Assembly (NCBI GenBank): GCA_017436025.1
Contig: JAFSDX010000021.1
Coordinates: 1 to 53,323, forward strand
Direction of reading: 5' to 3'
DNA: 53,323 nucleotides
Origin: Thermoguttaceae bacterium
GTDB taxonomy: Bacteria > Planctomycetota > Planctomycetia > Pirellulales > Thermoguttaceae
Below are positions 1 to 53,323 of the stretch, in pieces (position 1 is the first letter of the stretch; each line of letters starts with the position of its first letter). A program made the translations under genes and the position numbers. The notes beneath the pieces are model-generated. The model was not told the DNA's origin. It saw only the letters and a program-made list of their open reading frames with translations, and ran no database searches.

Positions 1-372
1 CGAGCGATTTTGGCGCAGCGTCTCGTTCGCCGAATCTGCAAAGATTGCCGAACGGAGGTGAAACCGTCCGAGGAGCAACTCGCCGAACTCGGGCTCACGC
101 CGCACGACGTCGCCGGGAAACACTTTTACCAAGGCGCCGGGTGCGCGACCTGCAACAACACCGGCTACAAAGGCCGAACCGCGATCCACGAGTTCCTTAC
201 GGTCAACGAGGAGATGCGGGACATCATTTTGCGAAACGGCTCCGTCGCCGAGATGCGCGAGTCGGCCCAGCGTTACGGGATGCTCACCCTGCGCGACGCC
301 GGTCTCGTTAAGGTCTTCGAGGGGACGACGACGATCGAAGAGGTCGTCCGCGAAACCGTTTTGGACGCCTAA
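1..372 (+). CDS. Type II secretion/type IV pilus assembly ATPase, C-terminal part (GspE/PilB family), 5' end outside window
   Basis: The reading frame is open from base 1 and stops at 370-372, so only the last ~123 residues are present. They begin RAILAQRLVRRIC, the stretch that follows the Walker B and His boxes in GspE/PilB ATPases. The family tetracysteine zinc site is visible as two CxxC pairs (Cys codons at 37, 46, 142 and 151). The rest is the usual helical C-terminal tail (TAIHEF, LRDAGLVKVFEG). The family powers pseudopilus or pilus assembly from the cytoplasmic face of the inner membrane. The gspF-like gene and six pilin-like genes downstream support that role. GspE and PilB cannot be told apart from this fragment. 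The family assignment is firm. Confidence 0.93.
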   Translation, partial: RAILAQRLVRRICKDCRTEVKPSEEQLAELGLTPHDVAGKHFYQGAGCATCNNTGYKGRTAIHEFLTVNEEMRDIILRNGSVAEMRESAQRYGMLTLRDAGLVKVFEGTTTIEEVVRETVLDA

Positions 373-641
373 GACGGGAGGCCCGCGAACGACGGGTCGA
401 CTCGATTTCGAACCTTCGATTCGGCGCTCGACGCGGCGCCCGTCGTCGGCGTCGCGTTGGGATTCGAAAAGAGGAGGTTTGGAGAAAATGGCGAAAGCGA
501 TTCGGTTTTGAGACGCGTCGGCGCGACCGCTAAAATCGTCGCGTCCCGCGTTATCGTTCCTTTGGGAGCGCCTTGTCGTTATAATTCGCCGAATCGCAAG
601 AAGAAATTGCGCCAAAATTTGAAGAAAACCGCTCGGCGGCG
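373..641. other. Intergenic gap, no gene supported
   Basis: GC-rich gap between the ATPase and gspF-like genes. A TATAAT-like hexamer at 580-585 has no convincing -35 partner. A seven-codon ORF at 488-511 has a good Shine-Dalgarno (GAGGAGG) but is too short to support. Nothing else recognised. Confidence 0.4.
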
Positions 642-670
642 TTGATAAATCGCGAACTTTTCGTTAAAAT
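642..670 (+). promoter_or_regulatory. Sigma-70-like promoter for the gspF-like gene
   Basis: TTGATA (642-647), 17-bp spacer, TAAAAT (665-670). It lies about 50 bases before the ATG at 724, and matches the spacing of the other promoters in this window. It suggests the gspF-like gene can be transcribed independently of the ATPase gene. Confidence 0.55.
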
Positions 671-723
671 AGAATTTCGCGTTATCTTTTCGCCGTTTGA
701 ATCCCCAAGTCAAAAGGTGCCGT

Positions 724-2052
724 ATGCCCAAGTTTAAAGTAGAAGCGATCGACTCCGCCGGGAAGGGCTTTACCGACGTTATCGAAGCGAGTACCGAAGA
801 GGAAGTTACCGCAACGCTAAAGGAGAGCGGTTATCACGTTACGAAAATCGTTCTCCATAAAGACCGCAAGGCCGCCAAGAAAAAGAAGGCCGCGACCGGC
901 AAAACCTTCACGTTCGGGCGCGTCAAACCGAAAATCCTTCGCGACTTCACCCGGAACTTGTCGATTTTGCAAGACGCGGGTCTGCCGATTTTGCGCAGCT
1001 TGAATATTTTGCAACAACAATCGAAGCCGGGCCCGCTCCGCAACTGCCTCCTCGACGTCTGCAACGAAATCGAAAGCGGGTCGAGCTTGTCGGAAGCGAT
1101 GGCGAAGTCGCCGAAAGCGTTCAACCGCCTTTACGTCAACATGATCAAAGCGGGCGAGGCGGGGGGCGCCTTGGAAGTCATTCTTCAACGTTTGGCCGAG
1201 TTCCTCGAACGTTCGGAACAGTTGAAGGCGAAAATTAAGTCGGCGATGACGTACCCGGTCGCGGTTTTGATCTTCGCTATCGGGATTTTGATCTTCATTA
1301 TGATGGCGATCGTTCCGAAGTTCGAAGAAATCTTCGCCGACTTCGACGTCGAACTGCCGGGCCTGACGCAATTCCTTATTAAAGCGTCGCACGCGTGTAT
1401 GGAATACTGGTACCTCGGCCCGGGGATTCCGTTGGGGATTTGGTTGTTCATTAAAATTACGACCAGTTTCGCGTATATGCGCTTCGGTTGGCACTTGTTC
1501 CTGCTCCGGATTCCGATTTTCGGCCCGTTGCTCGAAAAAACGGTCGTCGCCCGCACGACGCGAACCCTCGGGACGCTCGTTCAATCCGGCGTTCCGATTT
1601 TGGAAGCGTTGCACATCACCCGCGAAACCGCGAACAACGGCGTTTTCGAAAAGATGTACCAAAAGATTTTGGAAGCGATTCGCGACGGGGACACCATCGC
1701 GAACCCGATGCGCAACCACTCGCGCCCGGGTTTCCACCCCGCGTGCTTGTTCTACTTCTTCTGTTTCTTAGCGGGCCCGATCGGCGTGCTGATTTATATG
1801 ACGAAGTTGCAAGCGAAGGTTTTGGGCGACATCGTCGTTAATATGGTCGACGTCGGCGAAGAAACCGGGGAACTCGACACGATGCTTTACAAAGTCGCGG
1901 ACGTGTTCGACGACGAAGTCCAAACGTACACCGAAGCGCTCTTGAGTATGCTCGAGCCGCTGTTGGTTATGTTCCTCGGCGTCATCGTCGGTACGATCGT
2001 CGTCGCGCTCTTCCTCCCGATGATTAAGCTCATCGAATCGTTGTCGAAATAA
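724..2052 (+). CDS. Type II secretion/type IV pilus inner-membrane platform protein (GspF/PilC family)
   Basis: 442 residues. The ATG at 724 is preferred over an upstream TTG in frame at 697: AAAAGG sits 6 bases before it, and the product then starts MPKFKVEAID, the family's usual N-terminus. Two T2SSF domains are visible. The first covers about residues 73-200, with a membrane segment at 179-196. The second covers about 263-436, with GVPILEAL, VDVGEETGELD and a C-terminal membrane segment at about 412-434. The platform protein couples the cytoplasmic ATPase to growth of the pseudopilus. Unusual is a hydrophobic stretch at about residues 332-367 between the NPMR and VVNMVDVGEETG parts of domain 2, where most relatives run on directly. 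The upstream neighbour is the ATPase, and pseudopilins follow after a probable terminator. Confidence 0.95.
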   Translation: MPKFKVEAIDSAGKGFTDVIEASTEEEVTATLKESGYHVTKIVLHKDRKAAKKKKAATGKTFTFGRVKPKILRDFTRNLSILQDAGLPILRSLNILQQQSKPGPLRNCLLDVCNEIESGSSLSEAMAKSPKAFNRLYVNMIKAGEAGGALEVILQRLAEFLERSEQLKAKIKSAMTYPVAVLIFAIGILIFIMMAIVPKFEEIFADFDVELPGLTQFLIKASHACMEYWYLGPGIPLGIWLFIKITTSFAYMRFGWHLFLLRIPIFGPLLEKTVVARTTRTLGTLVQSGVPILEALHITRETANNGVFEKMYQKILEAIRDGDTIANPMRNHSRPGFHPACLFYFFCFLAGPIGVLIYMTKLQAKVLGDIVVNMVDVGEETGELDTMLYKVADVFDDEVQTYTEALLSMLEPLLVMFLGVIVGTIVVALFLPMIKLIESLSK

Positions 2053-2068
2053 CGACGGCGGAAAACTC

Positions 2069-2108
2069 CGGCGACGGACGCGAAAACGTCTCGCCCGTCG
2101 CCGATTTT
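2069..2108 (+). terminator. Probable intrinsic terminator after the gspF-like gene
   Basis: A 9-bp perfect stem (CGGCGACGG at 2069-2077 with CCGTCGCCG at 2095-2103) is followed by ATTTT, with a second ATTTT further on. The T tract is short, so confidence is moderate. Confidence 0.5.
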
Positions 2109-2275
2109 GCCGATTTTAACGCGGTTAGACGCGTGAAACTTTCGGCGAAAATCGCGAAAAAACGGAACTTTCGGCGGCGTCGCCTCGACCAATAGAGTAA
2201 AGGCGACAAAACCGCTCGACTTAAAAACGACGCGCTTTATTTAAGGCGCTTAGCGAATAGAATGGAACGAAAAGA

Positions 2276-3181
2276 ATGACGCGCGTGGCGAAACGAGCGG
2301 CCGGACGGCGCGCTCCGCAAGGGTTTACGTTGATCGAAATTTTGGTCGTGATCGTAATTATCGGGTTGCTGGCCTCGATCGCGCTCGTCGCGTTCGGCGG
2401 CGCGCGCGGCTTTTTCGCCGGAGCGACCGCGAAGGCGCGGTTGACCGACCTCGAAACCGCGCTTGAAATTTACAAACAAAAATACGGCGAGTACCCGCCG
2501 GACAGTTGCGCGTGCCGTTGTTGCTATAATCCGGATTCGCCGAACTACGAAAAGGCGCGCAACATCGTTCGCCGACACATTTTGAAGCGTTGGCCGAAAG
2601 TGTTGAAAACCGGCGAAGTCGATAAAATGGTCGACGAAGTCGGGAAGCGATGCGGCGACCACCCGGGTAAAGCGCTCCTTTTCTGGCTCGCGTATCACGA
2701 CGGCGAGGGAATGGCGGCGGACGAACAACATCCGTTCGGCGCTTACGATCCGGACGAAGATTGTTACGAGATCGCCGACGCCGAACCGCGCGAAACGACG
2801 GTGATGGAACTCGCTTACGACGAAGAAGGAACGAACGGCGGCAACTATAACAAACGCCTCGGCCTGATGTTCCAAAACAAATCGATCGCCTACTTCCGCG
2901 CCGAAAAAGGCTCCTATGAAGGCAAACGCTTCGACGTCGGCGACGAAGGCCTCGCGCAACCGTATCAAAAAGACGGGCGTTGGTACAACGCCGATTCGTT
3001 CCAGCTGATTTTCCCCGGCGAAGACGGCCTGTTCGGCGAAGCGGACGAACACGAAGACGAACACGGACACCAACACGACCGCGATTTGGCCGGAGGCGAA
3101 CACTCGTCGTTTAGCGTCGCCGACCGCGACAACGTAACGAACTTCGCCGAAGGCGGAACGCTCGAAGGCGAAATGGAGTAA
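2276..3181 (+). CDS. GspG-like pseudopilin with Cys cluster and His/Asp-rich tail
   Basis: 301 residues, ATG start. The leader is basic and ends Gly16; mature Phe17-Thr-Leu-Ile-Glu follows, with the conserved Glu5 and a hydrophobic helix to about residue 41, as in type II secretion pseudopilins. After the helix comes ALEIYKQKYGEYPPD, the usual GspG-type motif. The globular part is about twice as long as in classical GspG (~140 residues). It carries Cys78, Cys80, Cys82 and Cys83 in six residues, and a His/Asp/Glu-rich stretch with His259, 263, 265 and 267. The end (PGEDGLFG, DNVTNFAEGGTL) resembles the end of the pseudopilin at 4286-5371. It probably forms part of the pseudopilus fibre; metal binding is only an inference. 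Confidence 0.85.
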   Translation: MTRVAKRAAGRRAPQGFTLIEILVVIVIIGLLASIALVAFGGARGFFAGATAKARLTDLETALEIYKQKYGEYPPDSCACRCCYNPDSPNYEKARNIVRRHILKRWPKVLKTGEVDKMVDEVGKRCGDHPGKALLFWLAYHDGEGMAADEQHPFGAYDPDEDCYEIADAEPRETTVMELAYDEEGTNGGNYNKRLGLMFQNKSIAYFRAEKGSYEGKRFDVGDEGLAQPYQKDGRWYNADSFQLIFPGEDGLFGEADEHEDEHGHQHDRDLAGGEHSSFSVADRDNVTNFAEGGTLEGEME

Positions 3182-3369
3182 ACGCCGCCGTTGGTTTTTC
3201 GCCGTCTTCGCTTGGGGAAGGGCGGCGAAAAGCGGCGCGGCTTGCAAGCGATTGCGCTTCGCCTATTAATAATAACGACAAAATCGACGAAAACAAACGC
3301 GCGGTCGTTCGGCACGTTCGACCGTTCAACCGACGAACCGTAAAGAGTTAAGGACGCAAGGGTATCCGC

Positions 3370-4278
3370 GTGAAACGTTTGGGACTGACAAAACGACGAC
3401 CGAGGCGCCGCGCGCCGAGCGGCGACCGTTCGGCGTTTACGTTAATCGAGTTGCTGGTAACGATTTCGATTATCGCGACGCTCGGCGCCATCTCGATCAC
3501 GACGGTGCGCTCGTCGATCGAAACCGCGCGAGAAGCGCAAACGGAAACGACGATCGCGAAAATCGACTCCGTGTTGACGTCGATTTACGAGCGTTATCAG
3601 TATTTGCGTCTCGATATGAGCGACTTGCCGAACAACTTGCCGGGCGAGGAGCGGGCGCGCCAACGGATTTATCGGATGCGCGACTTGTTGCGTTGCGATC
3701 TGCCATGCACGACGAACGAACTCGGAACCGCGTCGCAACTCGACGGAACTTACACGCCGCTCCAAGAGTCGTACCGCTTGGCGGTCGCGAACTCCGCCGG
3801 TTTCGGCGACAATTATAACGCCGAACTCCTTTACCTCGTCGTTACGAACGCCGACCCGGAATCGCGCGCCGGTTTCTCCGACCGCGACGTCGCCGACACG
3901 GACGGCAACGGGCTCCTTGAGTTCGTCGACGGTTGGGGCCGTCCGATCTGCTGGATGCGCTGGGCGCCCGGGCTCGAGTCGAGCGACCGTCAACCGGTTC
4001 TCCCGCTCGACCCGGCGAACGCCGAGTTGGACGCCGACCCGTTCGACCCGTTGGGCGTCGGCGCCGGTTGGTTCCTCGTTCCTTACGTTTTCTCGGCGGG
4101 CCCGGACGGCGAACCCGGCTTGATGGCGCCGACGGCGGCGACCGTCGAGGCGATGAACAATCCGTTCGACGTTAACTCGAACCTCGACCTCGATAACAAC
4201 GCCCCCTTTTATCCCGGCGCTCCGGACGGTTCGAAAGCGCATAAAGACAATATCGACAATCACACGCTGGTGAGGTAA
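3370..4278 (+). CDS. GspG-like pseudopilin with Ala before the cleavage site
   Basis: 302 residues. GTG start at 3370 with AAGGG 7 bases upstream; the next in-frame ATG lies well inside the protein. A very basic leader (TKRRPRRRAPSGDRSA) precedes Phe-Thr-Leu-Ile-Glu-Leu-Leu and a hydrophobic helix, so it is a type IV prepilin-class protein. The residue before the expected cleavage point is Ala22 rather than the usual Gly. The C-terminal half has Asp/Asn-rich loops such as DTDGNGLLEFVDGWGRP, which fits the conserved Trp-Gly region of pseudopilin domains. The stop codon lies 7 bases before the next start, and GGTGAGG over the stop serves as that gene's ribosome site, so translation is likely coupled. 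Confidence 0.83.
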   Translation: MKRLGLTKRRPRRRAPSGDRSAFTLIELLVTISIIATLGAISITTVRSSIETAREAQTETTIAKIDSVLTSIYERYQYLRLDMSDLPNNLPGEERARQRIYRMRDLLRCDLPCTTNELGTASQLDGTYTPLQESYRLAVANSAGFGDNYNAELLYLVVTNADPESRAGFSDRDVADTDGNGLLEFVDGWGRPICWMRWAPGLESSDRQPVLPLDPANAELDADPFDPLGVGAGWFLVPYVFSAGPDGEPGLMAPTAATVEAMNNPFDVNSNLDLDNNAPFYPGAPDGSKAHKDNIDNHTLVR

Positions 4279-4285
4279 TCCTGCA

Positions 4286-5371
4286 ATGACTACGAATCGA
4301 AAACGCGCGAACCGAGGCGCCGGTTTTACCTTGGTGGAAATTTTGGTGGTGATTGTCATCATCGGTTTGTTGGCCGGTATTACGTCGACCGTTTTGGTCA
4401 GCGCTCGCAAATCGGCGCGCGGCGCGGTCGTCGCGACGCAAATGGCGCAGCTCTCGATGGCGCTCGACGAGTATAAAAATCAATTCGGCGAGTACCCGCC
4501 CGACTTCAGCGATCCGGAGGCGGTCGTTCGACACGTCAAAAAACGTTGGCCGCGCTACAACCTCCCGGGCGCGACGGTTCAACTGCAGTACGAAGAGTTT
4601 ATGCTGCACGTTCAACACGGTTGCAAAGTTTCGAGCGGTTCGATCGAGGCTCCGACCGGCCTCGGCGACTTGGACGGCCAACACGTTTGGAACCTCCAAA
4701 ACTACATTTCGTCGCTCGTTTTTTGGCTCGGCGGTCTCCCGGACTACGACGGCAAACCGAGCGGGTTCTACGCGAACCCGAAGGCGCCGCTCGGCGTCGG
4801 TTACAACTCCGCGGACGTTTTGGTTCCGTTGGCGCTCCCGTTGAAAGCGCGCCGCGAAGCGCCGCTGTTCGACTTCGAACTGAAAAACATCGGAACGTAT
4901 TTGACGGTCGATAACGGCGGAACGCGCGTTTTTTATCCGGTCGAGGACGCGGACGAGCTTTGGGACGCGTCGCTGAACGCCTTCGTTTACGTCCCGGCGT
5001 TTGAACAAGGCGACTTGCCGCTCGTTTACTTCCGCCCGTCGCCGAATTCGCCTTACGGCGCGCCGAACGGTTCGTCGAGCAAGACGTTCTACCTCGCCGA
5101 CTCGGACGACGTAACGAACGCGACGCTGACCCGCGCCGTTCCTTACGCTCGCAACTACGACGCGAACGGAAACCTCGTTTGGTTGGAAGAGAAGCGTTTC
5201 CAAATGATTCACCCCGGCGTCGACGGCGCGTTCGGCCCGGACGAAAACCTCGACGGCCCGCGCGACGGCGTTCCGACGATCGCGCCGAAAGACCTCGTTT
5301 ACTCCGGCGACGAAGACAATATCGTCAACTTCGCCGAAGCCGGAACGCTGGTTAGCGAGTGCGAAGAATGA
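4286..5371 (+). CDS. GspG-like pseudopilin
   Basis: 361 residues, ATG start, with GGTGAGG (4269-4275) overlapping the end of the previous gene. A short basic leader ends in Gly, followed by Phe-Thr-Leu-Val-Glu-Ile-Leu and a hydrophobic helix. ALDEYKNQFGEYPPDF follows the helix and matches the pseudopilin at 2276. The two proteins also share the pattern (V/I)(V)R(R)H-(V/I)-KxRWP and the C-terminal signatures PGxDGxFG and DNxxNFAExGTL, so they are paralogues. The globular part is much larger than in classical major pseudopilins. The product is expected to be an inner-membrane-anchored fibre subunit. Its stop overlaps the next ATG (ATGA at 5368-5371). Confidence 0.85.
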   Translation: MTTNRKRANRGAGFTLVEILVVIVIIGLLAGITSTVLVSARKSARGAVVATQMAQLSMALDEYKNQFGEYPPDFSDPEAVVRHVKKRWPRYNLPGATVQLQYEEFMLHVQHGCKVSSGSIEAPTGLGDLDGQHVWNLQNYISSLVFWLGGLPDYDGKPSGFYANPKAPLGVGYNSADVLVPLALPLKARREAPLFDFELKNIGTYLTVDNGGTRVFYPVEDADELWDASLNAFVYVPAFEQGDLPLVYFRPSPNSPYGAPNGSSSKTFYLADSDDVTNATLTRAVPYARNYDANGNLVWLEEKRFQMIHPGVDGAFGPDENLDGPRDGVPTIAPKDLVYSGDEDNIVNFAEAGTLVSECEE

Positions 5372-6573
5372 CCCCGCGTTCGGACGTTCCGAACGAACCG
5401 CAAATTTCGAACAACGCGAACTTGCCGCCGCTTAACGTTTTCGAACGAAACGCCGAGCGGCGCGCCCCAAAGAAAGCGAACGAGATGAAAAGATTGCGCG
5501 AACAACGGCGCGGCGTTACGCTGATGGAGCTTCTCGTCGTCGCGACCATTATTTTGATCGTTACCGCCGTCAGCGTTCCGACGATCAAACCGATGATGGA
5601 GTCGCAACTGACGAAGCAAGCCGGCTCGACCGTTTCGACGTACCTGAACCGCGCCCGAGCGAGAGCGATGACGACCGGGCGCCCCTGCGGCGTTACGTTC
5701 GAATATTTCCCGGGTTCGTTCGTACCCGGCGGCTTGGACGAAAACGGCGATCCGATACCGGACGCGAGCGCGTCCCTCGTCTTGCATCAAGTGGAAACGC
5801 CGCCGTATTACAGCGGGCTTGACCAAGGCGCGACCTTCAACGTCTTCGCCGAAGGCGATCTTATCGACGCGACGGGACGGCGTATTCGACTCTGGGACAC
5901 GAACCCCGATATTTATTGGTCGTCGATGGTTCCGGAACCGATTCGCGGTCCGGACGATTACGGTTGCGCGCTCGACGTCGGTGCGAAAATTCAATTCAAC
6001 GGCGTCGGCCCGTTTTACCCGATCGTCCATTACCAGCGTCTCGACGCTTCCGGCGCGGTCGAGTCTTCTTACGCCGTCGAAAAGTTGCCCGGAATCGATT
6101 TGCCGGTATTGCAAAACGCGACTTATAAGGTCGTTCGGCAACCGCGCGCCACAATGACGGCGCCGGTCGGTTTGCCGCAGGGCGCGGTCGTCGATATGGA
6201 GCATTCCGGAACCGACGATCAAATCCATTGGTTTGGCGGCGAAATCAACGTTACGACGATGTTTTCGCCGGACGGTTCGGTCTCCTACGTCGACTACGGC
6301 GGCGTTCGTTTCATTCCGTCGACGCCGATTTACTTCTTAATCGGGCGTTGGGATCGTATCGCGGCGCTCGGTGGAGCGGAAGACGGACTTTGGAACAGCG
6401 AAGACCCGACGAACGCTTGGGTCTCGATCAATCCGACCTCCGGGTTGGTAACGACCGCCGAGGTGAATCCGCCGTTCGATTATCTCGTCGGCGACGACGA
6501 GGAGCCTTATGGGTTGGTTTACGAATCCCGCGAGTTCGCTCGCATGTCGAAACGCAATATTGGAGGACGCTAA
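5368..6573 (+). CDS. GspH-like pseudopilin
   Basis: 401 residues from the ATG at 5368, which overlaps the previous stop (ATGA). A second ATG at 5485 would give a 362-residue protein with the short leader MKRLREQRRG typical of prepilins. I cannot decide between them, as neither has a strong Shine-Dalgarno. The prepilin signature is RRG followed by Val-Thr-Leu-Met-Glu-Leu-Leu and a hydrophobic helix. Next comes NRARARAMTTGRPCGVTF, the pattern of GspH/FimT-type minor pseudopilins (arginine-rich helix, then a Gly-x-x-Val/Ile-Thr strand). It is tightly linked to the genes on both sides. A minor pseudopilin near the fibre tip is the likely role. Confidence 0.8.
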   Translation: MTPRSDVPNEPQISNNANLPPLNVFERNAERRAPKKANEMKRLREQRRGVTLMELLVVATIILIVTAVSVPTIKPMMESQLTKQAGSTVSTYLNRARARAMTTGRPCGVTFEYFPGSFVPGGLDENGDPIPDASASLVLHQVETPPYYSGLDQGATFNVFAEGDLIDATGRRIRLWDTNPDIYWSSMVPEPIRGPDDYGCALDVGAKIQFNGVGPFYPIVHYQRLDASGAVESSYAVEKLPGIDLPVLQNATYKVVRQPRATMTAPVGLPQGAVVDMEHSGTDDQIHWFGGEINVTTMFSPDGSVSYVDYGGVRFIPSTPIYFLIGRWDRIAALGGAEDGLWNSEDPTNAWVSINPTSGLVTTAEVNPPFDYLVGDDEEPYGLVYESREFARMSKRNIGGR

Positions 6574-6575
6574 CG

Positions 6576-7736
6576 ATGAAAACGACGCAAAATTTAAAAA
6601 CGGCGCCGATTTCCGGGCGTTCGACGCGCTTCGGGATGACGCTCGTCGAGATTATGGCGGCGATTCTGGTCTTGTCGATCGGTTTGGTCGGCGTGTTGTC
6701 GGCGATTCCGTTCGGCGGCTTGCGGATGGCGCAGATGCAAGAGGCGGACAACTCCTCCGCGCTCGGTCGCAACGCCGCCCGCGTGATGAAGTCGAACGGT
6801 TGGGCGAACCCCGCGAACTGGCGCTACGAAAACGGCTTTACGAACGAAAACTCGGTGAAGGCGAACGGCAACTTGAACTTGACGTTCCCGTTCTTCGTCG
6901 ACCCGATTTCGAAAAGCGTCGATCCGCCGGAATTTTTCGCGACGACGCCGGTCGGCGGGTTCGACTCCTTTTTCACCCGCGTCGCGCCGGTTCAAAACCG
7001 AGTCGTTCCCGGCGCCGGGCGTCCGGCGATTAACGCCGCGCAGATCGAGCGCGCGTTTTACCTCCAAGACGATATTATTTACGGTTACGCGAGCGACGAA
7101 GACGAAACGTTTTACCGACCGCGCGTCGAAACGACCGACGGTCTCCTCGGCGACGTCGGCGACCCGAACGCGACGCAACCGTTCAGCGGACGTTACACTT
7201 GGCTCGCGACCGTTTCGCCGAAAAACTCGTCCGGCGACTTTACCGACTGCTCGAAAGACGCGCTTTCCGCCGCCGATTACGACGTCGTCGTTTTCGAAAA
7301 TCGCGTTCCCGGCGACGAAAAAGCGTTCGCCGCGCTCCTCGAAGGCTCCGGTTACCAAGGCGGCGCCGTTACGCTCGACCTGACCGGCGGCGTCGACGCG
7401 ACGAACGGCGCGCTCGACGCGCTCGACGTCGAACGGCTGATCGAACAGCTCGAAACGACGCGTTACATTTTGTTGACCGGGCGCGAAGATATTCCGACGA
7501 ACGGTAATTTCCGCGCGTTCGCCCGTTGGTACAAAATCGCGAACTACGGCGTTGTCGCGACGGACGCGACCGGCGTTCCGGCGACCTTGCGCTTGACGCT
7601 CGTCGGGCCGAATACGCCGAAGTGTTGGACGCCGACCTTCGACGCGGCGGGAAATAAAGTCGCGGACGGTCTCCCCGTTACGGCGACGATTTTCCCGGGC
7701 GCCATCGGCGTTTACTCCGGGACGGCCAATTTTTAA
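6576..7736 (+). CDS. GspI/PilV-like minor pseudopilin
   Basis: 386 residues. The frame is open upstream, but the ATG at 6576 has GGAGG 9 bases before it and lies 2 bases after the previous stop, so it is the likely start. The leader ends FG, followed by Met-Thr-Leu-Val-Glu-Ile-Met, then a hydrophobic segment AAILVLSIGLVGVLSAIP of the form seen in PilV and GspI. The following MAQMQEADNSSALGRNAARVM resembles the helix of those proteins. The C-terminal part has no domain I recognise. Order and spacing place it in one operon with the four upstream pseudopilins. The GspI versus PilV label is uncertain; the prepilin class is not. Confidence 0.8.
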   Translation: MKTTQNLKTAPISGRSTRFGMTLVEIMAAILVLSIGLVGVLSAIPFGGLRMAQMQEADNSSALGRNAARVMKSNGWANPANWRYENGFTNENSVKANGNLNLTFPFFVDPISKSVDPPEFFATTPVGGFDSFFTRVAPVQNRVVPGAGRPAINAAQIERAFYLQDDIIYGYASDEDETFYRPRVETTDGLLGDVGDPNATQPFSGRYTWLATVSPKNSSGDFTDCSKDALSAADYDVVVFENRVPGDEKAFAALLEGSGYQGGAVTLDLTGGVDATNGALDALDVERLIEQLETTRYILLTGREDIPTNGNFRAFARWYKIANYGVVATDATGVPATLRLTLVGPNTPKCWTPTFDAAGNKVADGLPVTATIFPGAIGVYSGTANF

Positions 7737-7773
7737 CGGTTAAACCGATTTTAACAACGACGACGTAATTTTT

Positions 7774-7819
7774 GCGCCGACGCGTCGAGTTTTTTCGGCG
7801 TCGGCGCGTTTGATTTTTT
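7774..7819 (+). terminator. Probable intrinsic terminator between the GspI-like gene and the giant gene
   Basis: A 9-bp perfect stem (GCGCCGACG at 7774-7782 with CGTCGGCGC at 7799-7807), 16-base loop, then GTTTGATTTTTT. The loop also contains six T. It may be partial read-through, because the giant gene belongs functionally with the upstream genes and no clear promoter was found in front of it. Confidence 0.45.
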
Positions 7820-7972
7820 GGAAATTTTCCGAAACCGACGGGGCGGCGTCTCCGTCGAACCTAACGAAGAAAAAAGCGCGCGGAGCCGGGCAAGCGAAGC
7901 GCGAAAGATAAAAGGCGATTTTCGCTTTTTTCGGGCGAAAGTCGACCGCCGCACATACGAGGAACCTTAACG

Positions 7973-10900
7973 ATGAAACGTCGAAACCACACCGAACGGC
8001 GCGGCGTCGCGTTGCTGTTAATCTTGACGCTTTTGGCGATGTTCGCCGTCTCCGTCTTGGCCTTTATGACGATCACGTCGAATATGGCCGACACGGCGCA
8101 AAGCGCCGCGAAAGCCGAACGCTATCTCCCGCCGACCGCCCAAGAAGACGTCGGCGCCGCGTTGCGCAACGTCCTGATCGGCTCGAACAACGAGCGCAAC
8201 CCGATCGGCCCGTTCGGCGTCCTCGAAAATATGTACGGCGACTGGAAAGAGTACGGTATTTCCTACGACAATAACGGCGTTCCGACCAACGCGAGCGAAA
8301 ACGCGTCCGTTCAGTTTGAAGCGAACATCGCGATCTTCCCGAATCTCGGCTACGCGACGCTGACGCCGGACGTGCAAAACTACTCTTGGGGCGATATTAA
8401 GGACTACTTCGAACGCTCCGGCGGCGTGATGACGTTCGGCGACGCTTACGACTTCGCGAGCGCCGACCCCGACGCGGAAGCGGAGTGGAACGACGTCGTC
8501 GCCGGTTCCTCGACGTTCGTCCTCGAAAAGGTGATCACGAACCCGACCGCGCCGATTTATAAGAACGCCGCCTTCGTCGCGCCCGACGCCGGTACCGGTC
8601 AATATTGGGTCGACCACTACCAATGGAACGGCCTGCGCGACCCGGATAATTACAAGATTTGGGATAACTGGCACTTTCGCGTCGAGTTGAGCGACGATAT
8701 GAAACGCTTCGTCGAAGACTTGCGCGACGCCGCGTCCCGCAACGGCGCCGACCCGGCTCTCGCCGTCGACGCGTTCAACGAATCGCTCCCGCTCGTTACG
8801 GCGCGCCTGAACCGTCCGGTTTACTCCGGCACCGGCGTCGGCGGTTTCACGCCGATGGAGGCGAAGGACGCGCAAATCACGCCGGAAATGCTCGACAATT
8901 CCGATATCGACTCGTTCGCGCAATCTTACGGGATGAGCGGCGACGCGTTGCGGATTCCGTTCGCGTTTTGGACGAACGCCGCCGCGCCGGACTTGGTTCC
9001 GTTCCGTCGCGGGCCCGGCGCGACGCTCAGTTTCCGCTCGATGTGGGCGCACCTGACCGACGCGAACTACGACGCCGCGCAACGTCAAGGCGACGGTTCG
9101 CTCCGTTACTTCGACGATTCGAGCTGGGCCGTTAATTACCCGGTCGCCTACGGTTACCAAAACGGCGCGTACCTCGAGCCGCCGCGCTTGGCCGCTCCGT
9201 ACAACGCCGCCGACCGCTTCACGCTCTTCTTGGCGAACTACAAGCAAGCGCCCTTTATCCGTTCCGGCGATTTGAGCCATAATTTGCTGGACGACCGCGA
9301 CGAAAGAGTTACGCCGTCCTTCCACCGTCCGGCGCTCTTCGACACGTTGGCGAACGGCGGTTACCTGTCGATTTACGACCAAGCCTACGACGCCGGCGGC
9401 TATTCCGAAGCGGCGCGCGGCGCCCTGTTGACGGCGCTCCTGCGCAAGCTGACGCCGCGTCCGCTCCCGCTCGACCACTGGAATTTCGACGGCGGGAACG
9501 ACCGTTTGCGTTACAATAACCCGGAAAACCCGGTTTACAACCGCGTCGAAGGGTTGGCGAACGCGCTGGCGACGAACGCTCCGGCGGCGAATCCTTACGA
9601 CGTCGACGCGGACGGCGACGGCGTTCGCGAAGCGATTTGGATTCCGTCCGGGCTCCCGGTGCGCGTCGACGAAAACGGGACGCCTTACGCCACGATGTTC
9701 GCGTACACGATTCTCGACCTCGACGGTCGCGTCAACGTCAACACCGCCGGCAACTGGGATCAACTCCCGAACAAATACCGAACCGCGAACCGCTTCGACG
9801 AAGACGGGAACGCCTATACCGATTCGTCGCAACCGTATAATTACGTCGACGAACTGGCGCAATTTTGGGCGAACCATTTGGGCGGCGGCGCTTCGGTCAA
9901 TTCGCCGTTCTTCAACGCCGAGAGCTTGGCCGGTCGCTTCGGTTGGAACGACGACTGGAACCTCCCGGTCTCGATCGCGCAACGCGGCGAAGGGCGCGGA
10001 ACGTCGAACGTCCTCCTTTACGAAACGCTGTCGAAGGTCTTTTCGCGCAAGCGAACGGACGACGTCGCGACGCTCGCGTCGAACCTCCTTTGGCGCCGCA
10101 ACCTGTCCCAACGCGACGACCCGACCGGCGACGTCGACCAATCCGGCCTGCCTTGGGATTTGGCGAACAAACACGACGATAAAGCGCAACCGGGCGCTCG
10201 ACTCGTCAATAGCCAAACGGGCGTCGAATTTGAAACGGACGACGCGTTTGCGACGCGCTATCATTTCTTCCGTTACTTCAATCCGATTCGCCTGCATAAA
10301 CCGATCCCGACGACCGAAAAGCCGAAGGCGAACGACGACTTAGCGACTCTTGCGGAAGTGGAATCGCTCTTCCCGTGGCGCGGCAAAACGACGCTCGGCG
10401 CGGAATTTTACGGGATGAACGCGAACGTTGTTCCGGGTTTCGACTTCGCCGACGCCGGGTTCCGCTCCTACGACCCGCTCGGCGCGCAAATTTACACCTA
10501 CGCGCCGCGGTACTCGCTCAATCCGTATTGGGCGCGGCAAAACGGGTTGAGTTGGGCCGACACGCCGTATTCGCTCCCGATGTTGGAACGTCTTCTTCGT
10601 CCGTTCGACGCCGACGCGGCAAACCTGCCGTCGCAACTCGTCGACGACTTGGGGATGAACTCCGACCTCTTCGACGGCGCGCTCGACGACGACTCGCGAA
10701 TCGAACGCCTGATCGACGAAGCGCAACGCGCCGACGCGCGCCTCGCGTTGACGACGCTCAGCTCCGACGTGCCGTCGCCGAGCCTTGTCTTCCCGGACAA
10801 CAAACCGTTGGGAGACGGCGATTATCGAGGCGGTTCGTTCGGGTTTGAAAATTTGATTCGCCGCAACGTCCGCGCCGAGTTGGAACGCGTTTTCAAAGCG

Positions 10901-13900
10901 AAGGATATTTACGCCGACGACGACCCGAACTGGGGCGGCGACGAAGTCAACGACTACCTGCAAAAATCGCCGAACGCGGAAGTGTTCGAGGAAAAAGTCG
11001 AGGAAATTACGTCCTATTTGGTCGCGATGCTTCCGCCGGAAATCGCCGCCGGGAAGAAAATCGACCTGAACGCGTTGGCCCGTAAAAATTATTGGCTCGA
11101 CGTCGAAGACGATTCGAACGGTCGCCTCGTCGCGAGCGCCGACGTCCCCGGAAGCCGGACGCACAACGTCGGGCTCGTTAAGCGAATGGAAATGGCGCGC
11201 GGGCTTTACCTCGTCGTCATGACGCTCCTTTACGAAGATATGAACGCCGGAACGCTGTACAACCGCGAACTGCCGTTCACCGAAGACACGAACGGCGACG
11301 GAACCCCGGACGCGGTCGACCCGGGCGACTTGCTTCACGACTACGTCGAAGGTTCGTTCGACCTCCTGAAGTTCAAAAGCGACAATCGCAAAGACGAGAG
11401 AGACGTCGTTTCGCGTCAACTGACCGCGACGCGGATCGCGCAGTGGTGCGTCAACGTCGTCGACTTCGCCGACCCGGACGCGACGATGACGCCGTTCTTC
11501 TTCGACCCGACGCCGTTTGACGGTTGGTGGGTCGACGGAAACGACTGGATCGAAGACCCGGATCGCGCGACGCTCGGTTACAACCGCTGGGAAATCGGCG
11601 CGACCTACTCCGACGCCGACGGAAACGCTCGCGTCAACCCGGGTTGGGGAACCGACGCGCCGGAAATCCGCTTCCTCTTCGCGCCGGTCAACGGCGTTCC
11701 GACGGAGCAAATGGCGGACTTCTTCCTGAGCGCGCTCAACAACAGCAAAGACGCGGCGAACGACGCGACGAGCGGTTACCGCGACGCCGACGGCAACTTC
11801 CCGAAAGTTACGACGGTCGTCGACGGCGTCGAAAGCTCGACGTTCGTCGACCGCCGCGCGAACGAGTTGATCGCCGAATGGTCGAGCCGCGAAATCAAGT
11901 CGCTGAAAGATCAATCGAGCGACCTCGGCTTCCGTCTCGCTTGGGGGATGGAACGTCCCGACCTCGTCCTGACGGAAACGCTCAGCTTCCACGACTTGGG
12001 CGTCGCCGACACGGACAAGGCGCACGACGTCGCGGACGGCGCCGACGACTCCGAACGGAGCGGAGGCGACAAGCACTTCGACCAAGTGAAGCGTCCGGAA
12101 GGCTCGACTTACCTCGAGCTTTACTGCGCCGCGAACCCGAACGTTCCGCAGTCGCCGGAGTTGTACGACTTCGACCCGAACACGAAGCAATGGCGTTTGG
12201 ATTTGTCGAAGTTGACGCCGGTTTATACGGACTCGCTTAGTCGCGAACTGGTAATGCCGGTTTGGCGCGTCGCGATTTCCGACAGCCGCGACCCGCGCGG
12301 CCTGAACGTCCCGGGGGACGACGAAAACGAGCAAAAGGCGAACGCCCGCTCGAAAGCCGCCGTCTACCGCAAGGGGCGCAACGGCGTCCTCGATTGGCTC
12401 GCGTCCGGCAAAAAGTCCGGAGAGGGCCCGAACGCGCGCTTCGAAGAGAACGATTTCAGCTTCTTTTCGATGCAAACGCGTCAATTCCGCAACTTGCCGA
12501 CCCCTGGGAGCGAATCGACGGCTGTAACGATTAATTCGATTGCCGATCTTGATTTGTTCCAAGGTTGGGAGGAAGCGGCTAACGCTGTTAAGAGACCCGA
12601 CGCTACGAAAATTTGTGACGATTGGTTGAAGTTTGATTTGCGTAGCTCAAATATCCTTGGGCCGGCGTTTGCCGCGTCGCAAGATTCGCGCGTTGATTCC
12701 GTCAATGGAAAACGCGATAATACTTGGAGCCTTCGTGAAGTTGAACTTGACCGAATTGTTTGGTTTGCTCATGCAAAAGGCGATACGGTGAACGGCGCTA
12801 ATCCCGCCGAAAGCGCTAGCAACTCGAAATATAAAGATGGCGTAAAAGCCTTGGGAACGGCAGGCGCTTATCCGGACGCGTTGCGTACCTTCTGTAACGT
12901 TACAGATGAACATGTTTACCTCGCGCCGAACGAATATTTGGTCGTTGGGCCGGAAGCGAAACGTTCGCTCGGTTCCGTCGCTTTCACGGCGGCGCCCGGG
13001 GACGACGACGCTAAACGTTTTGGCGTGAAACCAAACGAAACGACTTGTCCGCAATGGTGGATTAACATCGACAACGGACGGCACGGAGCTAACTCGTTGA
13101 TAAACGCCGGAACCGAAAACCTGTCGCAAGCGGGGAAACCGGCGCCGAACTACAAGTATATGGTCGCCGTCGCTAACATCGGCGGTCGCGGGCTGAATAT
13201 TTCGGAACCGCTTTGGACGTCGATCGGCGTCGATCCGTATTACGAAGATCAAACGAAAAAAATTGATCCTGCGAACTTATACGATGACAATGGTGCGCGT
13301 GTTCTCGACGTCCGCGACGTCCCGTTTGAAATGCCGAAAGCCTGGGGCGACCGCGGAACGGAAGACGCGAGTTTTTACGACCAAAAAGTCGCAAATTACC
13401 CGATCGTCCAAGATAAGCTCTTCGGCGTCGGAACCGTTCCGGCGTACAAGTCGGCGTTCGTTCAACGCGTCGCCGACCCGAACCGCCCGTATCACCCGTT
13501 GATGAACCCGTATATCTCCGTCGACTGGAACGCGATGGACTTGACGGTCTTCACCGGCGAGAGCGTCGAGCAACGTAGCACGGACGAATTGCTCAATACG
13601 GCAACGTTCGTTGATACCCAGACTATTGGAGATAGAAATAGCGTCGATTATTTCAAAGAAGATAATAACCAAATTGAGTTGGCGGAAAATAAGGCGCTGA
13701 ACATTTCGAACGAGGGCAAGTTCCCTTACGTCGATGCGTTTTCGTCCCGGCAATGGGGGAACTCCGATCAACGGATGTTCGTCGGCGGTTTGCGTCCGGA
13801 CGGTAAAATCCGTCCGAACGTTTGGGCGCGCGGCGTCCGGCTCGGCGAAGGTAACCGCGCCGGGTTGGAAACGCCGAATGTGTACGACAACAACGCTGAA

Positions 13901-15475
13901 GGTCGAACCGACTGGCCGGTTTTGCAAGCGTTGCCGCGACACACGCTCGGGTTCTACAACGACCGCGGCCCGCTTGGGACTACCGACAGCGTAAGCGGCG
14001 AGTTTATTGAGGGAGCGGCAGGGAATGAATATAAGGGGCTGAATCCCAATTACTCGTTCGCCAAGGGAGCGGCGGTCGCGACGGTCGACTTGCCGTACCG
14101 CTCGGCGCCGCGGACGCCGTTCGAACACCTCGTTTGGAACGACGCGCCGTACAGTAATCCGTTCGAATTGGCGCTTGTTCCGGCGTCCGCGCCGGGCCGC
14201 TTTGGGCTCGAGTTCGTTCGCGAGTCGGCGCAGTTCGATCTGGCGAAGTTGTACAATACGCATCGCGGCGAACGTCGCGGCGTTTCGCTCGGTTCCGAAG
14301 GCGTTTACGGGTTCGACAAGTGGTACGACAAGGCGGAAGACGCCGACGATATGGGCGGTTTGAAGGAACGCGGCGGGAAAATCGGGCCGTATTTGAACTT
14401 CTTCTCGAGTTCGAAGCGCCCGGGCGAGTCGCTGAACCTCTGCCGCGCGTTGGAGTTCGTTTACACGCCGTCGCTGTTCCTCGGAACGCAAAACCTCGCC
14501 GGGGAAGACGAAAGCGGAAACCTGATTACCGACGATTACGGGAACCCGATCTTCTACTCGGCGCGTCGCGAACCGGGCAAGGTCAACCTGAACACGACGA
14601 ACGAAGCCGTTTGGAAGGCGCTGTCGCCGCGCTCCGAACGCGTCTCCGACGACGCGAAGCTCCCGGGCACGCCTTGGAAAGACGAATCCTCCGACGACGG
14701 TTTCTTCGACGTTCGCAACAACGCGATTTGGACGTACAACGCCGGCGATACCGACGGCGACGGAAACGTCGATTTCAAGGACGCGAACCGTCCGAACGCG
14801 TTCGTTCCCTTCCAACCGGCGCACACGACGCCGCTTTGGGGGCAACTCGACCAATCGCCGGCGCCGCTCCCGATTTCGGCGACCTTGGCCGCGCAAAACG
14901 AAACGCGTTTGGACGATCGCGGAACGAACGCCGCGCCGCTCTTCGACAACCTGCGAGAGCGTTACGCGACCGACGGCGGCGAAACGCTTTACGCTTACGT
15001 CGACGCCGCGGGCGATCCGCAAACGACGACCGATCTCGATTGGCTGATCGCGAACGATATCGCCTACAACGAAGTAACGCTCGGCAAGCGCAACAACCTC
15101 TTCGAAGCGACCGCCGAAATGCAGCGGTTGAGCGGAACGACGACGAACCGTTCGAACGTCTTCGCGATTTGGACGACGGTCGGCTACTTCGAAGTCGAAC
15201 GGTGCAACCCCGGCGTCAATATGCCGAACGTCGACCCGGACGGGAACGAAATCACCCTCGCGAAGCTGATCGACCCGAACTACAAGTGGTACGCCTACTA
15301 CCAAGCGATCTACCCGGACGGGTACACTTACGGGAAAGAGCTGGGCGCCGAGTTCGGCGAAACGAAGCGTCGTCGCGGGTTCGCGATCATCGACCGTTCG
15401 ATTCCGGTCGACTTCCGACGCGGGCAGTCGGCGAACTACCAAGACGCGATCTTGCTGCAACGCGTTTTGGACTAA
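7973..15475 (+). CDS. Giant GspK-like minor pseudopilin, 2500 residues
   Basis: ATG start with GAGGAA upstream. The N-terminus is a basic leader ending RRG, then Val-Ala-Leu-Leu-Leu-Ile-Leu and a hydrophobic helix to about residue 31. The fifth mature residue is Leu, not Glu, which is the hallmark of GspK, the pseudopilus tip subunit. GspK-like motifs occur twice: GRVNVNTA at about residue 586 and GKVNLNTT at about 2203. Asp-rich loops of the DxDxDG type (about 543, 1107 and 2260) look able to bind calcium. Known GspK proteins are about 300-350 residues, so this one is roughly seven times larger. Between 12.5 and 14.05 kb several patches have A/T-rich codons unlike the rest of the gene. The gene closes the pseudopilus cluster; what the extra ~2000 residues do is unknown. 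Confidence 0.8.
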   Translation: MKRRNHTERRGVALLLILTLLAMFAVSVLAFMTITSNMADTAQSAAKAERYLPPTAQEDVGAALRNVLIGSNNERNPIGPFGVLENMYGDWKEYGISYDNNGVPTNASENASVQFEANIAIFPNLGYATLTPDVQNYSWGDIKDYFERSGGVMTFGDAYDFASADPDAEAEWNDVVAGSSTFVLEKVITNPTAPIYKNAAFVAPDAGTGQYWVDHYQWNGLRDPDNYKIWDNWHFRVELSDDMKRFVEDLRDAASRNGADPALAVDAFNESLPLVTARLNRPVYSGTGVGGFTPMEAKDAQITPEMLDNSDIDSFAQSYGMSGDALRIPFAFWTNAAAPDLVPFRRGPGATLSFRSMWAHLTDANYDAAQRQGDGSLRYFDDSSWAVNYPVAYGYQNGAYLEPPRLAAPYNAADRFTLFLANYKQAPFIRSGDLSHNLLDDRDERVTPSFHRPALFDTLANGGYLSIYDQAYDAGGYSEAARGALLTALLRKLTPRPLPLDHWNFDGGNDRLRYNNPENPVYNRVEGLANALATNAPAANPYDVDADGDGVREAIWIPSGLPVRVDENGTPYATMFAYTILDLDGRVNVNTAGNWDQLPNKYRTANRFDEDGNAYTDSSQPYNYVDELAQFWANHLGGGASVNSPFFNAESLAGRFGWNDDWNLPVSIAQRGEGRGTSNVLLYETLSKVFSRKRTDDVATLASNLLWRRNLSQRDDPTGDVDQSGLPWDLANKHDDKAQPGARLVNSQTGVEFETDDAFATRYHFFRYFNPIRLHKPIPTTEKPKANDDLATLAEVESLFPWRGKTTLGAEFYGMNANVVPGFDFADAGFRSYDPLGAQIYTYAPRYSLNPYWARQNGLSWADTPYSLPMLERLLRPFDADAANLPSQLVDDLGMNSDLFDGALDDDSRIERLIDEAQRADARLALTTLSSDVPSPSLVFPDNKPLGDGDYRGGSFGFENLIRRNVRAELERVFKAKDIYADDDPNWGGDEVNDYLQKSPNAEVFEEKVEEITSYLVAMLPPEIAAGKKIDLNALARKNYWLDVEDDSNGRLVASADVPGSRTHNVGLVKRMEMARGLYLVVMTLLYEDMNAGTLYNRELPFTEDTNGDGTPDAVDPGDLLHDYVEGSFDLLKFKSDNRKDERDVVSRQLTATRIAQWCVNVVDFADPDATMTPFFFDPTPFDGWWVDGNDWIEDPDRATLGYNRWEIGATYSDADGNARVNPGWGTDAPEIRFLFAPVNGVPTEQMADFFLSALNNSKDAANDATSGYRDADGNFPKVTTVVDGVESSTFVDRRANELIAEWSSREIKSLKDQSSDLGFRLAWGMERPDLVLTETLSFHDLGVADTDKAHDVADGADDSERSGGDKHFDQVKRPEGSTYLELYCAANPNVPQSPELYDFDPNTKQWRLDLSKLTPVYTDSLSRELVMPVWRVAISDSRDPRGLNVPGDDENEQKANARSKAAVYRKGRNGVLDWLASGKKSGEGPNARFEENDFSFFSMQTRQFRNLPTPGSESTAVTINSIADLDLFQGWEEAANAVKRPDATKICDDWLKFDLRSSNILGPAFAASQDSRVDSVNGKRDNTWSLREVELDRIVWFAHAKGDTVNGANPAESASNSKYKDGVKALGTAGAYPDALRTFCNVTDEHVYLAPNEYLVVGPEAKRSLGSVAFTAAPGDDDAKRFGVKPNETTCPQWWINIDNGRHGANSLINAGTENLSQAGKPAPNYKYMVAVANIGGRGLNISEPLWTSIGVDPYYEDQTKKIDPANLYDDNGARVLDVRDVPFEMPKAWGDRGTEDASFYDQKVANYPIVQDKLFGVGTVPAYKSAFVQRVADPNRPYHPLMNPYISVDWNAMDLTVFTGESVEQRSTDELLNTATFVDTQTIGDRNSVDYFKEDNNQIELAENKALNISNEGKFPYVDAFSSRQWGNSDQRMFVGGLRPDGKIRPNVWARGVRLGEGNRAGLETPNVYDNNAEGRTDWPVLQALPRHTLGFYNDRGPLGTTDSVSGEFIEGAAGNEYKGLNPNYSFAKGAAVATVDLPYRSAPRTPFEHLVWNDAPYSNPFELALVPASAPGRFGLEFVRESAQFDLAKLYNTHRGERRGVSLGSEGVYGFDKWYDKAEDADDMGGLKERGGKIGPYLNFFSSSKRPGESLNLCRALEFVYTPSLFLGTQNLAGEDESGNLITDDYGNPIFYSARREPGKVNLNTTNEAVWKALSPRSERVSDDAKLPGTPWKDESSDDGFFDVRNNAIWTYNAGDTDGDGNVDFKDANRPNAFVPFQPAHTTPLWGQLDQSPAPLPISATLAAQNETRLDDRGTNAAPLFDNLRERYATDGGETLYAYVDAAGDPQTTTDLDWLIANDIAYNEVTLGKRNNLFEATAEMQRLSGTTTNRSNVFAIWTTVGYFEVERCNPGVNMPNVDPDGNEITLAKLIDPNYKWYAYYQAIYPDGYTYGKELGAEFGETKRRRGFAIIDRSIPVDFRRGQSANYQDAILLQRVLD

Positions 15476-15476
15476 G

Positions 15477-15503
15477 CGTTTGAGAAGTTGAAACGTTGAA
15501 AAC
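15477..15503 (+). repeat. Dispersed TTTGAA-type intergenic motif
   Basis: CGTTTGAGAAGTTGAAACG-like copy directly behind the stop codon of the giant gene. It belongs to the motif family described at 22516-22729. Confidence 0.4.
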
Positions 15504-15599
15504 GAACCGAGCGATTCGGGCGGCGTCGCGGTAAAGCGGCGGCGTCCGACGGTTCGATATTGAAAACGGCGCCGAACGTTGAATAACGTCGCGCGAAAA

Positions 15600-15633
15600 A
15601 GGGCGGGGAGGCGACTCTCCGCTCTTTTTTTTT
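15600..15633 (+). terminator. Strong intrinsic terminator after the giant gene
   Basis: An 11-bp stem (AGGGCGGGGAG at 15600-15610 with CTCTCCGCTCT at 15615-15625, two G-T pairs) closed by a GCGA tetraloop, followed directly by nine T (15625-15633). Confidence 0.8.
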
Positions 15634-15713
15634 GTCGGAAAGCGAGGCGATTGCCGGGTTTGGCGGCGATCGGAGAATTTTTCGCGACTTGGAGCGGCGA
15701 AGCGTTCGGGAAA

Positions 15714-15770
15714 GAGCGGGAAGAGCGACCGGCGTTTTTTCAGGAGCGGGAAGGTCGACCGGCGTTTTTT
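15714..15770. repeat. 30-bp direct repeat, two copies
   Basis: Copies at 15714-15740 and 15744-15770 share GAGCGGGAAG, then two differing bases, then CGACCGGCGTTTTTT. A separate dyad CCGGTTTC (15782-15789) / GAAACCGG (15809-15816) follows. There is no supported gene between 15634 and 15851; the ORF across this stretch is made of repeat. Confidence 0.6.
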
Positions 15771-15851
15771 GTTTATTTTGCCCGGTTTCGCCACTTTGAC
15801 TTTCCCCTGAAACCGGCGGGCGTCGGCGTACGCGTCTTTTTACCGAACCCC

Positions 15852-15879
15852 TTGGCGGCGCGGAGGAATCGTTTATAAT
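15852..15879 (+). promoter_or_regulatory. Promoter of the quinone reductase gene
   Basis: TTGGCG (15852-15857), 16-bp spacer, TATAAT (15874-15879). The TATAAT overlaps the upstream in-frame ATG at 15878, which argues that translation starts further down at 16019. Confidence 0.55.
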
Positions 15880-16018
15880 GAAAACGGCGCGTTCCGTTCG
15901 CCCGGCGACCGTCGGCTTTCGTCGGCGGCGAGTCGGGGAAAGGGAGCGCGTCGCGGAAAATTGCCGAATCGGACGCGTCGAGCGTCTTGAAAATAGAAAC
16001 GAAAAAGAAGGGGAGAAG

Positions 16019-16624
16019 ATGCCGTCGAATCAAGTTCTTATCGTCGTCGCGCGCCCGGAAGCCGAGAAAAGTTTTAACGGCGCGATCGTCCAAGCCGCCG
16101 CCGACGCGTTGACCGCTCGGGGATATACGCCGGTTGTTAGCGACCTTTACGCCGAAAATTTCGATCCCGTCATGACGCTCGCCGAGGTGAACGAGCCGGT
16201 CGAAAAGGCCGACGCCGATATTCAAGCGCGGATTCAAGCGGTGAAAGAGTCGGTCGGTTTGATTTTCGTTCACCCGAATTGGTGGGGCGGCCCGCCCGCG
16301 ATCTTGAAGGGTTGGCTCGACCGCGTCCTGCGCAACGGCTTCGCTTACGGCTTCACGGCGGACGGCCCTTGGCAAGGCCTGACCGACAAAACGGTTCAAG
16401 TTTTCAGCACGTCGAACACGCCGCGCGACGTCGAATTGAACGTGTACGGCGACCCGTTGGAGAACTTTTGGAAGACGATCGTCTTCGGTTTGACCGGCGC
16501 GAAGTCGTTTGAACGCCGCAACTTCGAGCAAATTATCTTGAGCGACGAAGCGCAACGCGCCGCTTGGTTGGCGGAGGTCGGCGAGATTGTCGCCCGCCGT
16601 TTCCCGAAGGTGAAGGTCGACTGA
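16019..16624 (+). CDS. NAD(P)H dehydrogenase (quinone)/flavodoxin-fold oxidoreductase
   Basis: 201 residues. The ATG at 16019 is chosen because AAGGGGAGA lies just before it; an in-frame ATG at 15878 falls inside the promoter and would add an arginine-rich tail foreign to the family. The product has the Flavodoxin_2 pattern of the MdaB/KefF/NQO1 group: strand VLIVVARPE, an S-F-N-x-A-I phosphate-binding loop, and HPNWWGGPPAILKGWLDRV at about residues 84-102. It is a cytosolic FAD- or FMN-dependent enzyme that reduces quinones with two electrons from NAD(P)H. It is transcribed alone from its own promoter. The last ~60 bases of the gene recur downstream as tandem copies. The exact substrate cannot be told. 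Confidence 0.9.
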   Translation: MPSNQVLIVVARPEAEKSFNGAIVQAAADALTARGYTPVVSDLYAENFDPVMTLAEVNEPVEKADADIQARIQAVKESVGLIFVHPNWWGGPPAILKGWLDRVLRNGFAYGFTADGPWQGLTDKTVQVFSTSNTPRDVELNVYGDPLENFWKTIVFGLTGAKSFERRNFEQIILSDEAQRAAWLAEVGEIVARRFPKVKVD

Positions 16625-16910
16625 CCGGCTTGGTCGACGGACGAACGGAAACCGACGCGGAAACGAGGAACGACCGTCGCGTCGTCGTTTTTTCTTCGTC
16701 GCGTCGCTTGGTTGGCGGAGGTCGGCGAGTTCGTCGCCCGCCGTTTCCCGAAGGTGAAGGTCGACCGACCGGCTTGGTCGACGGACGAACGGGAGTCGCC
16801 GGGAACGAACGGGAACCGACGCGGGAACGTCGGGAGAGTCCGTCGCGTCGGCGCGTTTTTTCGCCGTCGCGTCGTTTTGTCGTCGAGATTGTCGCCCGCC
16901 GTTTCCCGAA
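16561..16910. repeat. Tandem copies of the quinone reductase 3' end
   Basis: The stretch from CGCTTGGTTGGCGGAGGTCG at 16561 through the stop codon and about 30 bases beyond recurs with few changes from 16705, a period of 144 bases. In the second copy the stop TGA has become CGA. A third, shorter copy (GAGATTGTCGCCCGCCGTTT and following bases) lies at 16879-16910. No other gene is seen up to the tRNA promoter. Confidence 0.8.
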
Positions 16911-16957
16911 GTCGACGTTCTTTTTCGAGAAAATCGGAAATTTTTCGGTTTTGCCCC

Positions 16958-16985
16958 TTGACCGTTCGCCGGTTCGCGTTATAAT
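16958..16985 (+). promoter_or_regulatory. Promoter of the tRNA-Phe pair
   Basis: TTGACC (16958-16963), 16-bp spacer, perfect TATAAT (16980-16985), 34 bases before the first tRNA. Confidence 0.7.
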
Positions 16986-17018
16986 TGCTTTTGTCTTGAC
17001 GACGATAACTCGTTAAGT

Positions 17019-17092
<74 letters not shown>

Positions 17093-17156
17093 CTCCGTTT
17101 CCTTGGAGGGGCGTTAGACGAATCTTTGAGGTTCCGGTAAAGGGAAAGCCCGAGTT

Positions 17157-17229
<73 letters not shown>

Positions 17230-17239
17230 CTTTCGAAAG

Positions 17240-17267
17240 CGAACGGTTTATCGCCGTTCGTTTTTTT
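17240..17267 (+). terminator. Intrinsic terminator of the tRNA unit
   Basis: Stem CGAACGG (17240-17246) / CCGTTCG (17254-17260), 7-base loop, then seven T (17261-17267). Confidence 0.8.
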
Positions 17268-17553
17268 ATTTCTTGCCGCTTTTGGGCGTTTTTTCATTCG
17301 TTCTGAGACGGGAGGGCGACGCCCGGCGTCGACGTTTCGCCTCCGCCCCCGGGCGCTTGAAAAACAAATCGATTTGGGCCGTTTGTTATTATTTTATCGT
17401 CTTGTTTTGGTTTTGTCGTTTTCTTAAGGCGTTGCCGCCGCGACGTTTGATTTTCGGCGTTCTATTCTGGGAGACCGCCAATTTTCCGGGACGCTTCCAA
17501 GTCTCGGCGACGTCGCGACTAACGATAAAAAGCGCCGATTTCAACGATTCTGC
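17268..17553. other. Intergenic gap, no gene supported
   Basis: More T-rich on the + strand than its surroundings. The short ORFs across it lack ribosome sites and family features. No repeat or RNA structure was recognised before the promoter at 17554. Confidence 0.4.
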
Positions 17554-17581
17554 TTGATTTTTTTTAGGCTAACGATATAAT
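17554..17581 (+). promoter_or_regulatory. Promoter of the GNAT gene
   Basis: TTGATT (17554-17559), 16-bp spacer, TATAAT (17576-17581). It leaves an untranslated leader of about 190 bases before the ATG at 17778, containing a run of eight C at about 17725. Confidence 0.55.
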
Positions 17582-17777
17582 AATCGGCAAGACCGGCGCG
17601 TTTTGACGGTTTCGGGCGACCTTGTTAACGAAGCGTTTTTACCTTGCGAAAGCGGGCGAGAACGGAACGACGTCCGGAAGTGCGAAACGCGACCTGTTTG
17701 GTCGGGAAATACGCGAACGCGACCCCCCCCGGCGCGAACGTCGAACGAACGCGCCCAAACGAAAGAAGAGGCAACCG

Positions 17778-18905
17778 ATGGAAAGTCGACGTTTAACCAA
17801 TCTGAACGCCGCGTTGCGCGCAAAATACGTCTCGTTTTGGGCTCAAACGCTCGATCCGAACTTTTACGCGCCCTTCGACGACGCGTCGATGCGCCGCCCG
17901 TCGACGCCGACCGACGCTTTAGAAACGTCGAGCGCCGACGTTTCCGCCGCCGACAATCTCTTGTCTTATTGGAATTTGTTCAAAACGGAAATTTTGAACA
18001 GCTATTTCCTCGAACAGAGCGCGTCTTTTTGGGCGGTCGACGGAACCCCGGAGGAACCGAACCCGATCGCTTGCCTCGTCGCCGCCGTCGCTCCGAACGA
18101 CGACGCGCTCGACGGCGCCGACGCGACGCTTCTCGCGCCCCTTTTCTCCGCCGGAGTCGACAACGCCGATAAGGCGACCGCCGCGCAAATTTTGATCGAG
18201 CGGGCCGAAAACGCGTTGCGAAAGAAGGGCGTCCGCCGAGTTTACGCCGGAGGCGCGCCCCCCAGAACCGACGCCGAAGGATACGCGCCGATCGGAGCGC
18301 CTCTTTTGAACGGCGTTTACGGCGTCGGATCGCCGGTCGGTTTTTTTAACGACGACGCGGCGCGCAAGTTCTTTGTCGACGCGGGTTACGAAGCGGAGCG
18401 GAACGCCGACGGCGGCGTCCGAGCGTTCGTCGAACGGAAAATCGACGCGAATTCTTTTTTCGGAAACGCGGACGAATTGCCGAGCGGTTGGCGATTGACG
18501 CGGGAAGATTGGTCGGCGCCGAGCTGGCGACACGCGCTGATCGCTCGCAATTTCTCGAACGCGCGGCGTTTTTGCGTTCGCGGGCTCGACGCAAGCCTCT
18601 TGGCGATTGCTTGGGTTTACGACCTGGTTCGGCGTTCGCCAAAAAACGGAGCGCTCTCCGTTCAAACGGTCGTTTCGCGCCTGTCGGTGCGACCGCAGTT
18701 CCGCGGACAGGGCTTGGGAAAAGCGTTGGTCGCGGAACTGGTCGACGACGCGACGACGCGAGCGGCGAAAACGGCGCCGGGCGCGTCGCTTGAAATTTGC
18801 GTCGTCGTTCCGGACGGAAACGCCGTCGCCCGCGATTTTTGGGACGCGCAAGGGTTTGCCGTCGGGCGCCGTTCGACGCCGCTCGTTAAAAAACTCGATT
18901 CTTGA
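17778..18905 (+). CDS. GNAT-family N-acetyltransferase, probably two-domain
   Basis: 375 residues. The ATG at 17778 is preferred to earlier in-frame codons because GAGG lies 6 bases before it. The C-terminal domain is a clear acetyl-CoA-dependent GNAT fold. SVQTVVSRLSVRP is followed by the pyrophosphate loop QFRGQGLGKALV at about residues 307-318, and ARDFWDAQGFAVGRR matches motif B, in which the residue is often N-x-x-A-x-x-F/L-Y-x-x-x-G-F. An N-terminal half with VYGVGSPVGFFNDDAARKFFVDAGYEAE (about 181-208) looks like the end of a second, degenerate GNAT unit without the Q-x-x-G-x-G loop. The substrate is unknown. The gene is monocistronic on present evidence. Confidence 0.82.
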   Translation: MESRRLTNLNAALRAKYVSFWAQTLDPNFYAPFDDASMRRPSTPTDALETSSADVSAADNLLSYWNLFKTEILNSYFLEQSASFWAVDGTPEEPNPIACLVAAVAPNDDALDGADATLLAPLFSAGVDNADKATAAQILIERAENALRKKGVRRVYAGGAPPRTDAEGYAPIGAPLLNGVYGVGSPVGFFNDDAARKFFVDAGYEAERNADGGVRAFVERKIDANSFFGNADELPSGWRLTREDWSAPSWRHALIARNFSNARRFCVRGLDASLLAIAWVYDLVRRSPKNGALSVQTVVSRLSVRPQFRGQGLGKALVAELVDDATTRAAKTAPGASLEICVVVPDGNAVARDFWDAQGFAVGRRSTPLVKKLDS

Positions 18906-19006
18906 CGCCGACGCAAGAAAAACGCGGAAAAAAACGGAAATTTGCGGCGAAAAGGACGAAAAAGTTGGAAAAAACGGATTCGAACGGCGAAAAAGCGCCG
19001 CGCCTC

Positions 19007-19034
19007 TTGGCTTTTTCGAGCGACGCGGTATAAT
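19007..19034 (+). promoter_or_regulatory. Promoter of the YhaM-type gene
   Basis: TTGGCT (19007-19012), 16-bp spacer, TATAAT (19029-19034), about 90 bases before the ATG at 19124. Confidence 0.5.
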
Positions 19035-19123
19035 TAAACGTTCGGTCGCCGTTCGAGCGTCGCGCTTAAGTAAGCGGTTCGGCGGCGAACGCGTTAGTTG
19101 TTGCAAAAATAGAACGGGGAGTT

Positions 19124-20089
19124 ATGAGCCGTCTTTTTGTTAATCAAATCAAAGAAAACGACGTCGTTTCCGAAACGTACCGCGTCGCCGAAAAGGCGTT
19201 GCGTCCGAACAAAAACGGCGTTCTTTACCTGCAGTTCATTTTGACCGACCGCACCGGGAGCGTTTCCGGTCGCCTTTGGAACGCGACCGAAGAAATGTTT
19301 CGGCAGTTCAACGACGGCGACTTCGTCCGTTGCGACGGAATGGCGCAGCGGTTCCAAGGCAATATTCAAGTTATCGCGAAGAAATTAACGAAAGTCGACG
19401 CGAAGGACGTCGCGCTCGAAGACTTTACCCGCGACGCCGCCGTCGACGTCGCCGCGCTTTGGAAGCGGGTGCGCGAACTCCTCGGCGGAATGAAAAACCC
19501 GAAATTGCGCGACTTAGCCGACTGCTTCTTGACCGACGACGCGTTCGTCGAGCGGTTTTCGCGAGGGTACGCCGGCGTCCGACTCCATCACGCGCATCCC
19601 GGCGGGCTCCTCGAACACACCGCGTCGACGATGGAGCTGGCGTCGCGAATCGCGTCGCATTACGGCGCCGCGCTCGACGCCGACTTGTTGCTCGTCGGCG
19701 CGTTCCTGCACGACGTCGGCAAGACGATCGAACTCTCGGACGACCCGACCGCGCCGGTTTACACCGACGCCGGGCAGGCGCTCGGGCACCCGTATCTCGG
19801 CGTCGAAATTTTGACGAAAAAAATCGCGGAAACGGAAAAGTTGACCGGCGAACCGTTCGACGAACGCCTCGCGATTTTGCTGAAACATATGATTCTGTCG
19901 CATCACGGGACGCCCGAAAACGGCGCCGCGAAGGTTCCGGCGTCGCTCGAAGCGATGGCGTTGCATTACATCGACTCGCTCGACGCGAAGTTGGCGGAGT
20001 TCCAAAAGCACATCGCGGAAGACCCGAACGTCGGCGGCGGTTGGACGAATTACATCCCGAGTCTCGAACGGAAACTTATCAAGTTTTGA
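19124..20089 (+). CDS. yhaM: 3'-5' exoribonuclease, YhaM family (OB-fold plus HD domain)
   Basis: 321 residues, ATG start with GGGGAG upstream. The N-terminal ~95 residues form an OB-type nucleic-acid-binding fold (LQFILTDRTGSVSGRLWN). The rest is an HD phosphohydrolase domain. Its metal-binding residues are visible in HHAHPGGLLEH (from about residue 155), His196-Asp197 in FLHDVGKT, and SHHGTPE (about 265). This is the architecture and length of YhaM/CbfA-type exoribonucleases (about 310-320 residues), which trim RNA, and in some species DNA, from the 3' end in the cytosol. The nearest downstream genes are hslVU, separated by about 190 bases of repeat-containing DNA. Confidence 0.92.
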   Translation: MSRLFVNQIKENDVVSETYRVAEKALRPNKNGVLYLQFILTDRTGSVSGRLWNATEEMFRQFNDGDFVRCDGMAQRFQGNIQVIAKKLTKVDAKDVALEDFTRDAAVDVAALWKRVRELLGGMKNPKLRDLADCFLTDDAFVERFSRGYAGVRLHHAHPGGLLEHTASTMELASRIASHYGAALDADLLLVGAFLHDVGKTIELSDDPTAPVYTDAGQALGHPYLGVEILTKKIAETEKLTGEPFDERLAILLKHMILSHHGTPENGAAKVPASLEAMALHYIDSLDAKLAEFQKHIAEDPNVGGGWTNYIPSLERKLIKF

Positions 20090-20130
20090 CGCGCGACCGA
20101 CGGCGGCGTTCGGCGGCGAAAGCAAAGCGA

Positions 20131-20200
20131 TCGAAACGGCGAGCGGAGGAAGCGGAACGGCTGAAACGGCGAGCGGCGGAAGCGAAACGGTCGAAACGAC
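20131..20200. repeat. 30-bp tandem repeat, about 2.5 copies
   Basis: Units at 20131-20160 and 20161-20190 share GAAACGGCGAGCGG and GGAAGCG; a third partial unit follows at 20191. It lies between the yhaM and hslV genes. Confidence 0.65.
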
Positions 20201-20281
20201 GGGCCGCGTTCGGAAACGGACGCGGTTTAACTTTTGCCGATTAACGGCTTAAAGTATATTGAATAAAAAAGGAAACGACGG

Positions 20282-20812
20282 ATGAAATCGCGCAGCACGA
20301 CGATTTTAACGGTGCGCAAAGACGGCGCGGTCGCGATCGGCGGCGACGGGCAGGTAACGTTCGGCTCGTCGATTATGAAGGCGGACGCGCGCAAAATTCG
20401 GCGGCTCTTGGACGGTCGCGTCTTGGCGGGGTTCGCCGGGTCGACCGCGGACGCGTTCGCGTTGATGGAGCGGTTCGAGGCGCGTTTGAAGGATTACCCG
20501 CAAAACGTTACCCGAGCGGCGATCGAGTTGGCGAAGGAATGGCGCACCGACCGCGCGTTGCGGAAGTTGGAAGCGATGACGATCGTCGTTTCCGCCGACG
20601 AAACGCTCCTGATCAGCGGAAACGGCGACGTCGTGCAGCCGACGGACGGAATCGCCGCGATCGGTTCCGGCGGGAATTACGCGCTCGCGGCGGCGAAGGC
20701 TTTAGCGGCGCATTCGAACCTGTCGGCGAAGGAAATCGTCGTCGAAGCGATGAAGATCGCGTCGCAAATCGACATTTATACGAACGATAACATCGTCGTC
20801 GAGGAGTTGTGA
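20282..20812 (+). CDS. hslV: ATP-dependent protease peptidase subunit HslV
   Basis: 176 residues, ATG start with AAAGGA upstream. It is an N-terminal-nucleophile (Ntn) hydrolase of the T1B family. The catalytic Thr is expected at Thr6 after a five-residue propeptide (MKSRS), followed by [22 protein letters not shown], the HslV signature. FAGSTADAF and [15 protein letters not shown] are also family motifs. HslV forms a double hexameric ring degrading proteins fed by HslU. The stop of hslV is 2 bases before the hslU ATG, and GAGGAG inside the end of hslV serves hslU, so the pair is translationally coupled. The length is normal for the family (about 174-180). Confidence 0.96.
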
Positions 20813-20814
20813 TT

Positions 20815-22464
20815 ATGTTGGAATTGACGCCGCGTCAAATCGTCGAGGAACTCGACAAATACATCGTCGGACAGCGAGAAGCGAAGCGGGCGATCGCGGT
20901 CGCGATCCGCAACCGCTGGCGACGACAGCGCGTCGCCGAGGAAATGCGCGACGAAATCGGCCCGAAAAATATGATGATGATCGGCCCGACCGGCGTCGGG
21001 AAGACGGAGATCGCGCGGCGCTTGGCGGCGATGACCGGGGCGCCGTTTGTGAAAGTCGACGCGACGAAGTACACCGAAGTCGGCTATTACGGTCGCGACG
21101 TCGAGAGTATGGCGCGCGAACTTGTCGAAAACGCCGTCGGAATCGTTCGCGCCGAGGAGCGGGAACTGGTCGCCGAAAAAGCGAAAGAGGCCGCCGAGAA
21201 GCGAATCGTCGACGCGTTGGTCGAGAAGTTCGAACGGGAAAACCGCGACGCCGAGCGCAAGGCGGCGGAGGAAGCCGGTTCGTCGATGGAAAACGTTAAA
21301 ACCGACGAGCAAACGACTTCCGCGTCGACGTCTCCGAGCGATCCGTTCGCGGCGGCGATGGAAGCGGCTTCTCGCGACCCGAAATTCCGCGCCGCGATGG
21401 ACGCCGTTCGCGATCTGAAGTTCGACCCGACGAACCCGACCGCGAGCTTCGAAGCGATGGCGAAAGCGGTCGACGAAGCGGTGAAAAACGCGCCGTCGAA
21501 CGTCGAAAACGCGACCGTCGCCGAACCGCAAACCGCGTCGCAAACCGCTCCGAAAGCGGAAGTTGCGAAACTCGACGCGGCGCCGAAGCGAATCGTCGAC
21601 CGCGACGAGATCGAACGGCGGCTCCGTCTCGGCGAATACGAGAACGAAACGATTCCGGTCGTCGAAGAGCGGCGTTCGTCCCCGGTCGTGATGGGGGGCG
21701 TCGGGCTCGAAAATATGCAGGACGAAATTCAAAGTATGCTCGAAAGTTTGACGCCGCGCCGTCGTTCGCGTCGGGAAATTCCGGTGTCGGAGGCGCGGGC
21801 GGCGTTCGTCGAGCAAGAGTCGGAGCGCGCGCTCGACAAGGAGAAGATCGACGCGCGGGCGGTCGAACTCGCCGAAAATCTTGGGATTATCTTCATCGAC
21901 GAGATCGACAAAATCGTCGGGAGCGAGGGCGGGCGCGGCGCCGACGTGTCGCGACAAGGCGTCCAACGCGACTTGCTCCCGATCGTCGAAGGAACGACGG
22001 TGCAGACGAAACACGGGATGTTCTCGACCGAACACGTCCTTTTCATCGCGGCGGGAGCGTTCCATCGCGTGAAACCGAGCGACTTAACGCCGGAGCTGCA
22101 GGGCCGTTTCCCGATTCGCGTCGAGCTGTCGGAGCTGAAAAAAGAGGATTTCGTTCGGATTTTGACGGAGCCGAAGAGCGCGCTGACGAAGCAGTACGTC
22201 GCGTTGCTCAAGACGGAAAACGTCGACTTGGTTTTCGAGCCGGACGCGATCGAAGCGCTGGCCGAGTACGCCGCGTCGACGAACGCGACAACGCAAAACA
22301 TCGGCGCGCGAAGACTTTACGCGATGATGGAGCTGTTGCTCGAAGACTTGAGTTTCGAAGCGCCGGAAATGGGGCTCGGGCGAGTCGTCGTCAACGCGGC
22401 GTATGTTCGCGAAAAGATCGACCGCGTCGCGAAGGACGAAGACTTGAGCAAGTTTGTTCTGTAA
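20815..22464 (+). CDS. hslU: ATP-dependent protease ATPase subunit HslU, enlarged I domain
   Basis: 549 residues from the ATG at 20815 (an in-frame GTG at 20809 overlaps hslV and has no better ribosome site). AAA+ unfoldase: Walker A GPTGVGKT at residues 57-64, pore loop GYYG at 90-93, Walker B IIFIDE at 358-363, and the C-terminal DEDLSKFVL tail that inserts into HslV. Typical HslU has about 440-450 residues. The extra ~100 lie in the I domain (about residues 105-330), with an Ala/Pro/Thr-rich low-complexity part around 155-260. The pore residue at position 91 is Tyr-Tyr-Gly rather than the usual Tyr-Val-Gly. It unfolds substrates and passes them to HslV in the cytosol. Confidence 0.96.
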   Translation: MLELTPRQIVEELDKYIVGQREAKRAIAVAIRNRWRRQRVAEEMRDEIGPKNMMMIGPTGVGKTEIARRLAAMTGAPFVKVDATKYTEVGYYGRDVESMARELVENAVGIVRAEERELVAEKAKEAAEKRIVDALVEKFERENRDAERKAAEEAGSSMENVKTDEQTTSASTSPSDPFAAAMEAASRDPKFRAAMDAVRDLKFDPTNPTASFEAMAKAVDEAVKNAPSNVENATVAEPQTASQTAPKAEVAKLDAAPKRIVDRDEIERRLRLGEYENETIPVVEERRSSPVVMGGVGLENMQDEIQSMLESLTPRRRSRREIPVSEARAAFVEQESERALDKEKIDARAVELAENLGIIFIDEIDKIVGSEGGRGADVSRQGVQRDLLPIVEGTTVQTKHGMFSTEHVLFIAAGAFHRVKPSDLTPELQGRFPIRVELSELKKEDFVRILTEPKSALTKQYVALLKTENVDLVFEPDAIEALAEYAASTNATTQNIGARRLYAMMELLLEDLSFEAPEMGLGRVVVNAAYVREKIDRVAKDEDLSKFVL

Positions 22465-22515
22465 ACGTCGCGATGACGCGGTTTAACGCTTTTGGAGCGA
22501 AGAAACGCGACGCGG

Positions 22516-22729
22516 CGTTTGAAAAGTTTGAATAACGTTGAGAGAACGCGGCGTTAAAGAGGGCAAGCGACCGAAAGAAGCGCGTTTGAAAAGTTTGAAT
22601 AACGTTAAAAAATGGCGCAAGGTTTCGAACGGTTGGAAAAGACGCGTTTGAAACGTTGAAATAACGTTAAAAAACCGCGCAAGGTTTCGAATGGTTGGAA
22701 AAGCGCGTTTGAAAAGTTTGAAAAACGTT
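22516..22729. repeat. Four-copy ~62-bp tandem array containing the dispersed TTTGAA motif
   Basis: Core copies at 22516-22540, 22582-22606, 22644-22668 and 22705-22729 each read GCGTTTGAAA(A/C)GTTGAA-like followed by A(T/A)AACGTT, at spacings of 66, 62 and 61 bases. The last two intervals also share GCAAGGTTTCGAA(C/T)GGTTGGAAAAG. CGTTT and AAACG at the two ends of the core are inverted repeats. The array fills the gap between hslU and the alpha-galactosidase gene; no promoter was clear in it. Confidence 0.85.
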
Positions 22730-22824
22730 AGATTGAGCGCGGCGACGCTTTGGCAACGCCGGTTGGGTTTGGTCGGGAAACGGCGAAATTCGACCGGCTT
22801 TTTTGTTGGAAGGAGGGCGACGTT

Positions 22825-25053
22825 ATGTCGTTGAAGAATTGTTGGACGGCGGCGCTTCTCGGCGTCGCGACGTTGGGCGCGGCGTTCGGAACGAGCGCGG
22901 CGGCGCTGGAAACGCAAGAAACGCAACCGGTTCAAACGACGCAACCGTCGGCGAACGTTGGAGTTGCGCGGGGCGGCGAAGCGGGCGAAAAACCGGCGGT
23001 TCGCGGCGCTTGGGGAGACTCGGCGACCGTTTCGGTTGCGCTTGCCGACGCGTTCCGCTTTACGTTGGCCGGGGAGGAGCGCGTCGGTTTCGCCGGAGCG
23101 GGCGACGTCGCGTCGAGCGTCGAAGTTCGCGAGTTCGAGACGGCGCCGGACGACCGTTTTCCGCGCCGACCGGTTCGAACGGAGACGCGTTCCTGCGTCG
23201 ACGTCGCGTCGGGCTTGAAAATTACTTGCGAAAAAACGACTTACGTCGACTTTCCGATTGTCGAAACGGTCGTTTGGTTCGAGAACGTTTCGACGAAAAA
23301 TTCGCCGAACTTGCGCGACGTTTGGGCGGTCGACGTCCTTTTGCCGACCGGCGCGGCGCCGCGACTCGGTTCCGGCGTCGGCGAAGACTCCGACCCGAAA
23401 CGCAATTATCTCTTTGAAACGTCGGCGCTTAACGCGGGCGAGAGGCGGTCGTTTACTCCGCGGGAAGCGTATTCGTCCTTCGGCGCGTTTCCGTTTTTCA
23501 CCCTGGAAGGCGACGCGACGTCGTACATTCTCGCCGTCGGTTGGACGGGACGCTGGACGGCCGATTTTGAAGCGGTCGGCGCGGCGGACGGCAAGGCGGA
23601 CGGAGCGTCGACCGGCGTTCGATTTCGCGCCGGGCAGGCGGGCGTCGATCTTTACTTAAAGCCGGGCGAAAAGGTTCGGACGCCGCGAGTTACGCTCGTT
23701 CAATTTCCGACCGGAACGGACGGGACGAACCTTTGGCGCGATTGGTTCCGGCGCTACATTATGCCGCGCGAACGGGGCGTCGTCTTGCGACCGAAGTTAG
23801 CGCTCGACGTCTTTTACCGCGGCGAACTTTACGACCAAGTAACGGCGGAGGAGCAGATCGCGGCGATTCGCAAGTTGCGCGCGCTCGGGTATCCTTGCGA
23901 CGCGCTTTGGATCGACGCCGGTTGGTATCGCCGTTCGCAAGAGCCGGTTCCGGAAGGGGTTACGTCGATCGGAACTTGGTTCCTCGCCGGCGATTGGACG
24001 CCCGACCCGGCGCGTTTTCCGAACGGGTTGAAACCGGTCGCGGAGGAGTTGGCGCGCGGGTCGGAGAACGGCGGCGTCGGCGGAAAGCTCGTCCTTTGGT
24101 TCGAGCCGGAACGCGTTCACCGAAGTTGCGTAACGCCGGAACTTAGCCGTTATCTCGTTCCGAACTGCGAAGCGGTCGAGAGTTGGCGGATGAACTTGGC
24201 GGCGCCGGAAACGGTCGACTATTTGTCGCAAACGATCGGCGACGCGCTCGTCGAAAACGGCGTCTCGATTTACCGTCAAGACTCGAACGGCGCCGGGCCG
24301 CTCGTCTTTTTGGAGTCGTTGGAGGCGAACGACCCGAATTTTAACGACCGCAAGGGGTTCGCTGAAAACCTTTACGTTCAAGGGCTTTACGAGTTTTGGT
24401 CGAACTTGAAAAAGCGCGTTCCGGACTTGATTTTCGATACCTGCGCGAGCGGCGGACGGCGCAACGACTTGGAGATTCTGCGACACGGCGCCGTTCCGCT
24501 CCATTATTCCGACGTCGGTTATTTCGATTTCGTCGAGAAGGAGCGCGTTCGCGACGTCTTGAACCGCTGGTTTGTTTATTGCAAAAACATCGACCCGCAC
24601 GACTTCGATTTTGAGCGCGGCGAGTACGACGTTTTTAAGACGACGATCGATTTGTCGGCGTTTTCGACGGTTCGGCCTTACTTCCTTGAGAACCCGAGCG
24701 AAGCGAATCGGCGGTACGTCGAGCGGTTTTTGACGGTCGGCGAAACGCTCGTCGACGGCGATTATTACCTCTTAAACGACGGGTTTTCGGTCGACGCTTG
24801 GGCCGCTTGGCAGTTCGACGACGCGGAGCGGGGCGTCGGGTTCGTCGCGGTCGTTCGGAACGAAAAAGCGGAGGACGCGACGCTAAACGTCGTTCCGAAA
24901 GCGCTTTGCGCCGACGCTCGTTACCGTTGGACGAATCTTGAAACGGACGAAACTCGGGAAATCGCCGGCGCCGACGCGTTGCGAACCGGCGTCGAGGTCG
25001 CGTTGCCGCCGCGTTCCGGCAGTGTTTGGCGATACGAACGCGTTGAACCTTAA
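22825..25053 (+). CDS. Secreted alpha-galactosidase, glycoside hydrolase family 36-like
   Basis: 742 residues. The ATG at 22825 has AAGGAGGG 7 bases before it and begins a signal peptide (hydrophobic 9-20, cleavage near Ala27), whereas the open frame upstream gives no signal. An N-terminal beta-sandwich of about 300 residues precedes a TIM barrel: ALWIDAGWYRR (about 371), KLVLWFEPERV (about 424), the nucleophile Asp486 in IYRQDSN, CASGGRRNDLE (about 541-551) and the likely acid/base Asp563 in HYSDVGY. Domain order, catalytic spacing and length match GH36 alpha-galactosidases of about 730 residues. It would release alpha-1,6-linked galactose from raffinose-type sugars or galactomannans outside the cytoplasm. 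Specificity within GH36 is not settled. Confidence 0.88.
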   Translation: MSLKNCWTAALLGVATLGAAFGTSAAALETQETQPVQTTQPSANVGVARGGEAGEKPAVRGAWGDSATVSVALADAFRFTLAGEERVGFAGAGDVASSVEVREFETAPDDRFPRRPVRTETRSCVDVASGLKITCEKTTYVDFPIVETVVWFENVSTKNSPNLRDVWAVDVLLPTGAAPRLGSGVGEDSDPKRNYLFETSALNAGERRSFTPREAYSSFGAFPFFTLEGDATSYILAVGWTGRWTADFEAVGAADGKADGASTGVRFRAGQAGVDLYLKPGEKVRTPRVTLVQFPTGTDGTNLWRDWFRRYIMPRERGVVLRPKLALDVFYRGELYDQVTAEEQIAAIRKLRALGYPCDALWIDAGWYRRSQEPVPEGVTSIGTWFLAGDWTPDPARFPNGLKPVAEELARGSENGGVGGKLVLWFEPERVHRSCVTPELSRYLVPNCEAVESWRMNLAAPETVDYLSQTIGDALVENGVSIYRQDSNGAGPLVFLESLEANDPNFNDRKGFAENLYVQGLYEFWSNLKKRVPDLIFDTCASGGRRNDLEILRHGAVPLHYSDVGYFDFVEKERVRDVLNRWFVYCKNIDPHDFDFERGEYDVFKTTIDLSAFSTVRPYFLENPSEANRRYVERFLTVGETLVDGDYYLLNDGFSVDAWAAWQFDDAERGVGFVAVVRNEKAEDATLNVVPKALCADARYRWTNLETDETREIAGADALRTGVEVALPPRSGSVWRYERVEP

Positions 25054-25091
25054 ACAATTATTGGACAACGTTTTAAAACGTTGATGGTTGG

Positions 25092-25122
25092 AGCGCGTCG
25101 GCGGTTTTGTCGGCGCGTTTTT
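25092..25122 (+). terminator. Probable terminator after the alpha-galactosidase gene
   Basis: Stem CGCGTCG (25094-25100) / CGGCGCG (25111-25117) with one G-T pair, 10-base loop, extended by A-T and G-T at the base, then five T. A dispersed TTTGAA motif copy follows at 25160-25180. Confidence 0.5.
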
Positions 25123-25159
25123 GATTTTTCGAATCAAGCGCTGGAATTCTGGCGTCGCC

Positions 25160-25180
25160 GCGTTTGAAAACTTTGAATCT
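25160..25180 (+). repeat. Dispersed TTTGAA-type intergenic motif
   Basis: GCGTTTGAAAACTTTGAAT, one copy of the motif family described at 22516-22729. Confidence 0.5.
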
Positions 25181-25271
25181 TGTTTGAATAAGCCGTTCAA
25201 CGGTTGTCGCGGCGGTTTTGCGGCGCGGCGTCGTTTTTTTCTCTTTTTTGTCGCAAAACGTCGCAATTTAC

Positions 25272-25300
25272 TTGACGTCGCGTTTTGCCTCCGGTATAAT
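25272..25300 (+). promoter_or_regulatory. Promoter of the pentapeptide-type gene cluster
   Basis: TTGACG (25272-25277), 17-bp spacer, perfect TATAAT (25295-25300), about 78 bases before the ATG at 25378. It is the only strong promoter found in front of the three paralogous genes. Confidence 0.68.
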
Positions 25301-25377
25301 ACGGTCATACGACGTTCCGAGACGCGGGAACGTCGGCGAGTTTTGATTGCAACTCAAACGACAACGGAGGTTAAGCG

Positions 25378-27843
25378 ATGCGCGGTACATTGAAAAAGAC
25401 AAGCGCGGCGCTCGGAACGCTCTTGACGGCGCTTCTTTTGGTCGCGGCGACGGCGTTTAGCGCGGACGACAAGACGTCGTATTTTCCGTCTATGCCGGAC
25501 GAGCCGTTCGAGTCGACGGCGAATATCGACCCGCAAACGACCGTTTTTCTTTACTTAGGCGAGGCCGCCGACGAGAATCTGCGCCGGATTTACGCCGAGT
25601 ACAACAAGGAAATCGTCGACAAGGCGGCGGATTCGTTCTATCGATACTTGGGCGAAGAGGAGGTGGAATGGAGGGAACTCCTCAAGGCGGCGGCGATCGA
25701 ACACGACGTCGCCTTGAGCAAGATCGAGGCCGAGTCGAAAACGCCGGAGGAAAAAGCGGAGCGCGTCCGACTTTTTTACAAGCGTTTGCGCGTTCGCGAT
25801 TCGTTGTCGTTGGAGGAGAAGCGGAGGCGAGCGATCGAAAGAGAAACGGAGCGTTATTGGTATAAAGTCCGCGGGCCCGCGCCTTATGAACGAGCGAAAC
25901 TCCGCGCGGCGCAGGCTCGTTGGCGGCGAATCGAGCGCGATTTTTGGCCGAGCGTCGCCGAAAAAATCGATTGGGAAAACTTGAATCTCGACGGCGCGCG
26001 CTTCGATTTTCGGCCGGAAGTTGCGGACGTCGACGATTACGAGGACCTTTACAACGGATTTTGGGACAAATTCGGCGATCCTTACCCGGTCAGCGGGCGG
26101 ACGTTATGTTGGGGGATTCCGGCGACGCTCGAACAGTTGAGCCAAACTAAGTCTTGGCGCGAGAAGACGTTGCGCGACGCCGAGTTTTACCGCGTCTTCG
26201 CCGACGCGTCGTTCGCCGGTTGGACGCTCGAAGACTGCCGCTTCTTGGCGAACCAATACAACCAAGGGGCGACCGAGTTTGATTCGAACGACGGAACCGG
26301 TTTGCAGCCCGAGTTGCGAGTTCCCGGCGACCTTTGGCGAAGCTCCGGGAAAATCGGCTCGAAGTCCGATAAAATCGTCGGTTACGACGCTTGCGATTTT
26401 ACCGACGCGACGCTTCGCAACGTTTATTTCGACCGAACGGCGACGATTACGTTCGAACAGTTCGCGGCGACGCGCAGTTACAAGGAGGACGAAATTGTCG
26501 CCGAGTTCGGCTTTATGCTTGCCGGTTGGGACTTTAGCGGCAAAAACGTCGGCGATTTGTTCTTCGAAACCGGAATGTACGAGCCCGAGCGAAGCGCGAT
26601 TCGGAGGAAAGGCGGGAAGACCGGCTGGGCGTCGCTAAAACTCGACGGCGCAAGGTTTGAGCCGCGCGGCGACCGAACGTATTTTAAGAGTTTGCCGGAC
26701 GAGCTTTGGCGTTCGTCGCGGCGGTTCCGCGAGAAAGATTTGTCCGGCGCGACTTTCGACGTCGAGCTTAACGGCGGCGATTTCAGCGGATTCGATCTGA
26801 CCGGCGCGACGATGCGTTTGACGAGCCCTCCTTTGAAGTTGCGGCTTGACGGCGCGACGATTCGCGGGCTAAAAGTCGTCGATCTCGACAGGCGCAACAA
26901 TTTTATCGGGGCGATCGGCGCCGAAACGTTGCGGACAACGAAAAGCTGGCAAGACAAGGACTTGCGCGACGTCGATTTCACTGAAATGTTCAACTTTGAC
27001 GGAATCGACGACTTGCGCGGGTTCGACTTAAGGGGCGCCCGATTCGCGTTTCAAGCGCAAACGAGCGAAATGGAAAAAATCGACCTAACCGGCGCGAAAA
27101 TCGACGGTTGCGAGTTCGTCAAAAAAGGATTCCCGACGTTGCGACAACGAGTAACGACCGAAACTTGGCGGGTCGGGCGCTTCGGCTTGCTTCGCGACGG
27201 CAAAACGCCGATTATTTTGCCGGGTGCGTTTGCCGATTGGGAAAAGTTTACGCGGAGCCCGGAGTTCGCCGCGAAGGATTTGACCGGGAAAAATTTGCTT
27301 TGTCCCAATATGATCGGGCGCGATTTGAGCGGATTTAACTTAACAAATAGTTGGATTTGCGCTCCTTCGCTTGACGCGGTCGACTTTACCGACGCGACGC
27401 TCGATTGGGCGACGCTGACGCAAAGCGAAACGGCGGACGGCGAACGACGGCGCGTTTTCTTGCGGGCGGAAGGGCTCAAAACGTCGAAAAATTATCGAAC
27501 GAAAAATTTCCGCGGCGTTCGGATTCGCGGCGCCGTCGATTGGAGCGGTTTCGATTTCGCCGGAATCGACTGGACGGACGCGGTCGTCGTTGCGGAATCG
27601 ACTCGCGGAGACGGCGCCGGTTTTGCCGACGGCGCAAGTTTCGACGACGCGGAGATCGGCGGCGCTCGATTTGAACCGCCTCTCTCGGCGACGCAAATCC
27701 GTTCGACGCGGACGTTTAAGGAAGGCCGGTTCGACTTCGCCGCGTTGGAGAAGGAAGCGGAGAACGACGAAAGCGCTCGTCGACTTCTCGCCGAGTTGCG
27801 GCCCGATTCCGACGCCGCGTCGCCGACGGAAAACGCCGATTAA
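25378..27843 (+). CDS. Secreted pentapeptide-like repeat protein, one module (paralogue 1)
   Basis: 821 residues, ATG start with GGAGG upstream. Signal peptide with cleavage near Ala29 (FSA/DDK). After a short strand (TTVFLYL, about 52-58) comes a charged helical region of about 140 residues. Pentapeptide-like coils follow from DWENLNLDGARF (about 200) to near the end: repeated A(D/N)(L/F)xx-type steps such as GGDFSGFDLTGATMR and LDGATIRGLKV. Between coils sit segments of the form L-x-x-T-x-S-W/Y-x-x-K-x-L (QLSQTKSWREKTL, QFAATRSYKEDEI, TLRTTKSWQDKDL). The fold expected of such repeats is a right-handed quadrilateral beta-helix. I recall similar interrupted repeats in planctomycete exported proteins, but know no function. 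First gene of a three-paralogue run. Confidence 0.82.
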   Translation: MRGTLKKTSAALGTLLTALLLVAATAFSADDKTSYFPSMPDEPFESTANIDPQTTVFLYLGEAADENLRRIYAEYNKEIVDKAADSFYRYLGEEEVEWRELLKAAAIEHDVALSKIEAESKTPEEKAERVRLFYKRLRVRDSLSLEEKRRRAIERETERYWYKVRGPAPYERAKLRAAQARWRRIERDFWPSVAEKIDWENLNLDGARFDFRPEVADVDDYEDLYNGFWDKFGDPYPVSGRTLCWGIPATLEQLSQTKSWREKTLRDAEFYRVFADASFAGWTLEDCRFLANQYNQGATEFDSNDGTGLQPELRVPGDLWRSSGKIGSKSDKIVGYDACDFTDATLRNVYFDRTATITFEQFAATRSYKEDEIVAEFGFMLAGWDFSGKNVGDLFFETGMYEPERSAIRRKGGKTGWASLKLDGARFEPRGDRTYFKSLPDELWRSSRRFREKDLSGATFDVELNGGDFSGFDLTGATMRLTSPPLKLRLDGATIRGLKVVDLDRRNNFIGAIGAETLRTTKSWQDKDLRDVDFTEMFNFDGIDDLRGFDLRGARFAFQAQTSEMEKIDLTGAKIDGCEFVKKGFPTLRQRVTTETWRVGRFGLLRDGKTPIILPGAFADWEKFTRSPEFAAKDLTGKNLLCPNMIGRDLSGFNLTNSWICAPSLDAVDFTDATLDWATLTQSETADGERRRVFLRAEGLKTSKNYRTKNFRGVRIRGAVDWSGFDFAGIDWTDAVVVAESTRGDGAGFADGASFDDAEIGGARFEPPLSATQIRSTRTFKEGRFDFAALEKEAENDESARRLLAELRPDSDAASPTENAD

Positions 27844-27870
27844 CGGGCGTTTGTTCCGGCGTTTAGCGGG

Positions 27871-27900
27871 TTTTTGATTTTTGAAATTTGTTTGAAATGT
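27871..27900 (+). repeat. Dispersed TTTGAA-type intergenic motif
   Basis: A divergent copy (TTTTTGAAATTTGTTTGAAA then TGTTGG) between paralogues 1 and 2. Confidence 0.35.
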
Positions 27901-27959
27901 TGGCGCGTCGACGAGCGGCTTGGCGGTCGTCGGCTTTGGAAAACGACGGAGATTGAACG

Positions 27960-30900
27960 ATGAAACGTTATTGGAACGGAAAACAAACGGTCGCGGCGTT
28001 CGTCGCGGCGGCGTTTTGCCTCTTCTCGACCTTGGCGGCGTTCGGCGCGAACGACAAAACGTCGCGTTCGTCGACTTCGCCGGTCGAGCCGTTCGAGTCG
28101 ACGGCGAAAATCGACCCGCAAACGACCGTATTTCTTTACTTAGCCGATTGCGCCGACGAGAATCTGCGCCGGATTTACGTCGAATACAACAAGGCGATTC
28201 GGGCGGCGTTTGTCGAGTCGGCGGGCGCGGACGCGTTCGAGCGATTCCTCAAAGAAGAGGAGGAGCGCGAAGCGGCGAAGTTGATCGAAATTAAAGAGGC
28301 GGCGGCGCTCGAACACGACGCGGCGTTTCGCAAGATCGAAGCGGAGTCGAAAACGCCGGACGAAAAGGCGGAGCGCGTCGAGCGTTTTTACGAGGATTTG
28401 GGCGTTCGGCGACCCGGAACGACGCCGAAGGAATGGGCGGCGGCGCGGGAGCGGTCGATCGAGCTGGAATCGAACCGTTATTTGCTCCGACTTTGGCCCC
28501 TTCGACCGCGAGAACGGGCGCGACTTCGTGTCGCGCAAGAAACTTGGCGGTTGATCGAAAGCAAGATTTGGCCGGAACTTAGCGTCGATTGGGAAAACTT
28601 GAACCTCGACGGCGCCCGATTCGATTTCCGTCCGGAAGTCCTTTACGACCTCGACGCGCCCGGGCGGGGCTTCGAGAAATTCGGCGGTTGGCGCTGGGGG
28701 ATTCCGGCGACGCTCGAAGAGTTGAGCCGTTCTAAGAGTTGGCGCGACAAGACGTTGCGCGGCGCCGACTTTTACCGCGTCTTTGCCGACGCGTCGTTCG
28801 CCGGTTGGACGCTTGAAAACTGCCGCTTTTGGGCGGACGAAAGCGGGCAAGGGACGGCGTTCGACGTCGCGTCGAAAGCGCCGGGCGTCGGAGCGGAAAC
28901 GCGGCGACCGGGCGAGCTTTGGCAAGGCGCGGCGACGGAGAACGCGGAGTCGGAAGGAAACGCAAACGGCGGCGCCAACGTCGGTTACGTCGGTTGCGAT
29001 TTTGCCGACGCGACGCTGAAAAACGTTCTTTTCGACGGCTCGGCGACGATTACGTTCGCGCAATTCGCCGCGACGCGCAGTTTTAAGGAGGACGAAATCG
29101 ACGCCGAGTTCCGCTTCCCGCTCGACGGTTGGGACTTCGCCGGGAAAAACGTCGACGCGTTGCGAACCGAAACGCCGGTCGCGGCGGAAGTTGCGTCGGA
29201 CGAAACGGCGGACGACGCGGCGTCGTTCGCGGCGGAGAAAACGGCGGGCGACGAATCGGAGCGCGTCGTTTATCTTTACTTAAAGAAGGCGCAAAGCGAG
29301 AAAGCGCAAGGGATATGGAACGCTTGGTCGGAAAAGGTTCGGGCGGCGAAAGCGGAAAACGCGGTTCGGCTCGACGCGCTTTTCTTTTACGAACGAGAAC
29401 GGAGCCCGGAGGCGCCCGTCAAAGCGACTTGGTCGTCCGAGTACTGCGGAATCCTCGAACGAACTTGGGCGCGCGTCTTCGACGGAACGGTCGAAACGTT
29501 GGAAACGGCGAAAATCGACGTCGATTGGGAAAATTTAAATCTCGACGGCGCAACGATTAGCGAAGCGCCGCGGCGTTGCGTTAACGTTAGCGCGGAGGAG
29601 GAACCGGAGCCTTACGGCGACGTTAAATGCGTTCTCTTTTACGACGACGTCGGAAACGTCGAAGTCGAATACGGGATTCGGGCGACGCTCGCCGAGTTAC
29701 GTCGAACCGTAAACTGGCGCGAAAAACGACTTAGCGACGCGAACTTTGTGCGCGCTTGTTTCGACGAATCGTTCGCCGGCTGGACGTTGACGAAGTGTTG
29801 TTTTACCGCGCTCTTGCACGGCGGATTGGGCGGCTGCGAAAGAAGCGAGGAATGGTTGAGCCGAAATCCCGACGGTTGCAAGCGCGCCGATTTTACCGAC
29901 GCGACCCTCGACCGCTGTTTCTTTGACGACGCTGCGGCGATAACGTTCCAACAGTTCGCGTCGACCCGAAGTTACCGCGAGGACAAGATTTGCGTTTCCT
30001 TCTATTTTCCGCCGGACGGTTGGGATTTCGCCGGGAAGAATATCGGCGACGTCGACTTCGGCCCTTATCGGAACGAAATTTCCTATTTGAAGCGGCGCGC
30101 GAAGCTCGACGGCGCCCGATTCGAGCCGACGTCGAAGGTTTATCCGGCGCTTCCGGAGGCGGTTTGGCGCAACTCCCGCGCTTGCAAGGAGAAAGACTTG
30201 GCGGGCGCGACGTTTTACTCGACGCTCGGCGGCGGCGATTTTTCCGGGTTCGACTTGACCGGCGCGACGATGCGAGGCGTCCGCGTCAAGAGCCTCGACG
30301 GCGCGACGATTCGCGGGCTGAGAGTCGTCGCCGGAACCAATTACGGCAATTCGGAGCGGGAACGGATCGAGTTTCGGCGCCAACGCGAATACGGCAAGAT
30401 AACGAAGGAAGCGATTTGCGCGACGAAAAGCTGGCGCGACAAGGACTTGCGCGACGTCGAGTTCAACTGGTTTTACGACCTGACCGGCGTCGACTTCTCC
30501 GGTTGCGACCTGCGCGGCGCGACGTTCCGCTTCGCGAAGGGGTACGGAAACGAACTGGAAAAAGCGCCGTTCTTCGAAGACGTCGACTTTACCGACGCTA
30601 ACATCGACGGTTGCAAGTTTTACGTCTTCGCGAAAGAGGACGAGCGCAGTTGGCCGACGCTCGAGCAGATTATGTCGACCGAAACTTGGAAATCGGGCGA
30701 CTTAGAACGCTTGAAGACGTGCGTCTTGCCGGACGAAGCGCAAAAAATCGTCGACCGCCGCCTCTTCGAAGCGAGTCCGGAGTTCGCCGCGAAGGATTTT
30801 AGCGGGAAGGAAATCAAGTTCCGCGATATGTCCGGTTGGGATTTAAGCGGTTTGAATTTAACGGGTTGCGAAATAAAAACCTGCTCGCTTTGGGAGGCGA

Positions 30901-32684
30901 ACCTGAGCGGCGCGATTCTCGACGGCGCGAGGTTGCGGCAGGATTACGCGCCTACCGCCAACGCGACGACGGAGCGTTTGCATCGCCAATTGTTTCTGAA
31001 TCTCGAACAGTTGGCCGAGACCGATAATTATCGGCGCAAAAGTTTCCGCAATTTTGCGCTTTGGGCGAACGTTCGGGACGGTCGTTTCAGCTTCGTTGGG
31101 CTCGATTTGACGAACGCGAGCTTTGCCGCTCAATTAGGCGGTTTCGACAAGAAAAAATGGGCGTCGCGCGATTTTACCGACGCCGAGATCGAAGGCGCCA
31201 ATATGCTCGCCTATATGACGAAGAAGCAACTCCTTGCGACGAAAACGTTTAAGGAAGGGCGGCTTGATTACGAAGCGGTCGATAAGATTCGCTTGCGGAA
31301 GGAGCGTGTCGGCGACGAACTCCGCGCCGAGTACGAGCGCCTGCAAGCGGAGAAGGCGAAAAACGCCGAAAACGCGGAGGAACCGGCCGAAAACGGCGAC
31401 GACGCGAAGGAATCGACGCCGGAGACGCGAACGTTTTACCTTTACGACGTAACGACGCGAACGAACGAGTCGGGAGAAACGGATTGGGAGTCGCTAAGTC
31501 TCGACGGCGCGACGCTTTCCGATGATCCGTTCGAAATTTTCGACGAAGACGTCGGGGAGGAAAACGGCGTTCCGGCGACGCTCGCGCAGTTGCGGCGGAC
31601 GAAAACTTGGCGCGAAAAAACGGCGCGCGAGGTCGTTTTCAACGCGTCGCTCGTCGGCGAATCGTTCGCCGGTTGGACGTTCGAACGTTGCGAGTTCGGC
31701 GGGCGTTGGAGAACGTCAAACGTTTGTCCCGTAAAGAATTGCGACTTTGCCGACGCGACGTTCGACGACGTTTATTTCGGCGCGCCCGGGATAACGTTCG
31801 AACAGTTCGCCGCGTCGCGGAGCTTCAAGGAGGACAAAATCGTCGCCGAGTTTACGTTCCCGCTCGTCGGTTGGGACTTTGCCGGGAAAAACGTTGCGAA
31901 TATTGAAGTTCCGACTTGGGACGGCGCCAAGCTCGACGGAGCGCGGCTCGAAACGCCGCGAACGACGAACCGTTGGGCTTGGGGACTGATCGCGGGCGGT
32001 CTCGACGCCGGGCCGCGCGACAAGGCGCCGCGTTGGGCGAAAGTCGTTCCGGAATCGCTTTGGCGGGAAACGGAAGCGTTTAAAAATAAGGATTTAAGCG
32101 GAACGTTCTTTTGGCCGTCCTTGAACGGCGGCGACTTTTCCGGGTTCGATTTGACCGACGCGTTCCTCCTCGACGGGCCGGGCGAAAATTTCAAGCTCGA
32201 CGGCGCGACGATTCGCGGAATTAAATTTCGCGAGCGACACAATGTAACGAAAGCGCCGTTCTTCGGCGCGATTCCGGCGTCGGCGATTTATCGAACGAAA
32301 AGCTGGAAAGACAAGGACTTGCGCGGCGTTTGTTTCGGCGTTTATTTCGATTTAAAGGGCGCGGATTTCGCCGGTTGCGACCTGCGCGGCGCGGTTTTTT
32401 CGACGCCGGTCGACGGGGCCGACTTTAGCGGAGCCGATTTGCGCGGCGCGAAGTTCGTTTGGCGCGCTTTTTACGATTCGTTTGAAGATAAACCGTTGAA
32501 AAAGCCGGAGTTCGGGAAAAAGGGCGCGAATTTTAGCGGAGCCGATTTGCGCGGCGCCGACTTCCGAAACGCCGAAGGCGCGGCGCTCCGTTCAAACTTC
32601 AAAGGCGCGAAAATCGACGAAACGACGCTCGGTCTCGCCGAACGACTTGTCGAAAAAGAACGGTTGCAACGCGAGAAAGAATAA
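27960..32684 (+). CDS. Secreted pentapeptide-like repeat protein, three modules (paralogue 2)
   Basis: 1574 residues, ATG start with GGAG upstream. Signal peptide with cleavage near Ala30 (FGA/NDK). The following ~60 residues are nearly identical to paralogue 1 (EPFESTAKIDPQTTVFLYL). Three modules are visible, each opening with a strand such as TVFLYL, VVYLYL (about residue 436) or TFYLYD (about 1157). A charged helix and a DWENLNLDGA-type coil come next. The first module is short, ending after WDFAGKNV; the second is complete and ends with KEGRLDYE; the third finishes in regular pentapeptide repeats (FSGADLRGAKF, FSGADLRGADFRNA). No enzyme motif was seen. It is probably cotranscribed with its neighbours. 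Confidence 0.82.
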   Translation: MKRYWNGKQTVAAFVAAAFCLFSTLAAFGANDKTSRSSTSPVEPFESTAKIDPQTTVFLYLADCADENLRRIYVEYNKAIRAAFVESAGADAFERFLKEEEEREAAKLIEIKEAAALEHDAAFRKIEAESKTPDEKAERVERFYEDLGVRRPGTTPKEWAAARERSIELESNRYLLRLWPLRPRERARLRVAQETWRLIESKIWPELSVDWENLNLDGARFDFRPEVLYDLDAPGRGFEKFGGWRWGIPATLEELSRSKSWRDKTLRGADFYRVFADASFAGWTLENCRFWADESGQGTAFDVASKAPGVGAETRRPGELWQGAATENAESEGNANGGANVGYVGCDFADATLKNVLFDGSATITFAQFAATRSFKEDEIDAEFRFPLDGWDFAGKNVDALRTETPVAAEVASDETADDAASFAAEKTAGDESERVVYLYLKKAQSEKAQGIWNAWSEKVRAAKAENAVRLDALFFYERERSPEAPVKATWSSEYCGILERTWARVFDGTVETLETAKIDVDWENLNLDGATISEAPRRCVNVSAEEEPEPYGDVKCVLFYDDVGNVEVEYGIRATLAELRRTVNWREKRLSDANFVRACFDESFAGWTLTKCCFTALLHGGLGGCERSEEWLSRNPDGCKRADFTDATLDRCFFDDAAAITFQQFASTRSYREDKICVSFYFPPDGWDFAGKNIGDVDFGPYRNEISYLKRRAKLDGARFEPTSKVYPALPEAVWRNSRACKEKDLAGATFYSTLGGGDFSGFDLTGATMRGVRVKSLDGATIRGLRVVAGTNYGNSERERIEFRRQREYGKITKEAICATKSWRDKDLRDVEFNWFYDLTGVDFSGCDLRGATFRFAKGYGNELEKAPFFEDVDFTDANIDGCKFYVFAKEDERSWPTLEQIMSTETWKSGDLERLKTCVLPDEAQKIVDRRLFEASPEFAAKDFSGKEIKFRDMSGWDLSGLNLTGCEIKTCSLWEANLSGAILDGARLRQDYAPTANATTERLHRQLFLNLEQLAETDNYRRKSFRNFALWANVRDGRFSFVGLDLTNASFAAQLGGFDKKKWASRDFTDAEIEGANMLAYMTKKQLLATKTFKEGRLDYEAVDKIRLRKERVGDELRAEYERLQAEKAKNAENAEEPAENGDDAKESTPETRTFYLYDVTTRTNESGETDWESLSLDGATLSDDPFEIFDEDVGEENGVPATLAQLRRTKTWREKTAREVVFNASLVGESFAGWTFERCEFGGRWRTSNVCPVKNCDFADATFDDVYFGAPGITFEQFAASRSFKEDKIVAEFTFPLVGWDFAGKNVANIEVPTWDGAKLDGARLETPRTTNRWAWGLIAGGLDAGPRDKAPRWAKVVPESLWRETEAFKNKDLSGTFFWPSLNGGDFSGFDLTDAFLLDGPGENFKLDGATIRGIKFRERHNVTKAPFFGAIPASAIYRTKSWKDKDLRGVCFGVYFDLKGADFAGCDLRGAVFSTPVDGADFSGADLRGAKFVWRAFYDSFEDKPLKKPEFGKKGANFSGADLRGADFRNAEGAALRSNFKGAKIDETTLGLAERLVEKERLQREKE

Positions 32685-32800
32685 CGGGTTAAGTCGCCTT
32701 TGACCGGCGCGGTCGCGACAAAGCGGGAACGCGACGCGGCGTTCGCAAACGCGTCGGCGCGGCGGAGGAGTAACGCGGTTTCGACCCGGTTTTTAGCGGG

Positions 32801-32820
32801 GCTTTGAAAAGTTTGAATTT
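32801..32820 (+). repeat. Dispersed TTTGAA-type intergenic motif
   Basis: CTTTGAAAAGTTTGAATTTT between paralogues 2 and 3. Confidence 0.45.
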
Positions 32821-32899
32821 TGTGTTGATTGAAAATCGGACGGCGCGACGGCGGCAAAACGTCGCGCTCAACGCTAATATTTTAACGGAGAAAGAAGCG

Positions 32900-35800
32900 A
32901 TGAAACGGTTGGAGAAACGGAGTCGAGGGAGCGGGAGCGCGGCGGCGCTTTGTCGCGCAGTCGCGTTCGGGTTGGCGGCGTTACTTGGCGTCGCGACGGT
33001 CGCGGCGGCGGAGGAAAAAACGAACGTCGGCGACAAGGCGGCGCAAGCGCAAACGTCGGCGAATTCGTCGGTTAAGGAAGACGATTCGCGGCGCGTTTAC
33101 GTCTTTTTGAACGAAGGTTCCGATAACGCCGCTTGGAAGCGTTGGCGCGAAGAGGCGCTCGCGCTCGAAAAAAAGAAGAGAAAAGAAGGCGTTCTAAACC
33201 GTTATAACGCCGAAGAAAACGAAAAGATCGCCGAGGAGCGAAAGGCGTTCAATGAGGAATGGGAAAAGCGGGCGCAAGAAACGCGGCGTCGCGATTGGCG
33301 GCAAACGCTCGAAGAAGACCGGCGGAGCGCTAGCGAACGAGCGGAAGCCCGACTCGCGGGCGACGTCGCGGAGGAATTGGAACGCGACGTCTTGCCGCGA
33401 ATCGAGATCGATTGGGAAGCGGTAAGTCTCGACGGAGCAACGATTCGCGACGAAGAGGCGGTTTACTTCCCGATTCATATCGACTTCGTTGGGAACGACA
33501 AGGAAAAGGAACCGCCGTTTTACTCGAGTTGGCGATTCGGGATTCCGGCGACGTTGGCCGACGTCAAGCGGACGAAGAGTTGGCGCGAAAAAACGCTCCG
33601 CAACGTCGGGCTCGGGAGCGCGCTTCCGGGCGAGTCGTTCGTCGGCTGGACGTTCGAAAATTGCCGATTCGGTTTGCAGGGAAAGCCGTTTATGTCGTTG
33701 CGTTTCAATACTTGCGACTTTGCCGACGCGTCGATTAGCGGCGACTTTTGGCCGTCCGGCGCGATTACGTTCGAACAATTCGCCGCGACGCGAACCTTTA
33801 AAGAAGGCGCGACGAGCGGGAAAAACGCGAACGGCGAGAAGAGCGAAAACGCCGAAAACGTCGCGAAGAACCCGAACGTTCCGCGGCTTCAGTTCCAGTT
33901 CGCCGTCGACGGTTGGGAGTTCGGCGCGCTCGAAAACGTTCGAACGTCGTCGTTTAGCGACGGGCAAGGGCGTCTGCAGATTTCGCCGGGAGCGTCCGAA
34001 AGCGCTTGGAACGATCGGGTTTGGCCCGGCGACCCGATTTTGGCCGAATTGGCGAGGAAAGCCGATCCGAGTTCGGGTTTAACGACGACGCCGGCGGTTT
34101 CCTTCGAGCGGTTCCCGACGGACGCGGCGACGGGAAGGATTTGGCGCAACTCCCAATATTACAAGGATAAGAGCCTTGCCGGCGTCGCGTTTTGCGGTTG
34201 GCTCAACGGCGGCGACTTCTCCGGTTTCGACTTGACGAACGCGGTCGTTTTCGCGCCGAACGCCAATCTCGGCTTCAAACTCGACGGCGCGACGATTCGC
34301 GGGCTCCGGGTCGTCGACGGGCGCGGGAGCGAAGGCGCGATTACCAAAGAGGCGCTTTACTCGACGAAAAGCTGGAAACAAAAGAACTTGCGCGGCGTCC
34401 GTTTCACTTCGACGTTCGACCTGCGCGGCGCCGACTTCTCCGGTTGCGACCTGACCGACGCTTACTTCGCGACGTCGCTCGAAGGCGCGAAATTCGACGG
34501 CGCGACGATAAACGGTTGTCGTTTCGAACGTTGGTGTTGGGCGGACGCGCCGGAAGGCGACGACTTGTCGCAACGTCCGCTGACGGTCGAACTTCTCGAA
34601 AAGTCGGCGAACGGACGCGGGGCGCAAGAAAACTTGGCTTCGTTGATTGGCGTTGAGTTCCCGGAAGAAATTCAAAATCGGCTCGACCGTCGCCGTTTCG
34701 AGTCGCGCGAAGCGTTCGCGAAAAAGGACTTTTCCGGCGCGACGCTCCGCTTCCGCGATATGAGCGGTTGGGACTTAAGAGGTTTCGATTTAAGCGGTTG
34801 CGAAATTATTACGTCGTCGCTCGAAGGCGCGGATTTGACCGGCGCGACGATCGACGGCGCAACCTTTACGCAACTCGTTGGGGATAAAAAGATTAACGAA
34901 TATCAAAGTTTGAATCTTTCCCGAATGAAAGTTTTGCTGACGGGAGCGCAACTCGCGTCGACGACGACTTACGAACGCGACGATTGGCGCGGCGTTTCGT
35001 TAATCGGAAAGCTCGATTTTACCGGGTTTAAGTTCGGCAATTGGAAGGGCGCGCGAATTAATCAATACGGCGGGTTCGAAGGCGCCGACTTTACCGACGC
35101 GGAAATTTACGGCGTTTTTCATTCGACGTATCCGCGCCCGGAATATGTCGAGAAAACGCGGACGTTTAAGGAAGGTCGCTTGAATTACGACGAATTTTTC
35201 TATTCGGAAAGAGAAGTCGCGGAATTGCAACGGCGGTACGCGCTCTTCAAAGAGAAGGGGGCGGAAGCGCTGCAAGCCGAAGACGACGCTTGGGAAGCGG
35301 CGCTCGCCGACAAGCGAATCTTTTACGTTTACTTGCGAAACTCGCTCAACGGCGCCGCGGCGGCGGGAGCGTCGAGCCTTTCCGAACGTTCGGGTTCCGC
35401 GTCGCAAGTCGATTCCGCAAGCGGGCTTATGTTTGAAAAGGAAAGCGACGCGGAAGCGAAAAAGACCGCGACGGCTTTCGAAATTGAGCGCGCCGGTCGA
35501 GAACGTCGTTATTTGAAGAGAAAAAAGGACGACGGAACGTTTAAGAAATATTGCGACGAAGAAAAGGCCAAGGGCGCGTCCGACCGCGACGCGGAAGCGA
35601 AAGCGACGGAGCGTCTTCAACGAGAAACGGCGGCGGAGGAAGAAATCGTCGTTCGCGGTCGCGGTTGGTTTAATTGGGAGTTGGCAAATCTCGACGGCGC
35701 AATTATTTCCGACGTTAACGGCTTGCGGTTCGAAGGAAGCGAGCAATTGGTTTTCGGCGTTCCGGCGCAGTTTTACTTCCTTTATCGAACGAAAAACTGG

Positions 35801-35929
35801 ACGGAAAAACGTTGGCGCGGCGTTCGCTTCCTCGGCGGCTTTAAACCTTCCGACTTCGAGGGTTGGACGCTCGAAAATTGCGAATTTGGCGATTCGCCGA
35901 AGCCTTCCGACGTCTTGATCGGGCCTTGA
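32900..35929 (+). CDS. Secreted pentapeptide-like repeat protein, one full and one cut module (paralogue 3)
   Basis: 1009 residues. The ATG at 32900 is preferred to the start of the open frame at 32804: GGAG lies 11 bases upstream, and it begins a signal peptide (hydrophobic 18-34, cleavage near Ala37). Module 1 has the strand RRVYVFL, a Lys/Glu-rich helix, the DWEAVSLDGATI coil, three T-x-S-W/F-type segments, and ends KEGRLNYDE. A second module starts at RIFYVYLRN, but the protein stops shortly after the second block (GWTLENCEFGD), where its relatives run on for some 500 residues. This looks like a 3' truncation, or a natural short end. It is more diverged from paralogues 1 and 2 than they are from each other. 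Confidence 0.82.
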   Translation: MKRLEKRSRGSGSAAALCRAVAFGLAALLGVATVAAAEEKTNVGDKAAQAQTSANSSVKEDDSRRVYVFLNEGSDNAAWKRWREEALALEKKKRKEGVLNRYNAEENEKIAEERKAFNEEWEKRAQETRRRDWRQTLEEDRRSASERAEARLAGDVAEELERDVLPRIEIDWEAVSLDGATIRDEEAVYFPIHIDFVGNDKEKEPPFYSSWRFGIPATLADVKRTKSWREKTLRNVGLGSALPGESFVGWTFENCRFGLQGKPFMSLRFNTCDFADASISGDFWPSGAITFEQFAATRTFKEGATSGKNANGEKSENAENVAKNPNVPRLQFQFAVDGWEFGALENVRTSSFSDGQGRLQISPGASESAWNDRVWPGDPILAELARKADPSSGLTTTPAVSFERFPTDAATGRIWRNSQYYKDKSLAGVAFCGWLNGGDFSGFDLTNAVVFAPNANLGFKLDGATIRGLRVVDGRGSEGAITKEALYSTKSWKQKNLRGVRFTSTFDLRGADFSGCDLTDAYFATSLEGAKFDGATINGCRFERWCWADAPEGDDLSQRPLTVELLEKSANGRGAQENLASLIGVEFPEEIQNRLDRRRFESREAFAKKDFSGATLRFRDMSGWDLRGFDLSGCEIITSSLEGADLTGATIDGATFTQLVGDKKINEYQSLNLSRMKVLLTGAQLASTTTYERDDWRGVSLIGKLDFTGFKFGNWKGARINQYGGFEGADFTDAEIYGVFHSTYPRPEYVEKTRTFKEGRLNYDEFFYSEREVAELQRRYALFKEKGAEALQAEDDAWEAALADKRIFYVYLRNSLNGAAAAGASSLSERSGSASQVDSASGLMFEKESDAEAKKTATAFEIERAGRERRYLKRKKDDGTFKKYCDEEKAKGASDRDAEAKATERLQRETAAEEEIVVRGRGWFNWELANLDGAIISDVNGLRFEGSEQLVFGVPAQFYFLYRTKNWTEKRWRGVRFLGGFKPSDFEGWTLENCEFGDSPKPSDVLIGP

Positions 35930-35939
35930 AACGTCGGAA

Positions 35940-36008
35940 AAACGCGCCCTTTTGAATTTCTTGAAAACCGTTTGAAAACGCGGCGGAACGTTTCGCAAGG
36001 GCGCGTTT
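35940..36008. repeat. 12-bp inverted repeat bracketing TTTGAA motifs
   Basis: AAACGCGCCCTT (35940-35951) and its exact reverse complement (35997-36008) enclose 45 bases with TTTGAATTTCTTGAAAACC and TTTGAAAACG. Another motif copy follows at 36005-36035. It could be a terminator with a long loop for paralogue 3. Confidence 0.6.
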
Positions 36009-36106
36009 GATTTCTTTGAAAACGGTTTGAATGTTGGCGCCGGTTGCGTTGGCGAGCGAAACTCCGTCGCGTTGGGGGAAGCGGCGGGAAGCGGCGGAGA
36101 TTTTCT

Positions 36107-36207
36107 CAAGTCGACGCGAGCGGTTTGGGGCGGCGACGAGAGATTTGCGCAAGTCGACGCGAGCGGTTTGGCGGCGACGAGAGATTTTCGCAAGTCGACG
36201 GGAGCGG
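36107..36207. repeat. ~42-bp tandem repeat, three copies
   Basis: CAAGTCGACG(C/G)GAGCGGT starts at 36107, 36150 and 36191, with GGCGGCGACGAGAGATTT between copies. No gene in this stretch; the in-frame ORF over it is repeat. Confidence 0.7.
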
Positions 36208-36251
36208 TCGGGCGCGTCGGCGGGAATTTTCGAAAAAAGGCGCTCGGGCTC

Positions 36252-36280
36252 TTGCAATCGACGCGCCGAACCGGTATATT
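36252..36280 (+). promoter_or_regulatory. Promoter of the lactonase-type gene
   Basis: TTGCAA (36252-36257), 17-bp spacer, TATATT (36275-36280), about 127 bases before the ATG at 36407. Confidence 0.55.
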
Positions 36281-36406
36281 CTTATTAATATTAACGACGG
36301 CGGCGCCCCGGCGTTTCGGCTCGGCGTTTTCGGGCGAAACGCGGCGTCGGCGTCGACTCTTCAAAGCGCGATAAACTGTCGCGAAATTCAACGAAAGGAA
36401 CGGAAA

Positions 36407-37723
36407 ATGAAGCGTTTATTCGGACGGAAAACCGGCGTCGGGCTCTTTTGCGCGTTGGCGGCGCTTTGTTGCGTCGGAGGAGCGGCGGCGAACGGCGACG
36501 AATCGGCGAAAGCTAAGGGCGGCGATTACTGGGTTTACTTCGGAACGTCGACCGGCGGAACGACGCCGGAAATGGACGAAATCGGGGTGAAGCGCTCCGA
36601 AGGGATTTACGTCGGGAAGTTCGACGCGTCGACCGGCGCCGTCGCCGATTTGCGGCTGGCGTTGAAGGCGAACAACTCCGGCTTCATCGCGACCGTTCCG
36701 GAGCGGAACCGCCTCTACTTTGTTAGCTCCCGCGACCGAAACGACGGCGGCGAAAACGTTTACGCTTGCAACGTCGACCCGAAAACCGGCGCTCTTAACG
36801 TCTTGAACTTTATGTCGAACGACGGCGCGGCGGCCTGTCACGTCGCGGCGCGACCGGACGGAAAGTTCGTCGTCGTCTCGAATTACGTCAGCGGCGACTT
36901 CGTCGTTTACAAGACGAACGCCGACGGTTCGTTGGCTAAACAAACCGCCAAATATAAGGGGAAAGGCTCCGGGCCGAATAAGCGTCGCCAAAATCAACCT
37001 TACGGGCACGCGGCGTATTTCGCCGAGTCGAACGGCGTTTGGCGCGTCCTGATGTGCGACCTCGGAACCGACAAAGTTTACGTCGCTCGCCTGAACGAGG
37101 AAACCGGCGCGCTCGAAGAGGAAGCGAAGGTTCCGTTCCTCCCGACGCCGCCGGGAGCGGGGCCGCGCCACCTCGACTTCGCGACCGATAAAAACGGCGA
37201 TTTGGTCGTTTACGTCTTGAACGAACTCGATTCGACGCTCTCCGTTTTCCGTCCGGATTTCGAAAAGGGCGACCCCGGCGTCCTCGGCTCTTGGACGACG
37301 ATCGAAGACAAATATCGCGAAAAACTGACCGACGAAGAAACGCTTGTCGACGGTAAAGAGTATACTTACGGCAACAAGACGGCGGAAATTTTCAAAGTCG
37401 CGCTCCCGAACGGCAAGACGGTCGTTTACGGGACGAACCGCGGGCAAAACACGCTCGTCGCGTTCGACGCGACCGAAACGCTCGCCGGAAAAGCGGGGGA
37501 CGCGGCGTTTCCGTTAATTCAACGGATTTCGACGCAAGGCAAGTTTCCGCGTTACTTTATGATCGACCCGACCGGCCGTTATTTGATCGTTAGCAACAAG
37601 AAAACCGGGACGTCGTTCGTCTTCGCGATCAATCAAGAGGACGGAACGCTGAAACCGACCGGCGCCGACGCGATCAAAATCGCTTGGGCGATGGCGGGCG
37701 GCTTCATTCCTTGCGCCGAATAG
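36407..37723 (+). CDS. Exported lactonase-family (6-phosphogluconolactonase-like) seven-bladed beta-propeller
   Basis: 438 residues. The ATG at 36407 has AAAGGA 7 bases upstream and starts a signal peptide (cleavage near residue 28, GGAAA/NGD); the open frame upstream is repeat DNA. The body has repeated blade motifs of the Pgl-type lactonase family: YVGKFDASTGAVADL, NVYACNVDPKTGALNVL, ARPDGKFVVVSNYVSGDF, GPRHLDFATDKNGDLVVYVLNE and KFPRYFMIDPTGRYLIVSNK. Cytosolic Pgl hydrolyses 6-phosphogluconolactone. An exported copy more likely acts on another lactone or sugar derivative, or only binds, so the substrate is not claimed. It is a single-gene unit by promoter evidence, followed by a duplicated 90-bp segment. 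Confidence 0.85.
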   Translation: MKRLFGRKTGVGLFCALAALCCVGGAAANGDESAKAKGGDYWVYFGTSTGGTTPEMDEIGVKRSEGIYVGKFDASTGAVADLRLALKANNSGFIATVPERNRLYFVSSRDRNDGGENVYACNVDPKTGALNVLNFMSNDGAAACHVAARPDGKFVVVSNYVSGDFVVYKTNADGSLAKQTAKYKGKGSGPNKRRQNQPYGHAAYFAESNGVWRVLMCDLGTDKVYVARLNEETGALEEEAKVPFLPTPPGAGPRHLDFATDKNGDLVVYVLNELDSTLSVFRPDFEKGDPGVLGSWTTIEDKYREKLTDEETLVDGKEYTYGNKTAEIFKVALPNGKTVVYGTNRGQNTLVAFDATETLAGKAGDAAFPLIQRISTQGKFPRYFMIDPTGRYLIVSNKKTGTSFVFAINQEDGTLKPTGADAIKIAWAMAGGFIPCAE

Positions 37724-37725
37724 CG

Positions 37726-37904
37726 GAAAGCGCGAGCGAGCGGGCGGGAAAAGTCGGAAAAGCCCGGTTTTTTCCGCTCGTTTGAATTGTTTGAAAAACG
37801 TCGGGCAAATCGGGTGAAAGCGCGAGCGAGCGGGCGGGAAAAGTCGGAAAAGCCCGGTTTTTTTGCTCGTTTGAATTGTTTGAAAAATGTTGGGCAAATC
37901 GAGC
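37726..37904. repeat. 90-bp tandem duplication
   Basis: Copy 1 37726-37815, copy 2 37816-37904. Each holds GAAAGCGCGAGCGAGCGGGC, a CGGGC/GCCCG stem followed by T-runs, and a TTTGAATTGTTTGAAAAA motif. It is a possible doubled terminator for the lactonase gene. Confidence 0.8.
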
Positions 37905-37920
37905 TTAGGAGGCGGAGCGA

Positions 37921-38280
37921 ATGGGGAAAGCGGGGAAAATTTTGCAAGAAACGAAGCGTTTCGAGGCGCTGTTGACCGAAAACTTCGGCGCGCAAGGGGC
38001 CGACTTGGCGGAAAAGACGAGCGCGGCGGCGGGGGAACTGCCCAAGGGGATCGTCGAAAAGTTGCTGTTTCTCGCGAAGTTGCAGGCGCAAGCGCAAGCC
38101 GGGGAACGGATTAGCTCCGCCGACGCGAAACAGGCCGGGTACTGGATCGCGGCGGTTCGACCGTATCTCGATTACGGCGCGGCGCGCGGTCGAGGCGATC
38201 GGATTCGTCGAACGGTCGGCTTGATCGCGTTCGCGGTCGCGGCTTACTTCCTTTACCGCGTTTGGAAGCGTCGGTTGTAA
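37921..38280 (+). CDS. Small tail-anchored membrane protein of unknown function
   Basis: 119 residues, ATG start with AGGAGG 8 bases upstream. I do not recognise the family. The N-terminal two thirds are soluble and helix-prone (KLLFLAKLQAQAQAGERISS). One membrane segment near the C-terminus (VGLIAFAVAAYFLYRVW, about 99-115) is followed by a basic end (KRRL), so it is probably anchored with its N-terminus in the cytoplasm. There is no signal peptide. It has a strong ribosome site and a strong terminator directly behind, which supports a real gene. Whether it is transcribed with the upstream lactonase gene is unclear. Confidence 0.7.
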   Translation: MGKAGKILQETKRFEALLTENFGAQGADLAEKTSAAAGELPKGIVEKLLFLAKLQAQAQAGERISSADAKQAGYWIAAVRPYLDYGAARGRGDRIRRTVGLIAFAVAAYFLYRVWKRRL

Positions 38281-38310
38281 GTCGTTGTTTGATAACGTTT
38301 AATGCTGGGG

Positions 38311-38346
38311 AAGCGTTCCGGGGTTCGCGCCTCGGAGCGCTTTTTT
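38311..38346 (+). terminator. Strong intrinsic terminator after the small membrane protein gene
   Basis: A 13-bp stem (38311-38323 with 38330-38342, two G-T pairs), loop TTCGCG, and six T (38341-38346). Confidence 0.82.
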
Positions 38347-38396
38347 GGTTTTTTTCGGGACGTTCGGGCGGCGGGGTTGGCGAAAATATTTTGCGC

Positions 38397-38421
38397 AGGT
38401 AGGACGCCTGGCGTCCTACCT
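38397..38421. promoter_or_regulatory. Perfect 25-bp palindrome next to a promoter, possible operator
   Basis: AGGTAGGACGCC and its exact reverse complement around a single central T. It ends 4 bases before the -35 box at 38426. No T-run follows, so a terminator is unlikely; a regulator-binding site is the simplest reading. Confidence 0.5.
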
Positions 38422-38425
38422 TGGG

Positions 38426-38454
38426 TTGACGTCGGAAATTTTTGGAAGGATAAT
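38426..38454 (+). promoter_or_regulatory. Promoter of the unknown paralogue pair
   Basis: TTGACG (38426-38431), 17-bp spacer, GATAAT (38449-38454), about 75 bases before the ATG at 38528. Confidence 0.58.
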
Positions 38455-38527
38455 AGTAAGCGAGTTGGGAGCGCGGCGTTCGAAAAGCGGCGACGTTAGT
38501 TTTAGCGCAAAGAAAACGGCGGACAAA

Positions 38528-40207
38528 ATGGCGAGCAAATTGGAATATCGGCAAATTAAGGGGCGCGACGAGGAAATTCCCGTCTTTCGGAACCTTTCGC
38601 GGAGCGTCGTAAAACGAGGCGCGGGCAAGATTTATTGGCGGATGAAAGGAACGGAGGAAAAGGGGATAGGCTGTTGGGACGACGTCGTTTGGCTCGACTG
38701 CGAAACTGGCGATATTTGTTTCGGCGACCGCTTTGTAAGGGAAGGATGGAGCGACGTTTACGACGACGAGATCGAGAACGCGAAGCGCTGGGACGAGAAG
38801 AGCGACGAATATAAATATCCGAGCCGTATTGCGTATAAGCCCCCTTATTTTTCGCAGCCCGATTTCTTTACGCCGTCTTGCCCTCAGCCGTCTTGGAACC
38901 CGTTCGATAAAGAGTTTAGGTATTCCGACGAACCATATGCTTATCGGGGCGCGCGGAAATGTTGGGACGCGTCCGTTCACGTTTGGCCGTTGGGCGTTTT
39001 GAACGAATGGCGCGGGCCGGTCGACGAGATCGAGCCGCGTTTGGCGGCGCGGTTGGCGGAGGCGGCGGAGTTCAACTTCGGGCTCGGTTTCGACGGCCCG
39101 GAGGAGACGGCGGACGACGACGCGTTCCTAAAAAACGCGAACGAAATCGTTCGGTTTTACGAGGCGCGCGAGGCGTTTCGTCGCAAAAAAGCGGAGGAAG
39201 AGCGGGAAAACGCCGAGGACGACGAAGACGAAAACGAGTTCGAATATTGGGCGAACGAGGCGTTCGAGGATTGGCGCGCGGAAGAAAAGGCGAATGAAGA
39301 AAACGACGAAAACCGTTTCGATTATTGGAGTAACGACGAGTTCGCGGCGCTGGAAAAGGGGAAATACGTCCCAAAAAAGAAGAAGCCGACGAACAAAAAA
39401 AAGGACGCGAACGAGAGCGAAGAAACCGACGAGAGCGATATTCCGATTTACTGGAACGCCGCGGAAGTCAAGAAATTTTGGCGATTTTGCCGAGACGGGG
39501 AAGTCGTTTACGAAGAACCGTTAAAAGTCTACTTCTGGTGTTCCTCGTTGAAATTGGGGAAAGATTTCGAGGAGTATTTGAAGGAAAGGAGGAAAGAGAC
39601 GGAAGCGTATCTGGTTCGTTCGAAAAGCGAGGAGCGGCGTCGCGCGTTGACGCGTTGGTTCGATTTTTACGGTAATTGGTGGTCTTCGAATGAAAGGCCG
39701 GTTTTTCTTGGGACGTTGAGAAATTTGGTCGCCGTCGCGAAGGCCGGAACGTCCGGGCGAACGGCGCCGCCGAAGAGCGTCGAGTTGGAAAACGGCGAAA
39801 TTGTTTTCGATTACGGAGCGGAACGTTCGGACGCGTTTTCGGACGATTGGCGAGAGCGGCTTCCGGCGTTAATCGCTTTCCGTTACGACTGTTACCGCGC
39901 CTATTTCGATTCGGCGAAGACCGTTTACGCCGCCATCGTCGGGGCGTCGGTTCGCGAAATGAAAAAGCTCGAAGTTTGGGTTTCGCCCGGTTGCGATACG
40001 ACGGAGCTTTGCGCGGGGCGGCCGGCGAAAGGAGCGAACTGGTTGAATTTGGGAAAGGTCGCCGATTTTTACGAGCTTAAACGCGGCGAATACTGGGGTT
40101 CGGGAATGAAGAAAGCGAAGAAAATTGGGAAGAGACACGAAGCGCGGCATTGGTTGGCGGGGGAAATTTCGCGGCGCTTGGAAGCGGCGTTGAAGGCGGG
40201 GAATTGA
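38528..40207 (+). CDS. Uncharacterised cytosolic protein, paralogue A
   Basis: 559 residues. The frame is open from 38345, but the start is set at the ATG at 38528 because the promoter lies upstream of it and the product then aligns from its first residue with the paralogue at 40289. Family not recognised. No signal peptide or membrane segment. The N-terminal ~70 residues (IKGRDEEIPVFRNLSRSVVK, IYWR, VWLDCETGDICFG) and the C-terminal ~140 (SDDWRERLPALIAFR, LNLGKVADFYELKRGEYWGS, EISRRLEAALKAG) are shared with paralogue B. The middle has an acidic, Trp/Tyr-bearing low-complexity stretch (EDDEDENEFEYW, repeated as ENDENRFDYW), a Lys-rich link, and a segment missing from B. Confidence 0.72.
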   Translation: MASKLEYRQIKGRDEEIPVFRNLSRSVVKRGAGKIYWRMKGTEEKGIGCWDDVVWLDCETGDICFGDRFVREGWSDVYDDEIENAKRWDEKSDEYKYPSRIAYKPPYFSQPDFFTPSCPQPSWNPFDKEFRYSDEPYAYRGARKCWDASVHVWPLGVLNEWRGPVDEIEPRLAARLAEAAEFNFGLGFDGPEETADDDAFLKNANEIVRFYEAREAFRRKKAEEERENAEDDEDENEFEYWANEAFEDWRAEEKANEENDENRFDYWSNDEFAALEKGKYVPKKKKPTNKKKDANESEETDESDIPIYWNAAEVKKFWRFCRDGEVVYEEPLKVYFWCSSLKLGKDFEEYLKERRKETEAYLVRSKSEERRRALTRWFDFYGNWWSSNERPVFLGTLRNLVAVAKAGTSGRTAPPKSVELENGEIVFDYGAERSDAFSDDWRERLPALIAFRYDCYRAYFDSAKTVYAAIVGASVREMKKLEVWVSPGCDTTELCAGRPAKGANWLNLGKVADFYELKRGEYWGSGMKKAKKIGKRHEARHWLAGEISRRLEAALKAGN

Positions 40208-40211
40208 CGGT

Positions 40212-40235
40212 CGTTTGAAAAGATTGAAAAACGTT
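40212..40235 (+). repeat. Dispersed TTTGAA-type intergenic motif
   Basis: CGTTTGAAAAGATTGAAAAA then CGTT, between the two unknown paralogues. A second, looser copy lies at 40254-40280. Confidence 0.5.
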
Positions 40236-40288
40236 TTGTTTTTTGACCAGCGAGCGTTTGAATTTTTGAAAATCGAAACGGTGTTGAT

Positions 40289-41665
40289 ATGGCGAAAGAA
40301 TTGAAATATTGGCCAATTAAGGGGCGCGACGAGGAGATTCTCGTTTTTGAGAATCTTTCGCGGAGCGTCGTAAAGCGCGGCGCGGACAAGATTTATTGGC
40401 GGTTGAAAGACGTTCGGGAAAAGCGGTTTGGAAGCTGGGACGACGGCGTTTGGCTCGACTGCGAAACCGGCGACGTTCGCTTCGGCGAGCGTTGCGTTAA
40501 GGAATGTTGGGCCGATCATAACGACGTTTCGTTTGCGCGAGATTTGAGGCGGTCGTCGTATCGTCGGCAATGCGTTTACTCTTGGTATTTAGGGGGGGTG
40601 AGCGAATGGCGCGGGCCGGTCGCCGAGATCGAACCGCGTTTGGCGGCGCGCTTGGCGGAGGCGGCGGAGTTTAATTTCGGACTCGATTTTACCGGGCCGG
40701 AGGAGGAGAATTCGTTTTTGGCGGCGGCGAACGAAGTCGCGCGGTTTTACGAGACGCGAGCGCGGCTCGAGCGGTTGGCGGAGGAGGCGGACGCGCGGGG
40801 CGAGAAATATTGGGATCGCGATTTTCCCGAAACGTCGGCGGAGGAACTCGAAGAGTTTCGGCGAATAAAAGATCGCTTCGATCTTGAAGATTTCGACCCG
40901 CGAATCTTTCGGGTTCCCGTTTGTTGGCGCGTTGAGACGGCGAGGCGGGACGGCGGCTCGGAATCGGCGACGCAAAAATTGATTTTTGACGCGAATGCGT
41001 CGGCGTTGGTTCCGTATTATTCGACGCGATCGCGCGAAATCGGGCGGCGTTGCAAGGCGGCGTTGCGGAAGATTCCGGCGGACGAGACAAGGGCGCGTCG
41101 GAAAGCCGAAGAGTATTTTCAAAGGTTGCAAGACGATTTAAATTACGGGTTTAATTTCGACGGCGTCCGAGCCGATAATTTCCCGCGTTTGGGCGAGTTG
41201 GACGAGCTGATCGCCGAAGCGCAAGCCGGAACGTCGAGCGAAGGGGAGGAAGCGAGCGGGGAATTGGCGCCCGCGACCCGTTCCGACGCGCTTTCGGACG
41301 ATTGGCGGGAGCGGTTGGCGTCCCTTCTCGAGTATCGGCTCGACCGTTGCAACGCTCTTTTTCAAGCGGCGAAAGCGCTTTACGTCGAGATTATAGGAAC
41401 GAAAGTTCGTTGGATGAAAGGGCTCGACGTTTGGGTCGCGCCCGGCGGAGAGCGCGTCGAAACTTCTAGCGCGGGAGGGCGTCCGCAGAACGCGTCTTGG
41501 TTGAAAATTGGAAAGTTGACCGAGTTTTACGAGAAAAAGCGCGGCGTCTATTGGGGCTCCGGCGTTAAAAAAGCGGATAAAATTTCGCGAAAAGACGACG
41601 CGCGGCAATGGTTGGCGCGGGAGATTGGGCGGCGTTTGGAAGCGGCGTTGAAGGCGGCGGATTGA
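40289..41665 (+). CDS. Uncharacterised cytosolic protein, paralogue B
   Basis: 458 residues, ATG start with only a weak ribosome site. It shares the N-terminal and C-terminal blocks of paralogue A at protein level, with long runs of identical DNA near the start (for example AATTAAGGGGCGCGACGAGG), so the pair arose by a fairly recent tandem duplication. It lacks A's acidic repeat and Lys-rich link, and instead has RFDLEDFDPRIFRVPVCWR and its own middle section. No catalytic motif recognised. The conserved Trp, Arg and Tyr positions in both ends suggest a folded, constrained protein. It is probably cotranscribed with A, as the 81-base gap has no clear promoter. Confidence 0.72.
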   Translation: MAKELKYWPIKGRDEEILVFENLSRSVVKRGADKIYWRLKDVREKRFGSWDDGVWLDCETGDVRFGERCVKECWADHNDVSFARDLRRSSYRRQCVYSWYLGGVSEWRGPVAEIEPRLAARLAEAAEFNFGLDFTGPEEENSFLAAANEVARFYETRARLERLAEEADARGEKYWDRDFPETSAEELEEFRRIKDRFDLEDFDPRIFRVPVCWRVETARRDGGSESATQKLIFDANASALVPYYSTRSREIGRRCKAALRKIPADETRARRKAEEYFQRLQDDLNYGFNFDGVRADNFPRLGELDELIAEAQAGTSSEGEEASGELAPATRSDALSDDWRERLASLLEYRLDRCNALFQAAKALYVEIIGTKVRWMKGLDVWVAPGGERVETSSAGGRPQNASWLKIGKLTEFYEKKRGVYWGSGVKKADKISRKDDARQWLAREIGRRLEAALKAAD

Positions 41666-41792
41666 CGACGGTCGAGCGGTTCGCGTTTCCCATTAATAAT
41701 AGCGCGAATTTAGGGCGAAAACGGCGGGCGTCGATAATAACGGCGGCGACGCGAAAAAATCGAGATTTTTTCGGAAAGGCGCGGGATTTTGC

Positions 41793-41821
41793 TTGACTTG
41801 CCGGAACGCGTCGGATAAAAT
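41793..41821 (+). promoter_or_regulatory. Promoter of the first DUF1559 gene
   Basis: TTGACT (41793-41798), 17-bp spacer, TAAAAT (41816-41821), about 150 bases before the ATG at 41973. Nothing else was recognised in the gap 41666-41972. Confidence 0.62.
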
Positions 41822-41972
41822 CGGGTTAACGTTTAACAGAAACGTTGGATCGATTGAAATTGTGGGCTTCTTTTGAACGTCGCGAAGGCGGCGGTTCGAG
41901 CGCGCGTTTGAGGCAAATAAGAACGCGAACTCCTTGAAAACCGGCGTTTTGAGCGAAAAAAAAGGTTGAGTT

Positions 41973-43058
41973 ATGCGGAAAAACTGCGTTAATTTAGGCA
42001 AGTTGGGCAACCGCGGCTTTACGCTCGTCGAGTTGTTGGTCGTTATCGCGATTATCGGGATTTTGATCGGATTGTTGCTTCCGGCGGTTCAAGCGGCTCG
42101 GGAAGCGGCGCGTCGGATGCAATGCGTCAACCATATGAAACAACTCGGGTTGGCGGTTCACAACTTCGAGTCGGCGACCGGCAAGCTCCCGCCGCTCGAC
42201 ATTAATATGGGGCACGCGGCGATTTTGCCGCTCCTTTGGCCGTATATGGAGCAAGCGGCGATTTACGACGTCCTGAAAAACTGGCGCGGCGCCAAGGACA
42301 AAACGTCCGGGTTCGGCCAAGACCTCTGCCGCTCCAACGCCGGTTCCGGCGACTTTTTTTGGCGCAACACCGACTATATGACCGACGAACTGCGCAAGAA
42401 TTTCAGCGCGGTTCCGTTCGTGAAATGCCCGAGCCGCCGTTCCGGCGTCGCCGGGGCCCCGTTGACAAACACGGAGCTGAAGCACAACGGCGTTACGCAA
42501 AACGGACTCCAATCCTGCGCGTCCTACGGGCCGCTGGCCGACTACGCGCCGGTTATTTACACCGAGTATAAGTCGCCCGCTTGCACGGACTTCCAATGGG
42601 TCGGCGCCGCGGATCAGTACGCCTTGCACGGGAAAAACTTCTCGCCGTTCCGCCGCGCCGTCGTTTCGGTCGCCGGGGACGAGCGGACTTGGCAGCCGCG
42701 CGACGCGATTTCCCGTTGGATCGACGGGACGAGCAACCAATTTATGTTCGGCGAAAAACACATCCCGATCGGGATGCTCGGCGGCGACTCCGTCGCTTGG
42801 CGGCACGACCAAAACTACCTCGCCGCGACGGACTCGAACGGTCGAGACTGGGCGCTGGGCCGCGCCGTTTCGGAAGCGTATCCGCTCGCGTCGGCTCGCG
42901 ATTATACGAACGCGCAACGTTACTTCGGTTCTTGGCACGCGGGCGTCGTCAACTTCGTGATGGGCGACGGCGCGGTTCGCTCGATTTCGACGACCGCCGC
43001 CGGGAAAACGCTCGGCAAGTTCGCGCACGTCAGCGACGGCGGAACGGAATCGCTGTAA
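41973..43058 (+). CDS. DUF1559-family prepilin-like protein, copy 1
   Basis: 361 residues, ATG start with AAGG upstream. A short leader ending NRG is followed by [14 protein letters not shown] and [18 protein letters not shown], the planctomycete DUF1559 N-terminus. Near the C-terminus [12 protein letters not shown] fits the H-X9-DG signature of this family. Such proteins are processed like type IV prepilins and inserted by their N-terminal helix; many planctomycete genomes hold dozens and their function is not known. It has its own promoter. Its protein sequence is closely similar to copy 2 downstream over almost the full length. Confidence 0.93.
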
Positions 43059-43227
43059 AGAACGGCGTTTGCATCGCAACGCGCGGCGAGCTTCAACCTC
43101 CGGCGAGTTTAAACGATCGAAAAAAGCGGAAGAAGCGGTTCGGCGGCGTCGAGGCGAACGCGACGCGGAAAGAAAAATCGTTCGAAACGGAAAATTTGAA
43201 AATTTTTCGAAAACGAGACGAATTTTC

Positions 43228-43256
43228 TTGACCCGTCCGTTCGGCTTTGATATATT
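43228..43256 (+). promoter_or_regulatory. Promoter of the second DUF1559 gene
   Basis: TTGACC (43228-43233), 17-bp spacer, TATATT (43251-43256), about 165 bases before the ATG at 43421. Confidence 0.62.
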
Positions 43257-43420
43257 AGACGTTGAAGGCAAGCCCGACCACGTTTAAAGGTTTGCGACGG
43301 CGCGGCGGACGTCGCGTCGTTGTTTCGTCCGTGTTTTCTGCGTTTTGCACAAAACGCGAACGCGGCTTTTCATCGTTTTTTCTCAACGACCGCGCCGTCG
43401 AGCGCGAGGAGGATGGAGTT

Positions 43421-44517
43421 ATGTTGAAATTGGTAAATTGGGGGGGGGGGGCAGACTTTCCCGTCGCGGTTTCACGTTAGTCGAATTGTTGGTCGTCATC
43501 GCGATTATCGGGATTTTGATCGGTTTGCTCTTGCCGGCGGTTCAAGCGGCGCGCGAAGCGGCGCGTCGGATGCAATGCACGAACCATATGAAGCAACTCG
43601 GCTTGGCGGTTCACAACTTCGAATCGTCGACCGGGAAGCTCCCGCCGCTCGACCTTAACATCGGACACGCGACGATTTTGCCGCTCCTTTGGCCGTATAT
43701 GGAGCAAACGGCGATTTACGACGTCCTGGAAAACTGGCGCGGCGCGAACGACGCTTCCTCCGGTTTCGGGCAAGACCTTTGCCGTTCGAACAGCGGAACC
43801 GGCGACACGTTTTGGCGCAACACCGAGTACATGACGGACCAACTCCGCGAAAACATCAGCGCGGTTCCCTACGTGAAATGCCCGAGCCGACGCGCGGGCG
43901 TCGCGGGCGCGCCGCTGACCGACGCCGGCTTGACGCACGACGGCGTTACGATGAACGGCCTCAAATCGATCGCGTCCTACGGCCCGTTCGCCGACTACGC
44001 GCCGGTCATTTACACGACGTATAAGTCGCCCGATTGCACCGACTTCCAATGGGTCGGCGGCGAAGACACGTCCTACGCGTTGAGCGCCGGGAACTTCTCG
44101 CCGTTCCGCCGCGCTAAGATCGCGGTTTCCGGCGACGAACGCACTTGGCAGCCGCGCGACGCGATGTCGCGTTGGGTCGACGGGACGACGAACCAATTCA
44201 TGTTCGGCGAAAAACACATCCCGATCGGAATGCTCGGTTCCGAGTCGACCGCTTGGCGGCACGACCAAAACTACCTCGGCGCGACCGGCGGCAACGGACG
44301 CGACTGGGCGATCGGACGCGCCGTCGCGGAATCCTGCCCGCTCGCGTCGCCGCGCGACACGACGAACCCGCACCGTTTCTTCGGCTCCTGGCACGCGGGC
44401 GTCGTCAACTTCGTGATGGGCGACGGTTCCGTCCGCGCGATTTCGACGACCGCTTACGCCGGCACGCTCGGCAAATTCGCGCACGTTAGCGACGGCGGCA
44501 CGGAATCGCTCGACTGA
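43421..44517 (+). CDS. DUF1559-family prepilin-like protein, copy 2, with frame-breaking G12 tract near the start
   Basis: The ATG at 43421 has a strong ribosome site (GAGGAGGATGGAG) but in this sequence reads [19 protein letters not shown] and stops at 43480. The prepilin sequence [18 protein letters not shown] lies in the next frame and runs open to 44517. A run of 12 G at 43440-43451 separates the two. With 13 or 10 G the ATG would read [20 protein letters not shown], a normal DUF1559 start. No ATG or GTG with a ribosome site exists in the open frame itself. The body matches copy 1 closely and ends with the H-X9-DG motif ([12 protein letters not shown]). Either the tract varies in length and switches the gene, or the assembly miscounts the homopolymer. 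Confidence 0.85.
43440..43451 (+). repeat. Poly-G tract (G12), possible phase-variation switch
   Basis: Twelve consecutive G seven codons after the ATG of the second DUF1559 gene; by far the longest single-base run in this window. The base count decides whether the gene is in frame. Confidence 0.8.
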
Positions 44518-44664
44518 TTCGAGCGACGTTCGCGACGTTCTCGGCGTTTTCGGCGGCTTGACGGTCGTCGAAGCGCCGCGAGCCAACGACTTAACTCAAA
44601 TTGAACTTCATTTCGGCGTCGACGCTCCGCGCGGAGCGGTCGGCGTTAGGGAGAAATAACGATA

Positions 44665-45087
44665 ATGCGCAATTTATTTTACACGCTGATGTTAGCGACG
44701 GCGGCTTTCTGCGTCGGATGCTCCGGCAACGTCAAACTGACCGGGACGGTTACCTACTCCGACGACGGCGCGCCGGTCGAAAGCGGGACGATTTGCTTCG
44801 TTTCCGGCGAAACGCAAGGGCGCGGAAACATCGTCGACGGCAAATATGAAATGAACTTCGGCGAGAAAGCCGGAATCCCGGCGGGCGACTACCAAGTTTA
44901 CTTCGTCGGCGTCGAAGCGGTCGTCCGCGAAAGCGAAGAACTCCCGGACGGTTCCGTTACCGACCCGGTCACCGCGCCCGCGATCGACGCGAAATATCTG
45001 TCGGCGGCGACGTCCGGTTTGACGCAAAAAGTCGACAAATCGACGAAAACCGCCGACTTCAAACTCGACCGCAACCCGGAACTCTGA
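44665..45087 (+). CDS. Small lipoprotein, carboxypeptidase-regulatory-like (transthyretin-like) fold
   Basis: 140 residues, ATG start with GGGAG upstream. Lipoprotein signal peptide with lipobox VGCS; Cys19 becomes the lipidated N-terminus. The mature part has LTGTVTYSDDGAPVESGTI and IPAGDYQVYFVG, the strand pattern of the small beta-sandwich lipoproteins typically encoded directly behind DUF1559 genes in planctomycetes. It probably sits in the membrane facing the periplasm and may act together with the DUF1559 protein; the joint role is unknown. The gap of about 150 bases to the DUF1559 gene has no clear promoter, so cotranscription is likely. Confidence 0.85.
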   Translation: MRNLFYTLMLATAAFCVGCSGNVKLTGTVTYSDDGAPVESGTICFVSGETQGRGNIVDGKYEMNFGEKAGIPAGDYQVYFVGVEAVVRESEELPDGSVTDPVTAPAIDAKYLSAATSGLTQKVDKSTKTADFKLDRNPEL

Positions 45088-45137
45088 CGCGGGAAACGGC
45101 GGAGTCGGTCGACTTTGCCGATTTTGACGAACGCGCT

Positions 45138-45179
45138 AAAATCCTTCGACGCTCTTTCCGGCGCGTCGGAGGATTTTTT
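45138..45179 (+). terminator. Strong intrinsic terminator after the DUF1559/lipoprotein unit
   Basis: A 14-bp stem (AAAATCCTTCGACG at 45138-45151 with 45164-45177, one G-T pair), 12-base loop, then six T. Confidence 0.82.
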
Positions 45180-45213
45180 GCGTTTCGGACGCCTCCGCGA
45201 GCGTCGGGGCTTC

Positions 45214-45242
45214 TTGACGCGACGCGAAAGATAGAGTATACT
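45214..45242 (+). promoter_or_regulatory. Promoter of the gcvPA-gcvPB operon
   Basis: TTGACG (45214-45219), 17-bp spacer, TATACT (45237-45242). The expected transcript has a leader of about 180 bases. Confidence 0.67.
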
Positions 45243-45312
45243 AAACGAAAGAGACGCGGCGAAGTCGGCGGAAACGTAGAATTTGATTTTTGTCGCTTTT
45301 AATTCGGGCGGC

Positions 45313-45350
45313 GTCCGTCGTTCGTCGCTTATTTATTTCTTGCGACGGAC
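45313..45350 (+). promoter_or_regulatory. Hairpin in the gcvPA leader
   Basis: GTCCGTCG (45313-45320) pairs exactly with CGACGGAC (45343-45350) across a T-rich 22-base loop; a second small GC hairpin follows near 45356-45368. The core of a glycine riboswitch was not found. Confidence 0.4.
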
Positions 45351-45431
45351 GGTCGGCGACGCGTCGCGCCGAGGGTCGCGTCGGTCGATTCGCTTTTTCA
45401 CCCTTTAACCACAAGACAGGTTGCGCTAACG

Positions 45432-46805
45432 ATGCGATACGCTCCCAATCCCGACCCCGTCGTTCAGGAAATGCTGCGCGCGACGGGGCTCTCCTCGTTG
45501 GACGATTTATTCGTCGACGTTCCGGAGGAAATTCGTTTACAATGTCTGTTGCCGGAGAGCCGCGGAGCGACGGAAATGTCGGCGCGGCGGCAGTTGGAAG
45601 AACTCGCGTTGGCGAACTACACGGCGGACGACTCGCCGATCTTCCTCGGCGCCGGTTGCTACGACCACTACATTCCGACCGCCGTCGACGCGATCGTCGG
45701 TCGCTCGGAGTTCGTTACCGCGTACACGCCTTACCAACCGGAGATCAGCCAAGGGATTCTGCAGGCGATCTTCGAATATCAAACGGCGATCTGCCGCCTC
45801 ACCGGGATGGACGTCGCGAACGCGTCGATGTACTGCGGCGGGAGCGCGCTCGCGCAAGCTTGCGTTATGTCGGCCGAAACGACGAAGCGCAAAATCGTCT
45901 TGATTCCGGCGACGTTGAACCCCGATTACGCTCGCATCGTCGAGACTTACGCCGCGTCCGGGCTCTTCGAAACCCGCGTCGTTCCGGAGAAAAACGGGAT
46001 CGTCGACTTGGACGCGTTGAACGCCGTCTTGACCGCCGAAGCGAAGAACGTCGCCGCGGTCGTTATCCAATACCCGAACTTTTACGGGAACTTGGAGCGC
46101 GTCGGGCAAATGATCGCCGCGACCAAGGGCGTCGGCGCGCTCTCGATTATGTCGGTCGATCCGATCGCGTTGGCGATGCTTAAGTCGCCGGGCGAATGGG
46201 GCGCCGACGTCGCGGTCGGGGACGGGCAACCGCTCGGGAACGCGATGAGTTTCGGCGGGCCGCACCTCGGTTTTATGGCGGTTTCGAAGAAGTTGCTCCG
46301 CAAAATCCCGGGCCGCTTGGTCGGCGAAACGGTCGACTCGGAAGGGAAACGCGCCTACGTCTTGACGCTGCAAGCGCGCGAGCAACACATCCGCCGCGAA
46401 AAAGCGAGTTCGAACATCTGCTCGAACCAAGCGTTGAACGCGTTGACGGCGTTGGTTTACTTGGCGTTCGTCGGGCCGTTGGGCTTGAAACAAGCGGCGA
46501 ACGCGTCGCACCGAATCGCCCGTTACGCGCATTCGGAGTTGAAAAAAGCCGGGTTTGAGTTCCAACACGACGCGCCGTTCCTGCGCGAGTTCGCCGTTAA
46601 GGTCGACAATCCGCGCGAAATGAACCGCTACCTCCTCGAATGGGGCATTATCGGCGGTTACGAACTGAAAGACGGGCTTCTCCTCGCCTTCACCGAAAAG
46701 CGAACGCGCGAAGAGGTCGACGAATTGGTCTACTGCATGAAGGACTTCCAATTCGGCGGCGCCGGGGAACGAGCGACGATCGACGAAAACGCGGACGCCG
46801 AGTAG
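45432..46805 (+). CDS. gcvPA: Glycine dehydrogenase (decarboxylating) subunit 1
   Basis: 457 residues, ATG start. It begins MRYAPN and continues with [70 protein letters not shown] and [11 protein letters not shown], all hallmarks of the N-terminal half of P protein encoded as a separate gene. Length is normal for GcvPA (about 450). Together with GcvPB it forms the PLP-dependent P protein of the glycine cleavage system, which decarboxylates glycine and passes the aminomethyl group to the lipoyl arm of GcvH. gcvH and gcvT are not in the window. The operon partner gcvPB starts 16 bases after the stop. Confidence 0.97.
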
Positions 46806-46821
46806 AAAGGAGCGCGAAAGA

Positions 46822-48282
46822 ATGAAACTTCTTTACGAAAAACACGTTAAAGGAAGCAACTACTTCCGTTTCCCGCTCCAAGACCTGCCGGAAATCGACC
46901 TCCAAGAGACGCTTCCGGAGGAACACTGGCGCGAAACGCCGCTCGGTTTGCCGGAACTTAGCGAAGTCGAGGCGGTGCGGCACTTTACCGCGCTTTCGAA
47001 GCGAGCGTTCGGCGTCGACGACGGCATGTACCCGCTCGGCTCCTGCACGATGAAATACAATCCGAAACTCGGCGAATACGCGGCGCGTCTTCCCGGTTTC
47101 GCGCACATTCACCCGTACCAACCGGTCGAAACGGCGCAGGGCGCGCTCGAGCTGATGTACGAGCTGTCGCTGATGTTGTCGCAAATCGGCGGAATGGACG
47201 CGTTTACGCTCCAACCGGCGGCGGGCGCGCACGGCGAAGCGACCGGGATTATGATTATCCGCGCTTACCACAAGCATCGCGGCGACGACGAAAAGCGGCG
47301 CGTCATTTTGGTTCCGGACTCGGCGCACGGCACGAACCCGGCCAGCGCGGCGAACGTCGGTTACGAAATTCGCGTCGTCAAGTCGAACGAACGCGGCCGC
47401 GTCGACCTTGAAGACTTGAAGTCGAAACTCGGCCCCGACGTCGCCGGTTTGATGCTGACGAACCCGAACACGCTCGGCTTGTTTGAAACGGATATTCTTG
47501 AAATAGCGCGACTTACGCACGAAGCGGGCGGGCTCCTTTATTACGACGGCGCGAACCTGAACGCCATTATGGGCGTCGCGCGCCCCGGCGATATGGGCTT
47601 CGACGTCGTCCACTACAACCTGCACAAGACGTTCGCGACCCCGCACGGCGGCGGCGGCCCCGGTTCCGGCCCGGTCGGCGTCAAGAAATTCCTCGAGCCG
47701 TTCCTTCCGTCGCCGGTCGTTATCAAAAACGATTGCGGCGGTTACGAACTGGACGATAATCGTCCGCTTTCGATCGGCAAAGTGAAGACGTTCTACGGGA
47801 ACTTCGGCGTCTGCGTCCGCGCTTACGCTTACATCTTGTCGCTCGGTTGCGAAGGAATCAAGCGCGCTTGCCAACACGCCGTGTTGAACGCGAACTACAT
47901 TCGCAAGCAGTTGGCCGACGATTACGATTTCCCGATCGACGAGCTTTGCAAACACGAGTTTGTTTGCTCGCCGAAGAAACTCGAAGGCGGTTCCGACGTT
48001 CACACGCTCGACGTCGCGAAACGCTTGATCGACTTCGGTTACCATCCGCCGACCATTTACTTCCCGTTGATCGTCGACGAAGCGATTATGATCGAGCCGA
48101 CCGAAACGGAAACGAAGGAACGTCTCGACGATTTCATCGCGGCGATGAAGCAGATCGCGAAAGAGCGCCGCGAAACGCCGGACGTCGTCAAAGCGGCGCC
48201 GCACGGCACGGTCGTGAAGCGTCTCGACGAGACCCGCGCGGCGCGCAACCCGATTCTGAAGTACGAGGAACCGCTTTCTTGA
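46822..48282 (+). CDS. gcvPB: Glycine dehydrogenase (decarboxylating) subunit 2
   Basis: 486 residues, ATG start with AAAGGAG upstream. C-terminal half of P protein. Motifs include [53 protein letters not shown], and the PLP lysine Lys269 in [20 protein letters not shown]. It ends with the usual [19 protein letters not shown] region. It is the catalytic partner of GcvPA, in the cytosol. The N-terminus [10 protein letters not shown] and the total length are normal for the split form found in many bacteria. A strong terminator 31 bases after the stop closes the operon. Confidence 0.97.
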
Positions 48283-48312
48283 ACCGTTTGATTTAAAACG
48301 GGTTGCCCCTGG

Positions 48313-48350
48313 AAAGGAACGCCGGTCGACGCGCCGACGTTCCTTTTTTT
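48313..48350 (+). terminator. Strong intrinsic terminator of the gcv operon
   Basis: Stem AAAGGAACG (48313-48321) / CGTTCCTTT (48338-48346) around a GC-rich inner part, with a T-run to 48350. Confidence 0.82.
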
Positions 48351-48397
48351 CGCGCCGAAGTGGGGCGAGCGTCGCCGAACGCGCAAATTTTTGACGC

Positions 48398-48419
48398 GAA
48401 TAAAGAATAAAGAATAAAG
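48398..48419. repeat. 7-bp tandem repeat (AATAAAG), three copies
   Basis: GAATAAAGAATAAAGAATAA lies between a TTGACG (48391-48396) and the ribosome site of the HAD gene, followed by more A-rich sequence. The repeat may form part of the promoter. Confidence 0.6.
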
Positions 48420-48447
48420 AAAAGAAAAATAAAAAGGGAACGCTGAA

Positions 48448-49125
48448 ATGGAAGGGAAAACGCCGAACGGCGCCGCGCTTGCGGAAGCGGTCGCGTTCGA
48501 TATGGACGGTTTAATGTTCGATACCGAAGCGGTTTACTGGAAGGCCGCCGACGCGCTTCTCGGGCGCCGCGGGCACAAGTACACCGCCGAACTTTGCGCG
48601 CAGATCATCGGGCGTCCGCCGGAACACTGTTTCCGCCTCTTCATCGAGCGTTTCAATTTGCCGGAGGATTGGCGAACGCTCCAACGGGAATCGGAAGACC
48701 TCTTTATCGAACTCTTGAACGACGGATACTCGACGACGCCCGGTTTGGAACGCTTGCTCGACGAGTTGGAGCGGCGGTCGATTCCGAAATGCGTCTGCAC
48801 CAGCAGCGCGCCGCGCGTCGTTCGCGAAGTTTTGAAAAAAGACGGGATCGGCGAACGCTTCGACTTCGTTCTGACCAGCGAGGACGTAACGAACGGCAAG
48901 CCGCACCCGGAAATTTACGCGACGGCGGCGGCGCGCTTCGGCGTCGAACCGGGATTAACGCTAGCGTTGGAAGACAGTCCGGCCGGTTGCAAATCGGCGA
49001 ACGCGGCGGGGCTCGTTTGCGGAATGTTGCGCGCCGAACACAACCGAAACGCCGATTTTTCCGGCGCCGTTTGCGTCGTCGAGCGGTTGGACGCGCCGGA
49101 AATTTTCGCGCTCTTGCGGCCTTGA
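48448..49125 (+). CDS. HAD-superfamily phosphatase, beta-phosphoglucomutase-like subgroup
   Basis: 225 residues, ATG start with AGGGA upstream. HAD motifs in order: I, FDMDGLMFDTE with nucleophile Asp18 and acid/base Asp20; II, CTSSAP (about 112); III, Lys in NGKPHPEIY (about 151); IV, LEDSPAGCKSA (about 173). The small helical cap between motifs I and II places it in subfamily IA, the group with beta-phosphoglucomutases and sugar-phosphate or phosphoglycolate phosphatases. The substrate cannot be named from sequence. Cytosolic. It follows the gcv terminator, so it has its own promoter, possibly TTGACG at 48391 with an A/T-rich -10 within the 7-bp repeats. Confidence 0.9.
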   Translation: MEGKTPNGAALAEAVAFDMDGLMFDTEAVYWKAADALLGRRGHKYTAELCAQIIGRPPEHCFRLFIERFNLPEDWRTLQRESEDLFIELLNDGYSTTPGLERLLDELERRSIPKCVCTSSAPRVVREVLKKDGIGERFDFVLTSEDVTNGKPHPEIYATAAARFGVEPGLTLALEDSPAGCKSANAAGLVCGMLRAEHNRNADFSGAVCVVERLDAPEIFALLRP

Positions 49126-49200
49126 CGGCAAGATTTTCGCGCGCTTTTCTCTTGGCGACGCTCAAGGAACGCTCAACGAACGCCGCGTTGGGAGAACCTC

Positions 49201-49229
49201 TTGACGCGGCGTTGAAAAATCGGTATGCT
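49201..49229 (+). promoter_or_regulatory. Promoter of trkA
   Basis: TTGACG (49201-49206), 17-bp spacer, TATGCT (49224-49229). It gives a leader of about 195 bases, with a 7-bp hairpin CGGTCGT/ACGACCG near 49292-49315. No gene was supported between the HAD stop and trkA. Confidence 0.6.
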
Positions 49230-49432
49230 AACGCGAGTTAAAGTTCGCGTTCGTTGGAAGACGGACGCCGAAGCGCGAGCAAGGACGAACGGCGCGGTCG
49301 TCCGAGAAAAAACGACCGACGAACGCCGACGCAAACGACGGCGAGGAGCGATTTTTTGAAAAGAAACGACGGCGAAACGAACGGCGAAATTCGCCCGGGA
49401 AAGCGGCGACGCCGCGAAGCGAGGCGCGAACG

Positions 49433-50776
49433 ATGCGCGTTTTAGTTTTAGGCGGCGGCGACGTCGGCGGCTCCGTCGCGAGAGCGCTTTGCGAACAGCG
49501 ACACGAAGTAACGGTCGTCGAGCGCGACCCGGAGCGCGCCGCTTGGCTCGACGACGAACTCGACGCCCGCGTTTTATGCGGCGTCGCGTCGCAAGCGAGT
49601 TTGCTCTTTCAAGCGGGCGCGACGACGGCGGACGTTTGCCTCGCGCTGACCGGCGACGACGAAACGAACCTCTTGGCGGGAAGCGTCGCGAAAGCGATGG
49701 GCGCGCGGCGCTCGACGGCTCGCGTTTACGCTCCTTTTTATCGGGACGTCGACGCGTTCGATTACCGCCGCCATTTGGGGCTCGACCGCTTGCTCGACAT
49801 TGAGTTTTTGACGGCGATGGAGTTGGCGCGGCGCATTCGCGAACCCGGCGCGATGCTGATCGAGCATTTTATCGGCGGCGAACTGGAGATGCAGGACGTC
49901 TTGATCGCGAAACCGTCGGCGGCGACCGGGCGCCCGTTGGCCGAATTGCGTCTTCCGTCCGAGGTGCGCGTCGCGGCGATTAATCGCGAAGGCGCCGTTT
50001 CGATCGCTTCGGCGAACGATCGCGTCGAGGTCGGCGACCGAGTAACGCTTCTCGGCGAGCGCGCGCAGGTCGAAAACGTCAAAAAGCTCTTTCAAACGCA
50101 GTCGGTTGTGAAGCGCAACGTCGTCGTCGCGGGCGGCGGCGAAACGGGGCTGAGCGTCGCGGCGGTGTTGGAAAAGCGCAATTACAACGTCAAAATTCTC
50201 GACTCGCGGCGCGAGCGATGCGAATTTTTAGCGCGGCGGTTGACCAAAACGACCGTCGTTTTCGGCGACGCGCGCCGTCGCGACGTTTTGGCCGAGCAGC
50301 GCGTTGGAAACGCCGACGTGTTCATCGCTTGCGCCGGCGGCGACGAAGACAACATTATGGCCTGCGTCGAGGCCGGCGAACTCGGCGCGAAGTTTTTGGC
50401 CGCCGTCGTCGAACAGCCCGATTACGCGAACGTCGTCGGGAAGTTGGGGATCGACGAAGTGATCAGCCCTTACGAGGTGGTCGGGCGGCAGGTCGAGGGG
50501 CTGATGCATACCGGCGCGCTCGTCTTTCAGAACTCGCGACTTTTGGCCGGTTCGATCGACGTGTTGGAGTTGGAGGTCGAAGCCGATTCGCCCGCGACGC
50601 GGACGCCGTTGAAGGATTTAGGGTTGCCGAGACCGTCGCTGATCGCCGCCGTTATCCGAGAAAACGCCGTCTTGGCGCCGAACGCGACGTTCGTTTTTCG
50701 GCCCGGCGACGCCGTTCTCGCCCTTTGCGACGCGCGCAACGTCGCGAAGTTTGTTCCGACGTTCGAGCGCGATTGA
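49433..50776 (+). CDS. trkA: Trk-type potassium uptake regulatory NAD-binding protein
   Basis: 447 residues, ATG start with GAGG upstream. Two tandem RCK units. The first Rossmann fold opens MRVLVLGGGDVGGSVA with the glycine loop at 7-13 and the ribose-binding acid in VVERDPER. The first TrkA-C domain covers about residues 143-220. The second Rossmann fold starts NVVVAGGGETGLSVA at about 230 and is followed by a second TrkA-C domain. This matches the E. coli TrkA layout (458 residues). TrkA is a peripheral cytosolic ring that gates the TrkH/TrkG potassium channel in response to nucleotides. No trkH lies in the window on the visible side. Confidence 0.95.
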   Translation: MRVLVLGGGDVGGSVARALCEQRHEVTVVERDPERAAWLDDELDARVLCGVASQASLLFQAGATTADVCLALTGDDETNLLAGSVAKAMGARRSTARVYAPFYRDVDAFDYRRHLGLDRLLDIEFLTAMELARRIREPGAMLIEHFIGGELEMQDVLIAKPSAATGRPLAELRLPSEVRVAAINREGAVSIASANDRVEVGDRVTLLGERAQVENVKKLFQTQSVVKRNVVVAGGGETGLSVAAVLEKRNYNVKILDSRRERCEFLARRLTKTTVVFGDARRRDVLAEQRVGNADVFIACAGGDEDNIMACVEAGELGAKFLAAVVEQPDYANVVGKLGIDEVISPYEVVGRQVEGLMHTGALVFQNSRLLAGSIDVLELEVEADSPATRTPLKDLGLPRPSLIAAVIRENAVLAPNATFVFRPGDAVLALCDARNVAKFVPTFERD

Positions 50777-50798
50777 CGGCGGCGGAGGAACGAAAAAC

Positions 50799-50823
50799 GC
50801 GTTTTTGAAAAAGATGAAAAACG
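50799..50823 (+). repeat. Dispersed TTTGAA-type intergenic motif
   Basis: CGCGTTTTTGAAAAAGATGA then AAAACG. The palindrome AAAAACGCGTTTTT at 50793-50806 overlaps it. Confidence 0.45.
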
Positions 50824-50907
50824 AGCGAAAAAGTGCCGCGTCGCGTTCGCCGTTTCGAGCGACGAACGAAAGTTAAGATAAGGTTAAAGTTAAGCGCGAT
50901 TAAAAGC

Positions 50908-50932
50908 GCGTTTGAAAAGAATGAAAAACGTT
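50908..50932 (+). repeat. Dispersed TTTGAA-type intergenic motif
   Basis: GCGTTTGAAAAGAATGAAAA then ACGTT, ahead of the TPR lipoprotein gene. Confidence 0.5.
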
Positions 50933-50986
50933 TCAAGACGGTTCGAGGATTGGAGCCGTCGAGATTAACGATAAGGAGGTTGCGGA

Positions 50987-51919
50987 ATGCGTTTGTCGTT
51001 GGGTTGGTCTTGGAAATGGGCGGTCGCGCTTCTCTTCGGCGTCGCGGCGCTCGGCGTTTCCGGTTGTTCGAATAAGACGCGGGAAGCCGCCGAATTTTGC
51101 CAAGCCGGGATGCAAGGGTTGGCCGAAAACGACTTGGCGACGGCGACCGAGTGTTTCCAAAAATCGCTCGAACTCGACCCGAATTTCGGCCCGGCGCTCG
51201 TCGGCCTTGGCGAAACGAACCTGCGTTCGCAACAATACGTTGAAGCGGAAGACGCGTTTTCAAAGGCTTTAGCGGTCGACGCTCGTTCGCTCGACGCGTT
51301 GAAAGGGCGGGGCGAATCGTATTTGGGGCAAAAAATGTACGATAAAGCCGTCGCCGATTTCGACGCGGTTTTGGAAATCGACCCGACGAAAACGACCGTT
51401 CGCGGGAACCGCGGGTTCGCTTACGTCGGTCTCGGCGAACTCGACAAAGCGCTCGCCGATTTGAACGTTTGCGTCGAGGAACAGCCGACGTCGCCGAACT
51501 TTTATACGAACCGCGGCGTCCTTTATCAAAAGCGCGGCGAATACGACGCGGCGTTCGCCGACTTGACGAAAGCGATCGAACTCGAGCCGGCGAACCCGAT
51601 GACGAACGCGATTCGCGGGAAAATCTGCGCCGACGCCGGACGTTGGGAAGACGCGCTCGCCGATTACAACGCCGCGCTCGAGAAGGACGCCGCCTGTTTT
51701 CCGGCGTACAAATGTCGCGGACTTTACTTTAAAAACGTCGCCGATTGGGATTCCGCGTTGGCCGACTTGACGCGAGCGATCGAAATTAACCCGAACGATC
51801 CGGAGGTTTACTTCGAGCGCGCCGGAGTTTATCGCCAACTGAAAGACGACGCGGCTTATGAGGCCGATATGGCGAAGGCGAGCGAACTCGACCCGAATAT
51901 CGGCAAAACCGCCGAATAA
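50987..51919 (+). CDS. TPR-repeat lipoprotein
   Basis: 310 residues, ATG start with a perfect AAGGAGG 7 bases upstream. Lipoprotein signal with lipobox VSGCS; Cys27 is the lipidated residue. The mature part is almost entirely tetratricopeptide repeats, about eight units of 34 residues, with the usual A-x-x-x-F/Y, A-L and P pattern (ATATECFQKSLELDPNFGPA, ALADLTRAIEINPNDPEVYF). TPR arrays are protein-interaction scaffolds; here it would sit on the outer face of a membrane. The partner is unknown. It is flanked by copies of the dispersed motif, and no clear promoter was found. Confidence 0.9.
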   Translation: MRLSLGWSWKWAVALLFGVAALGVSGCSNKTREAAEFCQAGMQGLAENDLATATECFQKSLELDPNFGPALVGLGETNLRSQQYVEAEDAFSKALAVDARSLDALKGRGESYLGQKMYDKAVADFDAVLEIDPTKTTVRGNRGFAYVGLGELDKALADLNVCVEEQPTSPNFYTNRGVLYQKRGEYDAAFADLTKAIELEPANPMTNAIRGKICADAGRWEDALADYNAALEKDAACFPAYKCRGLYFKNVADWDSALADLTRAIEINPNDPEVYFERAGVYRQLKDDAAYEADMAKASELDPNIGKTAE

Positions 51920-51971
51920 CGCGAACGGCGGAAAACGAGTCGCAACGAAAACGCGTCGCAACGGCGGGATA

Positions 51972-52010
51972 AAACGTCGTTCGGCGCGTTTTTGTCGTCG
52001 AACGGCGTTT
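51972..52010 (+). terminator. Hairpin after the TPR lipoprotein gene, possible terminator
   Basis: A 12-bp stem (AAACGTCGTTCG at 51972-51983 with 51999-52010, one G-T pair) and 15-base loop. Only three T end the stem on the + strand, followed by A-rich sequence, so termination is uncertain. Confidence 0.4.
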
Positions 52011-52132
52011 GAAAATAAAAAATAAGGCGTCGATATTGGTTTTTTTGGGCGGTTTATTCGAAAAATCAAAACGCGTCAATATTGAGTCCCGAGCGTTTTT
52101 TTTGAAAAATCAAGGGACGTTAAGGGGAAAAG

Positions 52133-53323
52133 ATGACCGAGTTTAACGAATTTGACGGCGCCGGGCGTTGGGAACGTCGTTTCGACGGTTCGAATTTGGG
52201 CGCGGGAAATATTCCCGGAAACGCTCCGACGTTCGACGGCGACCCGTTGCGAGCGCCGGTCGCGTTCGTGAAGGGCGTCGGAACGCGGCGGGCCGAGATT
52301 TTGCGGCGTCTCGGCGTCTTTCGAGCGTTCGACTTGCTCTTCTTTTTTCCTCGCGACTATCTGGAAATTTCGCTCAAACGGAGCGTCGACGACCTCGTCG
52401 AGGACGAAATTCAGTCGATTTGCGGAACGATTGAAGATTATCGAACGCGATTTTCCCGGCGCGGGCCGATCGTAACGCTCGACGTCGCGGTCGGCGACGA
52501 AGTCGTTCAATGCCTTTGGTTCAATCAAGCGTTTATCGCGAAAACGTTCCGATTTGGGCGTCGCGTTATGTTGACCGGGAAACCGAAACGGAAATCCGGA
52601 ACGCTTTGGCAATTTTCGCATCCGAAATTGACTTATCTAAGCGACGATTTTGAGTTTTCCGGCGACGCGTCGAACGAAAGCGGGGAAAATGGGGGGATTG
52701 GCGAAGACGGGCGGTTGGCGTCGATTGGCGGAAATGGCGCGACGGACGGCGAAGACGCAAGCTCGGGAAACGGCGCAAACTCCGACGACGAGCGAATCTT
52801 GCCGATTTACCCGTTGACCGAAGGGTTAACGCAATATCAGATTCAAACGATAATTAAAAACGCGCTTGAAAAATTGCCCGATTTGTTGCCCGAAGCGTTC
52901 CCGACGGAGTATTTGGCGCCGCGTCGGTTGGCGCCGATCGCCGACGCGATTCGCAAAATTCACTTCCCGGCGACGGCGGAGGAGGCGGCGTTCGCGCGAC
53001 GGCGTTTCGTTTACCAAGAGTTGCTAATATTGCAGTTAGCGTTGGCGATTTGCCGCGCTCGACGGCGCGTCAATATGAAGGCGCCTCCTTTGCCGCGCAA
53101 CGGAAAAATCGACGCCCGTATTCGTTCGCTCTTCCCGTTCGAGCTAACCGAAGCGCAAAACGCCGCGATCGCCGAAATTTCCGCCGATATGGGGCGCCCG
53201 GTTCCGACGAATCGGCTCCTGCAGGGGGACGTCGGCTCCGGCAAAACGGTCGTCGCGATTTACGCGATGCTGCAGGCGGTCGCCAACGGAGCGCAAGCGG
53301 TCTTGATGGCGCCGACGGAAACG
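52133..53323 (+). CDS. recG: ATP-dependent DNA helicase RecG, N-terminal part, 3' end outside window
   Basis: 397 codons are present and the frame is open to the last base. ATG at 52133 with AAGGGGA upstream. The wedge domain starts near residue 40: a helix-hairpin-like VKGVGTRRAEILRRLGV and DLLFFFPRDYLEIS are RecG hallmarks. An OB fold follows (SICGTIEDYRTRF, VVQCLWFNQAF). The first helicase motifs end the window: FPFELTEAQNAAIAEI, Walker A LQGDVGSGKT, and MAPTET (motif Ia). RecG remodels stalled replication forks and Holliday junctions. Between the OB fold and ILPIYPLTEG lies a Gly/Asn/Asp/Ser-rich stretch of about 40 residues not usual in RecG. Confidence 0.95.
   Translation, partial: MTEFNEFDGAGRWERRFDGSNLGAGNIPGNAPTFDGDPLRAPVAFVKGVGTRRAEILRRLGVFRAFDLLFFFPRDYLEISLKRSVDDLVEDEIQSICGTIEDYRTRFSRRGPIVTLDVAVGDEVVQCLWFNQAFIAKTFRFGRRVMLTGKPKRKSGTLWQFSHPKLTYLSDDFEFSGDASNESGENGGIGEDGRLASIGGNGATDGEDASSGNGANSDDERILPIYPLTEGLTQYQIQTIIKNALEKLPDLLPEAFPTEYLAPRRLAPIADAIRKIHFPATAEEAAFARRRFVYQELLILQLALAICRARRRVNMKAPPLPRNGKIDARIRSLFPFELTEAQNAAIAEISADMGRPVPTNRLLQGDVGSGKTVVAIYAMLQAVANGAQAVLMAPTET

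Follow-up and report, generated by a model that had tools for sequence, protein, structure and literature searches.

Tandem genes for exported-looking pentapeptide-repeat proteins with recurring predicted helical hairpins in a Thermoguttaceae bacterium

Three tandem genes in the analyzed window, a stretch of 53,323 nucleotides from a Thermoguttaceae bacterium, encode long, exported-looking proteins built on one shared module, which is predicted to be a pentapeptide-repeat (Rfr) solenoid with recurring hairpins and not a new fold. The design of these proteins, here called P1, P2 and P3, is real, well conserved and unusual, and it lies within the pentapeptide-repeat superfamily. What is specific to this lineage is the complete module of eight hairpins together with the strand-helix part at its N-terminus. 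Our best guess is that the proteins have a structural function at the envelope or the surface of the cell, and the reading we tentatively prefer, with somewhat less than even confidence, is an operon of exported modular solenoid rods that would serve as an envelope or matrix scaffold.

A sequence-only reading of the same DNA had listed products of 821, 1574 and 1009 residues, and the corresponding open reading frames were found on the forward strand at 25378..27843 (P1, 821 aa, a putatively exported pentapeptide solenoid with one complete module), 27960..32684 (P2, 1574 aa, three modules) and 32900..35929 (P3, 1009 aa when counted from the ATG, with a complete and a truncated module). For P3 an alternative TTG-started frame begins at 32804, and the ATG at 32900 has a GGAG upstream that resembles a ribosome site. 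All three N-termini, which had been assigned signal peptides, begin with a lysine/arginine-rich portion, continue with a hydrophobic one (hydropathy averaged over 19 residues reaches 2.0-2.1 at residues 9-17) and have an A-x-A-like site; judged by inspection and hydropathy they are signal-like, and beyond residue 60 the hydropathy scan detected no second hydrophobic segment in any of the three. The proteins are acidic in composition (calculated pI ~5) and share 30-56% identity in pairwise comparisons across 400-740 residues, with E values down to 1e-113. Searches of Pfam and NCBIfam returned no hit for a PEP-CTERM ending in P1-P3, and no surface anchor or sorting signal was found in them, so that attachment to the surface is a guess.

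The module follows a fixed order of N-terminal strand and charged helices, Rfr coils with hairpins, and a helical cap. Six copies were counted, as the sequence-only reading had estimated, one of them complete in each protein and three truncated. P2 starts with a truncated module (27960..29174, forward strand) comprising the signal peptide, N-terminal part and hairpins 1-2, followed by a complete module of eight hairpins that has a strand and charged helices of its own (29247..31400) and by a third that is truncated after hairpin 4 and ends in plain pentapeptide repeats (31428..32681). In P3 the complete module (33143..35299, forward strand) precedes a truncated C-terminal one (35417..35926), and because the same truncation is kept in three other genomes (G003, G015 and G017) it is not a recent accident.

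Within the modules a hairpin unit of about 12 residues, a helix-turn-helix with the pattern LxxLxxTxSWxxK, recurs about eight times per complete module. The earlier reading had described several distinct block types occurring two or three times; the blocks are there, but the TKSW and ITFxQFAATRS blocks proved to be the same unit, present about eight times in each complete module. This is indicated by a profile of 50 residues that was built solely from other Pirellulales pentapeptide proteins and nevertheless matched the blocks in 16 of 16 family proteins, including P1, P2 and P3, so that the TKSW block, the ITFxQFAATRS block and the KEGRLDY end are one kind of unit in different places. The best score was reached in P3 (45.6 bits), with 28.5 bits in P2 and six scored stretches in P1, whereas 600 shuffled and three reversed decoy sequences gave at most 4.6 bits, which excludes chance as the source of the unit matches. 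The pentapeptide pattern A(D/N)LxX is visible in P1-P3, and PF00805 (8 copies, cut-off 20.2 bits) scored 84.7 bits in P2 (E 3e-24) and 46.6 bits in P3 (E 2e-12), while P1 alone failed with 18.3 bits. No named domain in Pfam or NCBIfam covers the module; NCBIfam and PHROGs yielded generic pentapeptide similarity far under the cut-offs, or unnamed families.

An AlphaFold2 model of P1, calculated from an alignment of 22 sequences from the window and its relatives (mean pLDDT 73, pTM 0.53), predicts a strand, long helices, a beta-solenoid with eight helix-turn-helix elements and cap helices. The N-terminal part (25540..25959, forward strand) contains the predicted beta-strand at residues 55-60 and charged helices at 66-194 and gave no Pfam match above the cut-off. 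The eight predicted hairpins, all on the forward strand, coincide exactly in position with the TxSW-like units: hairpin 1 (LEQLSQTKSWRE; 26128..26163, residues 251-262), hairpin 2 (FEQFAATRSYK; 26452..26484, residues 359-369), which is the most conserved with a mean column identity of 0.87, hairpin 3 (26698..26730, residues 441-451), hairpin 4 in the TTKSWQDK block (26920..26952, residues 515-525), hairpin 5 (27139..27171, residues 588-598), hairpin 6 (27238..27273, residues 621-632), hairpin 7 (27466..27498, residues 697-707) and hairpin 8 (STRTFKEG; 27688..27720, residues 771-781). The C-terminal helical cap with the KEGRLDY end follows at 27721..27798 on the same strand (predicted helices at residues 787-807), and cap-like ends (STWNWKAGRMD..., then a likely helix) are shared by further exported pentapeptide proteins from the genus. 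A model of P2 residues 28-1158 (mean pLDDT 66, pTM 0.41) has the same layout as P1, including a new strand (model positions 409-413) and helices (420-487) at the start of module 2. Since the two predictions share sequences, the P2 model serves to check consistency and does not amount to independent proof.

The models give a beta-solenoid for both P1 and P2, and the hairpin predicted at each T-x-S-W-x-x-K-x-L segment bears out the description of a pentapeptide-like protein in which short helical segments recur among Rfr coils. Among solved structures the best matches in the VIA-align comparison were pentapeptide proteins, AlbG (Z 8.6), MfpA (8.2) and QnrB1 (8.2), mainly over P1 residues 606-816, and the lead of this group is modest since LRR proteins reached Z scores of 7-8 (up to 7.8). 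Foldseek alone gave poor TM-scores on the long model, and the structural likeness is drawn from VIA-align. The alignments of related sequences are shallow and confidence is moderate, which makes the overall shape of the models unreliable; the solenoid and its hairpins are in P1-P3 predicted features.

The sequence-only reading had treated the alternation of hairpins and coils as peculiar to these three genes, which did not hold. Weak matches in related genomes pointed to other Pirellulales pentapeptide proteins with a repeated FTxxQLYSTASYQxKDLxGIxL, and the hairpin unit turned out to be common to many exported-looking pentapeptide proteins of other Planctomycetota, a group whose repeated unit can be written LxxQLxxTxSYxxKxLxGIxL. 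These relatives have signal-like starts and several have PEP-CTERM-like ends by eye, one of which (L100) passes the PEP-CTERM cut-off (TIGR02595, 23.7 bits versus 16). In a search of the phylum with the short unit profile the tally was 89/294, a number that overstates the spread of the hairpin because most matches cover the pentapeptide half only; beyond the order, strong full-length matches to the unit were contributed by a single genome (G326). The analyzed genome itself encodes, also in tandem, two more exported-looking pentapeptide proteins that carry the hairpin unit (L044 2959-5796, contig C238), at least one of which ends like STWNWKAG....

Hairpin-to-hairpin distances in 21 relatives fell at 9 mod 20 in 29 of 96 cases, with 4.8 expected, the favored distances being chiefly 69, 89, 109 and 129 residues; the nominal p-value of 2e-15 is overstated, as the 21 proteins are related. 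Since 20 residues make up one Rfr coil, such spacing means that a hairpin tends to come back on the same face. The spacings in P1 are 108, 82, 74, 73, 33, 76 and 74, none of them at 9 mod 20, and loops are visible between its coils. The 9 mod 20 spacing is therefore a preference in the relatives that is blurred or lost in P1.

Strong matches to a profile of the full module were confined to the same genus-level group, and among the other genomes sampled from the phylum (392 searched in all) the best score was 49.5 bits, of the generic pentapeptide kind. Arrays with complete modules were present in seven closely related genomes (G000, G003, G009, G010, G015, G017 and G019), six of which are Thermoguttaceae metagenome-assembled genomes from rectum, colon or caecum of deer, goat or water buffalo. 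Wherever both sides could be seen, the array was flanked by hslVU and a seven-bladed lactonase gene; both appear unrelated to P1-P3 and offer no functional clue. Among the loci read, no array lies beside hslU in genomes of the group whose HslU is only 59-68% identical. In the window a GH36/melibiase-like gene (22750-25053) is located between hslU and the array; in five relatives whose corresponding loci were read, it was not found there. Several further open reading frames of the window were observed as well: two adjacent, mutually similar ones (38345-40207 and 40289-41665; 620 and 458 aa) without a Pfam match, relatives of which lie, in G003 and G010, on the far side of the lactonase gene, one of 2500 aa (7973-15475) whose sole Pfam match is insignificant (E 0.21) and which has long antisense frames, and two adjacent DUF1559 proteins with N-terminal methylation motifs (41973-44517).

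A scan of viruses with the module alignment yielded no relative, phage records contained generic pentapeptide proteins only, and a search of plasmids for the hairpin unit gave no match. The unit consensus was matched at 49-53% identity in two unannotated human-faecal 'Bacteriophage sp.' scaffolds (L107 and L108; MT835910.1 and MT837755.1), in which no long open frame carrying the motif was found.

The number of array genes varies from one to four per genome. The single protein of G019 combines a P1-type start with a stretch that is 87-99% identical to the third module of P2 in G017, and that of G010 has a P1-like signal region and is P2-like thereafter; as read from these sequences, the array has been reshuffled through module gain, loss and fusion. 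The P1 orthologue of G009 (L041 13858-15246) is interrupted by an in-frame TAG and P1 of G017, at 610 aa, is shortened (L040 11942-13774), and with one copy broken and one shortened the array is partly dispensable. Seven pairwise comparisons gave dN/dS values of 0.24-0.48, which indicate purifying selection, weakest in P3. The array changes faster than its neighbors, with P3 at about 75-80% identity where HslU is at 93-98%.

Upstream of P1 we found a promoter-like TTGACG-N17-TATAAT (25272..25300, forward strand) that matches 11 of 12 consensus positions 106 nt before the ATG, and no other site that strong exists in the window. It is kept at -106 to -108 in six of six genomes (G000, G009, G010, G015, G017 and G019), with a downstream leader that varies between them. 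In the two genomes that were checked, neither P2 nor P3 has such a promoter in front of it, and given the single conserved promoter in front of P1 the three genes probably form one operon.

The best-known pentapeptide repeat proteins are small gyrase mimics of the cytoplasm. P1-P3 resemble members of this class (PF00805, PF13599, PF13576; Rfr fold) in repeat pattern and predicted beta-solenoid and differ from them in their recurrent hairpins, their much greater length and the strand-helix part repeated with each module; the hairpins predicted throughout the beta-solenoid also sustain the earlier view that they are distinct from plain pentapeptide proteins. The closest counterparts are the exported planctomycete pentapeptide proteins, whose hairpin-plus-coil unit (LTxxQLYSTASYQxKDLxGIxL) can be aligned with P1-P3 residue by residue. 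These proteins have longer plain pentapeptide stretches and hairpins that are often whole coils apart, as well as PEP-CTERM-like ends in several cases, and neither an ordered eight-hairpin module nor the N-terminal charged-helix part was seen in them. An injected pentapeptide effector, as described in a review, likewise has a short helix pair in place of one coil face, but combines one such pair with a catalytic domain, whereas P1-P3 have eight per complete module, appear to be exported and are without a catalytic domain. In the open-access literature, a scope that leaves out most subscription journals, no paper on a hairpin-punctuated pentapeptide design was found.

In the reading that we favor, P1-P3 would be exported via Sec and function, in the periplasm or at the cell surface, as long rods that are soluble and acidic. 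One stretch of the Rfr coils would be swapped for a helix-turn-helix every 3-4 coils or so ('helical-hairpin punctuation'), each module would be closed by its helical cap, the hairpins may offer regular binding sites along the rod, and rod length would be set by the number of modules. PEP-CTERM proteins have a general link to envelope sorting and exopolysaccharide, and it is from the signal-like starts and PEP-CTERM-like ends of the relatives that we would place P1-P3 in the envelope or on the surface; their location, partner and scaffold role are what we infer here. A stronger version, in which P1-P3 represent a distinct class of solenoid with one beta-helix face replaced by hairpins at phase-locked intervals, so that similar helical sites stand in a row, and with length and binding capacity tuned by the swapping of whole modules between adjacent genes, we consider doubtful.

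An unlikely but substantial alternative to the scaffold is a role in adhesion or glycan binding, with surface rods whose hairpins and loops would attach the cell to plant fiber, mucus or other cells. The ruminant-hindgut habitat, the fast change of P3 relative to HslU, the rearrangements in module number, which many surface proteins also show, and the GH36-type melibiase just upstream in this genome would all suit such a function, but Pfam and NCBIfam revealed no known carbohydrate-binding or adhesion domain, an anchor is lacking, and the other genomes read do not have the melibiase gene beside the array. Less probable still is a regulator in the lipopolysaccharide layer of the outer membrane that controls envelope stress signaling and permeability. 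That role is reported for YjbI of Caulobacter, like P1-P3 an exported pentapeptide protein of a didermal bacterium, and P1-P3 are exported-looking, pentapeptide-type and acidic. According to the available part of that report, YjbI is a single protein that acts within the lipopolysaccharide layer of the outer membrane; its helix is flanked by two cysteine pairs, its C-terminal tail bears functionally important lysines, and no hairpins or tandem modules are described for it there (PMC12864828). Flanking cysteine pairs and a lysine-bearing tail of this kind are absent from P1-P3; the six cysteines of P1 are scattered (residues 244, 287, 339, 578, 642 and 661) and its tail is acidic.

Drift of expanded repeat genes in the absence of strong function is improbable, more so than either of these roles. 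The TAG-interrupted and shortened copies, the variable gene number and the lack of the locus beside hslU in more distant genomes speak for it, but the dN/dS range argues against full neutrality, promoter and ribosome sites are conserved and open reading frames of 2.5-5.5 kb have stayed intact. A DNA mimic protecting gyrase in the manner of Qnr or MfpA is the least credible reading by far. Weak matches to Qnr/MfpA models and the structural similarity to AlbG, MfpA and QnrB1 recall such proteins, yet those matches reach at most 39 bits against curated cut-offs of 240-500, P1-P3 are several times longer, and we rejected gyrase mimicry because of the export signals on all three proteins. A toxin reading was dropped as well, since P1-P3 lack both a toxin domain and a variable domain at the C-terminus.

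P1-P3 and their relatives point to a branch of large, exported pentapeptide proteins with repeated helix-turn-helix elements, evident module shuffling and, in the relatives, a preferred spacing. Should the hairpins all lie along one face, nature would here have a rule for designing long display rods, one that would also provide a testable handle on a large set of unannotated planctomycete envelope proteins.
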